Assembly (NCBI GenBank): GCA_015039365.1
Contig: WION01000221.1
Span: forward strand, 1 to 64,000
Direction: 5' to 3'
DNA length: 64,000 nt
Origin: Amanita rubescens
Taxonomy: Eukaryota > Basidiomycota > Agaricomycetes > Agaricales > Amanitaceae
Each line of letters starts with the position of its first letter. Position 1 is the stretch's first letter. Of the stretch, positions 1 to 64,000 are shown in pieces. The notes under the pieces are model-generated. The model was not told the origin of the DNA. It searched no databases and was given only the letters and a program-made list of their open reading frames with translations. The position numbers and the translations under genes were made by a program.

Positions 1-1073
1 AAGAGTATTTATGAATCCAAGTCAATTACAACCGTGATTTAGGATTCTTAGTCATAGATCAAGGTCCATATGCCTTGAAGGTTGTTAAGCGATTTGGACT
101 TGAAGATTGCAAGTCTGTACGCACACCGTTACCTGCTGGATATGCTCCTATAAAGAATGAAGGAGAATGCACATCACAGGAACATTCTTATTATCAACAG
201 ATAATAGGATCCCTTCTATATCTCGCCTTAGGAACTTGGCCTGATATAATTTATGCAGTAATTTTGATGTCCCAATTTTCATCAAACCTGTCCCAAGAAC
301 ATATTCAAAAAGCCTTGTATATTGTCAAATACATTGCTCACACCTTAAACGTCAAAATCGTTTATAGCACCAAAGGCAATAATAAATTTAGAGCCTACGC
401 TGACGCTGACTGGGCCGCTGATCGTAATACACGATGATCTATAAACGGTTATGTCTTAATGTTAGCTGGTGGTGCGGTGGCTTGGACGAGTAGAAAACAA
501 AAGACTGTAGCTCTATCTTCGACTGAAGCAGAGTACAGATCTTTATCAGATGCTGCATGACAAATTGCATGGGTTGAGAATCTATTTTACGAAATAGGTG
601 CACCCATTAAAAGCATCTTACTTAGTGTAGATAACCAAGGCGCTATATTTTGGGCACAAAATCCTGCACAAGAACATTGTTCTAAACATATCGATATTTG
701 CTATCATTTCGTTCATGAGTTGATCGAGACTAAAAAGGTAGTCCTCAAATATATACCAACCAATGAGCAAAACGCAGATCTCATGACTAAGAATTTATCC
801 TTTGAAAAGGTCAAGTTCTTTAGAGAACGATTGGGACTTTCTTTAGAGGAATATCCAACTTCAACAAATTCTTTAATCAAAAGACCGAATAAATTAGAGT
901 CTGAAGAAATCCGTGATTTGACGAAATTAATTCTTGACTGGCAAGATCTTGAATTAGATGGAATTGATCGTCTATCACACAAGGAGTTGATGAAACTTCT
1001 TGATGGTCTTATTGATCAATTTGAATCGGATATAGATCCCTTCTATGATGAAAACATTATAGACTTTAAATAA
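1..1073 (+). pseudogene. Ty1/copia pol fragment (end of reverse transcriptase plus RNase H)
   Basis: One reading frame runs from the window edge to a TAA at 1071-1073, broken only by two in-frame TGA codons (435-437 and 558-560). Seen: the copia landmark RFGLEDCKSVRTPLPAG (end of the RT domain), then DADWAAD, ALSSTEAEYRSLSDAA and a C-terminal block ending in ADLMTKNL, in the order expected for copia RNase H. It would copy element RNA into DNA inside virus-like particles. Both TGAs stand where a CGA codon would fit, as expected from C-to-T decay of methylated CpG. The 5' part of pol lies outside the window. The family call is firm; inactivity follows from the two stops. Confidence 0.9.
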
Positions 1074-1095
1074 AGGATATCTAAGCGAAGGGGTG

Positions 1096-1436
1096 TGTTA
1101 AATATAGAAATATATTTATAGAATGATTAACTACTGATTGACTACAATCAATGTTACTCATATCGCTCAAGTCATCCTTTATGTATGACATAGAGATGAC
1201 ATCATAATGACTTCATTATGATATCATAGTGACATCATGATAGACTCATGATCACACCTTATGGTGTGCTTAGCACGCCATATCTTCCCATCTATACTAT
1301 ACACTTACACATATGTAGACACATATTTGTTCTCTCTTAGTATATAAACCTGTCTTATATCATAGAATAGGACAATCCATTCTCTTCCTCTTACTATCAC
1401 TACTACGCTGAAGGGTAGTGCTAAGACTATATTGCA
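1096..1436 (+). mobile_element. 3' LTR of the copia element
   Basis: The sequence begins TGTTAAATATAG directly after a purine run (GAAGGGG, 1088-1093) that fits a polypurine tract, 22 bases past the pol stop. It holds a TATA-like TATATAAACC (around 1340-1350). The right end is not certain: a CA at 1436 or at 1453 would both fit. No second LTR is in the window, so the boundary rests on position and the TG start only. Confidence 0.55.
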
Positions 1437-1448
1437 ATAGGTAAGCTA

Positions 1449-2144
1449 TTGCACCTGCTCATGCTGTGGACACGCTCTCGCGTAGACCTGTCTTCTTCGT
1501 CACCCGAAAATCCGACATGCCGCACTATCTTTCATCTGCACGGACCTGATCCCTCAGCTGAACGATTAGTGTCGTTCGAACCGAATAATCTAGCCTTCGA
1601 CAGAGAAGATGTTCCTGGAACACAAGGCTGTTACATATGCGGAGGCCCGCATCATACTACCGAACATCATAGATGACGAGAAATACGTCGAAACCCAATG
1701 CATGAAGAGACCCCTCCTCCCACTTACCCGGATGCTGTAACGCAGCCACCGCCCATACCATTTGAACGAATTCCTGAACAATGTGTTACTACCGCATTGC
1801 CCGCTACTAGTATTGATTCCGCCCAACTCGAACAAGGCGAACCTTCCCCGCTTATCGAAAGAAGACGACAAGGAACAAATACTCGTCCCCCAGGTAATCG
1901 TTTTACCACCACTACCACCGGACCCCCACCATCACAACAAAACCTTGGAAATCGCTGAGGTCAATCCACACGAGGACAGTCTACACAACCCGTCACCACT
2001 ATGACCACCTCGAATACACGAGAAGAGCGACCGACTCTTCAAGAACGTCTTACTGACAACTGCCGCCACTGCCGTCACCCCTGGCAAGGAAACGAAGACC
2101 CTTATACCTATGACAGCGACGCCGAACATAATCGTGACACATAG
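1449..2144 (+). pseudogene. gag-like relic with a zinc-knuckle-like motif
   Basis: Short open stretches in shifting frames. The first carries CYICGGPHHTTEHH, a C-x2-C-x4-H-x4-H variant of the nucleic-acid-binding zinc knuckle of retroelement Gag proteins. It is followed by a proline/threonine-rich stretch and a last piece with CRHCRHPW. Stops interrupt the frame (TGA near 1674, others later). A polypurine-like GTAGGAGAAGGGCT (2187-2200) and an LTR follow directly, so this is read as the end of the internal region of a short LTR element. No pol motifs lie between it and the LTR, so the source may be non-autonomous. Confidence 0.5.
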
Positions 2145-2201
2145 TCATGAGTTATTTCAATATTCGGTGAATATTGGACTTCGTATGTAGGAGAAGGGCT
2201 A

Positions 2202-2599
2202 TGTTACAAATGTACGTCATGGCCTATCTTATCATTTTCGTCATCCCTCCTACATCATTGATTGCATATGCATTCCTTCTGGAACATTCATCGTTTATCA
2301 TATGCTATTCCATTTTATCACATGCATGTCGATTATCACATGTAAACCGTTTCATTATCACATGCATTCCTACCTACTATATTTGCATATATACCTTGTA
2401 CTATATAAACTACGCAAATATACGACTAGACCTCAGTCTAGTTTTAACAGTCAAAATCTGTCTTGTTATCGTCTAAGCTCCCTTGAGGACTTATCTGATA
2501 ACACCCCTATTCTTTGAACGTTCTTAAGTGCCGGAACTCCCTTGAGGAACCTATGGTACCTGATAGGCTTGACTTATCAGTGAACGAACAAACGTAACA
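2202..2599 (+). mobile_element. LTR (3' copy) with TGTTAC...GTAACA ends
   Basis: A 398-bp segment with perfect 6-bp inverted ends TGTTAC and GTAACA, preceded by a polypurine-like tract. It contains CTATATAAACTACGC (TATA-like) and short stem-loops, e.g. ACTAGA/TCTAGT (2425-2442), and the pairs CTCCCTTGAGGA and CTCCCTTGAGGAA. An inverted, 5'-truncated copy lies at 17549-17851. It is inserted into the hAT-type repeat that resumes at 2600. Confidence 0.75.
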
Positions 2600-3556
2600 A
2601 CCGTAACCATGGCTGGTCACAGAAATTTCCAGAAATGGAAAAAACTGGACTGGACCACTTATGACCGGTCTTTTGCACTCATTTACAGTCTGTGACCCAT
2701 AAAATGTTCCCACAATCACGTCAAAAAAAAATTTATCAAATTTGGCCCAGAAATGACTGAGATATACCCAAATCTTGCTTTGAAGGTAACTTGGCCAAGA
2801 CATGCCCAATTTGAATGTTGTTGAGGGGAAATATAGAAGTAAATTGTCATGTGACATGATGACTAGTTATATTACTAGTAGGTACAGCAGGTTAGAGGCA
2901 TTGGGGAATGTCAGATGTCTAGATGCAGTTATGGTCAGTCAAATATAGTTTTTGAAGATAACTTGGTCAAAACATGGCCAATTTGGACAAATTGTTTTTC
3001 TTTGCAAGGGTAGTATAGGATACATTGTCATATGACAATTGTTGGTCTACATCAGTCACAGCATTTTTGACACTTTTCAATGACCATCATGAATGAGTCA
3101 GGTAACCATTCAAATCCAGCATACTCAGTAGCATAACAGAAGTTCAATCCTTGGATGTGAGGCTGTGTACACCTTTACAATGCTCCCACAACCATGACAA
3201 AAAAAAGGATCATCAACTTTGGCCCATAAATGACTAAGATATACCCAAATCATGCTGCTCCGCCTATAAAACTTGTTTTGAAGATAACTCAGCCAAAACA
3301 TGACCAATTTGGATAAATTTTTTTTTGTCTTGAAGGGGAAATGTAGGGCTACATTGCTACCTAATTATAACCAGTTCAGGACCGGTCATGACCGGTTTTC
3401 ATTGGTCACAGTATTGTCAACATTTTCAAGGACCGTAACTGATCATTATTCAAAACCAGCAGGACTGTGACTGCTGGTCTTAAAATTGAAGACCGGTCAC
3501 AATTCGGTCCAGTCACAGTCCTGTGACCGGTCCTGTGACTGGACCTCTGAACGCTA
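2600..3556 (+). mobile_element. non-autonomous hAT element, right-hand part
   Basis: From 2602 on, the sequence is nearly the same as 63548-63740, including the block around ACTGGACTGGACCACTTATG. It ends at 3556 in GACCTCTGAACGCTA, the inverse of TAGCGTTCGGAGGTC, which opens the copy at 63497. The outer parts are full of ACCGGTC motifs; the interior holds three degenerate repeats of an 'AAGATAACT..GCCAAAACATG' block (about 2740-2860, 2930-3050, 3210-3370). The left terminus was removed or displaced by the LTR at 2202-2599. No coding capacity seen. Confidence 0.7.
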
Positions 3557-5285
3557 AGCCAGACACACCTCGTTGTCACCGTCCAAGGGGCCAAGGGGTG
3601 CACATGTGGGAACACTGCCTTTTTTGTAATAGTAGTGCATACATATTGTTGTGTCAGTATAAACACTGTAACTGTCATATCCTGTTCCAGACTCCACCCA
3701 AACCCTGGACCCCAGACCCTGATGGACACCTAACCATACCCCATGACCATTCCACACTCATTTCACAACTTGTATCAAGCCTACACCAAACCCTGAAAAC
3801 TCCATCACAACTCTGTGCCTTGGACGCCGTACCATCCTTGATATTTCACTAAGTTCCTTTCCACATACTTTCCATATGACACTTCACTTGTTTCATCCTT
3901 TGTTTCACCTTGGGCATCACTGGTATCATTGTCCCTTCATACCATATGCTCAACTCCATTTTCTGTTCCATATCTCCATAGTTTCCTCACTTAGCTAGTT
4001 CCCATCAGAACACAGCCATAGCTTCCCTTGTTGGACTACGTATACATATAAGGCCTCACTTGTACACATACAGTAGTCCGAATATCAACTTGGATTGTGC
4101 CCCAACTCACATTGACTCCCTGTCTTTCATCGTCTATGACTCCATCCAGACCACTCGCTCTCCAGACTCCGGTCCCAGACTCCATTTCCGGACTCCAGAG
4201 TCTTCTCCAGAAGTTTAGGCAAGATGCATGTATTGTAGCGTGGTGTAGCTTGCATGCTGAAGCCTAGCCTTTCCCCACTATGTCCTGGACTCTGTTATCC
4301 TCCATCCTTCCCCATCCATGGCTTAGTTCCCAGGCTCCATCCCAATTAGGATCACCATCCTTACAGTAACTACCCCCAGCCCCACTGTGAATTAACACTG
4401 TAATTGTAAATTCCAACTGATATTGCTACTTATCCACTATGTTAGAATGTAAAAAATGTGACTGGTTTCTGTCAGAATGCACCATGCCTTGCTCACTGTT
4501 AACAACAGTGAGGAGCAACAAATGACAATATCTCCATCAATACTGGCTATTTGTGTGGCACTTTTTTGGTATGTCCCCATTAGGCATATAGGAAGGTATT
4601 TGGAATGTTAGAATACAAATAGCATGCACCAATCATGCCACAAATAAAAGTGGTGTGCTCACCGTCTGCCATGATGAGCAGCCATATCTACACCAAAACA
4701 AGATCTTCTTGTGGCACTTTTTGTTGATTTGTGATCACACAAAACAAAGATGAACATTGGGAGGGTCTCAACACCTCAATTGGAAAGACCCAACATGCAA
4801 GAAAGACATTATTACCTTGCTTGAAAGTGCAGGTGGATTCCATAGCCAGATTGGTGGTCAACTGTACATAGGTACAAACAATGGATTTTTTTTTTCAGCC
4901 ATGGCCTCCTTGCCAACCATGCATATAAATTGTTGCATTGTGTGCTCCTCAGTGTCCACTGGCTACATACACCTGTATTCTCCCTGCGCATTCACTGGCA
5001 GCACCCACCTTCTCCCTGTGTCTGCCTGATTCACTAGTCAGCCAAACTCAACAGCTAGATATTGATTGATGGCCTGTGCCAGCCGCTCCTTGACTTCTTA
5101 CCACAACCATCTTCTGCAAGTTTTGGGGTTTTCTCCCCCGCTGTAACTACAGACGGCTTTTGGTCCACCGTGGTTTCCTGACGCCAACTCTGAGTCTTGA
5201 GTGGGCAGCTTGTTGCTGTCTGCTAGATGCCCTGCACAATGTCTTGCCGCCTTGCCTAGTTTTTCTAGGTTTTCACGTCTACGCT
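3557..5285. other. no recognisable gene; low-copy repeat debris
   Basis: I see no coding region with family motifs here. The stretch around 4427-4535 is an inverted copy of 27826-27905 (see the repeat entry). The rest is pyrimidine-rich, promoter-like sequence (e.g. 4040-4060 with ATATAAGG) without a supported gene. Confidence 0.5.
4427..4535. repeat. dispersed repeat with a CTCACTGTT/AACAGTGAG hairpin
   Basis: The block CTTATCCACTATGTTAGAAT followed by TGTAAAAAATG, then a palindrome CTCACTGTT-AAC-AACAGTGAG and GAGCAA, recurs in inverted orientation at 27826-27905. The neighbouring 100-200 bases on both sides look distantly related too (ATGAGCAG motifs). No coding capacity. Confidence 0.7.
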
Positions 5286-5455
5286 TAGTGTTTAAAAGTC
5301 CAGTTCGGTCCGGTTTTTCATGCTATTTTTGGCACAACCAGACCCCGACTGGTTTTTCAGACTTTCCCATTTGGGTGCAACTGGACCAAAACCGGTGAAA
5401 ACTGGTCTTGCAGCATTGCCAGCAGGCTGCACAACCAGTTGCAACCGGTTTTCAC
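5286..5455 (+). mobile_element. left end of an ACCGGT-rich hAT element (fragment)
   Basis: It starts TAGTGTTTAAAAGTCCAGTT and continues with CCGGTTTTT and several ACCGG and CTGGTC motifs, close to the left end of the complete element at 15672. The right part is missing; Helitron-derived sequence follows. Confidence 0.7.
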
Positions 5456-5559
5456 TCAAAACTGCTTATGTAATAGTGAAAAATCGAATTTTAATAATAT
5501 ACAAGAGCTGCCTACGCTCTGCTCCAGCATGTAAATATTACTAATGTAAAATTTTTTCG

Positions 5560-8500
5560 TACGTGATATTTGTTGTTTCATTTGTTGTTGCCCCGATGGT
5601 AACATCGCAGGCTCATCTAACTCTGGATAATACTGTGTACAATTGTCCATGACTGAATACCGGTCGTGTGAGATCGATGCCAACACGATCTAATGTCAGT
5701 CCTTGGCAACTGTTGAATGTGGTAGCATATGCTGGTGCTAAGGGGAACTGTCATCGTTTTAAGTTATGTTGAGATTTTAGGATGGTTGTGAATGGAATTC
5801 TCGGTATTAATATTTCTTCTTGTCCTATGGAGTTATTTTTTAGCAAACGTGCCGTGATGATTCTTCAACCAAGATTGGTAATGAGTAGTCGTGCATTTTT
5901 TACGAGTTCTTTGTCAATGGAGAGATTCCGTAATAGTCGATAAATACAACCTTCTTTTATTGTGAGAGCATGTGCGGGCATTCCGTCAGGTGTGTGGGAG
6001 GCGACAAAATCCAAATTGATTCACATGGAGAGATTCCTGCATCATTTGCTTCTTCTAATGAATCTGCTGCCAGATATGTTTGTGCATTCCCATGGCATTG
6101 ATTTAGTATTTTTTCATTGTACATGTCCACTTGAGCATTTGTTGGAGCTAAAATAGCTCTGTTGACACAAAGGAGAGGTTGAGTTAATAATGATGAGGGG
6201 AATATTGTGTCAATCAGTTCTTCTACAGATAGGACACAGTTCAATGTGTTTAAAGGTACTTGTTTCAAAACACCATTTCCAATTTGATCCAGGAAGTTTG
6301 TAAATGTGGGATCATTGCTCTGTCTTATTGGTTGATGTAGAACATGTATGGCAAATTGATGCCAAAGGGAGGAGCTTTTTATTGATGCATCAATGATTTG
6401 GTTTGGTGTCCCTCTTCGAATGACAGGACATGTTTGACAGAAATCACCTTGTATAATTTTTTTTAGTTTTTTTTTTCTTTCTTTTCAACATAATAGTACT
6501 AGTCAAACATACCTAAAAGAATAATCAATTTCCCACCAAATGGTTTGTTGCATTTCATTATTTTTCTGCAGACTTCATCCACACAATGTAATACAACTTT
6601 GTTTGCCATTGGTGCCTCATCCCAAACGATTAGTTTGGCTTCTTTAATCAAATTGGATCTGGCTTCATTTCCAGTTAAAGTTGATTCCAACATTTCATGA
6701 TTCTCATCAACTGGAATCTAGAAGGCACAATCATATCTTTTACATATGAGATTGATCAGTAATGGGCTTACCTTGAAAGTTGAATGAGTGGTTTTCCCTC
6801 CAGAGGACCAGAATATAATTGAGCAGCAAAAGCAGAAGTTGCTGTGGCAAGCACAATTTGATTTTGAGATCGCAGAAGATCACAAATAGTGTTGATTAAT
6901 GTAGTCTTACCACAGCCTGCTTTACCATCAATGAATATGGGGGTTGGAGTTTGACTCTGAAGGTTATCCATAATATGATGGAATACATCTTGTTGGTCTT
7001 GATTAAATTGGTTTATGTAATATTCTGCACGCCTTCTCCTTTCAATTGTTTCTGGTGCCCATTGTTGGATTTCATGTTCAACTTCATTTGAATGTTGTTC
7101 TACTTGGGGAAGTCCATAGTTTTTTAGTGATTTTCCATGTTCTTCTAATAGACATGATAATGTCAGAAGTGTCATCTTGTGGTCCAGTTAGATCTTTTTT
7201 TCATGAGATGGTGCTCATACTAACATGGGTGGCTATTTCATCATTTCCATTGAGTCGAATCTTGTAATCAAAGATTAGATGTTCTCAAAAGTTGTCCCAT
7301 GTTTCTCATGGGCAAGTAATACAATCATTTGTGAGCAAATGGACAAAGAGAAGTTGTAATTCATGAGGAGTTCTCAAGTCCCCAATAGCTTCTCGCATGG
7401 CATGGAAAGCTTCTTTTTCTTCAGCAAAAATTCCTAATTCTGTTGCTAATGACTGAAAATCAGGGAATGTTCTTCCTTCATGTTGAAGAGCATCTGTAAA
7501 GGATCAGGCAGGTTCAACTTGTAAGACAGCTCGGAGATAAAATAGTTCTCCTTGTGATGGTCGAATGGAGCTCAATCGACATAAATGATCTCGGTGTTCA
7601 ATTCGTTTTACAACTTGCATTGGTTCACATTGATTTTGTATTGGAATTTCAGTAAAATATCTTGGCTGACCAATTTTTGATGTATCGATCTTCTGAAGAC
7701 AGAAGATATGAAAATATTGAGTATAAAGAATGTCGTTGAAATGTTTTTGTTGACCATCATGTTCAAAAGTGCCATGTGGCCGGGAGAAATAATGTTCTAA
7801 CATAGACATTGAGTTACAATCAGTGTAATGTCTATGTTGATTGTTGATTGTGAGATGGATAGGCAATGCAGTTACAGCTGGTTCTTTATGAGATATGTGG
7901 AATCCTAGAATGCGCCATGTAGCTTCACCAGCAGACAGATATTGTGCATTCCAATATTCTTGTATTTCATCAATGGCAGGTTGTCCATTGGATGTATGGA
8001 TATTGTAGGCTGTATGATCTGGGCCTGTGTATTTTGTTCAATATCTGTTCAAAGTAATGATACAAACATTGTTTTTCTTACCTTTGTGTATGTATTTGAA
8101 TAAGTATTGGAAAAGATGAGATGTTCCAGCAATCTCAAAATTAATGTGACAATGAAATGAACGAAGTAATGGCAGACAATGTGGAACTACCATGCTGTCT
8201 TGTTCATGTCTGCGTTGGTATAAGACACGACCATCTGTTTCTACTGTTGTGAAAGGCTGTAGATTTTGTGGGTAATGAAATCGACATGTTCTTGTTCCAT
8301 CAACTTGTGTTCTTTGGCAATATTTTGATGGAGGACGGGAAAGTGGAGGATGGTGGTGTGTCATGTACTGTCATACTAAATTTGCATCTTCTTCATTCTC
8401 AGGAATTTCCGCAGAGATAATCTTTATATGATGGGCATGAGGTTATTTTTATTAGTTTCAAACTTCTATTAGTATTAGTTCATACTTACCTTATCAATAT

Positions 8501-9881
8501 CGTCTGGGGTTATACATTCCAGTGGATATTTTATTAAGATGTGAGCATGTGGTAATCCTCTCTTTTGAAATTCGATGACATGTATGATGTAAACAGGTCG
8601 TCCAACATTTGGGAACATTGTTTTGAGAGTATTCAATAATACTGTTAGTTTCCTTTTGAAGACTCTTGTTACAATGACAGGAACATCAGAGAAATCCTGT
8701 CCTGGTCTGAGTTGTGATGTGATTTCTGGCCATAAAGGATTGCAAGTCATTGTAACAAAAAAAGTGGGAGGGCCATAGCATGCAGCAATGGTGAGAGAGT
8801 CGGCAATTTGTTCTGATACCCAGCATCGTGAACCTAAGAATGAAGCAGGCAAGTAAACATTTTCAGAATCTGATATGTTGTCACTGTTCATTAATGATCC
8901 ATCTTCTTCTTTGACTCAATTTTGATTATTTCGTATGAAATTCAGTCAACAGTCCATTTCACGTGAAAACATGTCAACAATGTATTCACCACATAACCGG
9001 CCCATTTGTTGAAATCGTTCTTCTCTTAATAAATGGGCATGGTAAAACCATATCTGTGTGGATGAACATTGATCGTCATCTTGTCCTGTTCTTGAGGTCA
9101 TATTATTTGATGTTCCCCATCCTAATGAACCATGAGGGAAAAGTAATGGGTAAGCTAATGGCTCCCATAGTCGACTGCTTGTTGGAATATAAAATGATTC
9201 ATTGGAATTGGTTTGAACGACCATTGTTCATGGTCTTACTTGTGAAACTGTTGTATTATTGTATGAGACTATTGCAGCCATTTCTTGTGTATTTCCATCA
9301 GATAGTGTCAGTTGTGCTCTTGGAATTACATCTGAAGGAAGATTGGATAAGACAGTAAGACTGCGTATGAATGGATTGATGCGGAGCAAGGCTGTTTTCA
9401 CAGAAGATATCCATTCCATTGGCAATTGTGATGCCCAATTGGCATGTGGAAGTTCTGTATCCATGAAACCATCATGAAGTAACCAGCGGATGACAGAATT
9501 TGCATGATTGGGTCTGATTCGATGATAAACTTTTCCTTGGATTGCAACAAAGCTGGATGATGCAGATGTGTTAGGAAATGCATGTGTCATTTCCAATGAT
9601 GCGAAGGAGAAAATTAAGTTCAAGATTCAAGAATGTTTTGAGAAATTGGGATGATTGAGAAAAGTTTGAAACTCTGTTGGCAAAGCAGGTAGAGCAGTCA
9701 CAGTGTGAAACTTTGATCCTTTAGGGCCACAGCAGAACCCCGCTTTCTCTCCCGTCAACAGAGGGATTTGACACACTGTACATTTGTGTTGGTGATTAGC
9801 ACGGATTGCTCCCCATTGAAGGCGACAGTGAGAAATAGGAGCTATTTCCCACTTATTTATTGACTGTAAGTGAAAGTTCAA
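5560..9881 (-). pseudogene. decayed Helitron replicase-helicase (RepHel)
   Basis: Reading the minus strand from 9881 to 5560 gives the domains of a Helitron protein in order, broken into seven or more ORFs. Seen: an N-terminal cysteine pair CTVCQIPLL with GFCCGPKG (9627-9881); the Helitron N-terminal domain (LAYPLLFPHGSLGW, 8946-9224); the Rep HUH-type motif KRGLPHAHILIKYP (8475-8891); the tyrosine motif YLFKYIHKGKK (8038-8364); the Pif1 helicase Walker A GKAGCGKTTL (6768-7175), Walker B LIVWDEAP (6499-6693), motif ILAPTNAQVDMYN (5957-6268) and the last motif TVLSRV near 5640. RepHel would nick and roll out single-stranded element DNA. Frameshifts and stops make it inactive. It is a different lineage from the intact Helitron at 33156-40247. 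Confidence 0.9.
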
Positions 9882-10370
9882 TCAAGGAAGCAATATTGAA
9901 CATTATACAAATACAGGATCCATATATTTTTCTTTCTTGAATCTGACAGTTGTACAAATGATGGAGGAAGAAAACAGAACATAGACTATTTGGAACTTTT
10001 CCAATTCTTTCCTTTAAAGTTTTTCGCCAACAGCATTTCAACATCATTTTCCATAACCGGCGAGGAACCTGATTCAATCAATAGTGGTTGAAGAAGAAAT
10101 GCTTCCACTCTCCATCGATCTAGACATATTTGTATCGATCAAGGACGGTTGCTAGGCAACTCAATCAAACATGTGCAAATAGTTCATAGGCAAACTTATG
10201 GACAGGTTTGATTCTGCAGTCTCTTTTGCATTATGTGACTTCTCAGTTCTATATTGCAAGTTCTAATGTCAAAAAAGATTTGAAGACTTGGAGTAGTAGT
10301 ACTTACTGTGTTGAAACATAAGCTGAGAACTTCCTTTTCTTTCCATCAGCGTTACGGTCTCGACCATCTT

Positions 10371-11084
10371 CTATTTGCATGGAAGGATTAGGTTGAAGAT
10401 TGAACAAAATAGATTCCAGAGAAACTCGTAACAGCCCATTATTGGTCTTGGAATGGCAGACACCAAAAAAGTGAATGCAACTTCAAAGCAAGGGAAGTGT
10501 CGTATTCTTCCATCTTCCAGTCCCTGTTTCAAAAAGACATCTATTGAAAGGCTTAGAGTCATGGTAAAAGAGAAATCTATGAAAACAACCTACTGGATGG
10601 TAGAAAGTTGCTGTGCATCCTGAATGTAGTCCGATACCTGCACGTTTATGAAACGTGTCAATGAAGTTCCATCCTGTTCTTGATTTGGGTCAGATGAGGA
10701 AGTTATGACATGTCCGACTCCCATAACGAATGGATAAAGAATATTTGGAAGATGTTCATCGTAGTTATCATCGTCAGGATGTCCTGGCATCGGGCTTACT
10801 AATGAAGCCTCCAGTAGTGTCTTGGATCCTACAGCACCTTTTGCAATGACGAAAGCGACTGTGTTGTTGGGAAGAATGGAATAATTTGCAGATGAACACC
10901 AAACTCGTAATTCAGCAGGAATTGGCTTGTCATTTGAACATTGCACTGCGGTCGTATAAAAACAATGATGCCAGACACTACCACCTTGACTTTTGGAAGA
11001 GGATTCAATGTGACCGTCGGCTAAAGCTAGAAAACCGAGGAAAAAGAAAGAGGACATTTTTCCAGAGGGATTTGCCAAATTCAC
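10371..11084 (-). CDS. possible Helitron-associated accessory protein of unknown function
   Basis: The ORF 10590-11084 (164 residues) carries NNTVAFVIAKGAV, PMPGHPDDDNYDEHLP and a C-terminal TRFINVQVSDYIQDA; a second open stretch, 10371-10562, may be a downstream exon in which SAIPRPIMGCYEFLW is visible. It lies on the same strand upstream of the decayed RepHel. Proteins of this look are, to my recollection, often found beside basidiomycete Helitrons, so I infer it belonged to the same element. Its function is unknown. The start and the splice between the two pieces are guesses; the gene may be as dead as its neighbour. Confidence 0.45.
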
Positions 11085-13090
11085 TGTATTTAAACTGTAT
11101 CAAAAAAACAAATGATGTTTGGTTTATATTTCATTTCTCCACCTTTGCTTATAAATGAATAACGGGGAACCAAAATAACATGATCTCAATATAAAAAACA
11201 CAGAAAGGAAATGGACAGAAGGATTAGGACAAGAATCTGAAAAACGATGATAATTTTGAGTGAAACAAAATCTTTTGTGTCAAAAAATAGAGATCACCTT
11301 TCATTCCTCAAATACCAAAGAATGATTAGAAGTTGAAAGACTTTGCAGGTCAACTGCAAAATAACACTATCAAATCACCATTCAACAGTATAAAAACTGG
11401 TCACTCACTTTCATTGTCAGGCAAGCATGTAAAAATATGTATATGAATAGTACCACAGTGTTGCGACTCCAAAATGACTTTAATGGATCTATTTTGAAAC
11501 ATGATGGTGTGAGGATGATAGCTGCAAGACAACGGAAGCAAGGTGACCATCTTAAATGGAGAGTTACTGATTATAAAGACAATAGGTCTCAATCATGATG
11601 TCCAATGACAAAATAGCACCATTGGTCATCTAACAGAACCATATTTAAGTAAGGTCAACCAGAAAGATCTTGCTAACATGCTCACCAAAAATGCTATCTT
11701 CCGTCACTCGTACAATCCCTTGGGATCCTTTGGCCATGAAGGGGATTCATGTTTTGTTGAAAAATGTGCGCCATTGCTCATTCTACCGGGACATACTAAT
11801 GACAACATGATCAGAGGGAATATCGGGAGTGTGTCTTAGTGACCAACCAATGGACAACGGCACAATTGGTTCCCGTTGCTCTTATTCCATCGTCTCATGG
11901 CCTAAATGATGTTCATCATCTGGATTATGATAAATGGATAGCCATGCCCAAAGAATACCAAACCATGCATTGGACTCTTGTCACCAAATTCATGGACACG
12001 CATGCTTTGGTTTATTACTCACATAAACCATCCATAACTCACGACTCCTCGCATGTTCATACAGAAACTGTTGGTGACATTTTGATTGTCCGTATTAACT
12101 ACGATTCGGATGAAATCAAAAATGCCGACACAGAAGATCTTAACCAAATTCTGGATAATATCAGGAATTGGTTGTAACAGAAAGATTCATCATCAAAACT
12201 CAAATTTTGTGTTTTCAGAAAGTATTGGGTTCGTTTTCCATCACGTACGATTGGTGTCAATGCCGGGAAAAAGGAAAAGTCTTGATTTCTGATTTTGTTT
12301 TCATCTTCTATGGGTTTCTATGTGTTCAATTGTTGTCTCTTGTACTATACATAACATGCTATTCTTCTGCGCAAAAAAGAAAGAAAAAAGGAAGAGCAGT
12401 GAACGGGACAGGATGCTGGCCTAGTAAAGTTTTTTTGAGACATCAGTTAATAAGCATAGGCCCAAAGCCGAAGGTAATGACGCAAACAGCGGATGAAACC
12501 AAGACATTCTAGAACCTTTTGGAAAAAGAAATGCAGAAAGATACATCTGAAACATTGATTGGTCGAAGACATAATGAATGCTGAAGCATTTGAGTGGGAA
12601 CTTCTAAGACATCGTTTACTAAGCTTGGAAGGAAGTGCGCCGACACTGAAAGCAATGACATACACAATATGACTAGTGCAGTCTGGTTCTACCAAGGCAG
12701 AACATAGTCATCGCCGAACTTGAGTACAATGTTGTGATTTGATGGGAGAAAGAGAACGAAGAAGCACAAAAGATACATGCATGAGACAAAGAGACACAAT
12801 TCTAGACATCATGATCACTTCAACAGAATCGAAGAACCACGACTTAACGACTAGTACGGCCTGGTTCTACCAAGGCAGGACATAATCAGCGCCGAACTTG
12901 ACCTGCAGAAAGCTGTCATTGGAAGTATGTGACTCTAAAGAGGGCAAAGAAAACGATGAGAATGCCACATCTCATCCTTAGGGTCGAGGGAAGAAAACAT
13001 GATGCTACATGCATATACATGACCATACGAAATCATGACATCTGCTTATAGGGTGAGTGATAAGTAGATGACATCCTAAAATGCCAAAGT
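11085..13090. other. mostly non-coding; possible copia-like tail near 11640-11740
   Basis: At 11641-11740 the plus strand reads EPYLSKVNQKDLANMLTKN, which resembles the last part of a copia RNase H region, but the frames around it are broken. An uninterrupted 112-codon frame follows at 11839-12177 (with TVGDILIVRINYDSDE). I recognise no family for it and cannot tell whether it is coding. 12350-13090 contains a duplicated CTGGTTCTACCAAGGCAG block (about 12683 and 12862) and nothing else supported. Confidence 0.35.
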
Positions 13091-13094
13091 AGGC

Positions 13095-13420
13095 TATGTT
13101 GTGGGCATTGAATATGTCATTTTTCAAGATCTGACAGTTACTAAAGGAATACAAGGGGCTGCATGGGTGGATGCGTAAATGAGCACTTGGATGACATTGC
13201 CAAAATTAGCTAAAGTGATGTCATTTGCTAAAATTAGACTAAAGCAAATCAAACAATGTCATTGATATGTTATATAAGTGCACTAAGCTTATTCTAAGGG
13301 GTTTGAGGCTATGTTGTAGGCAATAGATATGTTAATTTTTGAGATCTGACAGTCATTACATTAATACAAGGGGTTGCATAGGTGGATGCACAAATGGGAG
13401 CCCGGATGACGTTGCTAAAA
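13095..13420. repeat. two-copy tandem repeat, about 215-bp period
   Basis: A block beginning GGCTATGTTG, with AGATCTGACAGT and ATACAAGGGG(C/T)TGCAT(G/A)GGTGGATGC, occurs at about 13088-13200 and again at about 13307-13420. Related GGTGGATGCAT sequence occurs inside the hAT-type elements at 15900 and 50960, so this is probably the interior of such an element. Confidence 0.6.
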
Positions 13421-13628
13421 TTAGTGCAACTTCTAATTTTAGTAGCATCATCTGACTACCCACTGGCCAATCCACCCCTCTAACCCTCCAAACGGTTGCC
13501 AAAAAAGACCGGTTGCAACCAATTTTGCAACCGGTCTTTGACATCTGGCCCAAATCCTCAGACCAAAACCATTTTGAGGCTGTAGGTGGCAAAACTGGCA
13601 ACTGCGGTTTGGTTGCAACCAATACTGG

Positions 13629-14413
13629 TAGTCTTTCTAAGTTAGGTCGCATGACTGGTCATGACCGGTCACACGACCGACCATGACTGCAGTCGTGGCA
13701 CGACTGCAGTTGCGGTCGCGGTCATACAAAATTGGTCTATCTCCACAACCGGTCGTAACCGATCATTTCAGGGTCCAGATGACTTTGATACATCCACCCC
13801 ACCAAATGCCTGTAGCCCTTAGAATATAGTGTAATAACCCTTAGAATAATTGTAATAACCCTATCATTGGGACATAAAGATACTCTGCCCATCCCAATGG
13901 TGTGATGGGCGGAGTATTTTAGTATTCTTTTGAAGATTGGGACAGTGACATATTGGGATAATCCACAATAAAGGTGGAAAAATACTCTGCCCATCACACC
14001 ATTGGGATGGGCGGAGTATTTTCCCATTTTTTGAATATTGGGATGGTGACATATCAGGATAATCTACAATAAAAATAGAAAAATACTCTGCCCATCACAC
14101 CATTGGGATGGGCGGAGTATTTTCCTATTTTTTTGAATATTGGGATGGTGACATATCAGGATAATCTACAATAAAAGTAGAAAATACTCCACTGATCACA
14201 GCATCAGGATTAGCGGAAGTGACACATCATAACCAGTCATGACCAGTCATGACTGGTCGCACGACCACTAACCCCCAGCTCACGACCGAATATGACTGGT
14301 CATGTCGGTCACAGTCACGGTTGTGGCAAATTAAAGAAATTCTGCGACCAGTTCAGTCACGGTCGTGGCCATTAGGGCTGCACGACTTAACTTAACCTAA
14401 CTTGGAAAGACTA
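13629..14413. mobile_element. nested small hAT-like element, TIR TAGTCTTTC
   Basis: The left end TAGTCTTTCTAAGTTAGGT and the right end ACCTAACTTGGAAAGACTA form an 18- to 19-bp terminal inverted repeat with one mismatch. The flanks AATACTGG (13621-13628) and GATACCGG (14414-14421) agree at six of eight positions, as expected for a decayed 8-bp TSD. The 785-bp interior has GACTGGTCATGACCGGTC motifs near both ends and the hairpin array listed separately. No coding capacity. Confidence 0.65.
13870..14215. repeat. tandem hairpin array, about 105-bp period
   Basis: Units hold the arms AATACTC(T)GCCCATC and GATGGGCGGAGTATT around a short loop, followed by a spacer GGGATGGTGACATATCAGGA. Three clear copies start near 13875, 13985 and 14085, and a worn fourth near 14183. 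Relatives with GAAAATACTCCAC...GGCGGAGTATTTTT lie at 16045-16300 inside the 15672-16551 element. Confidence 0.75.
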
Positions 14414-14519
14414 GATACCGGTCCGGTCTGGTTACTGGTTTTTTGCCGGTCCTTTAACCGGACTTTAAAACACTATCTATGCTCCCCCGGACATCCTCCC
14501 AGGCTACTGATAACACCAG

Positions 14520-15674
14520 GTGTCTTTCATTGACACCAACTTATATTCCCAGCAATGTCTCGCACATCACTCACTCCCTCGCGGCTCTCGCGAGGCCTCG
14601 TTTTACCCTGCTGTTTCCCACATGGTAGGCTCTCCTAATGACTCAAGTACCTCGTGTACTCCATTTGCACCATCACCATCAACACCTGACACACCTCGCC
14701 CTGAATCGGGCTGTCTTGCCATCCCACCAGTCGTCCCACCAACGCCAGCCATAGACCCTGAACCGCCGCCTGAACCGCTGCCACCTGAAGGGGATGAGTT
14801 TTCTCTCCCTGTTACCATTATACGTGTGGACTCTGTCAACGTGGGGCACTTTGATGTCCCCAACTGCAACCACGCACTCCTCCACCTCGCCCTCACTGAA
14901 CTCTCTGTGACCACTGATGTTCTGGTCACCCTCGACACCCCATATCGTCAACACCCCACCGATGATAAGCACGGCAACACCCGCTACGTCACGATTTCAC
15001 ATCCTGACTGGAAGAGGGTAGCCCCGCTGATATTACTAGCAGTCCAATCTAGGACTGCCATTTGGATCAACAAGCGGCTCGCCACCACTCACAACGTCAA
15101 GGTCTCCCCTGAGATCCCTGACATTAATGAAATCAAAGTCGTTTTGACAACTAAGGAATCAAACGCCTGCCCTTGCTGCAGGACCAGTCACTTCCAGGTC
15201 CCCATTGACCTCATGTATCTGAGCGATGCTCATGGAAATACCATCGAGGCCAAGTATGAAATACACACAGCCTCTAAATGCTCACACTGTGGTAACCCCA
15301 CTCCATCTACACCATCAATGACACTCCCTGTCGACTCAAGCGAAATCAGTGCCTTTGGGCCTGTTAACGAAAACCACATGGCCTTTGAGCCGTCTACAGA
15401 ACCACCAGCACTTGCTTCTACGCAAGCGCCACCCATAACACCAACAACACCGTCGGCAGCACTACCTGTTGACTCGAATGAAATCAGTGCCTTCAGGCCT
15501 GTCAGAAATACATCGCCAGACGTCCCCTACCTGGAGTGTCTGCATCAATGCTGGCGTGCACTACGTGTACACTGGCGGCCATCCACTTTTGGCGAGTCCA
15601 TCGCCGACATACTAACTAACACCCCGGGTGCCGCTTACCTTGCCTGGTCATTCGGGGGCGTTCCCTGGGACTAG
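14520..15674 (+). CDS. uncharacterised protein, proline-rich with a CxxC domain
   Basis: An uninterrupted 384-codon frame. Visible parts: a proline-rich low-complexity N-terminus (about 40-95); a compact-looking middle (95-265) with PVTIIRVDSVNVGHFDVP and a WKRVAPLILLAVQSRTAIWI stretch; two cysteine pairs, CPCC near 219 and CSHC near 257, which could bind zinc; a second proline-rich linker; and a C-terminal segment with PYLECLHQCWRALRVHW. That last segment faintly resembles PHFECVERVWRARC near the end of the 1585-residue ORF (19146-23903), so this may also be a retroelement-borne ORF. A hAT element entered at its last codons; the duplicated target bases keep PWD, and without the insert the frame would end two codons later. 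I recognise no family. The true start is uncertain because hAT debris lies directly upstream. Confidence 0.5.
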   Translation: MSFIDTNLYSQQCLAHHSLPRGSREASFYPAVSHMVGSPNDSSTSCTPFAPSPSTPDTPRPESGCLAIPPVVPPTPAIDPEPPPEPLPPEGDEFSLPVTIIRVDSVNVGHFDVPNCNHALLHLALTELSVTTDVLVTLDTPYRQHPTDDKHGNTRYVTISHPDWKRVAPLILLAVQSRTAIWINKRLATTHNVKVSPEIPDINEIKVVLTTKESNACPCCRTSHFQVPIDLMYLSDAHGNTIEAKYEIHTASKCSHCGNPTPSTPSMTLPVDSSEISAFGPVNENHMAFEPSTEPPALASTQAPPITPTTPSAALPVDSNEISAFRPVRNTSPDVPYLECLHQCWRALRVHWRPSTFGESIADILTNTPGAAYLAWSFGGVPWD

Positions 15675-16551
15675 TGTGTAAAAGTCCAGTCCGGTCTGGT
15701 CTTTTGCACTATTTTTGGTGCAACTGGACCTGGACCGGTCTTTTTATTTTTTCCATTTTGGGCAACCGGACCAAAACCAGTATGGACCGGTTGCCAATGG
15801 TTGCCAATGAAATGGCAACCGGTTCAGGACCGGTCTTTATTCGGACTGGTCCTGAACCAGTTGTGACTGGTTGCAACTTGTCTGGGTCAATGACATCCAT
15901 ACCTCTATTCATGCATCCACCCATCCAAACCCTTCTGTCTGCCTAATAACCCTCACATCCAACTAGTTAGGTCATTGTAACATAGATATGATGTAATTTA
16001 GGATGTTTTTAATAATAACATTGAGCATTATTGGCAAATAAAAATAGAAAATACTCCACAGATCACAGCATCACCATCGGCGGAGTATTTTTCTTCAATA
16101 TTGTTCAATGTAATGCAGATTTGCACATCATCATTGTCTGATAAAAATAGAAAAAACTCCACAAATCACAGCATCATCATCAGTGGAGTTTTTCCTTTAA
16201 TGTAATGCAGATTTGCACATCATCATTGTCAGATAAAAATAGAAAAATGCACCACCAATCACATCATCCTCATCTGCAGAGTATTTTTACATTGCTAATC
16301 TAATTTTAGCCCAATGACATCCAAAACTTGAAGTCCACATCCACCCCCCCCAACCTCTCCAATGGTCAAGGTAAAAGACCAGTTGCAACTGGTCTGCAAC
16401 CAGTCTTTGACATCTGGGTCAAGAGATGCAACTGGCAACCGGATCAACCCAGATTTGGAAGGACCGGCAACTGCAGTCCGGTTGCAACCGCTATCGGTCC
16501 GGTCCGGTTGCCAGTCTTTTCAAAAAGTTGCAACCGGACTTTGACACACTA
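15672..16551. mobile_element. complete non-autonomous hAT element, 880 bp, TSD CCTGGGAC
   Basis: The left end TAGTGTGTAAAAGTCCAGTC and the right end GGACTTTGACACACTA are inverted. The 8 bases before (15664-15671) and after (16552-16559) are both CCTGGGAC, a perfect TSD of hAT length. Both subterminal zones are dense in ACCGGT-type motifs; the middle carries three hairpin units with ACTCCAC...GGAGTATTTTT arms. No ORF of note. It sits at the very end of the 14520-15674 frame. Confidence 0.92.
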
Positions 16552-17548
16552 CCTGGGACGTCCACTGAATGAATCACCAGCAAGGGTAGGCCTCATGCGC
16601 CCGATATGTTGCTCATGGTACACTTGTAGTACCTTTTTGTAAACACTTTAACACGCGCATCAAAGATGCGCGATGCGCATTACCCCATTATGTGACTTGT
16701 GTCATACTGCCTACTTTGTATTAATTTACATACCTGCTCAATCAAACTCCTTTATATTAAAAAAAAAAAAAAAAAAAAAAGATGGCCTGCGCCTCATATA
16801 CATTTGCCTCTTCTATCTGCCGACTCTGGCATTCTCTACTTTTAAAGCAGCCGCTGTCAATCTTTCTGCTTTGGTATTGAAGAAGTTGGTCCTTTGCCCT
16901 ATAAAACCCCTATTTGCCATTCCCCACCTTCCTTGTCATTCTTATTATGTCCCAAGTGTTGCAGTTCAATGCTGTCTGGCACTGCACTCAACTCTTATCT
17001 CAAACCGCTTACATTCCCAGCGCAGATTTTGATTCGACCATGGCATGGAAATATGATGGTGCATCCCATCTCCTTGTCAATGTACACCAAGTTTCCGAGG
17101 CTTTGTCCAAGCTAGATGAAGTACACAATGACACTGTGATGGTCATTGTAGGAGTTGTTCTCCCAATGTGACTTAATGTTTCACCACGTGGAAATTTCAG
17201 CACTCAGTATACCACTGAAGTTACCACAACCAAGTTTCAGCTTTTGCTAGGTTCCCCTTCAGATCCCAAATTTGCCATTGACTTCACTTCCGCAGTCAAC
17301 AAGCTTCGCTGCCTTCAAGCCACTGTTGCCTTGTCTGTGGATAGGCGCTGTAATGAGCCAATTCCGGCTATGTTGGAACCGATCTCTGAAGCCTTCCGAA
17401 GCTACCCAAAGCACTCCAAGCCTATACTCGACCCCAGAGGATGATCGTTTGAGTTCGGACGCATGCACAGGCCTCGGACTCAGTGCAGGATTCATCACAT
17501 GGTCACCTCATGTCTCCATAGTATATATACCATTGTGTACGTAGTTGT
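16552..17548. other. unclassified region with a poly(A) run and gag-like open stretches
   Basis: A GCGCATC-AAA-GATGCGC hairpin lies near 16656, and about 20 A residues at 16769-16790. The plus-strand frames 16914-17171 and, in a different frame, about 17173-17444 read like one broken protein (SADFDSTMAWKYDGASHLL, then DPKFAIDFTSAVNKLRCL). I do not recognise the family; a retroelement gag is possible but not shown. Confidence 0.3.
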
Positions 17549-17851
17549 TGTTACATTTGTTCGTCCACTGATAAGTTAAACCTATCAGGTACCGTAGGTT
17601 CCTCAAGGGAGTTCCGGCACTTAAGAACGTTCAAAGAATAAGAGTGTTATCGGATAAGTCCTCAAGGGAGCTTAGACAATAACGAGACAGATTTGACTGT
17701 TAAAACTAGACTGAGGTCTAGTCATATATTTGTGTATTTTATATAGTACAAGGTATATACACAAATACAGTAAGTATGAATACATGTGACAACGAAATGG
17801 TTTACATGTGATAATGAAACGGTTTACATGTGATAAAATGAAATAGCATAT
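17549..17851 (-). mobile_element. 5'-truncated LTR, inverted copy of 2202-2599
   Basis: It begins TGTTAC at 17549 (the 3' end of the LTR on the minus strand) and follows the reverse complement of 2202-2599, with the paired CTCAAGGGAG motifs and the ACTAGACTGAGGTCTAGT hairpin, up to AGCATAT at 17851. About 100 bases of the LTR's 5' end are missing. Confidence 0.85.
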
Positions 17852-18542
17852 ATCTGCATTCTGAGTTCGATTCCTTCCATTCCCTTCGTTCCTTGGTGCT
17901 TTGGACACCTTCCACTCATTCACCTTCATCTTCAGCACTCTCTCTGCACCCGAGACACCCTTCGGACTGATCTCTGTAGCCCCTTTGGCTGAACGCACTT
18001 CCGCATCAGCCTTCTTCTGATTGTTTCAGTGCTATTTGATCAAAGTGGATGGTCCTCTTCTACGTTTTACTTCACCATTGTTTGAAAAAAAGGTAAGCAA
18101 CCTTCCTTTTTTTGGACTTTCTACCTTGCCTTACTTCTCTTTTATCACCAGAATGTGGAAGAAGAATGTTTGTTGTTGTCCTCCTTCCTGTGACCATCCA
18201 CTGTTTCTAATTAATATTTCACAGCTGATGAGATTACTCGCAACTGGCCAGTGACTGACACTGCATCTTTAGATGCACTTCACACCATCTGGAACACACA
18301 CAGTATACTTCCTCTACCCATCTATGTTATTCAAACATTTTCAAGATATTCAGAGAAGATATTAACTGGCACATAAACTTTGACAAAACAAACACACCTT
18401 TCTCAGGAGACTCTGATGAAACAACTTCAGAAGGATTTTTAACGATAGTGGAAGATTAATTGGATGCCATTTCTCAATGAATGTGTAATACAATTGGAGA
18501 TGGAATGCAATACAATGAATTTCAAGCAAGGTTGTTGCTGGC
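17852..18542. other. no recognisable gene
   Basis: Pyrimidine-rich sequence without family motifs. Its last five bases, CTGGC (18538-18542), are the left TSD of the 8-kb LTR element. The continuation of this target on the other side (26586 onward) is gypsy pol, so some of this stretch may be worn gypsy sequence, but I cannot read it as such with confidence. Confidence 0.4.
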
Positions 18543-18872
18543 TGTAACGGGGCTACTATGTAGCTCTCGTACATATTCATCAAGATACTCATCAAGATGG
18601 GAGATCCCTTGAGGATCTCCAAATACGAGGATGGGAGCTACGTTTAGCTCCCTCATTTATTCCCTGTAGATAGTTTTCCTCTATTCTCGTAGATAGTTAT
18701 GTTACGGTACATATATGGTAGGTTGTCACACTTTGTGACACATCATCTTACACCTTACCTTACCCCACTCGCGTACACCGCACGGTATCACATATACACG
18801 TTGATTCAGTGCAAGACGCAAGGGGTGATTAAGTTGGAACCTTATTAGGTTCCTTTCAGTAAGAACGTTACA
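18543..18872 (+). mobile_element. 5' LTR of the 8-kb element
   Basis: It runs from TGTAACGG to CGTTACA. Hairpins include GGAGATCC/GGATCTCC (18600-18620), GGGAGCT/AGCTCCC (18633-18652) and TGTCACA-CTT-TGTGACA. Directly after it, CTTTTTTGCACTT stands where a primer-binding site should be; the same 13 bases follow the LTR ending at 56117. Confidence 0.92.
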
Positions 18873-19145
18873 CTTTTTTGCACTTTCACAAGTGTACTGT
18901 GCCAATCTTCCCATTTGGAAGATTTCAGCCATCCTCATTCTTCTCAAAAACTATCTGCACTCAACAACACCAAGAAAGCGCCCTACAACTACCCCAATAA
19001 CCCCTGGAGGTTCTCTAGAACCTCCATCTCGCGTTCCGGACTCCAGAAGCCCGAAACGACGCTTGTGACACTGTCCAAGCTATTTCAATTCTACGAAGAA
19101 ACTACGCCTTCTACAACCACTTAGAGCGAACCCTAAGCAATCTAA

Positions 19146-22100
19146 ATGGTCCCCGGAGGCTCCCGAAACTCGGAGCCTCCACATAAGGATATCCCGAGAA
19201 TGAACCTCCAGTACGACAAGGTATTCTCGTTGCTCCTTCCTCAGAAGGAGAAGGGATATCGTACTTCTCGAAAACAAATGAAAACTATATATTACGAGCT
19301 TGAGGCTCGTTATGAGCGAAAGCGTGAAATTCGAACAAACTTCAGTTACACGTCATCTCGGGAACTGGACCTAATGTCCAGTACCCTACATAGCTGGCGT
19401 GAAGCCCTCGCTGCTCACAAACGGGAACACTATTCCGAGTGTTCCCAACTCATCTTCAATCATGCAACTGAGTTCGACGGCTTCGTCGCGAAATATCACG
19501 CTTCTCAGTTCAAGATTAGCCTCGACGAACCACTTTCACGCGACTTACAATACGCCTGTCACGACGCGTATTTAGGCTTATATGATGGTTCTATAGACCC
19601 GGAAGTAATATCCGAGTCGTTCTGGACGTTGGTCGAACATTGGGACTCAATACGCATGGCCGCCTTCACTAACGGCCAAACCCATCCGGGCCTTGACCAA
19701 CTCCACGATGAACCACAGTCTGCGGCAACCGTCAATGCAATGGAGGAGGTTATCGTGACCTCCGAGCCATCCGTGAATGATTCCCAAACGCTTCCCGAAA
19801 CGCCAAAGGAGCGCATAACCGAGTGCTCCACGTCGATACACGGACTTGCTGGTTTACAAGCCCAGACTCCATCTCTTCTGGGTAAAACGCGGGAGGAACG
19901 ACGGGTCTATAACTCCGTCGTTAGTATACATGCGAAAGGCGAAGATATCTCCTCACCTAATACCTCGGCAGCACTTACTCTGCCTGAACTCGTTCCTATC
20001 TCCTCGCCAATCCCTACTCCTCACATTACACCCAAGCCCCATTCTTCAACCCCTTCATGCAAACACGACTCTCCACGAGTCATACGAGAGGTTAGAAGAA
20101 CAAGAGACTCAACCTCTGAGTCTCGAAACACATCGGGACGAGTTCGAATGACTCGTTCCCAAACATGTCCGAGCTCATTGAAGTCGGACTCCCTTTCTAT
20201 GCCTCGGGAACTCCAACGGAACACCCGGAGTTCCCTAACGGACACCGAGCTATCCAAAGCTCGTAAAGTTGATCTTCCCGGGAAACCTCCCTCGGAATCA
20301 TCAATGGAGACAGCAACGACTGTCTCCCACAATTTGTCGAAGTCCCGTATGCTTGTTGAGAATCGACAACTCCCCAAATCGTCTGTGCTTGTCGGAAAGT
20401 TAGCCAAGCCCCGAGTTGTCGCCACTGCTTCGTCTCGCGTTCCTATTCCTGGAGTCGCGCCCAAGGCGAATCTTCGAATGGAAAACAAAGCTGTCAGCAC
20501 AAAGGAACGAGCTGATGACTCTGAATACGCACCTTCGACCAAGACAGCCCTCACGCTGTCTGAACACTCGCCCGTCTCCCTTTTACGGGCCCATCCTCCA
20601 CACCGGCTCTTAAACGAGCCTAAACCGAACTTTCCGACTGCTTCTAAACGGCGTATGCCTAGCATCGTTAGTACGAAACAAATGGCGAGCAGAAACACTC
20701 ACCAGAAGGTTGATACTCGTCCTAGAGCATCATTACCAAACGCAAACGAGCTGTTTGGTAAACCATCTTTGTCTCCCAGCTTAGGAGATTCGGTACAGCT
20801 TAAACAAGCCGTAAAATCATTCGGAAGTCCTTGCAGACTTCCTGAAATTATCCCGGAATGCTCCGAAGAGCGTTCCATCCAATTTGGACGACTTGCCAAC
20901 GAGCAAGTCATCTCTCATCCATCCTTTGGTGAAACGGGGGAGAAACGGCGCACGCTAGACGCCGTTATCAGTATACAAAAAGAAAATAAAGAAAATAACT
21001 TACCTGAAGCTTCGGTAGCCTTCACGCTACCAGTATCTGTTCCCGTCACCTCTCCCATCCATCCTGGCCCTTCAAGACGTTCTTCTTTTGAAGAAATCAA
21101 CCTGCAAGCTAATGAAGAGGTCAATCAGAGAATCTCGACTCCCGAGACTCGAAACATGCTCGAACGAGTTCAATTGACTCGTTCTGAAGCTAGTCCGAGC
21201 TCCGCGAAGCCGGACAATCCTCTTGAACCCCCGGGACTCATTAAGAGTCCCCCAAATATTGCTCGCGAGCCTACGCTGGCTCGAAACCCTATACTTGGCA
21301 AACCCGTCCCGGAGATGGTCTTGTCCATCTCCCGACCTTCACTCAGCTCCAGCATACACGTTAAGACTGGAGAACAATCTAAACATACCGTTCTGAGTAC
21401 CAGAGAGCTCCCAAAGGGAAACTCTCGCATCGGCAATAAGCCCTCTGGCCGAACCGTCTCGGCTCCCTTGCCGAAACGTCGGGACGTCGAGAAAACATAT
21501 GTTGGAAAGGCGAAAGTCAGCCCTACGAAAGGAATAAGTGCAGTCGAGTACTTACCTGTACTCAAGACGGCCTCCTCGTTGTCAAAACCCCCGCCCGTCA
21601 CAGTATCCTCAGCTCGGGCATCTCCAACCCGTTCTTCCAAAGATAGGACTACATCCCTTGTCTCAATGAATTCTAAACGACGCACGTCGAGCGTCGTGAA
21701 TATGAATCATGTAGTAAATAACAATACTACGCACCGTTTGTCGGAGACCCTTTCTCGGGTCTCCAATACATTCCTTTCACTTCCGACTAATGAAGGCCCA
21801 TCTTCTCCCGTTGCGGGAGAAGTCTCGCTATTTGCCGAATCCAGGGGAGGACAAGCAACTCAGTCCTCCGGAATCTGCGAGCGTTCCGCTGAGCGCTCTA
21901 ATCAATTTCAAGGACTCGTCGGCGCACGAGTCCCAAACCTTTTCCTCTCGGATGAAACGGAGGAGAAACGACGGATCTACGACACCGTCGTTAATGTTCA
22001 GATCAATAGAAGTGAAGAAAACATACCTGATACCTCAGCAGCCTCCATGCTGCCATTCTACACTTCCGTTCCCTCGTCCATCCGTCCTGCGCCAACCGCA

Positions 22101-23903
22101 TCCATCTGTGCAACCTCAGACGAACCTTCACCGCCTGTTGAGGTGGTACCCAGACGACATATCCTAAATGTCGTCAATAAGAAATCACCGGCGAGTGAAC
22201 TACCACACTCACCTTATACCGGGACTGTTCGAAGACAGTCCCAACATACCCTAACTCCTTCGAGGAATGAAGGAGGACAGCTCGCGAGAGCTGCTGCTTA
22301 TATCCGGGAGCGTATCAACCGACGCTCCCTCGCCTGTGACAAATCCGCTTGTCGAATCCCCAAAGGTCCACCTGACAAGGCTACCGACCCCGAATCTGGC
22401 TCTAGACGACCTATTGTAAAAGTCGTCAATAAAGAAATAGAAACGAGCGTAACGATACGCTCACCTGAGCCTGAAAGTCCCGAAGCCCCTCTGGTACAAC
22501 CTGATGCTGTTCCTCAACCTCATCCCAAGGCCCGGAGAGCAAACGAGCTCTCCTCTGAACATTTGGGATCCATCATGCGGCTCCCCGGACTTGCGTTTGA
22601 CGAAGCGAACAACCGATGGCAGCGGAACCTACACACTGTCAGTGACGTGGATATGAGCGTGAGCCCGCGCTCACCGGTACCCAATACGGCCTTCACGCCG
22701 TTCCACTCGTCTGCGTCTGCCTATCCTATGCAGGCTTCTCCATCCTGCCAGCTGAGACACATCTTCAAGCTTGACGCATATCCACTGGTCCGTCCGCTCA
22801 CACAGTCGAGTATTGATCTCGACTGGCTTCATACATCCCAACGACGTCCTTGGGATGTCATCAAAACATCGATCAACCCGGCGAGTGCCAACGAGTACTC
22901 ACCCGAATGTAAGGCCGAGAAGGCCATTAACTCTTCTCCCATCTTATCCAAGACCGGGAGAACTCGACAATCCGGCTCCTCGTACCCTCGAGATGCTCCA
23001 CAGGGACCCGCTGGAACAACAATCCAACAACGCGACCTAAGCGTTGTCAGCAACGTGAAAACGAACATCGTTCGGTACTCACTTGATTCCCCCGCGGTCC
23101 CTCTACCGCGTTCACGTATGCCAGCCGAGCCTCAGCTGGTTCCACAATCCCTTCAGCTGAATATAGACCAGCTCCAACCGAAGCCCTCGGAGCTTCCAGT
23201 CTCGAGACTCGGAAGCTCCCAGCGATGTCCTTCGGATATCGTTAATACTAAACTCAACTTGAGTACTAGCCAGTGCTCACCTCAACCCGTGGTGGTACTC
23301 ACACCACCTATACCCAAACCCATTGGCTACGCCGTCACGCTCGTTCTTGGCTATGGTCTCGACGTTTTGTTGAGAATGATGTGGGCCCTCAGTGTCATTA
23401 CCTTCCACACAGTCCGTAATCGCAAGGCCGAAGAGACGGCGTACACAATCATCCACGAGTACATCGAGGATGACGAGTCTCCCACTTCAGCCCCTCCTTC
23501 TTATGCCTACGTCGACGCCAAGACCGCGACGAACGCGTTGCCTATACTTTCGCCCGAGCCTTCGTGGTGGGCGGAAACCCCTCATTTCGAGTGCGTCGAA
23601 CGCGTTTGGCGCGCCCGCTGTAAGCCGCCTAACATTGCGGTCAATTCGAGACGACGAAACCACCTTGTCGTCAATAAAATGAATAATCCGGGTGACAGCC
23701 ACTCACCTTTATATCGGGCAGTACGAATACTGCCCAAACCGTCCAATCTCATCCGCACCGACTGCTTGAGGCCGCGACAACAGTCAAACGTCGACGCATC
23801 CCGATTTACGAGCACTCTGGCAAGACTGCCACGTCATTGCCATTTCTTCGTCTCGTTCGTCGTCGTCCTCTTGCAGTATTTGCGATTTAATTCGGAGGGC
23901 TAA
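19146..23903 (+). CDS. giant 1585-residue ORF of unknown function in the LTR element
   Basis: Residues 1-210 look folded and helical (LEARYERKREIRTNFS, SFWTLVEHWDSIRMA) and could be a gag-like head, though no motif proves it. Residues 210-1390 are Ser/Pro/Arg-rich and probably disordered, built of three worn repeats about 345 residues long. Each has an 'EKRR(x)YD(x)VV(x)IQ...TSAA..LP' block, near 248, 597 and 937. A hydrophobic stretch at about 1392-1422 (YAVTLVLGYGLDVLL...WALSVITFH) could span a membrane, and a second hydrophobic run sits at the C-terminus (FFVSFVVVLLQYL). No zinc knuckle, protease, RT or integrase. The coding DNA contains a perfect or near-perfect stem of 6-9 bp about every 40-60 bases. 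The long open frame argues for real selection or very recent birth. The first ATG after the LTR in frame was taken as start; a downstream ATG (MNLQYDK) is as likely. Confidence 0.7.
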   Translation: MVPGGSRNSEPPHKDIPRMNLQYDKVFSLLLPQKEKGYRTSRKQMKTIYYELEARYERKREIRTNFSYTSSRELDLMSSTLHSWREALAAHKREHYSECSQLIFNHATEFDGFVAKYHASQFKISLDEPLSRDLQYACHDAYLGLYDGSIDPEVISESFWTLVEHWDSIRMAAFTNGQTHPGLDQLHDEPQSAATVNAMEEVIVTSEPSVNDSQTLPETPKERITECSTSIHGLAGLQAQTPSLLGKTREERRVYNSVVSIHAKGEDISSPNTSAALTLPELVPISSPIPTPHITPKPHSSTPSCKHDSPRVIREVRRTRDSTSESRNTSGRVRMTRSQTCPSSLKSDSLSMPRELQRNTRSSLTDTELSKARKVDLPGKPPSESSMETATTVSHNLSKSRMLVENRQLPKSSVLVGKLAKPRVVATASSRVPIPGVAPKANLRMENKAVSTKERADDSEYAPSTKTALTLSEHSPVSLLRAHPPHRLLNEPKPNFPTASKRRMPSIVSTKQMASRNTHQKVDTRPRASLPNANELFGKPSLSPSLGDSVQLKQAVKSFGSPCRLPEIIPECSEERSIQFGRLANEQVISHPSFGETGEKRRTLDAVISIQKENKENNLPEASVAFTLPVSVPVTSPIHPGPSRRSSFEEINLQANEEVNQRISTPETRNMLERVQLTRSEASPSSAKPDNPLEPPGLIKSPPNIAREPTLARNPILGKPVPEMVLSISRPSLSSSIHVKTGEQSKHTVLSTRELPKGNSRIGNKPSGRTVSAPLPKRRDVEKTYVGKAKVSPTKGISAVEYLPVLKTASSLSKPPPVTVSSARASPTRSSKDRTTSLVSMNSKRRTSSVVNMNHVVNNNTTHRLSETLSRVSNTFLSLPTNEGPSSPVAGEVSLFAESRGGQATQSSGICERSAERSNQFQGLVGARVPNLFLSDETEEKRRIYDTVVNVQINRSEENIPDTSAASMLPFYTSVPSSIRPAPTASICATSDEPSPPVEVVPRRHILNVVNKKSPASELPHSPYTGTVRRQSQHTLTPSRNEGGQLARAAAYIRERINRRSLACDKSACRIPKGPPDKATDPESGSRRPIVKVVNKEIETSVTIRSPEPESPEAPLVQPDAVPQPHPKARRANELSSEHLGSIMRLPGLAFDEANNRWQRNLHTVSDVDMSVSPRSPVPNTAFTPFHSSASAYPMQASPSCQLRHIFKLDAYPLVRPLTQSSIDLDWLHTSQRRPWDVIKTSINPASANEYSPECKAEKAINSSPILSKTGRTRQSGSSYPRDAPQGPAGTTIQQRDLSVVSNVKTNIVRYSLDSPAVPLPRSRMPAEPQLVPQSLQLNIDQLQPKPSELPVSRLGSSQRCPSDIVNTKLNLSTSQCSPQPVVVLTPPIPKPIGYAVTLVLGYGLDVLLRMMWALSVITFHTVRNRKAEETAYTIIHEYIEDDESPTSAPPSYAYVDAKTATNALPILSPEPSWWAETPHFECVERVWRARCKPPNIAVNSRRRNHLVVNKMNNPGDSHSPLYRAVRILPKPSNLIRTDCLRPRQQSNVDASRFTSTLARLPRHCHFFVSFVVVLLQYLRFNSEG

Positions 23904-26240
23904 TCTTGAGCCCTCCACACATGTAAATCTGTAAACTTATGAATATATATCAGCAAAACGGATACAGTCAAGTTATAAACTCATAACTCACCAAATTAAT
24001 CAATTTATTCGGAAGGAGACTCCCTGAGAGTCTCCACACTTAATAACAACCTCCTTCTTGTAAGAAGGGAAAAAAACTCGTGACGAGTCGTATTAGATTC
24101 GTCCGAGCCTAAAAACGGAGAACTCTCCACTAATATTTACCGGAGGACTCACCGTAGAGTCCTCCCCGTCCATCCGTTTGACACCGCGTCATCGGGAATA
24201 CCGCCTGGCCCTCGTTCGTTCCAATATGCGAGAGGGCGACGCATAGTCCGACCCTCGAGACTGACGAATTGTCCAGGTCTCAAACAAGAATCCTGGAGAG
24301 AACTCGTGCTGAGTCCTCTCCCATTATCGTCCGACGAACCGGGATAGCTGCATCTATACGACGCAGTTAATACAATTCGAAACGAATAGAAAACGAGAAC
24401 ATACCTGACGCCAAGGCTGCTCCCTCGCAGCCATCCCTCGTCTACCTCGTCTACTGCTCCTCCCGGCCGTAAACCACCTATAACGGACAAAAGACGACGC
24501 TACATTCAGGTCGTCAGTAAATCATAATCCTCGGGTATAAAAAGACTTACCAAAGTGCCTATACCCTCAACAACCCACGGGAACTCATACGAGAGTTCCC
24601 TCAATTAATATATACGCCCGTTTTTTTTTTTTCCTTCTTGAAGGGGAAGAGACGCTGGGCGTGTTAGTTAGGATCAATCGTTCAAAACGATGGAGAGTTC
24701 CAACGAACTCTCCGAACACATTCGGGACTCGAATGAGTCCCATTCCTTGACGTTGACGGTCGATTTGCATAAGATGCCGCGCCTATATGACGCAGTTACT
24801 ACAAGCAAAGGAGCAAAGAGAGCTACAGGCCTTACCTAGTCCCGAAGCCAACCCATCGCTTCCCTCTTGCCTCTTGTCCATTCGGTGGGAAATCCATAAA
24901 GGACTCGCTTCTGAGTCCTGTGAATCGATAAGACACGGCTTAAAGAAATCGGTCAGCGAGAAACGAAGAAATAGAAAGAAAAGAATGTACCTCTCCCGGA
25001 ATCCCCGCCTTCGTCTCGTCCTGCTCTTCCGCATCAGCTCTCGCATTCCCTCAGCTCCCCATTCGTCTATAACGTCAAACGGGCCGTTCCTGAGCCCGTT
25101 CCCTTCTATCAAACATGCGAGAGGACAAGCTCTCGCTATCTGCCTGTTATATGCGTCTAGGCTCAGACGCTCGTCAACCACGTCGACAGGAAAGATATCA
25201 GGTACTTACCCGGCATCTGCACCATTCCCTTCTCCCCAAAGTACGTCATGTGGGGGAGAAACCCATCTGTTATCCCGGGACCATGTCTATCTGGTCCCTA
25301 TTCTCCATTTCCTATCCCCCGAGATCGGTCCCCATTCAGCGTTGAAGTTCCATCGCGCTAGCCCAGCAATCATATCAGCAAGCCGAACGGAACGAAAGGA
25401 AGAAACGAAAGAAGAGACTTGAAGAGACGCACCATATGCCCTAGCCTCCATCCCCTCACGGCCGTCTCGTCTCCTTTCTCCCTCTCCTCTGAGTCCTCTC
25501 GATCTTCACCAGGATAGTACACGGCTCTTGAAGCCGTATTGGATTCTTGGAGAGCTCCTGGATTCGGAGCCCCGCCTTGGATTATTGCTAGAGCCCCTAG
25601 CAATAAACGGATTTTGACGCGCAAGTCGCGCGTGTCACATGACCACCGGATCCCGGCTATTCCCTTTCAACCGGTACCGATCTCTCGACGTTGAAAGCCT
25701 ATGGAGCGTCCCCGTTTCAACCGTTCGACTTCACACTTTGCACGAGCAATGCCCTCACCCTAGGCATCCTATCCAAGTCATCGGGACCATCCACGACAAT
25801 GCCCAACCGAGCGCAATTCATTTCGACGCATCCGCCTCAGCCTGCTGTCACATTCGCGTGACCACCTTCCATACTCGGAAGTTACGCCGAATTTCGACGC
25901 GCCCACACGTCGAATACTCTGCAGGCCCAAACTACAAGTGAACAACACCGTAGATGTTCGCTTTTACCGGGGATAGACTCTACCTGCTATTCCCTACATC
26001 CTCGGGGAGAAATCAGATTTTACTTCAGTGGAATCATTGTTCTCTCCCCTCTTTCCTACTCTCCCAAGCAAGTTCAATGCATATGCAAGCCTCTCCCGTA
26101 TTCCTATACATCGCCCATGACCTATGGCGAGTGGGGGAGGATGTGACGAGTGTTTAACACCTCACGAAGATCTTAAGACACAATTTTCGAAGATATACGA
26201 CATTTATATCATCATTTCTTAAGATTGTAATGCAATCTTG
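23904..26240 (+). other. non-coding hairpin-rich continuation of the internal repeats
   Basis: The repeat blocks of the large ORF continue past its stop: ACATACCTGACGCC...GCTGC near 24400 and ACTTACCCGGCATCTGCACC near 25205 match the ORF's ACATACCTGATACC...GCAGC blocks. Stem-loops also continue, e.g. GGAGACTC/GAGTCTCC (24015-24035) and GGAGGACTC/GAGTCCTCC (24142-24165). The plus-strand frames 24787-25422 and 25639-25941 are open but have no recognisable domain; I do not call them genes. Confidence 0.6.
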
Positions 26241-26250
26241 TGGGGGAGGA
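26240..26250 (+). promoter_or_regulatory. polypurine tract of the 8-kb LTR element
   Basis: GTGGGGGAGGA lies immediately before the TGTAACGG start of the 3' LTR, the position where plus-strand DNA synthesis of LTR elements is primed. Confidence 0.75.
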
Positions 26251-26580
26251 TGTAACGGGGCTACTATGTAGCTCTCGTACATATTCATCAAGATACTCAT
26301 CAAGATGGGAGATCCCTTGAGGATCTCCAAATACGAGGATGGGAGCTACGTTTAGCTCCCTCATTTATTCCCTGTAGATAGTTTTCCTCTATTCTCGTAG
26401 ATAGTTATGTTACGGTACATATATGGTAGGTTGTCACACTTTGTGACACATCATCTTACACCTTACCTTACCCCACTCGCGTACACCGCACGGTATCACA
26501 TATACACGTTGATTCAGTGCAAGACGCAAGGGGTGATTAAGTTGGAACCTTATTAGGTTCCTTTCAGTAAGAACGTTACA
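26251..26580 (+). mobile_element. 3' LTR of the 8-kb element
   Basis: The same 330 bases as 18543-18872 with no difference noticed on reading. It is followed by the TSD CTGGC at 26581-26585. Confidence 0.93.
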
Positions 26581-26585
26581 CTGGC

Positions 26586-27347
26586 ACAGCCAGTGCTTAT
26601 GAGTTCAGAATTTCAATGGATTTTGCAACTTCTACCCTTTAAAGATACATAAAAAGATATTCTGATGTTGCAAAACCAATAACTAGATTAATGGGGAATA
26701 GGCCATTCAAATGGGAAGATGAAGAACAAAAGGCCTTTAAACAAATGAAACAGTTAGTAGCATCAGAAGAAGTCATTACCTTACCAATTAATTGCCAATG
26801 GAAAATACCAAGTAGAAGCAGATACATCTGGATATGCAATAGGAGGAACTCTATCCCAATTACAGAATGGAAAATGGAGAACGGTTGCACTCCTCTCATG
26901 ATCAATGTCCAATGCTGAATTACAATATGACATATACGACAAAGAATTACTAGCAATAGTATGTGTGTTAAAGGAATGGCAACCCTATCTATTAGATGCA
27001 GCAGAACCATTTGAAGTATGGTCCGATCACAAAAATCTCTCCTATTTTAGGAAACCACAGAGATTAAACAGACAACAAGCCAGATGGTATCTAGAACTCC
27101 AAGACTACAATTTTGAAATCAAACATATACCTGGAAAAGCGAATACAAAAGCAGACATTTTGTCTTGTTTACTTGGTGTAAAAACAAAATACCAGAACAA
27201 AAAGATGTAACTCTATTAGATAACACCCACTTCGCCAAGAAAGTAACCATGCCAATACAATTGTTCATGGAAGAACAATTTTTGAAGGGAGGTGAAACCC
27301 TTTCAACCAAACAAATTGAAATAAAAACATGCCATTCAGGGCATTGA
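26586..27347 (+). pseudogene. Ty3/gypsy pol fragment (RT end, RNase H)
   Basis: Three frames together show the typical order: FKWEDEEQKAFKQMKQL (26691-), EADTSGYAIGGTLSQLQNGK in a shifted frame, then ELQYDIYDKELLAIVCVL, EVWSDHKNLSYF and RRYL-like QQARWYLELQDYNFEIKHIPGK (26905-27210), the RNase H block of gypsy elements. At least one frameshift and a TGA break it. It is the target into which the 8-kb LTR element inserted, since the CTGGC duplication separates it from 18542. Confidence 0.9.
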
Positions 27348-28741
27348 TATCAATCAATAGAAATGTTGGAGTCATGAAAAGCATCAGTGTGAAGATGTGA
27401 AGGTGGATTGTTAGACATGTGAAGGGCTAGGTTAACCATTGGGGCATAGGGCACAGGGCTGTGAGGGGTCAAGGGGGGTGGCACAGAGCCTGGCCCCTCC
27501 ATGGGTAGCATGTAGCCCAGGGAAAAGGATTAGAAGGGGAGACAAACCTAGAGCGTCTTCTACTACTGCTGGGTGGATTCAAAGAGGAGTGGCCAAGGAG
27601 GCCCAGTGGGGGGGGGTTCCCTCATAACAATAGGTGTGAGTGTTGTTGGAGGGGGGGGGGGGAGAAAAGGACAATAGAAAAAGAGGAGAAATGAAGAAAA
27701 GCAAGATAAAAGGAATAGGATGCTTCTGAGTGGACACTATAGCAATGAGAATGAGTATTGGGATGTGAAACATGTGTATCTCAATTGGGAAGGTGGTGGT
27801 AAAAGGACAAGAAGTGGTGGCATTCATTGCTCCTCACTGTCAACAACAGTGAGCAAGACATGTTTGTTGCATTTTTTACATTCTAACATAGTGGATAAGT
27901 GCATATAAGGAATATATTCCAAAAAACTGCCACAAAAACATTCAGTATTAAGGGAGATATTGCAATTTCTTTCTGCTCATCACCACCAACAATGAGCAGA
28001 TATTTCCCAAAATGGCAATGCCAAAGTGCACTATTTCCATTTTTGGAAATGCACCACTGGATCCTAAAGTGCACATTACATTGTGAATTTCCTTTTTTAG
28101 AAATTTGACCCTGAAAATCAATGAGCAAATATCTCAATGAAATCAGCACCAAACACTGTCATACAACCACATTTAGAAAGCCACTGACCAAGGCTACACA
28201 ATTCATTGACCCTGAGATTATGTAATCATTTCCTTTTTTGACCCTGAAAACAATCTGGATATCTCAATTAAATCAGCACCAAACTTTCAACATCTTCCAA
28301 AAATGGTAATGGGCCTGGGTGGGGAAGTTATGAAAGGCCCCAAAGTTATGAAAGGATATTCCCCAGAGGATATGAGAATTAATGAAATGAAAGGCCCAAA
28401 AGTTATGAAATGAAAACAGCCATGATAGATAACACAAATGACTTACCAATAAATCCCTAATTCTTTGGTAGCAATTGTTCTGAGGCCAAGTGAAACGAAG
28501 GACTCGTTTTATTCCAAAACTTGAGCCGCTTTTATTTCCTTTTTGGTAAGTGCTGGTAATTACCAAATAAACAAATACACACACATACTAACAAACAGCC
28601 TCGGACCTGCCGTGCACAGCAGTGGCCCATAATTCCAAGTAGCTACCACTCTCTGACACCATTTGCAATATTAATATCAAGATCCAGGCTAGAGAAAGGT
28701 TGGTTCTCAGAGACTTCCCAGTGACCACCAGTTAATCAATC
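27348..28741. other. no recognisable gene; G runs and dispersed repeats
   Basis: A G-rich stretch with a run of about 12 G near 27650 is followed by the inverted copy of the 4427-4535 repeat (27826-27905). A two-copy repeat with TTTGACCCTGAAAA and AATCAGCACCAAAC follows, at about 28085-28158 and 28230-28290. Nothing coding is supported. Confidence 0.5.
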
Positions 28742-29425
28742 ATGTCATATTATAGCATCTTCCTGGATCAACAGTGTCTGCTGATGCTTTGCTTACTAGT
28801 CCTCTGCCTTCATGGCAGCAACTACCCACAGTATATTCTAGCTGAAGCTGGTGATCCTGAGCTGAATGCTGAGCACCAGGGCATTGAAGCCAAGTTTTAT
28901 GGCCTTTCTGCCATGATTTTGGACCACTGGTTCCCTTCAGCCAATGGTTATATGATTCACCCCCAGTGGCCTATTCCCAATTCTCACAGAACCATCAACT
29001 TCACCATCACATTCTGATCTAATATGCCAGGGCATCATAGCCATGTGCTGTTGCTTGTTGAGATCAAGCCACCATGGCACTACCATCAGGATGCACAGCA
29101 CCAGGCTGCTATTGGCCAAGTCATTCACCACCTTGATGAGGTTGGGCTGACCAACAACTATGTGCCCCACATGTATGCTATTTCTGCAATTGGGAAAGGT
29201 GGAGGGCATGTTATGCCTTCAGCAGTTGGCATGGTCAGCCTGTAAGAGGTATTAGGGCATGAAACTCTCTGAGATCTGCTAACATGGCATGTTGGAACAA
29301 TAATATTACATTGGACCATTCTTGGGAGGCTCTCCAGAGGATGGTTTGGAGATAATCAGAGGCTATGCTGTTTAGAATTAGAACTTCTACTTTACCAAAT
29401 ACCAACATTGCACCCAGAGGCAAAC
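28742..29425 (+). pseudogene. broken member of a fungal family with a possible nuclease-like core
   Basis: Two consecutive plus-strand frames (28742-29017 and 29024-29245) read on from one another: QGIEAKFYGLSAMILDHWFPSA, PQWPIPNSHRTINFTITF, then VLLLVEIKPPWHYH, IGQVIHHLDEVG and YAISAIGKGG. After further shifts, SLRSANMACWNNNITLDHSWEAL follows. I recall similar uncharacterised proteins as common in Agaricomycetes. The D...E-x-K arrangement (LVEIKPP) is compatible with a PD-(D/E)XK nuclease fold, but this is inference only. A stop between the two pieces and later frameshifts make it a pseudogene. Confidence 0.55.
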
Positions 29426-30860
29426 TGTGTGTTGTATGGGTCCTGCATCATTGAAGGAGCCATCAGCATTACAAACAGGAATTGATCTGGAAGGGGTTGA
29501 GGCTAAGTCCTCAAGCCCATGCAAACCTTTCGTCCAGATAATAATCCATAGCTTTGCAGTCAAGCAGGTTTGGACATTGAAGTGTTGCAAGTCATCAAGG
29601 GTGGTGAGAGCTGCAGAGAGTGGGACTGAGTTTTGACCAATTGGCAATACAGTGAACCCAATGGTGAAGGCCCTTCAGTTCTGCCCAGAGTGAATCAGGC
29701 TCTAGGGTGAGGAGGTTTTGAAAAGTTCTGGGGGCTCATGATGGCACTGTGGATTGGTCCAGTGACACAGAGCCTTCATTGCAATAGGGGTACTGCAGGA
29801 AAGTTGACCAGACCCACACAAGAAAACCTTGCAGGTTTTGTGAACAGTTTGATTATCTCTGGCACTCATTTTGGGCATGAACAATTCTCTTTTCATTAAT
29901 TGGGGCTGAAATTATATTACATGTAGACTTAAGAAAAACAGTATCACCTGAAGGGGTGGCACATGTCATCATCCCCAGCTCAGCTAAAAACTCTTCTTTT
30001 CATCCTACTCACTCTCCTGGATTATCCTCCTGATGTTGCCCTTCTTCCTCCATGCAGCACCACATTGGAAACAAGTCCACCTGCAAAGGTGGTCAACATC
30101 CATGAGTCCATTCCAGGGAATGTGTGAGCACTGGTATCCCAAGTCTCCTGAGCCCCTCTACTAGATCCTGGGTGCGCCATTTGGGCCTGCTCCCCCAACT
30201 TGCCCCAATCACAGCCAGCAATTGCAAAAGCTTCGAGTTGGCCGCCAACCTCCACCAAGTCCCATTTCTTGCATACAGCAATCTCCATATATGTAGTTAC
30301 AAAAATTGTCCAAGGTGAAATGCCACACAGGCACCATATTGAACTCAGATGTATTGCGAACAGAATCCTTCTATGCCAATACGTGCCTTCAGTGAGCAGA
30401 GCTATGGGTGCCTCATCAGTGCACAAGCTCCTTGGTGGTCCAAACAGTTCCCAACTGGGAGTGAGGTCATCAAAGGTGCAAGAGACTCCCTTTGTTTGAC
30501 TATTGCTTGGGTAAAAAGGTCATGTTGGACATTGCATTGTAGTGTCATTGAGGCCAGTATCTACTATCAGGAGCCCTGGGCCAACAGCCTTGTCAGTGAT
30601 GTTGTCTTCACACGTGAATGCTCAAGACAACTAGTGTACTTACACAGTCAAAGGTAACAAAGGTAATAATAGTTCAGGAAGCACACATATTTAATAACTG
30701 GCCTGTTATCTTGTACATCTAATGTCACATTTGGCTAACCCCCAATTCAACTTTGCATTGCTGGGTTTGAGGACTTTGATGATGACACCCAGACCCAAGG
30801 GCTAATGGGGACCTCTCTACCTACACCCAGAGATATGGATATGCCTGTACAAGGAAGGCA
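29426..30860 (-). other. coding-like debris on the minus strand, family not recognised
   Basis: Minus-strand open stretches 30022-30426 (WDLVEVGGQLEAFAIAGCDW), 29702-29896 and 29387-29647 (RSIPVCNADGSFNDAGPIQH) look like pieces of one decayed protein. I cannot name the family. The last 120 bases (30740-30860), read on the plus strand, continue into the 31614-32830 relic. Confidence 0.3.
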
Positions 30861-31613
30861 TCAGGAAAATGGGTTCTGACTTAATTGACTTATATGGACT
30901 TAAACTACTTGCACAAGTAAATTAAGACAAGATTAAGTAACATTTTTTTTTCTTAGGTGACTCAAAAATTAAGACATTTAAGACACTTTAAGACAGGTCT
31001 CCTACTTTTTTTACTTAAATATGCACTTATTTGACTTAAAGTGCCTTATTTTTCTGTGCTTCAAGCCTGTTCACAATAAGAATTAAGCCATATAAGGCAG
31101 TATAAGTCAGATAAGTCACTCCAGTCAGTTAAGTGACTTAAGTAAATAGAAGCAAAATTTCATTAAGTGGTTAACTACTTTTCTACTAGTGACTTCAATA
31201 CTACTACTTACACTACTTATACTACTTATCTAATGCCCTATGAGATGTGCCTGGCGGGTGTAGAGGCCCTCCTTATATATATACCTGGGGCCCTGTGCAT
31301 GGACCATTTTAACCGTGGGAAATATTATGTAAGCATCACATGACATCAAAATGGTACTCTTGATGTTGAAAAACTCGAATCTAAAATTAGAATTACCAAA
31401 CATGGCTTATTAATGAGATATTCATGTTTTTTTAAACTTTCCCATGCTGGACTTAGTGACTTAAAGTACTTAAGTGGCTTGGCTGCTCCTCTCTTGACTA
31501 AATCTTCTTAGTTGGCTCAGATGTGAATGTAGTGACTTAGTGAAAAAAAGTTGTAAGTAAAATAAGACACAAAAGGTGTCTCAAGTAGAAAAAGTCAGAA
31601 CCCATTTTCCTGA
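30861..31613. mobile_element. small non-autonomous hAT-like element, 753 bp
   Basis: The ends form a 22-bp inverted repeat beginning TCAGGAAAATGGGTTCTGAC. The flanks GGAAGGCA (30853-30860) and TGAAGGCA (31614-31621) match at seven of eight bases. The interior is rich in ACTTAAGT, GTGACTTA and similar motifs, thickest near the ends, which is the layout of hAT subterminal repeats. No ORF. It splits the relic 30740-32830. Confidence 0.88.
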
Positions 31614-32830
31614 TGAAGGCAGATGCTGAAGAGCAGCAATAATACTTGGGCTTGCCCCCCTGTGTCTACTGGTTAGTTCCCTTATTATCCAGAGATAAAA
31701 TAGGGTACTATCATGGGGGAATGATCCCATGAGATGTTTGCCGGGGCTGGTAATAGCAACCCTGGCATCAGGAAGAAGAGGCAACCATGTGGAAGGAATG
31801 ACCCAAAGACACCCAGATCTGGGTGTACAGAAAAGTCCAGGATTGAATCACGCCACAACCCCCTACCATCCTGACCCAAAGACCCCATTGACAACCCCTT
31901 CTCTGACTCCAAGCCTGTCTCAGGCAACGTCTCACACATCCTACTGGAGCCATTGGGATAGCAACAATAATGACAACCACAGTGACAGCAATGACAATGA
32001 CAATGATGAAAACAATTTTGTAACCCTCTCCAGAGGCAAACAGTTTACCATTGACTCTGGCCTCAAGACAAATGCAAATGCCATCCCCAGTTTCTTACAT
32101 AAAGGACACAAAGCTATCTTGGACAACAAACACCACTCCCTATCACTTCCTTCAAAGAGGTGACATAGAGGTTCAAAGTGTTAGCAAATTTGTGTCATCT
32201 GACTTTATGAACTTGCATACTTTGGGTTACCTAATTTTTGACATCTTCGGAACATGCACGGTTGAAGGGGACAAACAGGATTTTATGTACTTCATGTACA
32301 AACTTTCAGAGCTCACACAGAAAGCAGGTGATGATACAGTTGCCAGTATTCTGGAGAATATGGCCAAGTCGGACCACTTGTTATCGAAAGCTAACAACAG
32401 GTTTGAGACATTCAAGGACAGGGAGAACCACATCAGAGGACAACTGAGAGGTAAGGAGGAAGTTGAACTTAAAGGTGCTAACCACAAAATAGGTGCCCTC
32501 AGGGCCAACATCAAACACCTTGAAAATGATCTAAGGAATACCACTGGACAGGCAAATGAAGCGAGGATGGAAATTGAGGGAATGAAATTGGAATGGAAGA
32601 CAACAATGGATGAGCCTGATAAAGAAATTGATGGTCTGTGCATTTGAAGTGGCCAGACTTAAAGCAACTTGCACAGAGAAATGCCAAATTGCCTGCCACC
32701 ATGGAGGTGGACGCCAAGGAAGCTCCCACTAAGGTGTCCATGACCCCCATACCCCATCACAGGCCACCATTCTCATGCCTGATATGCCACAACAAAACCT
32801 GGTGGACCCAGATGACAGCATACCACAGAG
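31614..32830 (+). pseudogene. broken coiled-coil protein gene, possibly a gag/ORF1-like 5' part
   Basis: Plus-strand frames 31729-32163 and 32051-32647 overlap and continue each other after a frameshift near 32150. The second has a long heptad-like region (SELTQKAGDDTVASILENMA, KEEVELKGANHKIGALRANIKH, RMEIEGMKLEWKTTMDEPDK), typical of a coiled coil. The first carries an Asn/Asp-rich run (32 bp of AAT/GAC repeats around 31965-32010). Before the hAT insertion at 30861 the gene probably started further left (FDDDTQTQG near 30780). Its 3' part may be 41930-42940, cut off by the Helitron region. Function not known. Confidence 0.45.
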
Positions 32831-32831
32831 G

Positions 32832-33038
32832 TGTTGAATATTGAGTGATTAAACATCAGATATTGCTCAAATCCTTTATATTTAGTGTTACTATACTATA
32901 TTCTTTGTTTTGTGTATAATAAGTTATTTTATAGGTGTAGCAGTTGCGTCTGTGGACAAAACGCGATATAGTGGACACCTAAACTCATGCCTGATGGGAT
33001 AGGTAGTAAATAGAACCAAACAGGCCAGGTTTCCTTAC
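32832..33038. mobile_element. partial copy of element X (first 206 bases)
   Basis: It starts TGTTGAATATTGAGTG and matches the first part of the ~374-bp element X (compare 48645 onward) up to GGTTTCCTTAC, where similarity stops. It is inverted relative to the copy at 40263-40636, with about 94 per cent identity over 206 bases by eye. Confidence 0.85.
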
Positions 33039-33155
33039 TTGAAGGTGTGGGCCACCAAGTGGCAGATCCGAGGCCAAATTTCTTACTTTTATTTTTGTTA
33101 AGAATAGACAAATCATGCCATTTTGTTTTACATTCTTTCCACTATCTACCTAAAT

Positions 33156-36100
33156 TTAACACCTAACATAAATAGCTGTGAGTGCATCTTTGCCTCTGCA
33201 ATTATTCAATGAAAGATTGTTTAATGTCCCTTCATAAATTAAGTTCTGACCAGTTGCAATGCCATCATGGAACCATACCATCCCATTGTCACATACCACA
33301 TGTGCAGTGTAATGTGCATCTCCAAAGTATATAATCCCACACAATTTGTAAGAAGTTTCAACATTGTTAATGGATATAGTGAATGTAGCTTCAATTTGCA
33401 TTGTTTGTCCTGACAAATCTAAAGCTATAAAAGGTAGAGGAAACACAATTTCTTTAATAATGAAAAGCTGTTCATTGCAGGTTGTGCAGCTTTTATCTGT
33501 TTCTTCATTCATTGTGCCCATCCACTCTGATATTGATGCATATCTTCTGCCATTCCCTGCATATATAAGACAAGTGTTGTCAGGTGTTCTACATTGTGTA
33601 ACATGATTGTTCTTGCACCTATATTTGAATGCCATTGTGTCTGCAGGAAGTGTAAACATGTATAAGATGACATGACTAACTGCTGTGAATTCCCCCCAAC
33701 CAAAGTAGGAAGGAGCTAGTTGGTGTAAAAACCTTCTCATATCATCTCTTGTAGATTCTAGTGTTTTTAGTCCAAATGAATGTTTCCTGAAATTTAATGC
33801 AAGATTGCTCAGAATTTCATTATTTGTTCCATTGAATATATGTGTGTATTGATCCTTATTTCTGGCCCAAATAGCATGCACTATGCATAGGATGGCATCA
33901 TATGCACAGCTGTTCTGGTGCCATACAGTTCCACATGGTATTAACATATCAATACTGACTTGTTCTTCTGTGTTGGTATTGGCAGAGGTTTGTGTTTTTC
34001 TGACTTTGGTTTTATGTTCATTCTGTGGAGTGATGTTTTTTCTTTTCTTGTTTCTTATTGGAGTTTCTGGACAATTGCCCTGATTTCCTCTACCTGTATC
34101 TGCTTCCTGTTTTATCATGGAACCAGTAGATTTTGGTGCTAATGTCCATGGCATATCATCTGCAATTGGATCTAGCATTGGATCATTTTTGTTCCATCTG
34201 ATGGAAGGATGCACAGAGTCAGGTACATAAGTTGACCCTTTGTTTTGTCTGAAAGTGTGAATCAAGGCATTTCTTCTATTGCCTTGTACTGACTCTGGTA
34301 ATTTACCCATGTATCTCAGTCTTGTAATTTCATCCAACAGTTCCAAGTCACGAAATTCTTGTCGCAAGGCACCTGATGCTTTTCCAGTTATTTTTTTGGT
34401 ATCAAATCCTTGTAATATAATTGTGCCATCTGCTGTGGAACTGCGTGAAAGCACTGTATAATAAGACTGATGAGATCTGCAGTTATTTAAATCAACAGGA
34501 TTGTATGGTCTTGTTTTCCCTTGGGAAGCAAAATCAGTCATGGCAAAGTTTGGGAGCACTTCAACTTGAGATCTTGAGATTGAGACATGATTTCCATCAG
34601 GTAAAAAGCATACCAAGGAAACTGTGGAACGTGTAAGAGGGACAACATTTAATGGTAAGCCTCCCAGTTGTACATCTTTTGAAGGATCTTTCAGCTTTAC
34701 AAACAGTATCTCCAATATTCTCTGATTTTGTTTACCCAATGATGATTCCCAACCAACTATTGTGCCTTCTTGTCCATTGGTTATGCATAATTCAGTTGCA
34801 ACATTACATTTTATCATCACAGGAAGTCCCAAGCACAGGGAAAGTTTGCCTGGTACAGGTTTATCAGCAGCTGAATGTGGTAACTCCCACAGTAACTTTT
34901 GTAGCTTTTCAGTTAATTTTGTTACTTTGTTCTTACTTTTCTGTGATTTTCTGGTCCTATTCATATTTTCAGTTGATCTTAATGCATCATCTGAAAAAAA
35001 ATCAACCAGTTCTTGTCCAGTTTCTTGTGCAAATTTTAAGCAACCTAGACGATTTATCTCATCCTTCTGTGCATTTTTGGCTATTATAATAGATACAAAT
35101 CTAAACTCAGGAGCAGTGATAGAAGGTTTACCAGGTAGCTGAGATGTGATGCGAGTTCTAAGGAATTGTATGTCTTCAAGAGTGCAATCCTTATGTCTCA
35201 TATTCTCCAGTGCTTTACGCAACTTACTATCATTCTTTGACTGCTGTCTCTGCCTCATGTTCTGCCTTAGTATAACAACTGTTGTCACTTGATGCCATAA
35301 TGCTCTGCCTAATGCTTCTTCTTGCCATTTATTTTTTGTCCCATATACTCCTACTATACGGCTATAGAGTGCCACATTCTCACCACCAATTGGAGGAGGT
35401 AATTGTGCAAAGTCACCTGCAAAAAGAATATTTAATCCACCAAATGGTTTAGTAGGTTCATTCATTACTTTGCATAGCTGAGCACTAATCTTGTACAGCT
35501 CATGACATGATAGCATTGATACCTCATCCAAGAAAATGTAGTCTACTCCTTGTAATCTTGTACGAACCTGTATCATTATTTTTGTTGTCTGGGCTTCACC
35601 ATTCATGTCATTAATTCCCAAAACAGAGTGATATGTGGAACCTGATATCAAAGATGCAGCCGATCCTGTAGGTGCAAGTATTACAAATCGATATTCTTCT
35701 TGCCTAATCTCAAAATATTTGCATACAGCTGTTAATACTCGTGTTTTACCAGTCCCACCCATTCCACCAATGTACATTTTCAGGGGTTCTGAGTTAGGCA
35801 GCACAACATGATTTGCAATGATTTTAAAAGCACGTTCCTGCTCTTCATTAAGTCTATATTCCTGACATATATAGTCAATACATGTACAGGTATCATGTTC
35901 TGTTGTATGGTATTTTTTCTCTAGGTAAGCCTTGTCCATAATCTTTACTACATTGGGAGTAAATGCATCATAAACTTTGGTATGTGATTCAGAAGGGACT
36001 CTAACTTTGTTTTGGATGATCTCCTGTCTCTTTGCTTGTAGAATGGACTTCCATGCAGCAGCAGGAATTTGACACTGTGGAACTACATGTTGCAGTTCTG

Positions 36101-39100
36101 TATTAGGAACATTTTTTTCTTTTTCTTCCATCCACCCTGTCCTCTGCAATGCATGTCGAATTTCTATTTTTTGTGTAATGGGATCATCAGGTAACTCATC
36201 TGCACATAAATTCACATAAGGATCTGTTTCAGAAAAGGCATCTTCATGATCATCACTGTTCATGTAATTTATTGGCCAATCATTTGGTATAGTTCCAGCT
36301 TTCATCTGAGCACGAAAGTCATCACGAGCATCCAAACATTCATATTTTATGTTGAAATTTCTCATGATTTGTTTTTCTTTCTGTGTGAACTTATGACTAT
36401 TGAATGCTTCATCCCATGACTCATCCTTCTTTTTTAGATTTAATCCTGATCTCCATGGCTTAAAAAATGTTAGCATTGTTAAACAATAGAAATCTCTATC
36501 TCCCTGGTCACATCTAGGTAGGATTCGACCTATAAAATTGACTGCTACATTGGGAGTCAATGGTTTAAGGTTGACAACATGTGAATCAAAAAGAGGATGA
36601 TGTTTGTTAAATTTATACACATTCTTTGGTAGGTGTCTGGGAATTGTATCCACAGCAGTCTCTGTATCACTTTCATGCTTTACTTCTATCCCTGTTTCAT
36701 CAGAATCATGATCATCAGAGTCAGATGAACTGTTGTCTGAAAGAGTATTCTCAGTGTCACTGTTATCATTGTAATCAATATCATGTTGGTCATTAGCATC
36801 ACCTGTGCTGGTGTTACTTTTTCTTTTACTATATTTATGGCGCTTACATTGTAATGTCCATTCATACAGGTTCATATTTTTTAGTTCTGATGGCCTGTAT
36901 ATATAATCATAGACAGGAGACAAACCAACTATGTGCTTTTTGCTCCTCACCAATGTAACCTTTTCTGTACATGTGGATGGATCAAGTTCACCCCAAGGTT
37001 TCTGTGCTTCAAGTACAAAGCCATGCCAAAAGAAGGGAATGAAAGTATGATTGGTATAGTGATCAGGATTTCCCAAAAGATACATACAAACCATGGGACC
37101 TCCCATTTCTGTTTTGGTTGATAAAGCATTGACAATTTTATTCATAATTTTTCGAGCTTTTTCTTTTTCTGATAATGAACTAGCAAGTATGTCACAATGC
37201 TTGTCAAATACATTTCTCACAGCTTCAAAAATAATATGTGTCTTCAAACTAGTTTTTGTTATGTAATCTGATATATACATGATGACTGCTTTCAGTGCAG
37301 TACCTGACCACATACATGTAACATCAGTATTGCAGCGCAAAATATATGTCAGAGTAGGTGTTATAAAGTTGATCCACTCCTCATGTTTCTTTATATTCAG
37401 TGATCCAGTTTCTGGGTCAACTTCTGTGCATTTGAAAGTAGGTCGTGGAAACCGTGCTTTACATTTTCCATATTTATTGTCCTTGCATGATGCATATTTT
37501 TTACTTCCAGAGCCATCCTTGTTTGTTCCCCTTTCACAATTGTGTATATTAGATCTACTTACAAGGTCATCAACTGTGTTCTCAAAGCAGTCCCACCATT
37601 TATTCCATTCAGAACAACTATTACATTCACTTGCATAAGTATGAATTGATTTGCAAAGTTTAGGAGGAGGTTGTGGCAATGTCTCTGTAGGATCCCTGTA
37701 TGAATCACTTTTGGCTTGTTCAGCCACTTTGTTGAGCACTTCAACTTGTGTGCCTGTCATAAACTCTCCAATATGACAACTCTCCAGCCATGAAATCAGT
37801 TTCTGTTTCCATTCAGAATTTGGATCAAGTATGTGTTCTCTCATTTCTTGGGCTGTCAAATTACCCATAAGCCATATTAGCATGTGAAGGTGTAGTGTTA
37901 AACGTCCCTGTTGCTCTACTGTACCATAATAAGCTGGAACATCCCCATAAACACCTCTGTGTTCTGAGCCTACCCCAAGGATGTCACTTATAAAAGTATT
38001 CACCATGAAGTCAAAGAAGCGTGCCCCTGCAACTGGATTTGCACACACAAGCCTCAAACGTTCATCATAAGGGAGTATTTCTGCTTCAAATGTTTCATTT
38101 TTACCTGCATAATAGATGCAAAGAGGATGCTTGATATCAGCTGGTGATATTGTTATATACCAGAATGGGGCCCCTCTGTGGTATATTAAAGACCAGATTT
38201 CATTTCTCATCCACTTTTTGCTTGTATTTGATCCATTTACAGGACCTGCCACATGATCAACATCTTTCATTAACTGAAAACACTGCTCTTCTTCTTTATT
38301 TTGTGGCTTAACAAATTCCTCTTTAGCCAAACGATCTATGATATTTGTCAAAACAACATTGTCAATGTTTACAATTCGTTGTTTAATGTCATTGAATATC
38401 TTCTTCTCAGCCAACAAGAAACATTGTGAAGATGCTGTCTTTATTTGCTCATGGCTAAATGCTACAAATGGGAAATCATGATCAACCTGGAAACGCTTAT
38501 CATGATACATCAAGAGCCATTTTTTGTGTATCTTATCAGATAATCCTTCAATTGAACCCACTCCTCCAAGACCATAAGGAAATAACCATGGAAACATTTG
38601 TGGATAAAGCTGTGGGTTATGCCATATGGATTCTGGTTGCTCACTATGGCCTATAGCAAGAAATTTGCCTTGTGCACCCAAGTGCTGTAATGCTTTTGCT
38701 TTCACTGCATTAGTTGTCATGACATCAAATTGTTGTCCTGTCAGACCATGGACTGTAAATGCACAATCACCTTCTTCAGTACCATCCTCATTTTCCATAT
38801 CATGTACACTTGTCCCCTCAGGAATTTTATTATGTGTCATGGCTTTATATTCAACACTTACAGGAGGCATGTCTTCAGGATATTCATTGAGATTGTCTGA
38901 AGAGATGGTAACATCCTCATAATCACCATGATTCAAAATTAGCCATTCTAATGCTTTCTTCACATGATTGCGCCTTACAAGGAATGGTGTACGTTTAAAG
39001 TCTGCAGTGGTAGGTTTGCATGGGCCAGTGAACATTATAGCAATGACTTCCTCAATGTCAGCCTTGGGAGGAGGTAGAATATCATATATCTTAGGAATAG

Positions 39101-40247
39101 GTTGCTGGAAAGCAATTGCATGTGCTTTCATTTTTCTCATGCCTGAAGCAATCCTAATTGAACAAAAGCTATGGCGAATTCTGGCAACCAACATTTTTTC
39201 AATATATCGTAAAGAAGATAATGCTTCAGGAACAGGTCCCAACCATAGACCATTTGCAAGTGCCATTTTTGGAACTCTGGAAACTCTTATAGATGCACGA
39301 CAAGGATTACATATATGTTGACATGATTGATCTATGGCATATGGATATTCACATCTCTTGTCTGAAATCTTGAGCCTTTCTTGTCTTGTTAGACCAGGTG
39401 CCTCCAGTACATGTAGATAATTTTTCATGCCTGAGAGTCTTGTAAGAGAAGATTGAGGGACAAGTTGTCCACAAACAGCACATCCAGCTTCTTCAAATAA
39501 TTTGGGCTCAAACTTTTTACAAGCAGCTGTTATTACTTTATGTGATAATGTCTTGTCTAAAGGCACAGGAGGGAAGATTGATGCAAGATCTTCATCTTCA
39601 TCAAAAATTGTTAGTTGAAAGGATTCTTTCTCTGCTGATGTTTTTAGGTCTTTTGTGTTTTTCCTCTGAATTTTTTTACACTCTTTTTTGGAAGGCACAG
39701 CTTCAAATACTGTAATATAGGTTGAGCACTTATCACATTCATGTTCACTGAAAAGTTTTCTCATTGAAGCAATGGTTGTTCTTGGGTGTGCTAAAATACC
39801 ATGCTCATTGGCTATTTTTTTGCACTCAGTTAAGTGTACAATTTTAACATGTGCATGTAGGGGTAATAGGACATGTATATAGTGAGTATCTCCATATTTC
39901 TTTGCATCAGATTTATGCATGTGACCTACAAACTTAAATTCAGAGGATTCAAGATCAGGATTTGTACAGTATTCTTCCAGGAGATAGTCCTTGATATCAG
40001 CATAAGTAGCTAGACATAATTTATATCCACCTTTGTATATTGCACATGAACAGACTTCATGTTTACAAAGACATCTGAACGTAACATTTTTGGGGGTTTT
40101 GACATAGATGGATGTAGAATTCATGATAACAATGATGATTAATACCAGAAATGGCATTTCATATAACAGGATTTCTTTTACCAATAATGGTGTTTCTTTT
40201 ACCAATAGTGGTGTTTCTTTTACCAATAATGGTGTTTCTTTTACCAA
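33156..40247 (-). CDS. Helitron-type Rep-helicase with C-terminal ubiquitin-peptidase-like domain
   Basis: 2363 codons without a stop. In order: an N-terminal cysteine-rich region; a CxxC zone with YAIDQSCQHICNPCRASI (about 240-390); the Helitron N-terminal domain (LFPYGLGGVG near 560); the Rep HUH-like motif LTLHLHMLIWL near 785 and the tyrosine motif YISDYITK near 990; a Pif1 helicase with Walker A GGMGGTGKT near 1496, Walker B IFLDEVSML near 1570 and FAGDFAQLPPP after it; and a C-terminal module with WHQNSCAYDAI near 2110 and HYTAHVVCDNGMVWFHDG near 2310-2326, the Cys and His boxes of a C19-type ubiquitin hydrolase. Known for the family: Rep nicks and joins, the helicase unwinds, giving rolling-circle transposition. 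All key residues are present, so the protein may be functional. Its 5' end is disturbed: the PLLVKET repeat encoded at the start continues at 40640-40700, beyond an inserted X element. A later Met (e.g. MNSTSIYV) could serve as start. It could also be argued that the peptidase domain is OTU-like; the HxDG order fits C19 better. Confidence 0.93.
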   Translation of the reverse strand: MVKETPLLVKETPLLVKETPLLVKEILLYEMPFLVLIIIVIMNSTSIYVKTPKNVTFRCLCKHEVCSCAIYKGGYKLCLATYADIKDYLLEEYCTNPDLESSEFKFVGHMHKSDAKKYGDTHYIHVLLPLHAHVKIVHLTECKKIANEHGILAHPRTTIASMRKLFSEHECDKCSTYITVFEAVPSKKECKKIQRKNTKDLKTSAEKESFQLTIFDEDEDLASIFPPVPLDKTLSHKVITAACKKFEPKLFEEAGCAVCGQLVPQSSLTRLSGMKNYLHVLEAPGLTRQERLKISDKRCEYPYAIDQSCQHICNPCRASIRVSRVPKMALANGLWLGPVPEALSSLRYIEKMLVARIRHSFCSIRIASGMRKMKAHAIAFQQPIPKIYDILPPPKADIEEVIAIMFTGPCKPTTADFKRTPFLVRRNHVKKALEWLILNHGDYEDVTISSDNLNEYPEDMPPVSVEYKAMTHNKIPEGTSVHDMENEDGTEEGDCAFTVHGLTGQQFDVMTTNAVKAKALQHLGAQGKFLAIGHSEQPESIWHNPQLYPQMFPWLFPYGLGGVGSIEGLSDKIHKKWLLMYHDKRFQVDHDFPFVAFSHEQIKTASSQCFLLAEKKIFNDIKQRIVNIDNVVLTNIIDRLAKEEFVKPQNKEEEQCFQLMKDVDHVAGPVNGSNTSKKWMRNEIWSLIYHRGAPFWYITISPADIKHPLCIYYAGKNETFEAEILPYDERLRLVCANPVAGARFFDFMVNTFISDILGVGSEHRGVYGDVPAYYGTVEQQGRLTLHLHMLIWLMGNLTAQEMREHILDPNSEWKQKLISWLESCHIGEFMTGTQVEVLNKVAEQAKSDSYRDPTETLPQPPPKLCKSIHTYASECNSCSEWNKWWDCFENTVDDLVSRSNIHNCERGTNKDGSGSKKYASCKDNKYGKCKARFPRPTFKCTEVDPETGSLNIKKHEEWINFITPTLTYILRCNTDVTCMWSGTALKAVIMYISDYITKTSLKTHIIFEAVRNVFDKHCDILASSLSEKEKARKIMNKIVNALSTKTEMGGPMVCMYLLGNPDHYTNHTFIPFFWHGFVLEAQKPWGELDPSTCTEKVTLVRSKKHIVGLSPVYDYIYRPSELKNMNLYEWTLQCKRHKYSKRKSNTSTGDANDQHDIDYNDNSDTENTLSDNSSSDSDDHDSDETGIEVKHESDTETAVDTIPRHLPKNVYKFNKHHPLFDSHVVNLKPLTPNVAVNFIGRILPRCDQGDRDFYCLTMLTFFKPWRSGLNLKKKDESWDEAFNSHKFTQKEKQIMRNFNIKYECLDARDDFRAQMKAGTIPNDWPINYMNSDDHEDAFSETDPYVNLCADELPDDPITQKIEIRHALQRTGWMEEKEKNVPNTELQHVVPQCQIPAAAWKSILQAKRQEIIQNKVRVPSESHTKVYDAFTPNVVKIMDKAYLEKKYHTTEHDTCTCIDYICQEYRLNEEQERAFKIIANHVVLPNSEPLKMYIGGMGGTGKTRVLTAVCKYFEIRQEEYRFVILAPTGSAASLISGSTYHSVLGINDMNGEAQTTKIMIQVRTRLQGVDYIFLDEVSMLSCHELYKISAQLCKVMNEPTKPFGGLNILFAGDFAQLPPPIGGENVALYSRIVGVYGTKNKWQEEALGRALWHQVTTVVILRQNMRQRQQSKNDSKLRKALENMRHKDCTLEDIQFLRTRITSQLPGKPSITAPEFRFVSIIIAKNAQKDEINRLGCLKFAQETGQELVDFFSDDALRSTENMNRTRKSQKSKNKVTKLTEKLQKLLWELPHSAADKPVPGKLSLCLGLPVMIKCNVATELCITNGQEGTIVGWESSLGKQNQRILEILFVKLKDPSKDVQLGGLPLNVVPLTRSTVSLVCFLPDGNHVSISRSQVEVLPNFAMTDFASQGKTRPYNPVDLNNCRSHQSYYTVLSRSSTADGTIILQGFDTKKITGKASGALRQEFRDLELLDEITRLRYMGKLPESVQGNRRNALIHTFRQNKGSTYVPDSVHPSIRWNKNDPMLDPIADDMPWTLAPKSTGSMIKQEADTGRGNQGNCPETPIRNKKRKNITPQNEHKTKVRKTQTSANTNTEEQVSIDMLIPCGTVWHQNSCAYDAILCIVHAIWARNKDQYTHIFNGTNNEILSNLALNFRKHSFGLKTLESTRDDMRRFLHQLAPSYFGWGEFTAVSHVILYMFTLPADTMAFKYRCKNNHVTQCRTPDNTCLIYAGNGRRYASISEWMGTMNEETDKSCTTCNEQLFIIKEIVFPLPFIALDLSGQTMQIEATFTISINNVETSYKLCGIIYFGDAHYTAHVVCDNGMVWFHDGIATGQNLIYEGTLNNLSLNNCRGKDALTAIYVRC

Positions 40248-40262
40248 TAATGGTGTTTCTGT
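40150..40262 (-). repeat. 21-bp tandem repeat encoding PLLVKET
   Basis: Plus-strand units ACCAATAATGGTGTTTCTTTT occur four times here, with small changes, and worn units continue at 40645-40730 on the other side of X. On the minus strand each unit encodes seven residues, PLLVKET, in the Helitron frame. Confidence 0.85.
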
Positions 40263-40636
40263 TAAAAATGCGCCAAGTGTTGTTGCAACTCACTACAAAT
40301 GTTGTAGTAGTTGTCTAGCCCTCTGATAGACTCAATACACGCTTTAGACGTTCACAAATGCGGTCTATAACAATTGATAGCAGTGATATTAAGTCTATAT
40401 CCAAGTGTAGGTACTGTAGTTCCCTACATGTAAGGAAACCTGGCCTGTTTGGTTCTATTTACTACCTATCCCATCAGGCGTGAGTTTAGGTGTCCACTAT
40501 ATCGCGTTTTGTCCACAGACACAACCGCTACACCTATAAACTAGCTCATTATACACAAAATAAAGAATATAGTATTGTAACACTAAATATAAAGCATTTG
40601 AGCGATATCTGATGTTTAATCACTCAATATTCAACA
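40263..40636. mobile_element. complete element X, 374 bp, TSD GTTTCTGT
   Basis: The ends are TAAAAATGCGCCAAGTG (left) and CACTCAATATTCAACA (right). The eight bases GTTTCTGT stand on both sides (40255-40262 and 40637-40644). Removing X and one TSD restores the 21-bp repeat and the open frame of the Helitron gene exactly. The ends show only weak inverted similarity. No ORF. Confidence 0.9.
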
Positions 40637-40818
40637 GTTTCTGTTACCAATAATGGCATTCCATTCACCAATAATAATGGCATATCATTCACCAATAATG
40701 ACATGTCACACACAAACAGTGGCATCTCATATACCCCTGAGGGCAGAAACATCATACACTTGATCATATTGTCATATGCAGACAGGAGATAAAATACAAG
40801 AAAAACAAAATACAACAA
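40637..40818 (-). CDS. cut-off 5' part of the Helitron ORF
   Basis: The minus-strand frame from 40818 reads YEMPLFVCDMSLLVNDMPLL and GMPLLVTET, then runs into element X and stops. Its PLLV repeats are in phase with those at the start of the 33156-40247 frame once X is taken out, so this is the original N-terminal coding sequence or 5' leader. Hydrophobic residues dominate. Whether the repeat is translated in the native protein is unknown. Confidence 0.6.
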
Positions 40819-40899
40819 GAAAAACTGTGATATTCAGGATTTTCTCATTTAAAAGTAAGGAAAAGAAGGACATACCAAAGAGAATAACATGATATTGCA

Positions 40900-41720
40900 A
40901 GACATAGTACAGGATAAAGGGAGGGGGCAGGAGGGCAAGGGTTGAGGGCAAGAGAGGCAGAGGGTTGACAAGTGAAGGCAGAGAACAGATGAGCAAGGGC
41001 AGAGGGCTAGTGAACAAGGGCATCAGAGCACCAGCAAGGGTGCAGAACAGTGCAAAATGGTGCAGTGGGGAGAAACAGGAGGTAGTTGAATGGTGGGTGG
41101 TTGAAGGATGTGGTGGTGGGTCAGCAACATCAAAGCTGGGTATCATGGGGGTTACCTGGGGTGTAGCAAAGTGCAGTGGGGTGCGACAAGGTGCAGAACA
41201 GTGTAGAACGGTGCAAGGATATGATGGGGTGGAGCAGGGCGTAATTGAGTGGTGGGTGGGCAATGGATATGGTAACGGCTTAGCAACATTGAAACCGGGT
41301 GTCATGAGACTTACCTGGGGTGCGGCTGGGTGCGGCTGGGTGCGGCTGGGTGCGGCTGGGTGCAGGAGGGTGCGGGAGGGTGCGGAAGTGCAGGAGGGTG
41401 CGGAAGGGAGAAACAGGACATAGGTGGGCGGCAGAGGGTCGGCAACGTCAAAGCTGGGTGTCACGGGGCTTACCTGGGGTGCAGCGAAGTGTGGTGAAGT
41501 GCAACGAGGTGCAGATGGGTGCAGATGGGTGCCAGTGTGCGACCGGGTGAAGCAGGGCGTAATTTGGGCGTAATTGAATTGTGGGTGGGCGAAGGATGTG
41601 GTGGAGGGTCAGCAATATCGAAATCGGGCAACATGGGGCTTACGTGGGGTGCGGCGGGGTGCGGCAGGGTGCGAGCGATGCAGCGATAAAGCACCGAGGA
41701 CGGATCTGGCGAGCGAGCAA
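40900..41720 (-). repeat. G-rich tandem repeat carrying minus-strand splice-donor-like sites
   Basis: Four worn units of about 160 bp (near 41110, 41270, 41430, 41600) share GGTCAGCAACATCAAAGCTGG, GTCATGGG and CTTACCTGGGGTGC. Between them lie GGGTGCGGCT repeats (41321-41370). On the minus strand each unit reads CACCCCAGGTAAG, a consensus 5' splice site. Single relatives of the unit occur at about 47995-48050 (plus strand) and 53870-54010. 41720-41930 shows nothing further. Confidence 0.7.
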
Positions 41721-41929
41721 GCCTGAGACACGTCCGGCGAGCGAGAGCACGGACACGTGGCGTGGCTGTGCAATCTTGCGGCACGACACGGCAATCACAG
41801 CTGATGTAATACGGCTTGATTGCCGCACGTTAAGAGAACCGAGACCGTCACGTTATAAACCGAGACCTTCGTTTACACTACGGCCTCGGAACATGTAGGG
41901 CGGCTTATGGAACTTCATCTCCAAGTACA

Positions 41930-42940
41930 GGCATCAGTTGTTATGGATTGATTAAGATCCCTATTTGGTAAAGTTCTGCAGGAGGCAGTGGCATCAGCAA
42001 TAAACCCCACCTGTTGGATGGGGAGAAAAAGCTCTTCACTGAAAACCCAGTCAAAGATGTGAGATAGTTGACCAAAAATAATCTCATTGTCACATGTGAC
42101 AAGGCCATTTCCAACGATATGACCCTGGCCCTAATCTCTGCCATCAATAAGTGGATGCTGGATAACTCCCAGCATGGCACATCTGTACTCAACAAGCCCC
42201 CAACACCTGATCTCAAATTCATGTCCATCCTGACCAGAATGGTGATGATAGTGAAATCACAGTGGAGGAGTTCCCCAAAGGCAGATCGATCTATTCCAAC
42301 TTCACCCAGCTTGGAGAGACATTGTCTTCTGGGGAAAAGGTGCAAGCCTTCTACAAAAAAAGGATGAGCCCCTTCCTGATTCCACTATCCTCATTGTCAC
42401 TGTTGTTGATGACAATGCTGACAACATTGCCAGAAAACTCATGAATATTCAAGTCAATTTCTGGGGGGAAGGCAGAATATGCCAGCAGTGGATCCAAAAG
42501 AACCATGTCCCACACTGCAACACCTGCCTCTGATGGGGCCACAGCACCCTTGCTTTTATACAGGAGAGAGAAAGTGCAGAAAGTGGGGGGAGGGCATGTT
42601 GAGAGGAGGCATGAGCAGAATTGCAAGACTTGCAAGAAGGGAAAGGGTGTTAACAGTCCATGCTCCAATGTGCGCAAACTGCAATGGACTGCACTTTGTG
42701 GACTCCAAAAATTGTTCTTTTTGGAATGTGCGATACAGCAGAAATGATAGAGGCCTTGTATATCAAGCTTAAAAAAGAAAGAATGGAAATGTCTAAAGCA
42801 AACAGACTGGCTGGCACCAGGCCCCTCCAAGGGAGTGACAGTCTCTATCTTGGCCCCCACCACTGCCTTGGTGTGGCAAAAGATAGTGCCTTCATCTTCC
42901 TGATTGGCACAGAAGGAAGCCACCATTGCCATCATTGGTA
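41930..42940 (+). pseudogene. broken gag/ORF1-like gene with CCHC-like motifs
   Basis: Shifting plus-strand frames show NNLIVTCDKAISNDMTLALI and INKWMLDNSQHG, then EKVQAFYKKRMSPFL, a C-x2-C-x4-H remnant near 42520, CKTCKKGKG near 42620 and CANCNGLHFVDSKNCSFW near 42670-42720. Cysteine/histidine knuckles near a C-terminus are a feature of gag and of LINE ORF1 proteins. Several stops and shifts break it. It might be the 3' part of the relic ending at 32830. Confidence 0.45.
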
Positions 42941-43386
42941 ATTGGCACAGAAGAACGAAGCCACTGTTGATGATTGGTGCAGAAAAATATGGAGATTGTC
43001 ATGAGGCCATTGTCATTGATCACCACTGCCCATCAGATGGGATTCTGAGGCCAAACAAAGAGAGACTTGGTCTTATAATGTTTTCCCGGGAGTTTTTTTT
43101 CACTGGATGAAATGCTGTTAAGCTATGGCGATTTCCAAGGTGAGTCATCACATTGTCACATTACTTGTTTCTTGGGCTCGTCCTGGTAGCAGTGGACCCT
43201 TGCATTTGCATGAGGGTTTTCATTATCCTATAGTACAAGGTTGTATTATCTTACAGTAAATGATTATAGTACAATAATGCTTGCAGTAGGCATTCAATGG
43301 GGAGGGGTTTGTGTTGGTAACAGCTCAGCTCGGGTCATATAGCTGTGGAGCCGAGCTGAGACAGCTTACATAAGTTACATTTTAGC
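42941..43386. other. no recognisable gene
   Basis: AT-rich sequence with a CAGCTCAGCTCGG...CCGAGCTGAG palindrome at about 43321-43362. It ends with the TSD ATTTTAGC (43379-43386) of the hAT transposon. Confidence 0.5.
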
Positions 43387-43827
43387 TAGTGAATCAAAGT
43401 CCGACTAAGTCTGGTTTTTTTACCTGAAGGTCAAAAAACCGGACTGTAACCGGTCACAGCTTCTCCTGCAAGAAGGAGAGCCGGAATGGAACTGCCTGTG
43501 ACCGGTCTTGTCACCACGGTCACTGACTCTTTACCGACTTTTGACCGGTCTTAGTCAAGACTGGTCACAAACTGCTCATAGTTGGTTTAAACCGACTCAA
43601 ACTGACCATGAAAGATACATTGTATATTATAACTCAAACGATAAGCTAGTACATAGCTAAGGAGAGGACGGTACTAAAGGAGAGCCTACTACTGATATGG
43701 ATAGTTAGTAAATGAGCGTGATTACTATAGTTGTATACCTAGATGCTAGTACGACGGGTCACAGATTAACAATGTACAAGAAAACGGGTATCTAACTTCG
43801 AGTATACTATCGGATGTCCAATGGCAG

Positions 43828-46800
43828 TCAGTCTAACATGAATATGTCACCTTCAGGTTCACCATGTTCACCCATCTCCAATTCAATATCGAGGTTTGCT
43901 TCAGTAATATCTTCATGATATAACTCGTTGTATTGTGTGAGATCAACTTCTTCTTCAATTTCCTCATTCGCTGCTGCAAGGTTGGGGATATCACCACGCC
44001 AGGCAAATTTGAATACTTGAAGTTGTTCAAATTTTTCGGCGCTGAGACGTGCATGCCGGTCAATAGCTGTTTGTTTGGTTGCGGAGAAAAGACGTTCACA
44101 TGGGACCAAAGAAGCCTGGGACGGTAGGTAGTCGAGCGCAATGCGAGCAAGGGTCGGGTACTCTGTGGCATGGTTCTGGGTCATTGTGAGATAAGGAGTA
44201 CTAATGATCATGTATAATGCGACATACCTGCCACCACATTACCACATCTGTTTCAGGCAATACATCTTTTGCAACAACCTTCAAGTAAACCTGGAGCTCT
44301 GATTGCCAAACCTCAGCTTCCTGAGTTTTGTCCTGCAGAGCAAGGTGTTCACGGTGACGGTGGAAATCCTTCAGAAGTTGTCCACGTTTCACAAGGGAGG
44401 GTGGCATGTTGTCAGTCTTGGACTTATCAGCGGTGGTTGATGGACATGGGCACATTTCCCAGTATTGCACCATCTTGATAGCATGTTAACATGATACCAA
44501 ATTAATGAGTACTACTAAGGCTTACCAGGTCTTCAAGTACCTTCCTTGCTTCATCCTTCCAATTCTTCACATTCAAATTGCCCTTAGCATGTTCATCTTC
44601 CTGTTCCTTTGAGCCTCCCCAGTTGAGTGCAATCCAATCGAGTTTGAAATACGGGTGGAGGGCTACCCTATTTTCAGAATGATTGAGACTTGTTATCTTG
44701 GGAATAACATACCTAAATTAATGAGAATCACCAGCTTTAGATCAAATCGGCTGTAATAACCCCGGAGCTTGTCAACACCTGCTTCCAAAGCCTTTACATA
44801 GATGGTGTAGCGGCGATTGGAGATCTTGGTTTCCCATGCAGTCAGAAGTTCTTCAACAGCCAGTAAAACATTGTAGAGAGTGGGGACATTCTCTGATGCG
44901 AATTTGTGTTGGACATTACGAGCATCCTAGATTAAAATTATAGTATCAGTATTACAAAAGAAATGACATAATTAACTGACCTTCAAAATCAGTCGAACGT
45001 CTTCGACACACATGGCCGGAAGGCTGACCAGGGAATCTTTTTGTCAATCCTCCTGTTTGTGCGAATGGTGGTGATTGGACCAAAAAGATCATCTGCGGCC
45101 GCGAGGAATAGACTGATGGGCTGTAATGATGATCTATCAATTTGTTGAGACATTGAGTAGCAGGAAATGAGGTGATACCTGACGAAGTTCAAGTGTGCGC
45201 TTAACCATGCCATAGGCTGTACCCCATCGTGTATTGTTATGAACTTTTCTAGCTTCTTGAATGGAGCTGGCATCTTGCAGCTGGCCTGGAGTTGCTCAAA
45301 GTATTCAATACATTGTCCGGATGCACGGATCTGGGATATTGATTTGATATGATCAGATTTCGGATCTTATGTGCCACTTACCTTGATCGCAATTGTCCAT
45401 ATTGCTGCAATCACATCCAACGATCCTCCAAGCAGGCAATTTTATCAGTAAGGGTTGGGTTGAATTCCCAGATAGCTTGTGCGCTTTCAATGGCTGCAAT
45501 CTTCGTAATAGAACTCATGACGGCAACAGTAGCTAAATTGATGACATGTTCAAGACACCTGGGACAGGAATAAGGTTGTAACTTGTTAAATAATGAAAAC
45601 GACTCACGGTAGCTGGTTTTGCTTGTGATTCCAAAGTATCCCATGCTTCTGATGGATATCACTGACTTTCTCGCACATTGTCAGGTTGTTGGAGGCGTTA
45701 TCAGCGGTCACACGGCCCAACTAATCACAGCAGTTGAGATCTGATCATCGTGAGATGATATGATTATATACCTTTGAGCTTTTGTCGCTCATAATCCCAG
45801 CACGCTGGCAAATTGAAACGAAATAGCAGGCAAGGTTATAACCGGACTGATTGCCCGAGATTGCCTTGAAGCCGATGACAGAGGATCAGAGCTTCCAGCT
45901 GCCATCGTTCACTTCAATCCAATGTCCAGTCATACCGAAGAAGCGTGCCCTCGTTGTGTCAGCAGTCCATGCATCAGCTGTGACAGATATTTATTTGGCC
46001 TGGCACGTCCTAGCAAGCAATAAGATATCTGGAGAGTGGTCAAGATTCAAATCAGCGACTTACCTGAAATGCTGTCCTGATTTGGTCCATGAACGATGTA
46101 TGCGTTATGGAGATAGATGATAACATCGTGCCGACTAGGTAACTCCTTTGGTCTTGTTTTGGGTTGCATCGTGATCAAACAGTTCCTGAACACAGCTTTG
46201 CCCATGAACGCCAGTGCCTTCAACAACTGTCAGTATTCCAATTCCTTCAACTGTCACTACTCATACCTGGTCATCGCAAGCCACGAGCTGTGCCACAGTA
46301 TGCAAAATGGCGTCCTTGGAGAATTTGTTTGGAGCCTTTACCACCTCCAAGACATTATCAAGAGTTGTCCGCTGCCCGCTGATTCTGCCTTCAACATCTT
46401 TTTCCAAAGTTCACGGGGAATACATCAATCTTTGAGTTTGATTCCTTCCTCCTTGCATTTTGTTTTATATATATCGAAATGACAGCGGATATGCACACAG
46501 CAGCTGGAGTTGGACCCCGTGAAAAAAGTATGATGCAGACCTTTCTCTTTAACAAAACGTTTGTCATTTCTGGGAATTGTGAATAGGTAAGTACCAATTT
46601 TGAGGTTTTAACAACCGCTCAAACTTATTGCCACTCTTGAATTGCACCCACTTTTTCTCGGAGAAGACGGTCTGCAAGTCGCATGTGAGCTTGCTCTTTG
46701 TTACAAATGTGTCTGGAAGCTAGAGAATGGCAGGGGTATGGGCAACCCCTCACCCTTCATGGAGGGTTTGGTGGAGGGTAGGGGTAAGGGTTGGAACCTG

Positions 46801-47381
46801 TCTACCCCTCCCAACCCCTGCCTATAAGGACCAACCCTTCATACCCCTGGGACCACAGCCACCAAAGACTTCAAAAAAAAAGTAAACCCTCCACCCCTGT
46901 CCAAGGGTGAGGGTTTTGGGGGGTAAGGGTAAGGGTTGGGCTCTGAAAACCCTGGGGTTACCCCTGCCATTCCCTACTGGAAGCTCAGCATCCAGTTCTT
47001 CCTGCTGGTACGACAGTGAGTGTTGAGCCATTATGTGTGAGGATATAGGCTTACCTCCCTTTCCTCCATTTCGTCGTCATCATCCAACTCAACTATATCC
47101 TTGCTCTCCTCAACATCCTCCTGCTCATTGGTGGTGACCACTTCATCCTCAACCTCAGGTGTGGCTCGTGCCTTCTTTACTGGCTTCACCATGACTGCTT
47201 CCTCTTCAGACTCAGGTTCAGCAACAGACGGCCATTTCCGCTTGTGAGCGGTCACAGTTGTGTGGCCCATAGTGTTCACCTTTGCCTTTGCAGGCACTAA
47301 TGATGACCACTTTCGGGCAGCGGCCTTTGCTGTCGTGCGCATAGCCTTCACCACCCTCTCAGATGACGTGGGGCCAGCCAT
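43828..47381 (-). pseudogene. hAT transposase gene, spliced, interrupted by a 256-bp element
   Basis: The first exon (47381 to about 47055) encodes a basic then acidic N-terminus (MAGPTSSERVV...ELDDDDEMEERE) and ends in a GTAAGC donor. The second is cut by the insertion 46721-46976 between AELP and DTFVTKSK. Next comes a BED-like zinc-finger zone (CVHIRCHFDIYKTKCKEE, about 46440-46530), then the RNase H core with TADTTRARFFGMTGHW (first acidic box, about 45960) and TADNASNN (second, about 45690), NNTRWGTAYGMVKRTLELRQ (about 45180-45230), and the dimerisation block YLPSQASLVPCERLFSATK (about 44060-44130). The family cuts and pastes DNA, leaving 8-bp TSDs. A stop in the exon near 45880, a frameshift near 45020 and the insertion make it inactive as it stands. 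Confidence 0.88.
46721..46976. mobile_element. 256-bp element nested in the hAT transposase exon, TSD CTGGAAGC
   Basis: The ends are TAGAGAATGGCAGGGGTA and TACCCCTGCCATTCCCTA, an 18-bp inverted repeat with one mismatch. CTGGAAGC stands at 46713-46720 and 46977-46984. The interior consists of GGGTAAGGGT and ACCCCTACCC motifs on both arms, so the whole element could fold back. The 8-bp TSD and TAG start fit a hAT miniature element of another family. Confidence 0.93.
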
Positions 47382-47903
47382 AGTAAAGGAGTGTAAGCGA
47401 AAATGAATGAAACGAAGATGAGCAATGAGCAGTGAGGAATCGCATTATTTTAGCAAGTATTTTATACTAATTTCCACGTTTTTCTCCATAGCATACTCAA
47501 TGTCTAACATTTGCCATGCTGTGCCATGCCGCACAGCACCATGTTTCTGTACGTACCATCAACATAAGATGACCCCATCCTCACTTCGATATCCGCACTG
47601 ATTCCCGTGCGTGCCGCTGCATCCTATTACTATTACTTGTGAACCTATTACCGTATGAGTACCCCACGTACCCCAAAGTTGTAACCGGTTCAAAACCGGT
47701 TACTTTCGACTCGTGGTCGACCCCAACCTTAACCAGTCAGCACCGGTTGCAATTGACTTCATAATCTCATAGCCTTTTGAGTGACTGGAGTCGATGACTT
47801 GTTGAGTCGATGAGAACTGGACTTGAAGGGTTCGGTCCTCATTGGTCACTTCCGGTTAAAGTCCAGTTCAGTTCCGACTTTATAGCTGGACTTTCATTCA
47901 CTA

Positions 47904-48424
47904 ATTTTAGCTCTGGCTCCTCGCTCACTTGACCTCCTGCTTTGACTTGCTGCCCCATCTTATCTTCGCTCACACCCTGCCACACCCCACTTGACCCCCT
48001 GCACCAGGTAAGCCTGACACCTGGATTCGACGTTGCTGATCCACTGCCTGATCCATTGCCATCCCACGTCATATATGTGACAAGTGACGTGACCTCTCTT
48101 TGTCTCTCTTTACTCTCTCTTTGGCTTTCTCTTTATCTTCGCTCTAGCATTTGCCTACAACATCCAGCATACTCCCGGAGTCTTGGATAGGTTCTTGACA
48201 TGTCCCCGAGACACACCTGATGACTATGAGATAGCAACCATGACAAGGACAATTTCGACGCATTTTCAGCAAAATTTTGATTTCTCTCCATTGATTTGGA
48301 TGAATCCATAGGACCCTATATAACCTGCTACTGTACAGAGACCATATCCCTGGCCTTGGACCTTGCCATGCAAAGTGGTGGCCCACATCACACAAGTTCT
48401 TAGTGGGATGCTATTAGGTGCTGG
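47904..48424. other. no recognisable gene
   Basis: Pyrimidine-rich; contains one plus-strand copy of the splice-donor-bearing repeat (CACCAGGTAAGCCTGACACC at about 48002-48021) and CTCTCTTTGG-type motifs near 48094-48125. Confidence 0.5.
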
Positions 48425-48714
48425 GGTTGAATATTGAGTGATTAAACATCGGATATCACTCAAATCCTTTATATGTAGTGTTACTATACTATATTCTTTG
48501 TTTTGAGTATAATAAGTTAGTTTGTAGGTGTAGTGATTGTGTCTGGACAAAACACGGTATAGTGGACACCTAAACTCATGCCTGGTGGGATAGGTAGTAA
48601 ATAGAACCAAACAGGCCAGGTTTCCTTACACGTATGGAACTACATGTTGAATATTGAGTGATTAAACATCAGATATCGCTCAAATCCTTTATATTTAGTG
48701 TTAGTAAGTTACTA

Positions 48715-49539
48715 CAGTAGACTCTGTCCTAACCCATGCCCCTCGGTGGCAGCAAAAACCTATGGGTTATGGTGTGTATGGGCTGCGAGAGAGTGGTATT
48801 AAACCTAACCCTAACCCTAGTCTAATGATAACTACGATAACTTTAACTCATCTACATCCACTACAAAGCTTTTGGTGTGAAATAATTGGTGATCTTCATT
48901 GTGGTCAGCATGCAAGCCTCTAGGCATGCTTGGCGCGTGAAGGATGCCAACATGACCTCAAGTTTACATGTAATTGGGTCATCAATACCATCAATGTAGC
49001 ATTTAATGGTAGAAGCTGCACAAAGCACTTCCCAATAAGTAGGGCAAGTTATCAACATCATCCCCACCATCATTAACAGCTTGATCCCTTGCTTCCCATG
49101 CCTTGAGAACTGCCTGGCAGATCTCCTCTTCTGTTGTCTCGTCTATGACTTGAGACTCAGCAGTTCCTAACAGCATTGCACTCTTTAAGCATTCTCCATG
49201 TGGTAAAGCCCTCAATAGCTTCCTCAACATCCAATCTGCTCAGTGCTCCCATTATCAAGAAGGGATGAGACAGGAATGGAGGGCTGGGCCTGGGCCTCTG
49301 AGTTGCATTTAGAAATTGACGAAAAAATCAACTAATTTTCAGGCACATCAATCCTATGTAAACATGATTTGGTGAGATTGAGTAATAATAAGTATGGGTT
49401 ATCACTCCGGATGAGTATGGGTTATGGGTTATGGCATAGTTATGGGTTATGTTAGTGGGACCAACTCAGTTCCTCACAAAGTCTATGGGTTACTGAGATT
49501 ATGGGTTATGACAGCTATGGGTTAGGACAGAGTCTACTG
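48715..49539 (-). mobile_element. internally deleted pogo/Fot-type element, TSD TA
   Basis: A 23-bp perfect terminal inverted repeat begins CAGTAGACTCTGTCCTAACC on each side. TA stands directly outside both ends (48713-48714, 49540-49541), the target used by Tc1/mariner and pogo. At 825 bp it is too short for a full transposase, but it keeps the gene's 3' part. CTATGGGTTATGG motifs near both ends suggest subterminal repeats. Confidence 0.93.
48861..49230 (-). pseudogene. C-terminal remnant of a pogo-type transposase
   Basis: Two overlapping minus-strand frames: 49003-49230 with VIDETTEEEICQAVLKAWEA and NDGGDDVD, and 48861-49073 with AASTIKCYIDGIDDPITCKL and ASFTRQACLEACMLTTMKI ending in TNYFTPKAL. 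This is the acidic tail and the end region seen in fungal pogo/Fot transposases. The helix-turn-helix and DDE core are missing, and the join needs a frameshift. Confidence 0.75.
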
Positions 49540-49550
49540 TATACTATATT

Positions 49551-49837
49551 TGTAAAGTGAGATAGAGGTTGATAGCTTGTATATGTTCGAACGCACAGTG
49601 CACAGGACCAAATGTATTGGGTGAGCTGTGCTAGTGTGTGCGTAGACGAAGTAATAGTGGGCTGATTATGTAATGTGTCAACGTGTGAATATAAAGTCAC
49701 ATGTGACTTGATCTATATACAATATATCTATGGGAGTTGTTCCACAACTCCCCGGTCTTCAGGCTTGGAGATCCTCTGGATCTCCATATCCATGAATATC
49801 CATCTGGGTTCCAGGATGCTCTTGTAGCTTCCTTACA
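49551..49837 (-). mobile_element. solo LTR, 287 bp, TSD ATATT
   Basis: The ends are TGTAAAG and CTTACA; ATATT flanks both sides (49546-49550 and 49838-49842). On the minus strand it starts TGTAAGGAAGCTACAAGAGC, resembling the TGTAACGGGGCTAC start of the 8-kb element's LTR. It has the same hairpin style: GGGAGTTGT/ACAACTCCC (49732-49752) and GGAGATCC/GGATCTCC (49767-49785). The internal region has been lost by LTR recombination. Confidence 0.92.
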
Positions 49838-50302
49838 ATATTCTTTGTTTTGTGTATAATAAGTTAGTTTATAGGTGTAGTGGTTGTGTCTGTGGACAAA
49901 ACACAATATAGTGGACACCTAAACTCACGCCTGATGGGATAGGTAGTAAATAGAACCAAACAGGCCAGGTTTCCTTACATGTAGGGAACTACAGTACCTA
50001 CACTTGGATATAGACTTGATATACTGCTATCAACTGTTATAGACCGCATTTGTGAACGTCTAAAGTATTGAGTCTATCAGAGGTGTCTGAGGGCTAGACA
50101 ACTACTACAGCATTTGTAGTCAGTTGCAACAACACTTGGCACATTTTTAACACTACAGTACCTACACTTGGATATAGACTTGATATAACTGCTACCAACT
50201 GTTATAGACCACATTTGTGAACATCTAAAGCATGTATTAAGTCTATCAGAGAGTTAGATAACTACTACAACATTTGTAGTGAGTTGCAACAACACTTGGC
50301 CC

Positions 50303-51168
50303 TAGTGTTTCCAGGTCCAGTTTGTTAAAAATGTGCAAAGTGTTGATGCAACTCACTACAAATGTTGTAGTAGTTGTCTAGCCCTCTGATAGACTCAATA
50401 CACGCTTTAGACGTTCACAAATGCGGTCTATAACAATTGATAGCAGTGATATTAAGTCTATATCCAAGTGTAGGTACTGTAGTTCCCTACATGTAAGGAA
50501 ACCTGGCCTGTTTGGTTCTATTTACTACCTATCCCATCAGGCGTGAGTTTAGGTGTCCACTATATCGCGTTTTGTCCACAGACACAACCGCTACACCTAT
50601 AAACTAGCTCATTATACACAAAATAAAGAATATAGTATTGTAACACTAAATATAAAGCATTTGAGTGATATCTGATGTTTAATCACTCAATATTCAACAC
50701 AGTTGTGACTGTTTGAAAAGACCGGCAACTGGACCAGTGGTCCTGGTCTTGCTTTGCAAAATATAAAAGACCGGTTTACTAAGACTGGTTGCAACTGGTC
50801 TTTTAAGAGACCAGTCCTAGACCAGTTGGAACTGGTTCCAACCAGTCTTTTACTGGTCTTAACTTGGTCTTGACTAATCTCATGTGCATTCATGATGGGT
50901 CATGGTCCTGTTTTTGTGGATGTGAGGTGAATGTGAGGGTTATTAGGTGGATAGAAGGGGTTGGATGGGTGGATGCATAAAATATCACATGGATGTCATT
51001 GACACTTGGCCTGACAACCAATTCAGAACTGACATCAGACCAGTCTACAACTGGTCCTGACTGGTTTTGGTCTGGTTGCCTGATTTTGCAAAAGTAAAAA
51101 GACTGGTCCTGGTCCAGTCTTTCCAAAAAAGGCAAAAAGACTGGACTGGACCAGACCTGGAAACACTA
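50303..51168. mobile_element. non-autonomous ACCGGT-type hAT element with X inside, TSD CTTGGCCC
   Basis: The left end is TAGTGTTTCCAGGTCCAG; the right end reads CCAGACCTGGAAACACTA. CTTGGCCC occurs at 50295-50302 and 51169-51176. Without the X copy it is about 480 bases, with CTGGTC/ACCAGT motifs and the GGGTGGATGCAT interior shared with the 15672 element. It landed in the outer X. Confidence 0.93.
50326..50699. mobile_element. complete element X, 374 bp, inside the hAT element
   Basis: It starts TAAAAATGTGCAAAGTG and ends CAATATTCAACA, the same length and orientation as 40263-40636. The flanks CAGTTTGT (50318-50325) and CAGTTGTG (50700-50707) are a TSD with a one-base slip. Confidence 0.88.
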
Positions 51169-51184
51169 CTTGGCCCATTTTTTA

Positions 51185-51918
51185 ACAGCTGGAGGGTTGT
51201 TCATGCTGTCTCAGGTGTTATGGGCAAGTGTTATTTTATTTCTGGGATGATTTACAGATTCAAGGGGGGTGTCTACCTCTGACACTAAGTGTACCACTCC
51301 GCTCGAAGGGGTGTGTTGGATTTTGTGTGTTGGGAGTGTTATGGCACACTTCTGACCAGGTATACTTGACAATGTGGGCCACCACTTCGTGTGGCAAGAC
51401 CGAGGCCTACTAGATGTCCAAAACGGTCTGCTTAGCTCTTCTAATATAAATATGTGCAAGATACCAGAGATGGTCCCTATGAGAGGGGGAACCTTCAAAA
51501 TGATTGCTGTTCTCCAATGCTTAACTCTTCTGGATTCAATGTATTCACTCATAAGTCACTATAAATTTGCCAGTCTGAAATTCAGTATGAAGTCTGACAA
51601 TAGTTTGACTCACGATAGGTTGGCTCGTATGGATATCGATAAAGCATCCAATGGAACCTCAAGTCGAGGAGAAGTAGTTTAACGTGAACAGCAGTGCCAG
51701 CGACAGATACGTGTATTGTGATGACTATTGAATGTAAATATCACTGGTGACTGGCATACCATGAATTAGACATAAAACCAGAGTTTCACTGTTTATGGAT
51801 GATCTCGTTGTAAAGGAGTCTATCACTAGTTTTTTTAGCATTGAGCAATCAAAGACATACTGTCTAAGGTTAGGGTTAGGACAGGTGAAAAACGGATGAA
51901 TGGGACTGAGACTACAAT
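51185..51918. other. no recognisable gene
   Basis: Open stretches on both strands (51211-51552 minus, 51374-51682 plus) show no motif I know. A short TTAGGGTTAGG at about 51868-51880 is too short to be a telomeric array. Confidence 0.4.
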
Positions 51919-52110
51919 TAGTGTTTCTATTTCCAGTCCTGCAGGACCAAAAAAGACCGGAACCAGACCAGACCAGGACCGATTTGGACTGGACTGCGGT
52001 CTCAGGTCTTGGCAGGTCCAAGGTCAGTCTGGTTCTGGTCTTTTTAAATTTTTAAAATCAAAAAAACCGCAAAAGACCGGTCCAGACCGGTCTAGACCGC
52101 TCATAGCAAA
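51919..52110. mobile_element. left end of an ACCGGT-type hAT element
   Basis: It begins TAGTGTTTCTATTTCCAGTC and is followed by dense GACCGG and GGTCC motifs up to about 52105. No CACTA right end was found. Confidence 0.6.
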
Positions 52111-54135
52111 GGGTGACCAATATAGTTGTATTCTACCATATTTTAGCTTTTTTTTGAGCACTCAAACGTCCAAAACGGTTGAGATCTGAGCTTACAATGG
52201 TAACTTTTGTTTGAAGCTATATATAATTTGTGAATATTGTTGTTGCAACACTCCAAGTAAGAAATTCTGAACATGGTTAATCCAACTATGTTCTAGTACA
52301 TCCAAGTTATTTTTTGACCCATCAGCTATAGGAAATGGCTAACATTTGAGGTAGTATGATCTTGGGACTCCAGTGTTGCATCTGACCCGGTTTATTACCT
52401 TTATGGTCAATTGGGTTATTTGACTTCATCAATTGACCGGGTTATAACCCGGGTCAGAGGGTTCAGAACTGCTACTGCTATGTTTTACAATGATATCAAC
52501 TCCTGTGCTGTTCCAGTGGTCCCTGATAGCTCGTTTTCCACTCTCGTAGCTCTCCTACGATGAAGCACGGGATAGTAACCCGTAAAATATCATATCTTCC
52601 CTATGATGCCTCAGAATTCGTCCCAACTGGCCTCAACTGACCAGGCTCATGAGGTGCTGACCTTTGGAACTAAGTGGGGCATAGATTTGGACAAACCAGC
52701 AGGTTCAAGTTATGGGACCGATCAGCATATTGTCAATCAATATCTGGAGCACGTTACACACTTTCAGTCCATGGGATTATCCTTCTTCGGCTCGATCATC
52801 TCATCGCTGACCAAAGACTGCTATGTCTTTCAGTACTCGTGGCAATCCGAATGCATCACGGATACCAAACCTGCCTCTTATCACGACGCAATTTTTTTGC
52901 CCTAGTATCTGCGATCCAAGTGCCGTTTACTACACTGCCTGCCATGCTTCGATAAGTTTCCCGATCTTAACAGCATCGGTGACGTGCTCCTTGATACCAC
53001 CGGCTTCGTCCCCCATGCCCAAACCCGACGCACTTCCAGTGGGATCAATATCATTCGAGTTTTCCTACCAGCTTATTCCCAAGCCGACATTTAAGCCGCT
53101 GGCGTGCAGTACCCTCTTCTGCATGCAGGCGGCGCCGTTCCCTTTGGAGAAAGGCACAATCTCGTGTCTTCTTTACTGAGAGTCTGAGAGACGGTTCTAC
53201 TTCTTTGTTTTAACATTACCCACTGTGCCGCAGAAAGCCATTTTCAAGATGCTCAGTTTGGAACGAAGCTTGACTAGCTTAACTCGTGGTGGATTTCTTT
53301 TGTCAAGAACCCGCAATGCATCAACTTGGGGGTCAAAACTCTCGTCCTGGCATAAATGTTAACACCTTCATGATTTTGGATAGACTTGGATCATTGACTA
53401 GTCATTAATCACCTTTTTTAATACGTCTCACAAGTCTTCCAATGGCCACATCTCAGCGTCGGAAAACATGCCCCTCCAATGTCACCAACTCCTGAAGTAA
53501 CTTCTCGGGAGGTTTTCTTAGCCTTGAATGCAATATATTGGATTCAGGGTAGAAAAATGCTGCCACATAATTGGTTCGGGAACTGCCGACTGACCCCACT
53601 GACCCACTGTTCCGGCACCCATTGAATTGACTGACCCACTGAACGGTTATAACTGCGGTCAGTCAATTGGGAAATAACCGTTCAGTCGCAACACTGTGGG
53701 ACTCTCTTTGGCACTCTCTTTGGCACTCTCTTTGGCACTCTCTTTGGCTATGTTTGGCAGTCTCCTAGTATTGTCAAAAATGGTTCATGTGGCTTCCCTA
53801 GAGTGCAGGTGGGTGTGAGAGGGAGTGTGAGAGGGTGCAGTTGGTCCAATGGAGTATAGTTTATCAGTGGGAGGGTGAGGGTCAGCAACAATGGGTTTCA
53901 TTCTCTCTTTGGTGATCTCTTTGGTGATCTCTTTGGCAATGTTTGGCACTCTCCTGACTTACCTGGAGTGCAGTTGGGTGTGATATATGAGAGGGTGAGG
54001 GTTAGCAACACTGGGTTTCACATGTGATGGCATGGCTTATACTATTATATTGATATTTATGTTGTCTTTTGTAGTTTTACATCAATTTCAACATTGCAAT
54101 TAATTGTATGGGAGCCATAGGGACATGGAAAACAA
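52111..54135. other. unclassified, one possible gene remnant and minisatellites
   Basis: The plus strand at 52603-52905 is open (GIDLDKPAGSSYGTDQHIVN, SMGLSFFGSIISSLTKD) and seems to continue in another frame to about 53165 (GDVLLDTTGFVPHAQ, LLHAGGAVPFGER). I do not recognise the protein and consider it a likely pseudogene. 52380-52450 holds GACCGGGTTATAACCCGGGTC, and 53600-53690 has ACTGACCCACTG repeats. 12-bp ACTCTCTTTGGC repeats lie at 53700-53750 and related units at 53905-53940. Confidence 0.4.
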
Positions 54136-54341
54136 TGTAAGGACTGGTCTAGACTGGTCCAAGACCGGTCCTGGTCCAGACCGGTCCTAACCGGTCTTTT
54201 TTCTGAATTTAGACCAGTCTAGCGGTCTTAAGCGGTCCAGTTCCAGTCTTTTTGATATCAGGGACACCCTGGGACTGGACCGGTCTCGGTCTTTCCTAAA
54301 AAGGCAATAAAGACCGGACCGGACCGGACTTTAAAACACTA
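54136..54341. mobile_element. right end of an ACCGGT-type hAT element
   Basis: It ends CCGGACTTTAAAACACTA at 54341, preceded by about 200 bases of ACCGGTC/GGTCCAG motifs. The matching TAGTG left end with a TSD was not found. Confidence 0.65.
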
Positions 54342-54849
54342 ACTATGTACAATAGGGTTCAATGGGTTGAAAGTTGTATGGAACTGAGGTGCCACACTGT
54401 CAATGTCGATTGAATCTTCTGTGGAGGGAAATGAGTAACGAGATTGTTGTAATTGGTTGCTGCAATGGCGGGAGCAACTGTTGCTATTAGGCGGGCACAG
54501 ATGAGATGATTAAGTTTATGGTGTTGATTTGGGTGAAATAGATCGTTGAGGATGTCGTGGCAATACTCTTAGTTTGAGGATCACTAATTCTAGTGCCAAA
54601 GTATCCAGAAGTGGGAACTATAGTGACAAAGAAGACAGGTTTGTTTGCATTAGGAGGTGCAGACATCAATGAGTTAGTGACTTACGAAGATGTTACCGCC
54701 GTGGTTCTCCTCTCCCTTCCCCTACTTCTCCTCTTGAAAGGATGATTGACATCCATTAAGTTCCTTAAGGCTGCCTATGGTCACGTGATGTCGGGCGTAC
54801 CACATGGGAGAGGCATCAGACCAGAAAAGGTTTACTCTTGAGTGATGAA

Positions 54850-55545
54850 AATTGAGCTAATGATAGAGCTCAGTGAGAACAAATGAGAACAAATGAAACG
54901 CACCTAGAGGTCCCGACACAGTCCTGATTTTGTTCTCAAATGAACCAGACCTGAGAGCTAAGAGGTGAAATAAGGAAGTCATTAGAATTAAATATTGATC
55001 GGCGAACTACTAATGTACAGATATGACTGAACAAACAGTCAACGTGAATGCAATTTTGTGTACTGAGACTTGTTATAATGATAGAGCTCAGCGAGAATTC
55101 CACGATAAGAAATGAAATGCACCTAGAGGTCCCAACGCTGACTGCCTCCAATTTATTCTCAAATGAACCAGATGTGAGGGCTAAGATGTGAAGTAAGGAG
55201 GTCATTAGAATTATCATAATATTGATCATTGAACTACCAACGTACAGATACGGCTGAGCAAAGAGTTGACGTGATTGCAAGTTTGTGTAGTGAGGCTTGA
55301 GCTAAAGATGAAGCTCAGCGAAAACTCCACGATAACAAATGAAACGCACTGAGAGGTCTCCATAGTGCTGACTGCCTCCAACTTATTATAAAAGAACCAG
55401 ACGCTAGAGCTAAGATGTGAACTAAGAAGGTCATTAGAATTATTGTAATATCAATTGTCAAATTACCGACGTACAGATACTGCTGAACAAACAGTCGACG
55501 TGATTGCAATTTGTTATAGTGAGCCTTAATCTAATGATAGAACTC
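54850..55545. repeat. three tandem units of about 228 bp
   Basis: Units start near 54853, 55075 and 55304 with ATGATAGAGCTCAG(T/C)GAGAA, pass through AACGCACCTAGAGGTC, AACCAGAC(C)TGAGAGCTAAGA and GTACAGATA, and end before the next ATGA. A fourth begins at 55533 and breaks off. Short minus-strand frames (54936-55280, 55315-55509) follow the period but show no family; I treat them as non-coding. 54342-54850 has nothing supported. Confidence 0.75.
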
Positions 55546-55550
55546 AGTGA

Positions 55551-55800
55551 GTACTTTACGCTTAGCCACTGATTCCACGCGGAATGTCCCACCATTCCTA
55601 GGAATCATTCCTAGATTCCTAGCTAGACAAAACATGTTTTTTACAGTGTGAATTGGCTGTAAGATTCCTAGACCATTCCTAATCCATTCCTAATCCATTC
55701 CTAGTCATTTTGCTAGGAATCTAGGAGGTTCCTAGGAATATGGTCACTAGGAATGAACTAGGACTAGGAATCATTCCTTGTTGTGGTCATGTGACATGAC
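55551..55800. repeat. TTCCTAGGAA-rich inverted repeat region
   Basis: It begins GTACTTTACGCTTAGCCAC and contains at least eight ATTCCTA(G) or CTAGGAAT motifs in both directions, so the arms can pair. A second copy of the same kind starts at 63747 (GTACTTTACACTCAGCCAC). Probably one arm of a miniature element. It is cut on the right by the LTR at 55821. Confidence 0.6.
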
Positions 55801-55820
55801 CAGATGGTCTGTGCGCAGGC

Positions 55821-56117
55821 TGTAATGGACCGTTCGGAGGTTACCTACTAGAAGATACCAATGTACGGGAGCTACGTTTAGCTCCCACATCCTTTCCTTG
55901 TAGATAGTTTCTTTCTCTCGTATATAGTTCCCATTTACGGACCGTTACGCTACTTACTATACACGTCAGTCACAGTAGTCACGGCTCATACTCACTTCAC
56001 CTGTACACACCATACGCGCACCCGCACGGTCTCTAAATAGACGCAGATCCAGTGCACGGCGCAAGGTGTGATCAGTAAAGAACCATTCATTGGTTCTTCT
56101 CAAGTGAAATCGTTACA
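55821..56117 (+). mobile_element. 5' LTR related to the 8-kb element's LTR
   Basis: It runs TGTAATGG...CGTTACA, 297 bp. It shares GGGAGCTACGTTTAGCTCCC, TTGTAGATAGTTT, GATCCAGTGCA(C/A)GGCGCAAG and the ending of the 18543 LTR. CTTTTTTGCACTT follows directly, as at 18873. No right LTR is present; the element is cut by the KDZ transposon at 56940. Confidence 0.82.
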
Positions 56118-56245
56118 CTTTTTTGCACTTCTGCAAGTGCGGAGCAATATTCGAAACAAGAAACATTTCAACACGAAAACTACCAACACAACCCCCTTTT
56201 CTCAACCCTCTCATAAACAAATAACCAACACATTCTATCGACGCG

Positions 56246-56939
56246 ATGGCGTCAGGAGCCAGCAAAAAAAAGCCCAAGCTCCATGCCACCTCGAACTCAC
56301 CAACGACGTCTGCCGGGAGCTCGCCCTTAATGATACAACGTTTGGCCAGCATCATGAACTTAGGTAATCCCGCTAGCACGCGGGATACCAGCAAGGTCAC
56401 TACGAGAGCAGTGAGCACGTCTCACGCCGCGTCCCATGCCAAAGCCGCGGCGATTCAGTCACAATCGCCCAAAGGGAAAGGACGAGTCGTGGGGACAATT
56501 CCTTTGTCCCCTCCAACGCATAACGCCCCGGAACCGCCTACAATCAGTCCCAGACAATACAGTTTAAACCTCGAACCCGATAATACCCGAACGACGGCAA
56601 ACATCAGACAAGCGATAAGTCTGAACTCGCCGCCATTCCAAGAAACGGCACAACTATCACCATTAGATATACAGCCCTCAATGGTCACACGTACGGAAGG
56701 CTATGAGTCAATAAGTGAAGAACGGGAAGTAGCAGAACTTGCTTCCCCCGCAAAAGAAGACGCATACGCCGGCTTGTACAGACGGCGTGATGACTCCCGA
56801 CTCGAATACGTGTCACAAATGCAAAGGCCTGCCGGACTCGGGTTCCCACAAACCGGTCGTCGACTGGGGGAACCCTCACCCTACAGTACTCAATTCTACC
56901 CTTACTCGCGACCAGGAGATGCTACCAACAAGCAGTACT
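56246..56939 (+). CDS. truncated ORF of a pol-less LTR element
   Basis: An open frame from MASGASKKKPKLHATSNSPT, low-complexity and rich in Ser, Pro, Thr, Arg, with a repeated style like the 1585-residue ORF but no alignable match that I can see. It runs about 230 codons until the KDZ element begins; the frame's last 24 codons to 57013 lie in that element. The DNA has hairpins: ATCCCGC/GCGGGAT (56367-56386), GGGGACA/TGTCCCC (56491-56511), GGGTTCCC...GGGAACCC (56841-56876). Position right after an LTR suggests the element's own protein. Function unknown. Confidence 0.55.
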
Positions 56940-57071
56940 TTACACTCCCCCCCCAGTATGATAAGAGTCCTATAGGAATCAGGGGTTCCTATAGGATTCT
57001 GATTACAATCTGATAAAAATTTGAAAAATGCTAAAAAGTAGATATTTGCATTTGTTTATGTTTATTTGCAC

Positions 57072-57220
57072 AAAATACACAATATGGGCATCATTTGATG
57101 GCATTTTTTGGAGGTATGAGTTTGGAGGGTGTGTGACATGTTTGTTTACACAAAATGGACAATATGGGCATCATTTGACAGCATTTTTTGGAGGTATGAG
57201 TTTGGAGGGTGTCTGACAGT
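57072..57220. repeat. two-copy 81-bp tandem repeat near the KDZ left end
   Basis: The blocks 57072-57139 and 57153-57220 share ACAATATGGGCATCATTTGA and TTTTTTGGAGGTATGAGTTT followed by GGAGGGTGT. 57014-57353 is otherwise non-coding; the transposase gene ends at 57354. Confidence 0.8.
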
Positions 57221-57353
57221 ATGGTGTGTGTTACATGTATGTGACAAATGACCTCAAGAATAGTGTAATCATGAAAACTAAAGTTGACAGGATATTGGAG
57301 ATAATCAAGGTTGTCATATTTATTTACAAATGTATGTGTACTTGTAGATAAGT

Positions 57354-59585
57354 CTATCCTTCAGAACTATCACCACTACTACTAGCAGAGGTGTGTTCAT
57401 TACACCTTGCTATTCTTTGCCTAACATGGGTTGTGTGATATGTCAGCATTGTATGTAAGAACCAATTAAAGTTCCCTGGTGACATCCTTCTAAGAATTGA
57501 ATCAAAGCCTCCTAACCATGCATTCAGCTGTTCACAGGCCTGTGTGTTAAATGCATTCCTGTAGTAGGTTTGGCCATATCGATCTCTTTCTTTCACTACA
57601 AGATTTGGATCAGAGCCATCTCTAGGTGTGGGGTTACAAAATTTGCGACATAGATTATCTTCTGCAGAGTGATTTGTATAGTGATATGAGTCCACAATAA
57701 ATCTGCTAGTTTTTTTCCAAGTCTCATTCCAACTGCCATTTCTAACACTGGTCCTTAACAGTAGACATGCTTTATCCACACAAATATAGTTTGGTCTGGA
57801 TTCCTCTGTTGGATATACCTGCTTCAGAAAGTTCAAAATGTTGGTTGGTGACTCAGACTTTGAAAATTTGGCCCAAGCCACCACAACCCCACATGGTGCA
57901 CATATTGTCTCTACACAATAGGTTCTGGAGGGTATAAAACAATCTCTTCTTTCCTCATTGTTTACATTATCTTGATCATGTGGTTGATTGTTATTAACCC
58001 TTGGTATCTCAGCCATCCATGGCCAGCTATCATCAGAACGCCTTTGTGCCCTCCTAAACCCACTTAATTGCCTTGTTCTGTGGTATTTCTGGAACCTTTG
58101 CCATTTTTCTTGATGTACTCGGCATGCTAGTGTGCCTCCTACTTTAGTATTTGTGCAATTGGACACATGGCACTGTGCACCATATGCATCTTCATGTAAG
58201 GCACAATAAACTCCACCACGAGCATTTGACAGCTCAGATGTACAATCAGGATATGAGCATATTGAATGCCCCATTACAATTCCATCAACCACTACCATTT
58301 GCACAGAAGCTCTTACATCATCCTCATCCTCATCCTCTGATTCATTGCTTTGGTCATCTTCAGAATGTCTATACCTCTTTGTACATTCTTTGCATGTATG
58401 CCCATCTGCAGCAAGAATTGATCCTCCTTCACCCAGAATGTGAAAGGCTTCTTTAGTGACTTCATCAATTGGTAGGTTATCTCTCAATTCTAAATTTGTG
58501 TCTGACAATGCCCCAACCATTCTAATAGATTCCTGAACAAATGCTTGCCATATATGCCTTCTGCTTAGTTTTCCTGCTACTGAACTTTGTGACACCAAAA
58601 ATGAACTGTTCCAGAACTCAGTGTAGGCAGCAGCAGATCCATGGAAGTTGTATACACCACTGAGCACAGCAGATGAGAATGCACGGTCAACCCATATACT
58701 TTGTCCAATCTTTATGTATTTTGCACTATTCAGGTAGACTCGGTCTGCTTCTCCCAAGATGCTGGCAGAAGGTGATCTCTCATGGTCTGCATAGTATATA
58801 GTCTTGCATCTGTTACAACACCCTGCCAAAACTGGAACATCTTCATAGATCCTGAAATTTTTAACCAGAGTGACATATGGGATATCTCTTGGTTTTGTGA
58901 TCATGACCAAAGAGTAAGGGCGACAATCATTTGTCTTGCAAACAAGAGTATTTGGACATATAACATGGATTGGTTCTATAGCCTTATGTGACACAGGTTT
59001 TGGTTTTGTAATGAATTTACCTGCCCTGTCATATGGTTGCAGGTTCAACAACTTGGTCATGGCAATAAGTTTCAGAGCTACAGCAAATGTAATTTGTTCA
59101 TTGTCTGTTCCATCAGTTATGTCACTTGGAATAGGTGTGTCATCCAATTTCAACCTTTTCCTTAATGAATTTGCAAGGACTCTGATCCAAGCAGTAATGG
59201 GTGTAGACCTTTCTCCTCTATATCTTTTCTTTTCCTGCCGACCATGCAAGCCTAAAAGTTCTACATTCTCTGTCAAACTCAGTAATATTACAAGGACACT
59301 GGACAATGAGATTTCTGAGTTGAAGTTTAGCCCAATGAAATCACTAAATTCTCTGAATGTTATATCTGGAAAAGGCCTTTCATTCAAGCCTAAAGCTGCA
59401 GCTCTTGGAATGCAGCTGAGTAACCAGAGGACTCCCAACCATAATTGCACAAAAGACAGAATCCTGAAAAGCATTGTGACAGAACTGCATAATTCAGTAC
59501 ATAGCATTATCATATATATATCAATCTTACTAGTTTCTTCTCTTCTTCTTGGACTTTTTCCCTTCATCCTCCTTGGTAGCCTCAT
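57354..59585 (-). CDS. KDZ-type transposase with CxC5- and CxC6-like cysteine clusters
   Basis: 743 codons, open throughout. Visible: a CxC5-like cluster, CPNTLVCKTNDC near 210 and GCCNRCKTIYY near 250; a CxC6-like cluster near 440-500 (CSYPDCTSEL, CALHEDAYGAQCHVSNCTN, GTLACRVH); and an end domain (about 545-730) with VDKACLLLR, FIVDSYHYTNH, FNTQACEQLNAWLGGFDSIL and NWFLHTMLTYH, which I take as the catalytic, RNase H-like part. Iyer and colleagues described such cysteine clusters with Kyakuja-Dileera-Zisupton transposases of fungi; no TET/JBP gene is present in this copy. The ORF's first 24 codons overlap the end of the next gene, so a start at a later Met (MIMLCTEL) is more likely. No stop or shift was noticed, so the gene may be functional. 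Confidence 0.82.
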   Translation of the reverse strand: MRLPRRMKGKSPRRREETSKIDIYMIMLCTELCSSVTMLFRILSFVQLWLGVLWLLSCIPRAAALGLNERPFPDITFREFSDFIGLNFNSEISLSSVLVILLSLTENVELLGLHGRQEKKRYRGERSTPITAWIRVLANSLRKRLKLDDTPIPSDITDGTDNEQITFAVALKLIAMTKLLNLQPYDRAGKFITKPKPVSHKAIEPIHVICPNTLVCKTNDCRPYSLVMITKPRDIPYVTLVKNFRIYEDVPVLAGCCNRCKTIYYADHERSPSASILGEADRVYLNSAKYIKIGQSIWVDRAFSSAVLSGVYNFHGSAAAYTEFWNSSFLVSQSSVAGKLSRRHIWQAFVQESIRMVGALSDTNLELRDNLPIDEVTKEAFHILGEGGSILAADGHTCKECTKRYRHSEDDQSNESEDEDEDDVRASVQMVVVDGIVMGHSICSYPDCTSELSNARGGVYCALHEDAYGAQCHVSNCTNTKVGGTLACRVHQEKWQRFQKYHRTRQLSGFRRAQRRSDDSWPWMAEIPRVNNNQPHDQDNVNNEERRDCFIPSRTYCVETICAPCGVVVAWAKFSKSESPTNILNFLKQVYPTEESRPNYICVDKACLLLRTSVRNGSWNETWKKTSRFIVDSYHYTNHSAEDNLCRKFCNPTPRDGSDPNLVVKERDRYGQTYYRNAFNTQACEQLNAWLGGFDSILRRMSPGNFNWFLHTMLTYHTTHVRQRIARCNEHTSASSSGDSSEG

Positions 59586-62500
59586 CCTTCTTGTCCTTCT
59601 TCCCTGTCCCCTTTCTGCCTTTCTTTTTCTCTGTCTCTGCCTCTTTCTCTTTCTCCTGGATCCATTCTACTAAGTCTGAGAATGTATAAATGGCTTTTTC
59701 CCATCCCCAAATGTCAAAATTAGCAGGAGCATCATTAGTTTCTTTCAACCATCCCAGCATGTCAGGGTAATCTTTTGTTACTCTGGGGAAGATTTTTTTG
59801 TAGTGAGAGTACCACATTGATTTTGATATGACCAAGTCAATCACATCAAGTTCAGCAAGCTTTTTACCTTGCCACTCCCCATCCTTGAACTTTCTTGCTG
59901 AAGTTGCCACAGCTTGAAGTGCAGTCTGATATTTGAAGTAGCTCATATGAAGCTCCCCATCACGTTCAACTCTTTCTTTTCCAGTTTCCCTTATCAAGTG
60001 AGATGGAATCCCAAGAATTGTGGCTATCTCAACCCTTGACAGAGGTCCAGAGTGGGGAATAACTGGAGTCAATGGAGTAATGCTGGGAGTGAGTGAATGG
60101 GAGGGTTTGGATGTTGCAGCATTCTCCTAGATATTACAAATATCATTTGAGTGTAGTTCAGTATAAATTTGAAGAAATAACTCAACAAAGCTCATAATAA
60201 GGGAATAATACCCATTGTTATTGGACCAGGCCAATGTGTCATTGTTTTTCATGGCTTTGTCATACCTTCCCTTAAGGCACCAATTTCCATCTTCATAAAT
60301 GAAGACTCTCTGATTTTTGCCTGAAATATTGTCAGAACTACTTAGAGAAGGACAAAGTAAAGGCTTACTTTTAGGAGGAGTGTGTAATTCTCCTACTTCT
60401 GTTAGAACAGGTCCAATATGATTGTCTACCTCAGTTCTGATAACCAACTGAGGCTTGACAGTGGAGGGGTCATCTCCAGGATTATATATGTTAATCTTCC
60501 CAAACAAACCACCAATACCCATATCCACAGGTTTTTCAGCATCAGCCATGTTGAAAACATTGCCTTGTGCCCTGCCACGTAAAATTCCCTGAGTTGTGGA
60601 TGAAGCACCAAGTAGTAAGGGAGCAGGACAAGCATCTAATCCAAAAGTTACTTTGGTTACAACAAAATAGTATATTTGGTTCTACCATGATCCTCAAAGG
60701 TATTCCCTGAAATAGCCTTGTCATCCAAAGTCTCAGAATTCTGATTATCATCCTGCCACAGCTTAATAAAATGCTGGAGCTTACCATATGTTGTGTGCCA
60801 TCAATATATTCCAATTCTTCTGTCTCTGTTACATCTTCAAGACCCTGCTTCAGCTTCATCAGTAAAGTCAATACAACAAAGATTTAAACACACCTTGGCC
60901 TCATCATCTTTCCCATTATGTTCTTTGATCTCCCTACCTTTCCCCTTGGCAAGTTCTTCTCTCCCATCTCCTATTGATGTGATCTATCAAGGTACATGAG
61001 GGCTCCCAGCCAGCATTTAATTACCAAGTTCACACTCACCTCTTTGCCTGATTCTTTCTCAGAAGGCACCTCACTTTCCTCATCACTGTTATTCTCTTCC
61101 TCCTCATATTCACTTCCAGAGTCTCCTGATATGTCTGAACCACGACGATTACGAGTAACTTCCTGATAAACCTTCCCTTTCACAGTAATTCGACCAGATC
61201 TATGGCATTCTGGTGGGGCAACTGAGATGCCACTATCTTCAAGCACCTGCTCTGTACTGAGACAGCAACTGTATACAATTGAATATCAATAGTAGATTAG
61301 TTCAATGGCAATTTTAGGATATCAAACATTTAATCAATTCATTCATAGTCAATAGATTAGCATATTCAGTAGATTAGTGTCAATATATTAGTTTAGTCAA
61401 GGAAGTAATAAAGTATCACATTATGTACGTTCAGAGTTGCAGAGGTGGCAGGTGCATTCATCAATATGGTTGAGCAGCAGTGAGGGGGGTACATACATTG
61501 GGTCATTTCGAATGGGCATGTTGCATGGATTCCAGTGCTATGGATGGATTCGGGTGAGTACGGATGGATTCGGGTAGACTTACGTTGTATGGTTCGAAAC
61601 GGGGTGGCATGGTAGTTGAGTGGCAATGAACGGGCACGTTGGATGGCTACAGATGGGTCTGGGTGAGTATGGATGGGTTCGGGTCGCCGTAGTGGGTACG
61701 TACGTTGTGTAGTAGGTTGAAACGGGGTGGCATGGCAGTTGCGTCGCAATGAACGGGCGTGTTGGATGGCTACAGGTGGGTCTGCGTGAGTACGGATGGG
61801 CTCGGGTCGACGTAGTGGGTACGTACGTTGTGTATTAGGTTGAAACGGGGTGGCGTGGTAGTTGCGTGGTAATGAACGGGCTACGGGTGGGTCTGTGTGA
61901 GTATGGATGGGCTTGGGTCGACGTGGGTACGTACGTTGTGTGGTAGGTTTGAAACGGGGTGGCGTGGTAGTTGCGTGGCAATGAACAGGCGCGTTGAATG
62001 GCTACAGGTGGGTCTGGGTGAGTATGGATGGCTCAGGTCGACGTGGGTACGTACGTTGTGTGGTAGGTTTGAAACGGGGTGGCATGGTTACGTGGCAGCT
62101 GCGGATGGATCTGGTGAGCACGGATGGATGCGGTTCACTGCAGTGGATACATACGTTGCGTGGGGTGGTTACGTGGCAGGAATGGGCGCGTTCGGGTGGG
62201 TGCGGATGAATCCGGGTGGCCGTAGTTCAACGTTCCGGTGGGCGGGGCAAGTGTTCAAGGTGGGCGATAATGGGGCATGGAGGGTATACGTGGTTTGTAA
62301 GGGGGGTAGGGACGGTTAGAAGGGGAAAGGACGGGGGAGGGATCGGATACCTACCTTGTTAGGTGTTCTGGGCGCGTTTTGTTGGCTTTTGTGTCTTTGG
62401 AAGCGTGGGCAGCTGATGTTTTTCTGCTCGGAATGTTAGTAGCGTAGCGACGAAATAAGTAGCAACTTACCGGGGTTGCTTGCCCCGTTTCCTCTTTATC

Positions 62501-62766
62501 TCCTTATCGATGGCCTCCTCATCGGAGCCCTCGCTCTCGCTCCCTTTCCTCCCCTTTGATTTCTTCTTTGCCTTGGTGATGCTGTGGGTCGAAACAGTAG
62601 AGAGGGCGCGCTTGCGGCCCTTTCTTGGTGGTGACATGGGGGGCGCGAGCTTGCTGCAAGTGGTTGGCATTGTGGTTGAAGCGAACGGCGTGGCTGTCAC
62701 GACTGTCACAAAATGTGACAACATAACAAATGGCGTCCTGCACCGTTTCTGTATGTATGTAAGCAC
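59530..62766 (-). CDS. spliced KDZ-element accessory gene, unknown function
   Basis: Minus-strand exons appear to be linked by introns. The first (from about 62766 or an inner Met to 62473) encodes a Lys/Ser/Glu-rich stretch (PPRKGRKRALSTVSTHSITK) and ends in GTAAGT. The next, 61246 to about 61041, has GRITVKGKVYQEVTRNRRGS, an acidic run and a GTGAGT donor. Shorter pieces follow at 60660-60930 (LEDVTETEELEYIDGTQ) and 60127-60549 (KINIYNPGDDPSTVKPQLVI, RVFIYEDGNWCLKGRYD). The last, 60072-59530, has SRVEIATILGIPSHLIRETG, KFKDGEWQGKKLAELDVIDL and a Lys-rich tail (KKGRKGTGKKDKK) that could direct it to the nucleus. I recognise no domain. Exon limits in the middle are approximate and the pieces could be two genes. 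The first intron is unusually long because it contains a minisatellite. Confidence 0.5.
61550..62230. repeat. GT-rich minisatellite, units about 100-130 bp
   Basis: Five or six worn units share GGGTACGTACGTTGTGTGGT, TTGAAACGGGGTGGCATGGT and AGTGGCAATGAACGGGCG with GGTGGGTCTGGGTGAGTATGG. Clear starts lie near 61582, 61706, 61818, 61924 and 62044. It lies within the first intron of the accessory gene. Confidence 0.85.
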
Positions 62767-63061
62767 CGGAAGTGATGCCCGCAGCGCCTACTAGTTATAA
62801 ATATGTGTAAATATATGTAAACAAGCTTTAAATAGCAGAACTACCCTGTCTCTCAGCTCCATTTAAGCATATTCCTATTACAATCCTATTGAACTACTAT
62901 TGATGTCCTATAGCATGAATCCTATACACTCCAATTACAGTCCGATAACTCCAATAGGAGTCTTATAGGATTGCAGTAGGATTTCCCTGCCATTTTTAGT
63001 GAGGAATGCTATGTATCAGATTCCTATAGGATTCCTATGGGTAAGGGGGGGGGAGTGTAAT

Positions 63062-63496
63062 GACCTCCACCAAGTGTGGCCTTGATTTCTGCTTGATGCC
63101 ACGCGATGTCGCTACCCACTGGAATTCTACCTTTGATATGTTACATTTTGCACTAAAATATCGAGAAGTGATAGATAAGATGACATCTGACAGAAAAAAC
63201 AACATACACGATTATGAGATGGATCCGCAAGAGTGGGACTTAGCCAAGCACCTCTGCAACATGCTTGAGGTGAGTGGTCTGTGCGCTAGCAGAATGCTTA
63301 TCTAATCATATCCGCATTTCATCCACTGTCATCCACTGCCGTCCATTCACAACATCTATCCAACATGATCGACCAACCCCCCTCTCGCACCCACCCAAAT
63401 CTGGACCTGACATGCATGTGCTATGAATTTTGACACCACAGATGCTCAAGGACGCTACTCAATACTTTTCCTGTGCAAAACCTCACCTCGCCCTGA
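63062..63496 (+). pseudogene. hAT transposase fragment with a readable intron
   Basis: Exon 63062-63270 reads MPRDVATHWNSTFDMLHFAL, then DPQEWDLAKHLCNMLE, the region after the catalytic core in Ac-like hAT transposases. A GTGAGT donor and a CACCACAG acceptor (about 63271-63441) define an intron, and the next exon gives LKDATQYFSCAKPHLALI. There the coding sequence stops at the small element starting 63497. The 5' part is absent, removed where the KDZ element ends. This is a different hAT lineage from 43387-47903. Confidence 0.85.
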
Positions 63497-63745
63497 TAGC
63501 GTTCGGAGGTCAGGTCCAGTCCGGTTATTTTTCCATTTTTGGAAGGACCGTAACCATGACTGGTCACAGAAATTTCCAGAAATGGAAAAAACTGGACTGG
63601 ACCACTTATGACCGGTCTTTTGCACTGATTTACAGTCTGTGACCGGTCATAGGACCGGTCATGACCCATAAAATGTTCCCACGATCACGTCAAAAAAATA
63701 TATATCAAATTTGGCCCAGAAATGACTGAGATATACCCAAATCTC
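63497..63745 (+). mobile_element. left part of a non-autonomous hAT element, twin of 2600-3556
   Basis: It starts TAGCGTTCGGAGGTC and follows 2602-2780 closely (GGTCACAGAAATTTCCAGAA and on), with an extra ACCGGTCATAGGACCGGTCA. It breaks off at 63745 in ATACCCAAATC. Its right half is missing here, while the other copy lacks the left end. Confidence 0.85.
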
Positions 63746-64000
63746 AGTACTTTACACTCAGCCACACTTCCTAGTGGATTCCTACTATTCCTAGGACTTT
63801 CCTAGGATGTTCCTAGGATTCCTAGTGATTTTTGAAATATTTCCTAGGAATGGCATTGGAACCCACTCTGGTCCCACACCATTCCTAGCCCATTCCTAGT
63901 TAACCACATTATTGTAGAAAAGTAATCTATTACTTTCCCAAGCACTGTGAGGGGATGTGACATGTGACATACCATGACAAACATGATATGGGTGTCATTT
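63746..64000. repeat. TTCCTAGGA-rich repeat, runs off the window
   Basis: It starts AGTACTTTACACTCAGCCAC and has many TTCCTAGGA/CTAGGAAT motifs in both directions up to about 63900, like 55551-55800. It replaces the right half of the preceding hAT element, so it probably inserted there. Confidence 0.6.

Follow-up and report, generated by a model that had tools for sequence, protein, structure and literature searches.

Positions 18543-26580 of a 64,000-nucleotide stretch of Amanita rubescens DNA (contig WION01000221.1, positions 1 to 64,000; the window) contain an LTR element that carries a comb of short inverted repeats (hairpins) from end to end and, on its minus strand, a series of units resembling spliceosomal introns. 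We read it, with moderate confidence, as a nonautonomous LTR retroelement that keeps two long RNAs of opposite strand, a structured sense RNA and an antisense RNA that would be both structured and spliced. A sequence-only reading of this DNA had described the comb; the antisense intron-like units and a second clade of related copies were missed by it.

Both LTRs and the flanking duplications are present, and the ends of the element are exact. The 5-bp target-site duplication CTGGC occurs at 18538-18542 and again at 26581-26585, enclosing a 5′ LTR (18543-18872, plus strand; TGTAACG...CGTTACA, with five stems of at least 6 bp) and a 3′ LTR (26251-26580, plus strand), both of 330 bp and identical at 329 of 329 compared positions. 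The 5′ LTR is followed by a leader (18873-19145, plus strand), and a purine-rich run, GTGGGGGAGGA, which we read as the polypurine tract, lies ahead of the 3′ LTR (26240-26250, plus strand). Matching LTRs with a target-site duplication place the element among the LTR retrotransposons, and the LTR plus 28 bases, used as a query, matched this genome at least 41 times, with 40 of 80 candidates scored; these LTRs and copies suggest movement by reverse transcription of an RNA intermediate. No Pfam family was found in the 1585- and 211-residue ORFs at E ≤ 1, and no reverse transcriptase (RT) match in the contig among 150 scored of 525 candidates. With no polymerase domain detected, the element classes as nonautonomous, and we read it as such and as recently inserted. 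Rfam returned three matches in 18500-26700 at E ≤ 5, all far below the gathering score and none a ribozyme, which ruled out a known RNA family and, as the hammerhead ribozyme was absent from them, a retrozyme.

The sense ORF (19146-23903, plus strand, 1585 codons) is open in most related copies and is kept free of stops: substitutions have produced 6 stops in 8 copies, where about 93 would be expected. It consists of a conserved N-terminal domain (19146-19700, plus strand), a long, weakly constrained middle and a conserved C-terminal part (23273-23749, plus strand), which has fewer hairpins and 75-76% DNA identity to the clade-2 loci L069 and L074. Over codons 61-185, dN/dS was.23-.37 in five comparisons involving subfamilies L010 or L024 and.61 for the close pair L009/L035. 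LARDs have a long noncoding interior, which this stop-poor frame does not match. The element resembles LARDs and other nonautonomous LTR elements in its two LTRs, target duplication, polypurine-like run, undetected polymerase domain and likely autonomous partner with common ends; unlike these, it has a conserved ORF in sense orientation, about 1500 codons long, along with the comb and the antisense introns. As to the partner, locus L033 shares the LTR and leader (85% over 622 bases) and has a gag-like frame in the same orientation, and an RT match (C115:11606-12091) lies about 6 kb downstream of it, also in the same contig and orientation. Proteins P0001 and P0015 suggest that the element may have further relatives outside this genome.

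To quantify the comb, we counted non-overlapping perfect stems with loops of 3-12 bases in each region and in 15 dinucleotide shuffles of it. Stems of at least 6, 7 and 8 bp numbered 88, 56 and 31 in 18543-26580, compared with 11.7 (sd 3.5), 3.3 and 1.1 in shuffles. The corresponding counts were 53, 33 and 19 in the ORF (8.1, 2.0 and 0.3 in shuffles) and 22, 12 and 5 downstream of it (4.1, 1.3 and 0.5), while 100 codon-preserving shuffles of the ORF gave 10.9 (maximum 19), 3.5 (maximum 8) and 1.1 (maximum 3). The comb thus runs through the 1585-codon frame and beyond its stop, as the sequence-only reading had claimed, with the LTR and leader included, and all six hairpins that it quoted were found where it placed them. 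Within the ORF, the array part has 12.0 stems of at least 6 bp per kb and the C-terminal region 6.2. The control region 33156-40247, a putative helitron, was not enriched (14, 5 and 0 against 18.3, 7.1 and 0.9). The further claim that neighbouring transposons are free of the comb is good for this control but not for every neighbour, since a mild excess is seen in further stretches of the window (35 against 19.8 in 10000-18500, 25 against 16.4 in 27000-33000 and 60 against 26.5 in 1-10000). The LTR sites at 2202, 49551 and 55821, said to share the habit, all have an excess of stems of at least 6 bp over shuffles (10 against 2.7 in 2100-3100, 16 against 4.2 in 49450-50900 and 12 against 1.9 in 55700-57010), but near 2202 just 2 stems reached 7 bp, against 1.0.

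We then turned to the copies, sampled as 30 loci (43 matches), 21 of them distinct. Stems were defined in a third sequence and divergence was read between two others, using triples of 8 representative copies, a design that removes neutral decay of ancestral hairpins as a cause of slow stems. Divergence among subfamilies was.117 in stems,.228 in loops and.204 in the rest (56 kinship-filtered triples), and stems were intact in 41% of 1640 stem comparisons, against 22% under half-tree neutral decay. An early estimate (.080 in stems) from 15 aligned loci, with L047, L051, L059, L060, L061 and L063 left out, was discarded because its stems had been picked as perfect in the reference and were therefore biased. 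The suggestion that stem changes might be compensated among copies is borne out: sequence pairs in which both sides had changed yet remained paired numbered 315, 162, 55 and 38 in four alignments (8, 7, 6 and 3 representatives; L033 removed from the 5′ set), against shuffle means of 142.6, 64.1, 23.2 and 16.8. This co-change, 2.2-2.5 times that in shuffles, exceeded the maximum of 300 shuffles, which keep relatedness in, in all four alignments; because the copies are related, the cells cannot be counted as independent. Per stem pair, additional paired states were no commoner than in control pairs (216/1917 against 922/8492), but they accounted for more of the changed states as a whole in stem pairs than in controls. 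A slid-arm control, which gave 58 double changes as opposed to 8-32, was discarded in favour of the shuffle test, as slid pairs were mostly unpaired in the reference.

These rates bear on the idea, also raised in the sequence-only reading, that the comb is a scar of copying, in which template switching by foldback, in the course of reverse transcription, makes inverted repeats ever more perfect with no selection involved. Such an origin would suit stems that are perfect rather than wobble-rich and the joint swapping of whole arms at some sites, for instance 19155. By our own reasoning, however, conversion should not alter the rate at which arms diverge, but stems change 43% more slowly; the best 8 RT loci, with 0-1.4 stems of at least 7 bp per kb, lack the hairpins, and the phasing of some stems to splice sites, described below, would be left unaccounted for. 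We consider a scar very improbable.

Predicted folding was in excess on both strands. The MFED relative to dinucleotide shuffles was 26% for the sense and 14% for the antisense strand (19% and 12% in clade-2 L069), the sense value being 24% with codon-preserving shuffles, and mean z in 120-base windows was -2.2 and -1.7, respectively. The larger excess on the sense strand counts against an explanation by two RNAs and would favour a GORS-like one, in which folding protects or helps to package the sense RNA only and the antisense introns are a separate matter; the hairpins in leader and LTR point the same way. Raised MFED along the full sequence, including coding parts, is shared with GORS viruses, and the sense values exceed those quoted from PMC7642675 (15% for SARS-CoV-2, 23.4% at most), although methods differ in detail. 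G-U pairs are not preferred to A-C in the stems, and any tendency runs the other way; their odds ratio over A-C relative to control pairs was.82 (.68-.99) for stems of at least 7 bp and.90 (.78-1.04) for those of at least 6 bp (L033 removed from the 5′ set), and one-mismatch stems in 8 sequences comprised 41 A-C, 32 G-T and 30 transversion mismatches. When A-C was first tested against G-U, the mid set yielded p =.08; a first 5′-set count (A-C 152, G-U 98) was set aside because it took in poorly aligned stretches and L033. With no preference for G-U, it is unlikely that selection acts just on how the sense RNA folds, a reading that was rejected, and the packaging role once proposed for the comb loses ground; the examined RT-bearing loci would need packaging too, yet have no comb. 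GORS is described in that source as poorly conserved, whereas the stems here are kept in place among copies, and the element, lying as LTR-flanked DNA in a fungal genome of 75.7 Mb, is no plus-strand RNA virus and has antisense introns. Altogether, we judge the GORS-like explanation unlikely.

Twelve credible intron-like units, with donor, branch point and acceptor ordered at fungal spacing, were identified on the minus strand. A strict rule found nine, at 20659-20702 (44 nt), 21977-22026 (50 nt), 22164-22212 (49 nt, with its 3′ splice site inside a GACGAC hairpin loop), 22411-22464 (54 nt), 22629-22674 (46 nt), 23037-23082 (46 nt), 24354-24404 (51 nt), 24500-24550 (51 nt) and 25157-25209 (53 nt), against a mean of 0.58 and a maximum of 4 in 200 shuffles; it found none on the sense strand. 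Three more came from the signal search under the looser rule, at 19907-19956 (50 nt, GTGAGG...CTAAC...TAG), 20955-21003 (49 nt, GTAAGT...TAG) and, past the sense stop codon, 23929-23991 (63 nt); this rule is weak (14 minus-strand units against 5.25 in shuffles), and the search pattern restricts which variants can be listed. Strict antisense units numbered 10 in clade-2 L069 (0 sense) and 12 in L074 (1 sense), and in the best 8 RT loci 0 in seven and 1 in one. The near-identical L070-L073 (4.9 kb each, around the first 641 codons) have one strict antisense unit each, not above shuffles (5-6 against 3.1-4.6 by the loose rule), and in clade 2 the sense strand, too, contains the donor hexamers 2-3 times; both points speak against a spliced antisense RNA.

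By our own reading of the translation, the units fall within in-frame repeats of the sense protein, and near 21677 a unit has kept its hairpin, yet yields no intron in the window copy. Both observations would fit a relic: the element would have captured a host gene in reverse orientation, and the introns of that gene, lying on the minus strand, would have multiplied within the element and would no longer be spliced. The signals nevertheless vary among GTGAGT/GTAAGT/GTATGT, CTAAC/TTGAC and TAG/CAG, forms mostly expected still to work. When two copies were compared at sites located in a third, over all 168 triples that 8 copies give and with kinship unfiltered, divergence at the 5′ GT was.053 against.213 at matched motifs elsewhere and at the branch A.021 against.272, that is, 4 and 13 times slower; the AG gave.148 against.219, and the variable base of YAG.355. 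A relic is thus quite improbable. The splice signals seem instead to be preserved by evolution, which points to a folded, spliced antisense RNA, and we think it likely that the element makes such an RNA by transcription and splicing of this strand. The longest antisense frame is 218 codons when spliced and 225 unspliced, and stops occur in most exon frames, although single exons can be open; an antisense protein gene of the Retand type was rejected on these grounds, and with no long frame in its exons, the RNA, if spliced, would not code for protein.

A minority of the hairpins are in phase with the antisense splice sites. Three intron-phased positions hold 14 of 94 stems (at least 6 bp, loops of 3-14 bases), with 10 in the LTRs and 70 elsewhere. 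Pairing in the element was.62 at H1 and.54 at H3, where 500 shifts reached at most.48 and.50; in clade 2 it was.49 at H1 of L069 (maximum.46) and.53 at H2 of L074 (maximum.44), whereas H2 of the element, H2 and H3 of L069 and H1 and H3 of L074 stayed within the range of shifts. In 59 introns taken from 6 sequences, several of which are related to one another, stems lie at -28 to -11 and 0 to +19 relative to the donor and around the acceptor site, while most of the sequence leading up to the branch point is unpaired. This layout could mean that hairpins serve antisense splicing by tuning the efficiency of donor, branch point and acceptor. The 70 stems neither phased nor within LTRs make this an improbable account of the comb. 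The 5′ splice site is also often paired in clade 2, which should impede splicing and counts against the two-RNA reading that we prefer.

According to that reading, hairpins would matter at the RNA level. The sense RNA would carry the ORF and presumably be copied by enzymes of an autonomous element with common LTR and leader, the antisense RNA would be noncoding with about a dozen mini-introns, and both could fold the same comb. Self-folding might keep the two RNAs from forming a long duplex that feeds RNAi, and splicing might lead to export of the antisense RNA rather than its conversion to siRNA. The host genome encodes Piwi and RdRP domains, and in Cryptococcus introns favour export, and siRNA production draws on transposon RNA that splices poorly (PMC5851062). 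Any shielding from duplex formation or RNAi is conjecture, and doubtful; against it, duplexes of at least 137 nt would remain after splicing, enough for Dicer. We think it rather unlikely that neither the sense mRNA nor the spliced noncoding antisense RNA is dispensable, with a sequence-wide comb keeping the two from annealing in one cell.

Partial likenesses exist. Introner-like elements are near-identical introns dispersed among host genes in sense orientation; the analysis here covered the element family. Fungal introner-like elements and symmetrical stwintrons (PMC8469720) are also repeated spliceosomal introns with inverted-repeat structure, but here the units are antisense to the ORF, diverged within one element and in part straddled at their splice sites by stems. 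Plant Retand elements (PMC11963269) are LTR retroelements with a second gene on the opposite strand; theirs are antisense ORFs, whereas our antisense product is predicted to be spliced and noncoding. In Paramecium (PMC4937312), antisense introns are removed from antisense RNA of transgenes under RNAi, in that case two introns verified by strand-specific RT-PCR, compared with about a dozen conserved units predicted here from sequence. Among the matches listed for antisense introns, hairpins, nonautonomous LTR elements and introners, titles and abstract openings gave no description of this element, which does not prove absence.

If our reading is correct, the antisense strand of a retroelement would be a selected multi-intron RNA gene, and structural selection would extend over the whole element without bias toward the sense strand. 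This would raise a general, testable question, namely how both strands can be expressed without feeding RNAi, and the covarying splice-site hairpins would form a natural set for studying how structure controls fungal splicing. For annotators, it would be a warning that an antisense intron array can hide under a sense ORF.

The sequence-only reading had described the element, a probably nonautonomous LTR retroelement at 18543-26580, as filled by a comb of short hairpins, and counting confirmed this. Scored as non-overlapping perfect inverted pairs with loops of 3-12 bases, it contains 88 stems of 6 bp or more, 56 of 7 or more and 31 of 8 or more, whereas dinucleotide shuffles gave 11.7, 3.3 and 1.1. 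The excess persisted within the sense ORF (plus strand, 19146-23903) when codons were shuffled among synonymous positions only (53, 33 and 19 versus 10.9, 3.5 and 1.1), and 33156-40247 was no denser than its shuffles (14, 5 and 0 versus 18.3, 7.1 and 0.9). All six hairpins quoted as examples are present. A second hairpin-rich patch in the window, 55700-57010 (12 stems of at least 6 bp versus 1.9 shuffled), includes a segment resembling an LTR, with roughly 70% identity to the element's own; the patch contains two strict minus-strand intron-like units and terminates close to a gene read as transposase-like.

We then compared related copies, in which stems defined in one copy were scored for differences between two others. 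Divergence was.117 in stems,.228 in loops and.204 elsewhere (56 kinship-filtered triples), and the slowing was present at each codon position (.112,.117 and.136 in stems versus.205,.216 and.244; 168 unfiltered triples). Stems were intact in 41% of 1640 comparisons, against 22% expected under decay in the second copy only. Sequence pairs with both sides changed yet still paired numbered 162, 315, 55 and 38 in the 5', mid, 3' and clade 2 alignments (clade 2 being a second clade of related elements, L069-L074), compared with 64.1, 142.6, 23.2 and 16.8 when 3' letters were re-dealt among sequences; all four alignments exceeded the maximum of 300 shuffles each. At some hairpins, e.g., 19155, 21846 and 22153, both arms are altered and the loop is retained. 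However, extra paired states were equally frequent in control pairs outside hairpins (922/8492) and in stems (216/1917), the control pairs being far more variable (22% invariant versus 43% of stem pairs). The comb is real and constrained, and the proposal that the hairpins are mutational scars meets contrary results.

The sense frame is also maintained. Over 2.0-2.8 kb, 14 of 15 aligned copies retain a plus-strand frame no shorter than 586 codons, the exception being L057 (303 codons), and eight copies carry 6 in-frame stops by substitution (insertions and deletions left out) versus ~93 under random placement. At codons 61-185, dN/dS was.61 for the close pair L009/L035 and.23-.37 in the five comparisons in which subfamily L010 or L024 takes part, which indicates a real protein domain near the ORF start. 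Values ranged from.44 up to 1.23 at codons 186-415 and were.62-.75 in the ORF middle, with near-equal change at all three codon positions. The ORF end is also conserved, and RNA-level constraints seem to dominate the long stretch between. Two scanned ORFs of the element gave no Pfam domains.

An RNA helix can accommodate G-U but not A-C, and these roles are reversed on the opposite strand. With the four alignments pooled, the odds ratio of G-U over A-C relative to control pairs was.82 (.68-.99, p.04) for stems of at least 7 bp, from 192 G-U and 307 A-C states in stems and 3476 and 4567 in controls; for stems of at least 6 bp it was.90 (.78-1.04, p.16). One-mismatch stems in eight sequences comprised 41 A-C, 32 G-T and 30 transversion mismatches. 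This lack of sense-strand preference counts against folding of the sense RNA as an explanation of the comb and makes selection on sense RNA alone unlikely, which leaves the antisense RNA, the two RNAs together or the DNA as candidate targets. The folding excess over shuffles (MFED) was 26% sense and 14% antisense for the element and 19% and 12% for L069; a published survey using methods not identical in detail puts SARS-CoV-2 at 15% and the top value for the vertebrate RNA viruses analysed up to that point at 23.4% (PMC7642675).

The minus strand carries predicted donor, branch point and acceptor units at fungal spacing, an antisense intron array that is new with respect to the sequence-only reading and alters the interpretation of the element. 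GTAAGT, GTGAGT and GTATGT occur 13 times on the minus and never on the plus strand of the sense ORF, and strict rules found 9 minus and 0 plus units in the element versus 0.58 and 0.32 in 200 shuffles. Looser rules gave 13 units, 12 judged credible and one, 25994-26059 (66 nt, minus), doubtful. Other copies have 1-6 strict antisense units and no sense units, save one in L055. In clade 2, L069 has 10 antisense and 0 sense units and L074 has 12 and 1, while the shorter loci L070-L073, around the first 641 codons, have one antisense unit each, within shuffle range; a few donor hexamers lie on the sense strand of clade-2 loci as well. All six clade-2 loci have similar hairpin density and two have predicted antisense introns; their open frames span 989-1587 codons, and their proteins show 36-38% identity over 40-51% of the query. 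In the window copy of the repeat unit at 21677-21730, the hairpin and sense frame are kept and there is no antisense intron.

With sites defined in a third copy, divergence was.053 at GT,.021 at the branch A and.148 at AG, versus.213,.272 and.219 at the same motifs elsewhere, a large contrast although the 168 triples pool related copies and events are not independent. That the units are an unspliced relic is disfavoured by this conservation. Signal variants would mostly still be functional, within a search pattern that restricts which variants appear. No long frame was found in the antisense exons.

In a set of 59 predicted introns, drawn from six sequences of which several are related, stems cluster at -28 to -11 of the donor, at 0 to +19 and around the acceptor, and the stretch upstream of the branch point is mostly stem-free. 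Against 500 circular shifts per locus, the first and third of these positions in the element, the first in L069 and the second in L074 exceeded all shifts; the remaining five tests on these loci did not. Only 14 of 94 stems are intron-phased, so the comb as a whole cannot be put down to introns. Splicing control as its cause likewise meets the 70 stems that are neither intron-phased nor among the 10 in LTRs.

The element's 5' (18543-18872) and 3' (26251-26580) LTRs start TGTAACG, end CGTTACA, are flanked by CTGGC and show no difference across 329 compared positions; a purine-rich run adjoins the 3' LTR on its upstream side. The right flank (26586-27000) presumably resembles RT/RNase H, and the element, judging by this and the left flank (18300-18542), appears nested in another retroelement. 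The LTR and following 28 bases have 41 matches in the genome, the element's own two counted (40 of 80 candidates scored). Diverged copies lie at 1807-2374 of seven contigs (C21, C78, C158, C430, C441, C462 and C471) and near 10.4 kb from the start of four more, probably as part of a subtelomeric unit. Six of 11 protein relatives are named Amanita rubescens hypothetical proteins. P0001 (62% identity to the window ORF) and P0015 (51% to P0008, another relative) are encoded on two ENA contigs, 5403 and 8066 bases long respectively, and on this basis the family may occur outside this genome.

A candidate partner, L033, shares the leader and has an LTR 88% identical to the element's; the frame that follows reads as gag-like, and ~6 kb further along, in the same orientation, the contig carries an RT match. 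These features make plus the element's sense strand, and a partner probably mobilises it. L033 has one stem of at least 7 bp within 1.2 kb downstream of the leader, and the eight best RT matches, chosen without regard to kinship with L033, have 0-1.4 per kb versus.26-.60 in shuffles.

We favour a nonautonomous element that would maintain two complementary RNAs, with hairpins required in both or in the antisense RNA. RNAi components were found in the genome, and passages of a study in a basidiomycete yeast describe export aided by introns and siRNA production fed by poorly spliced transposon RNA (PMC5851062). Hairpins that shield the two RNAs from duplex formation would fit the data.
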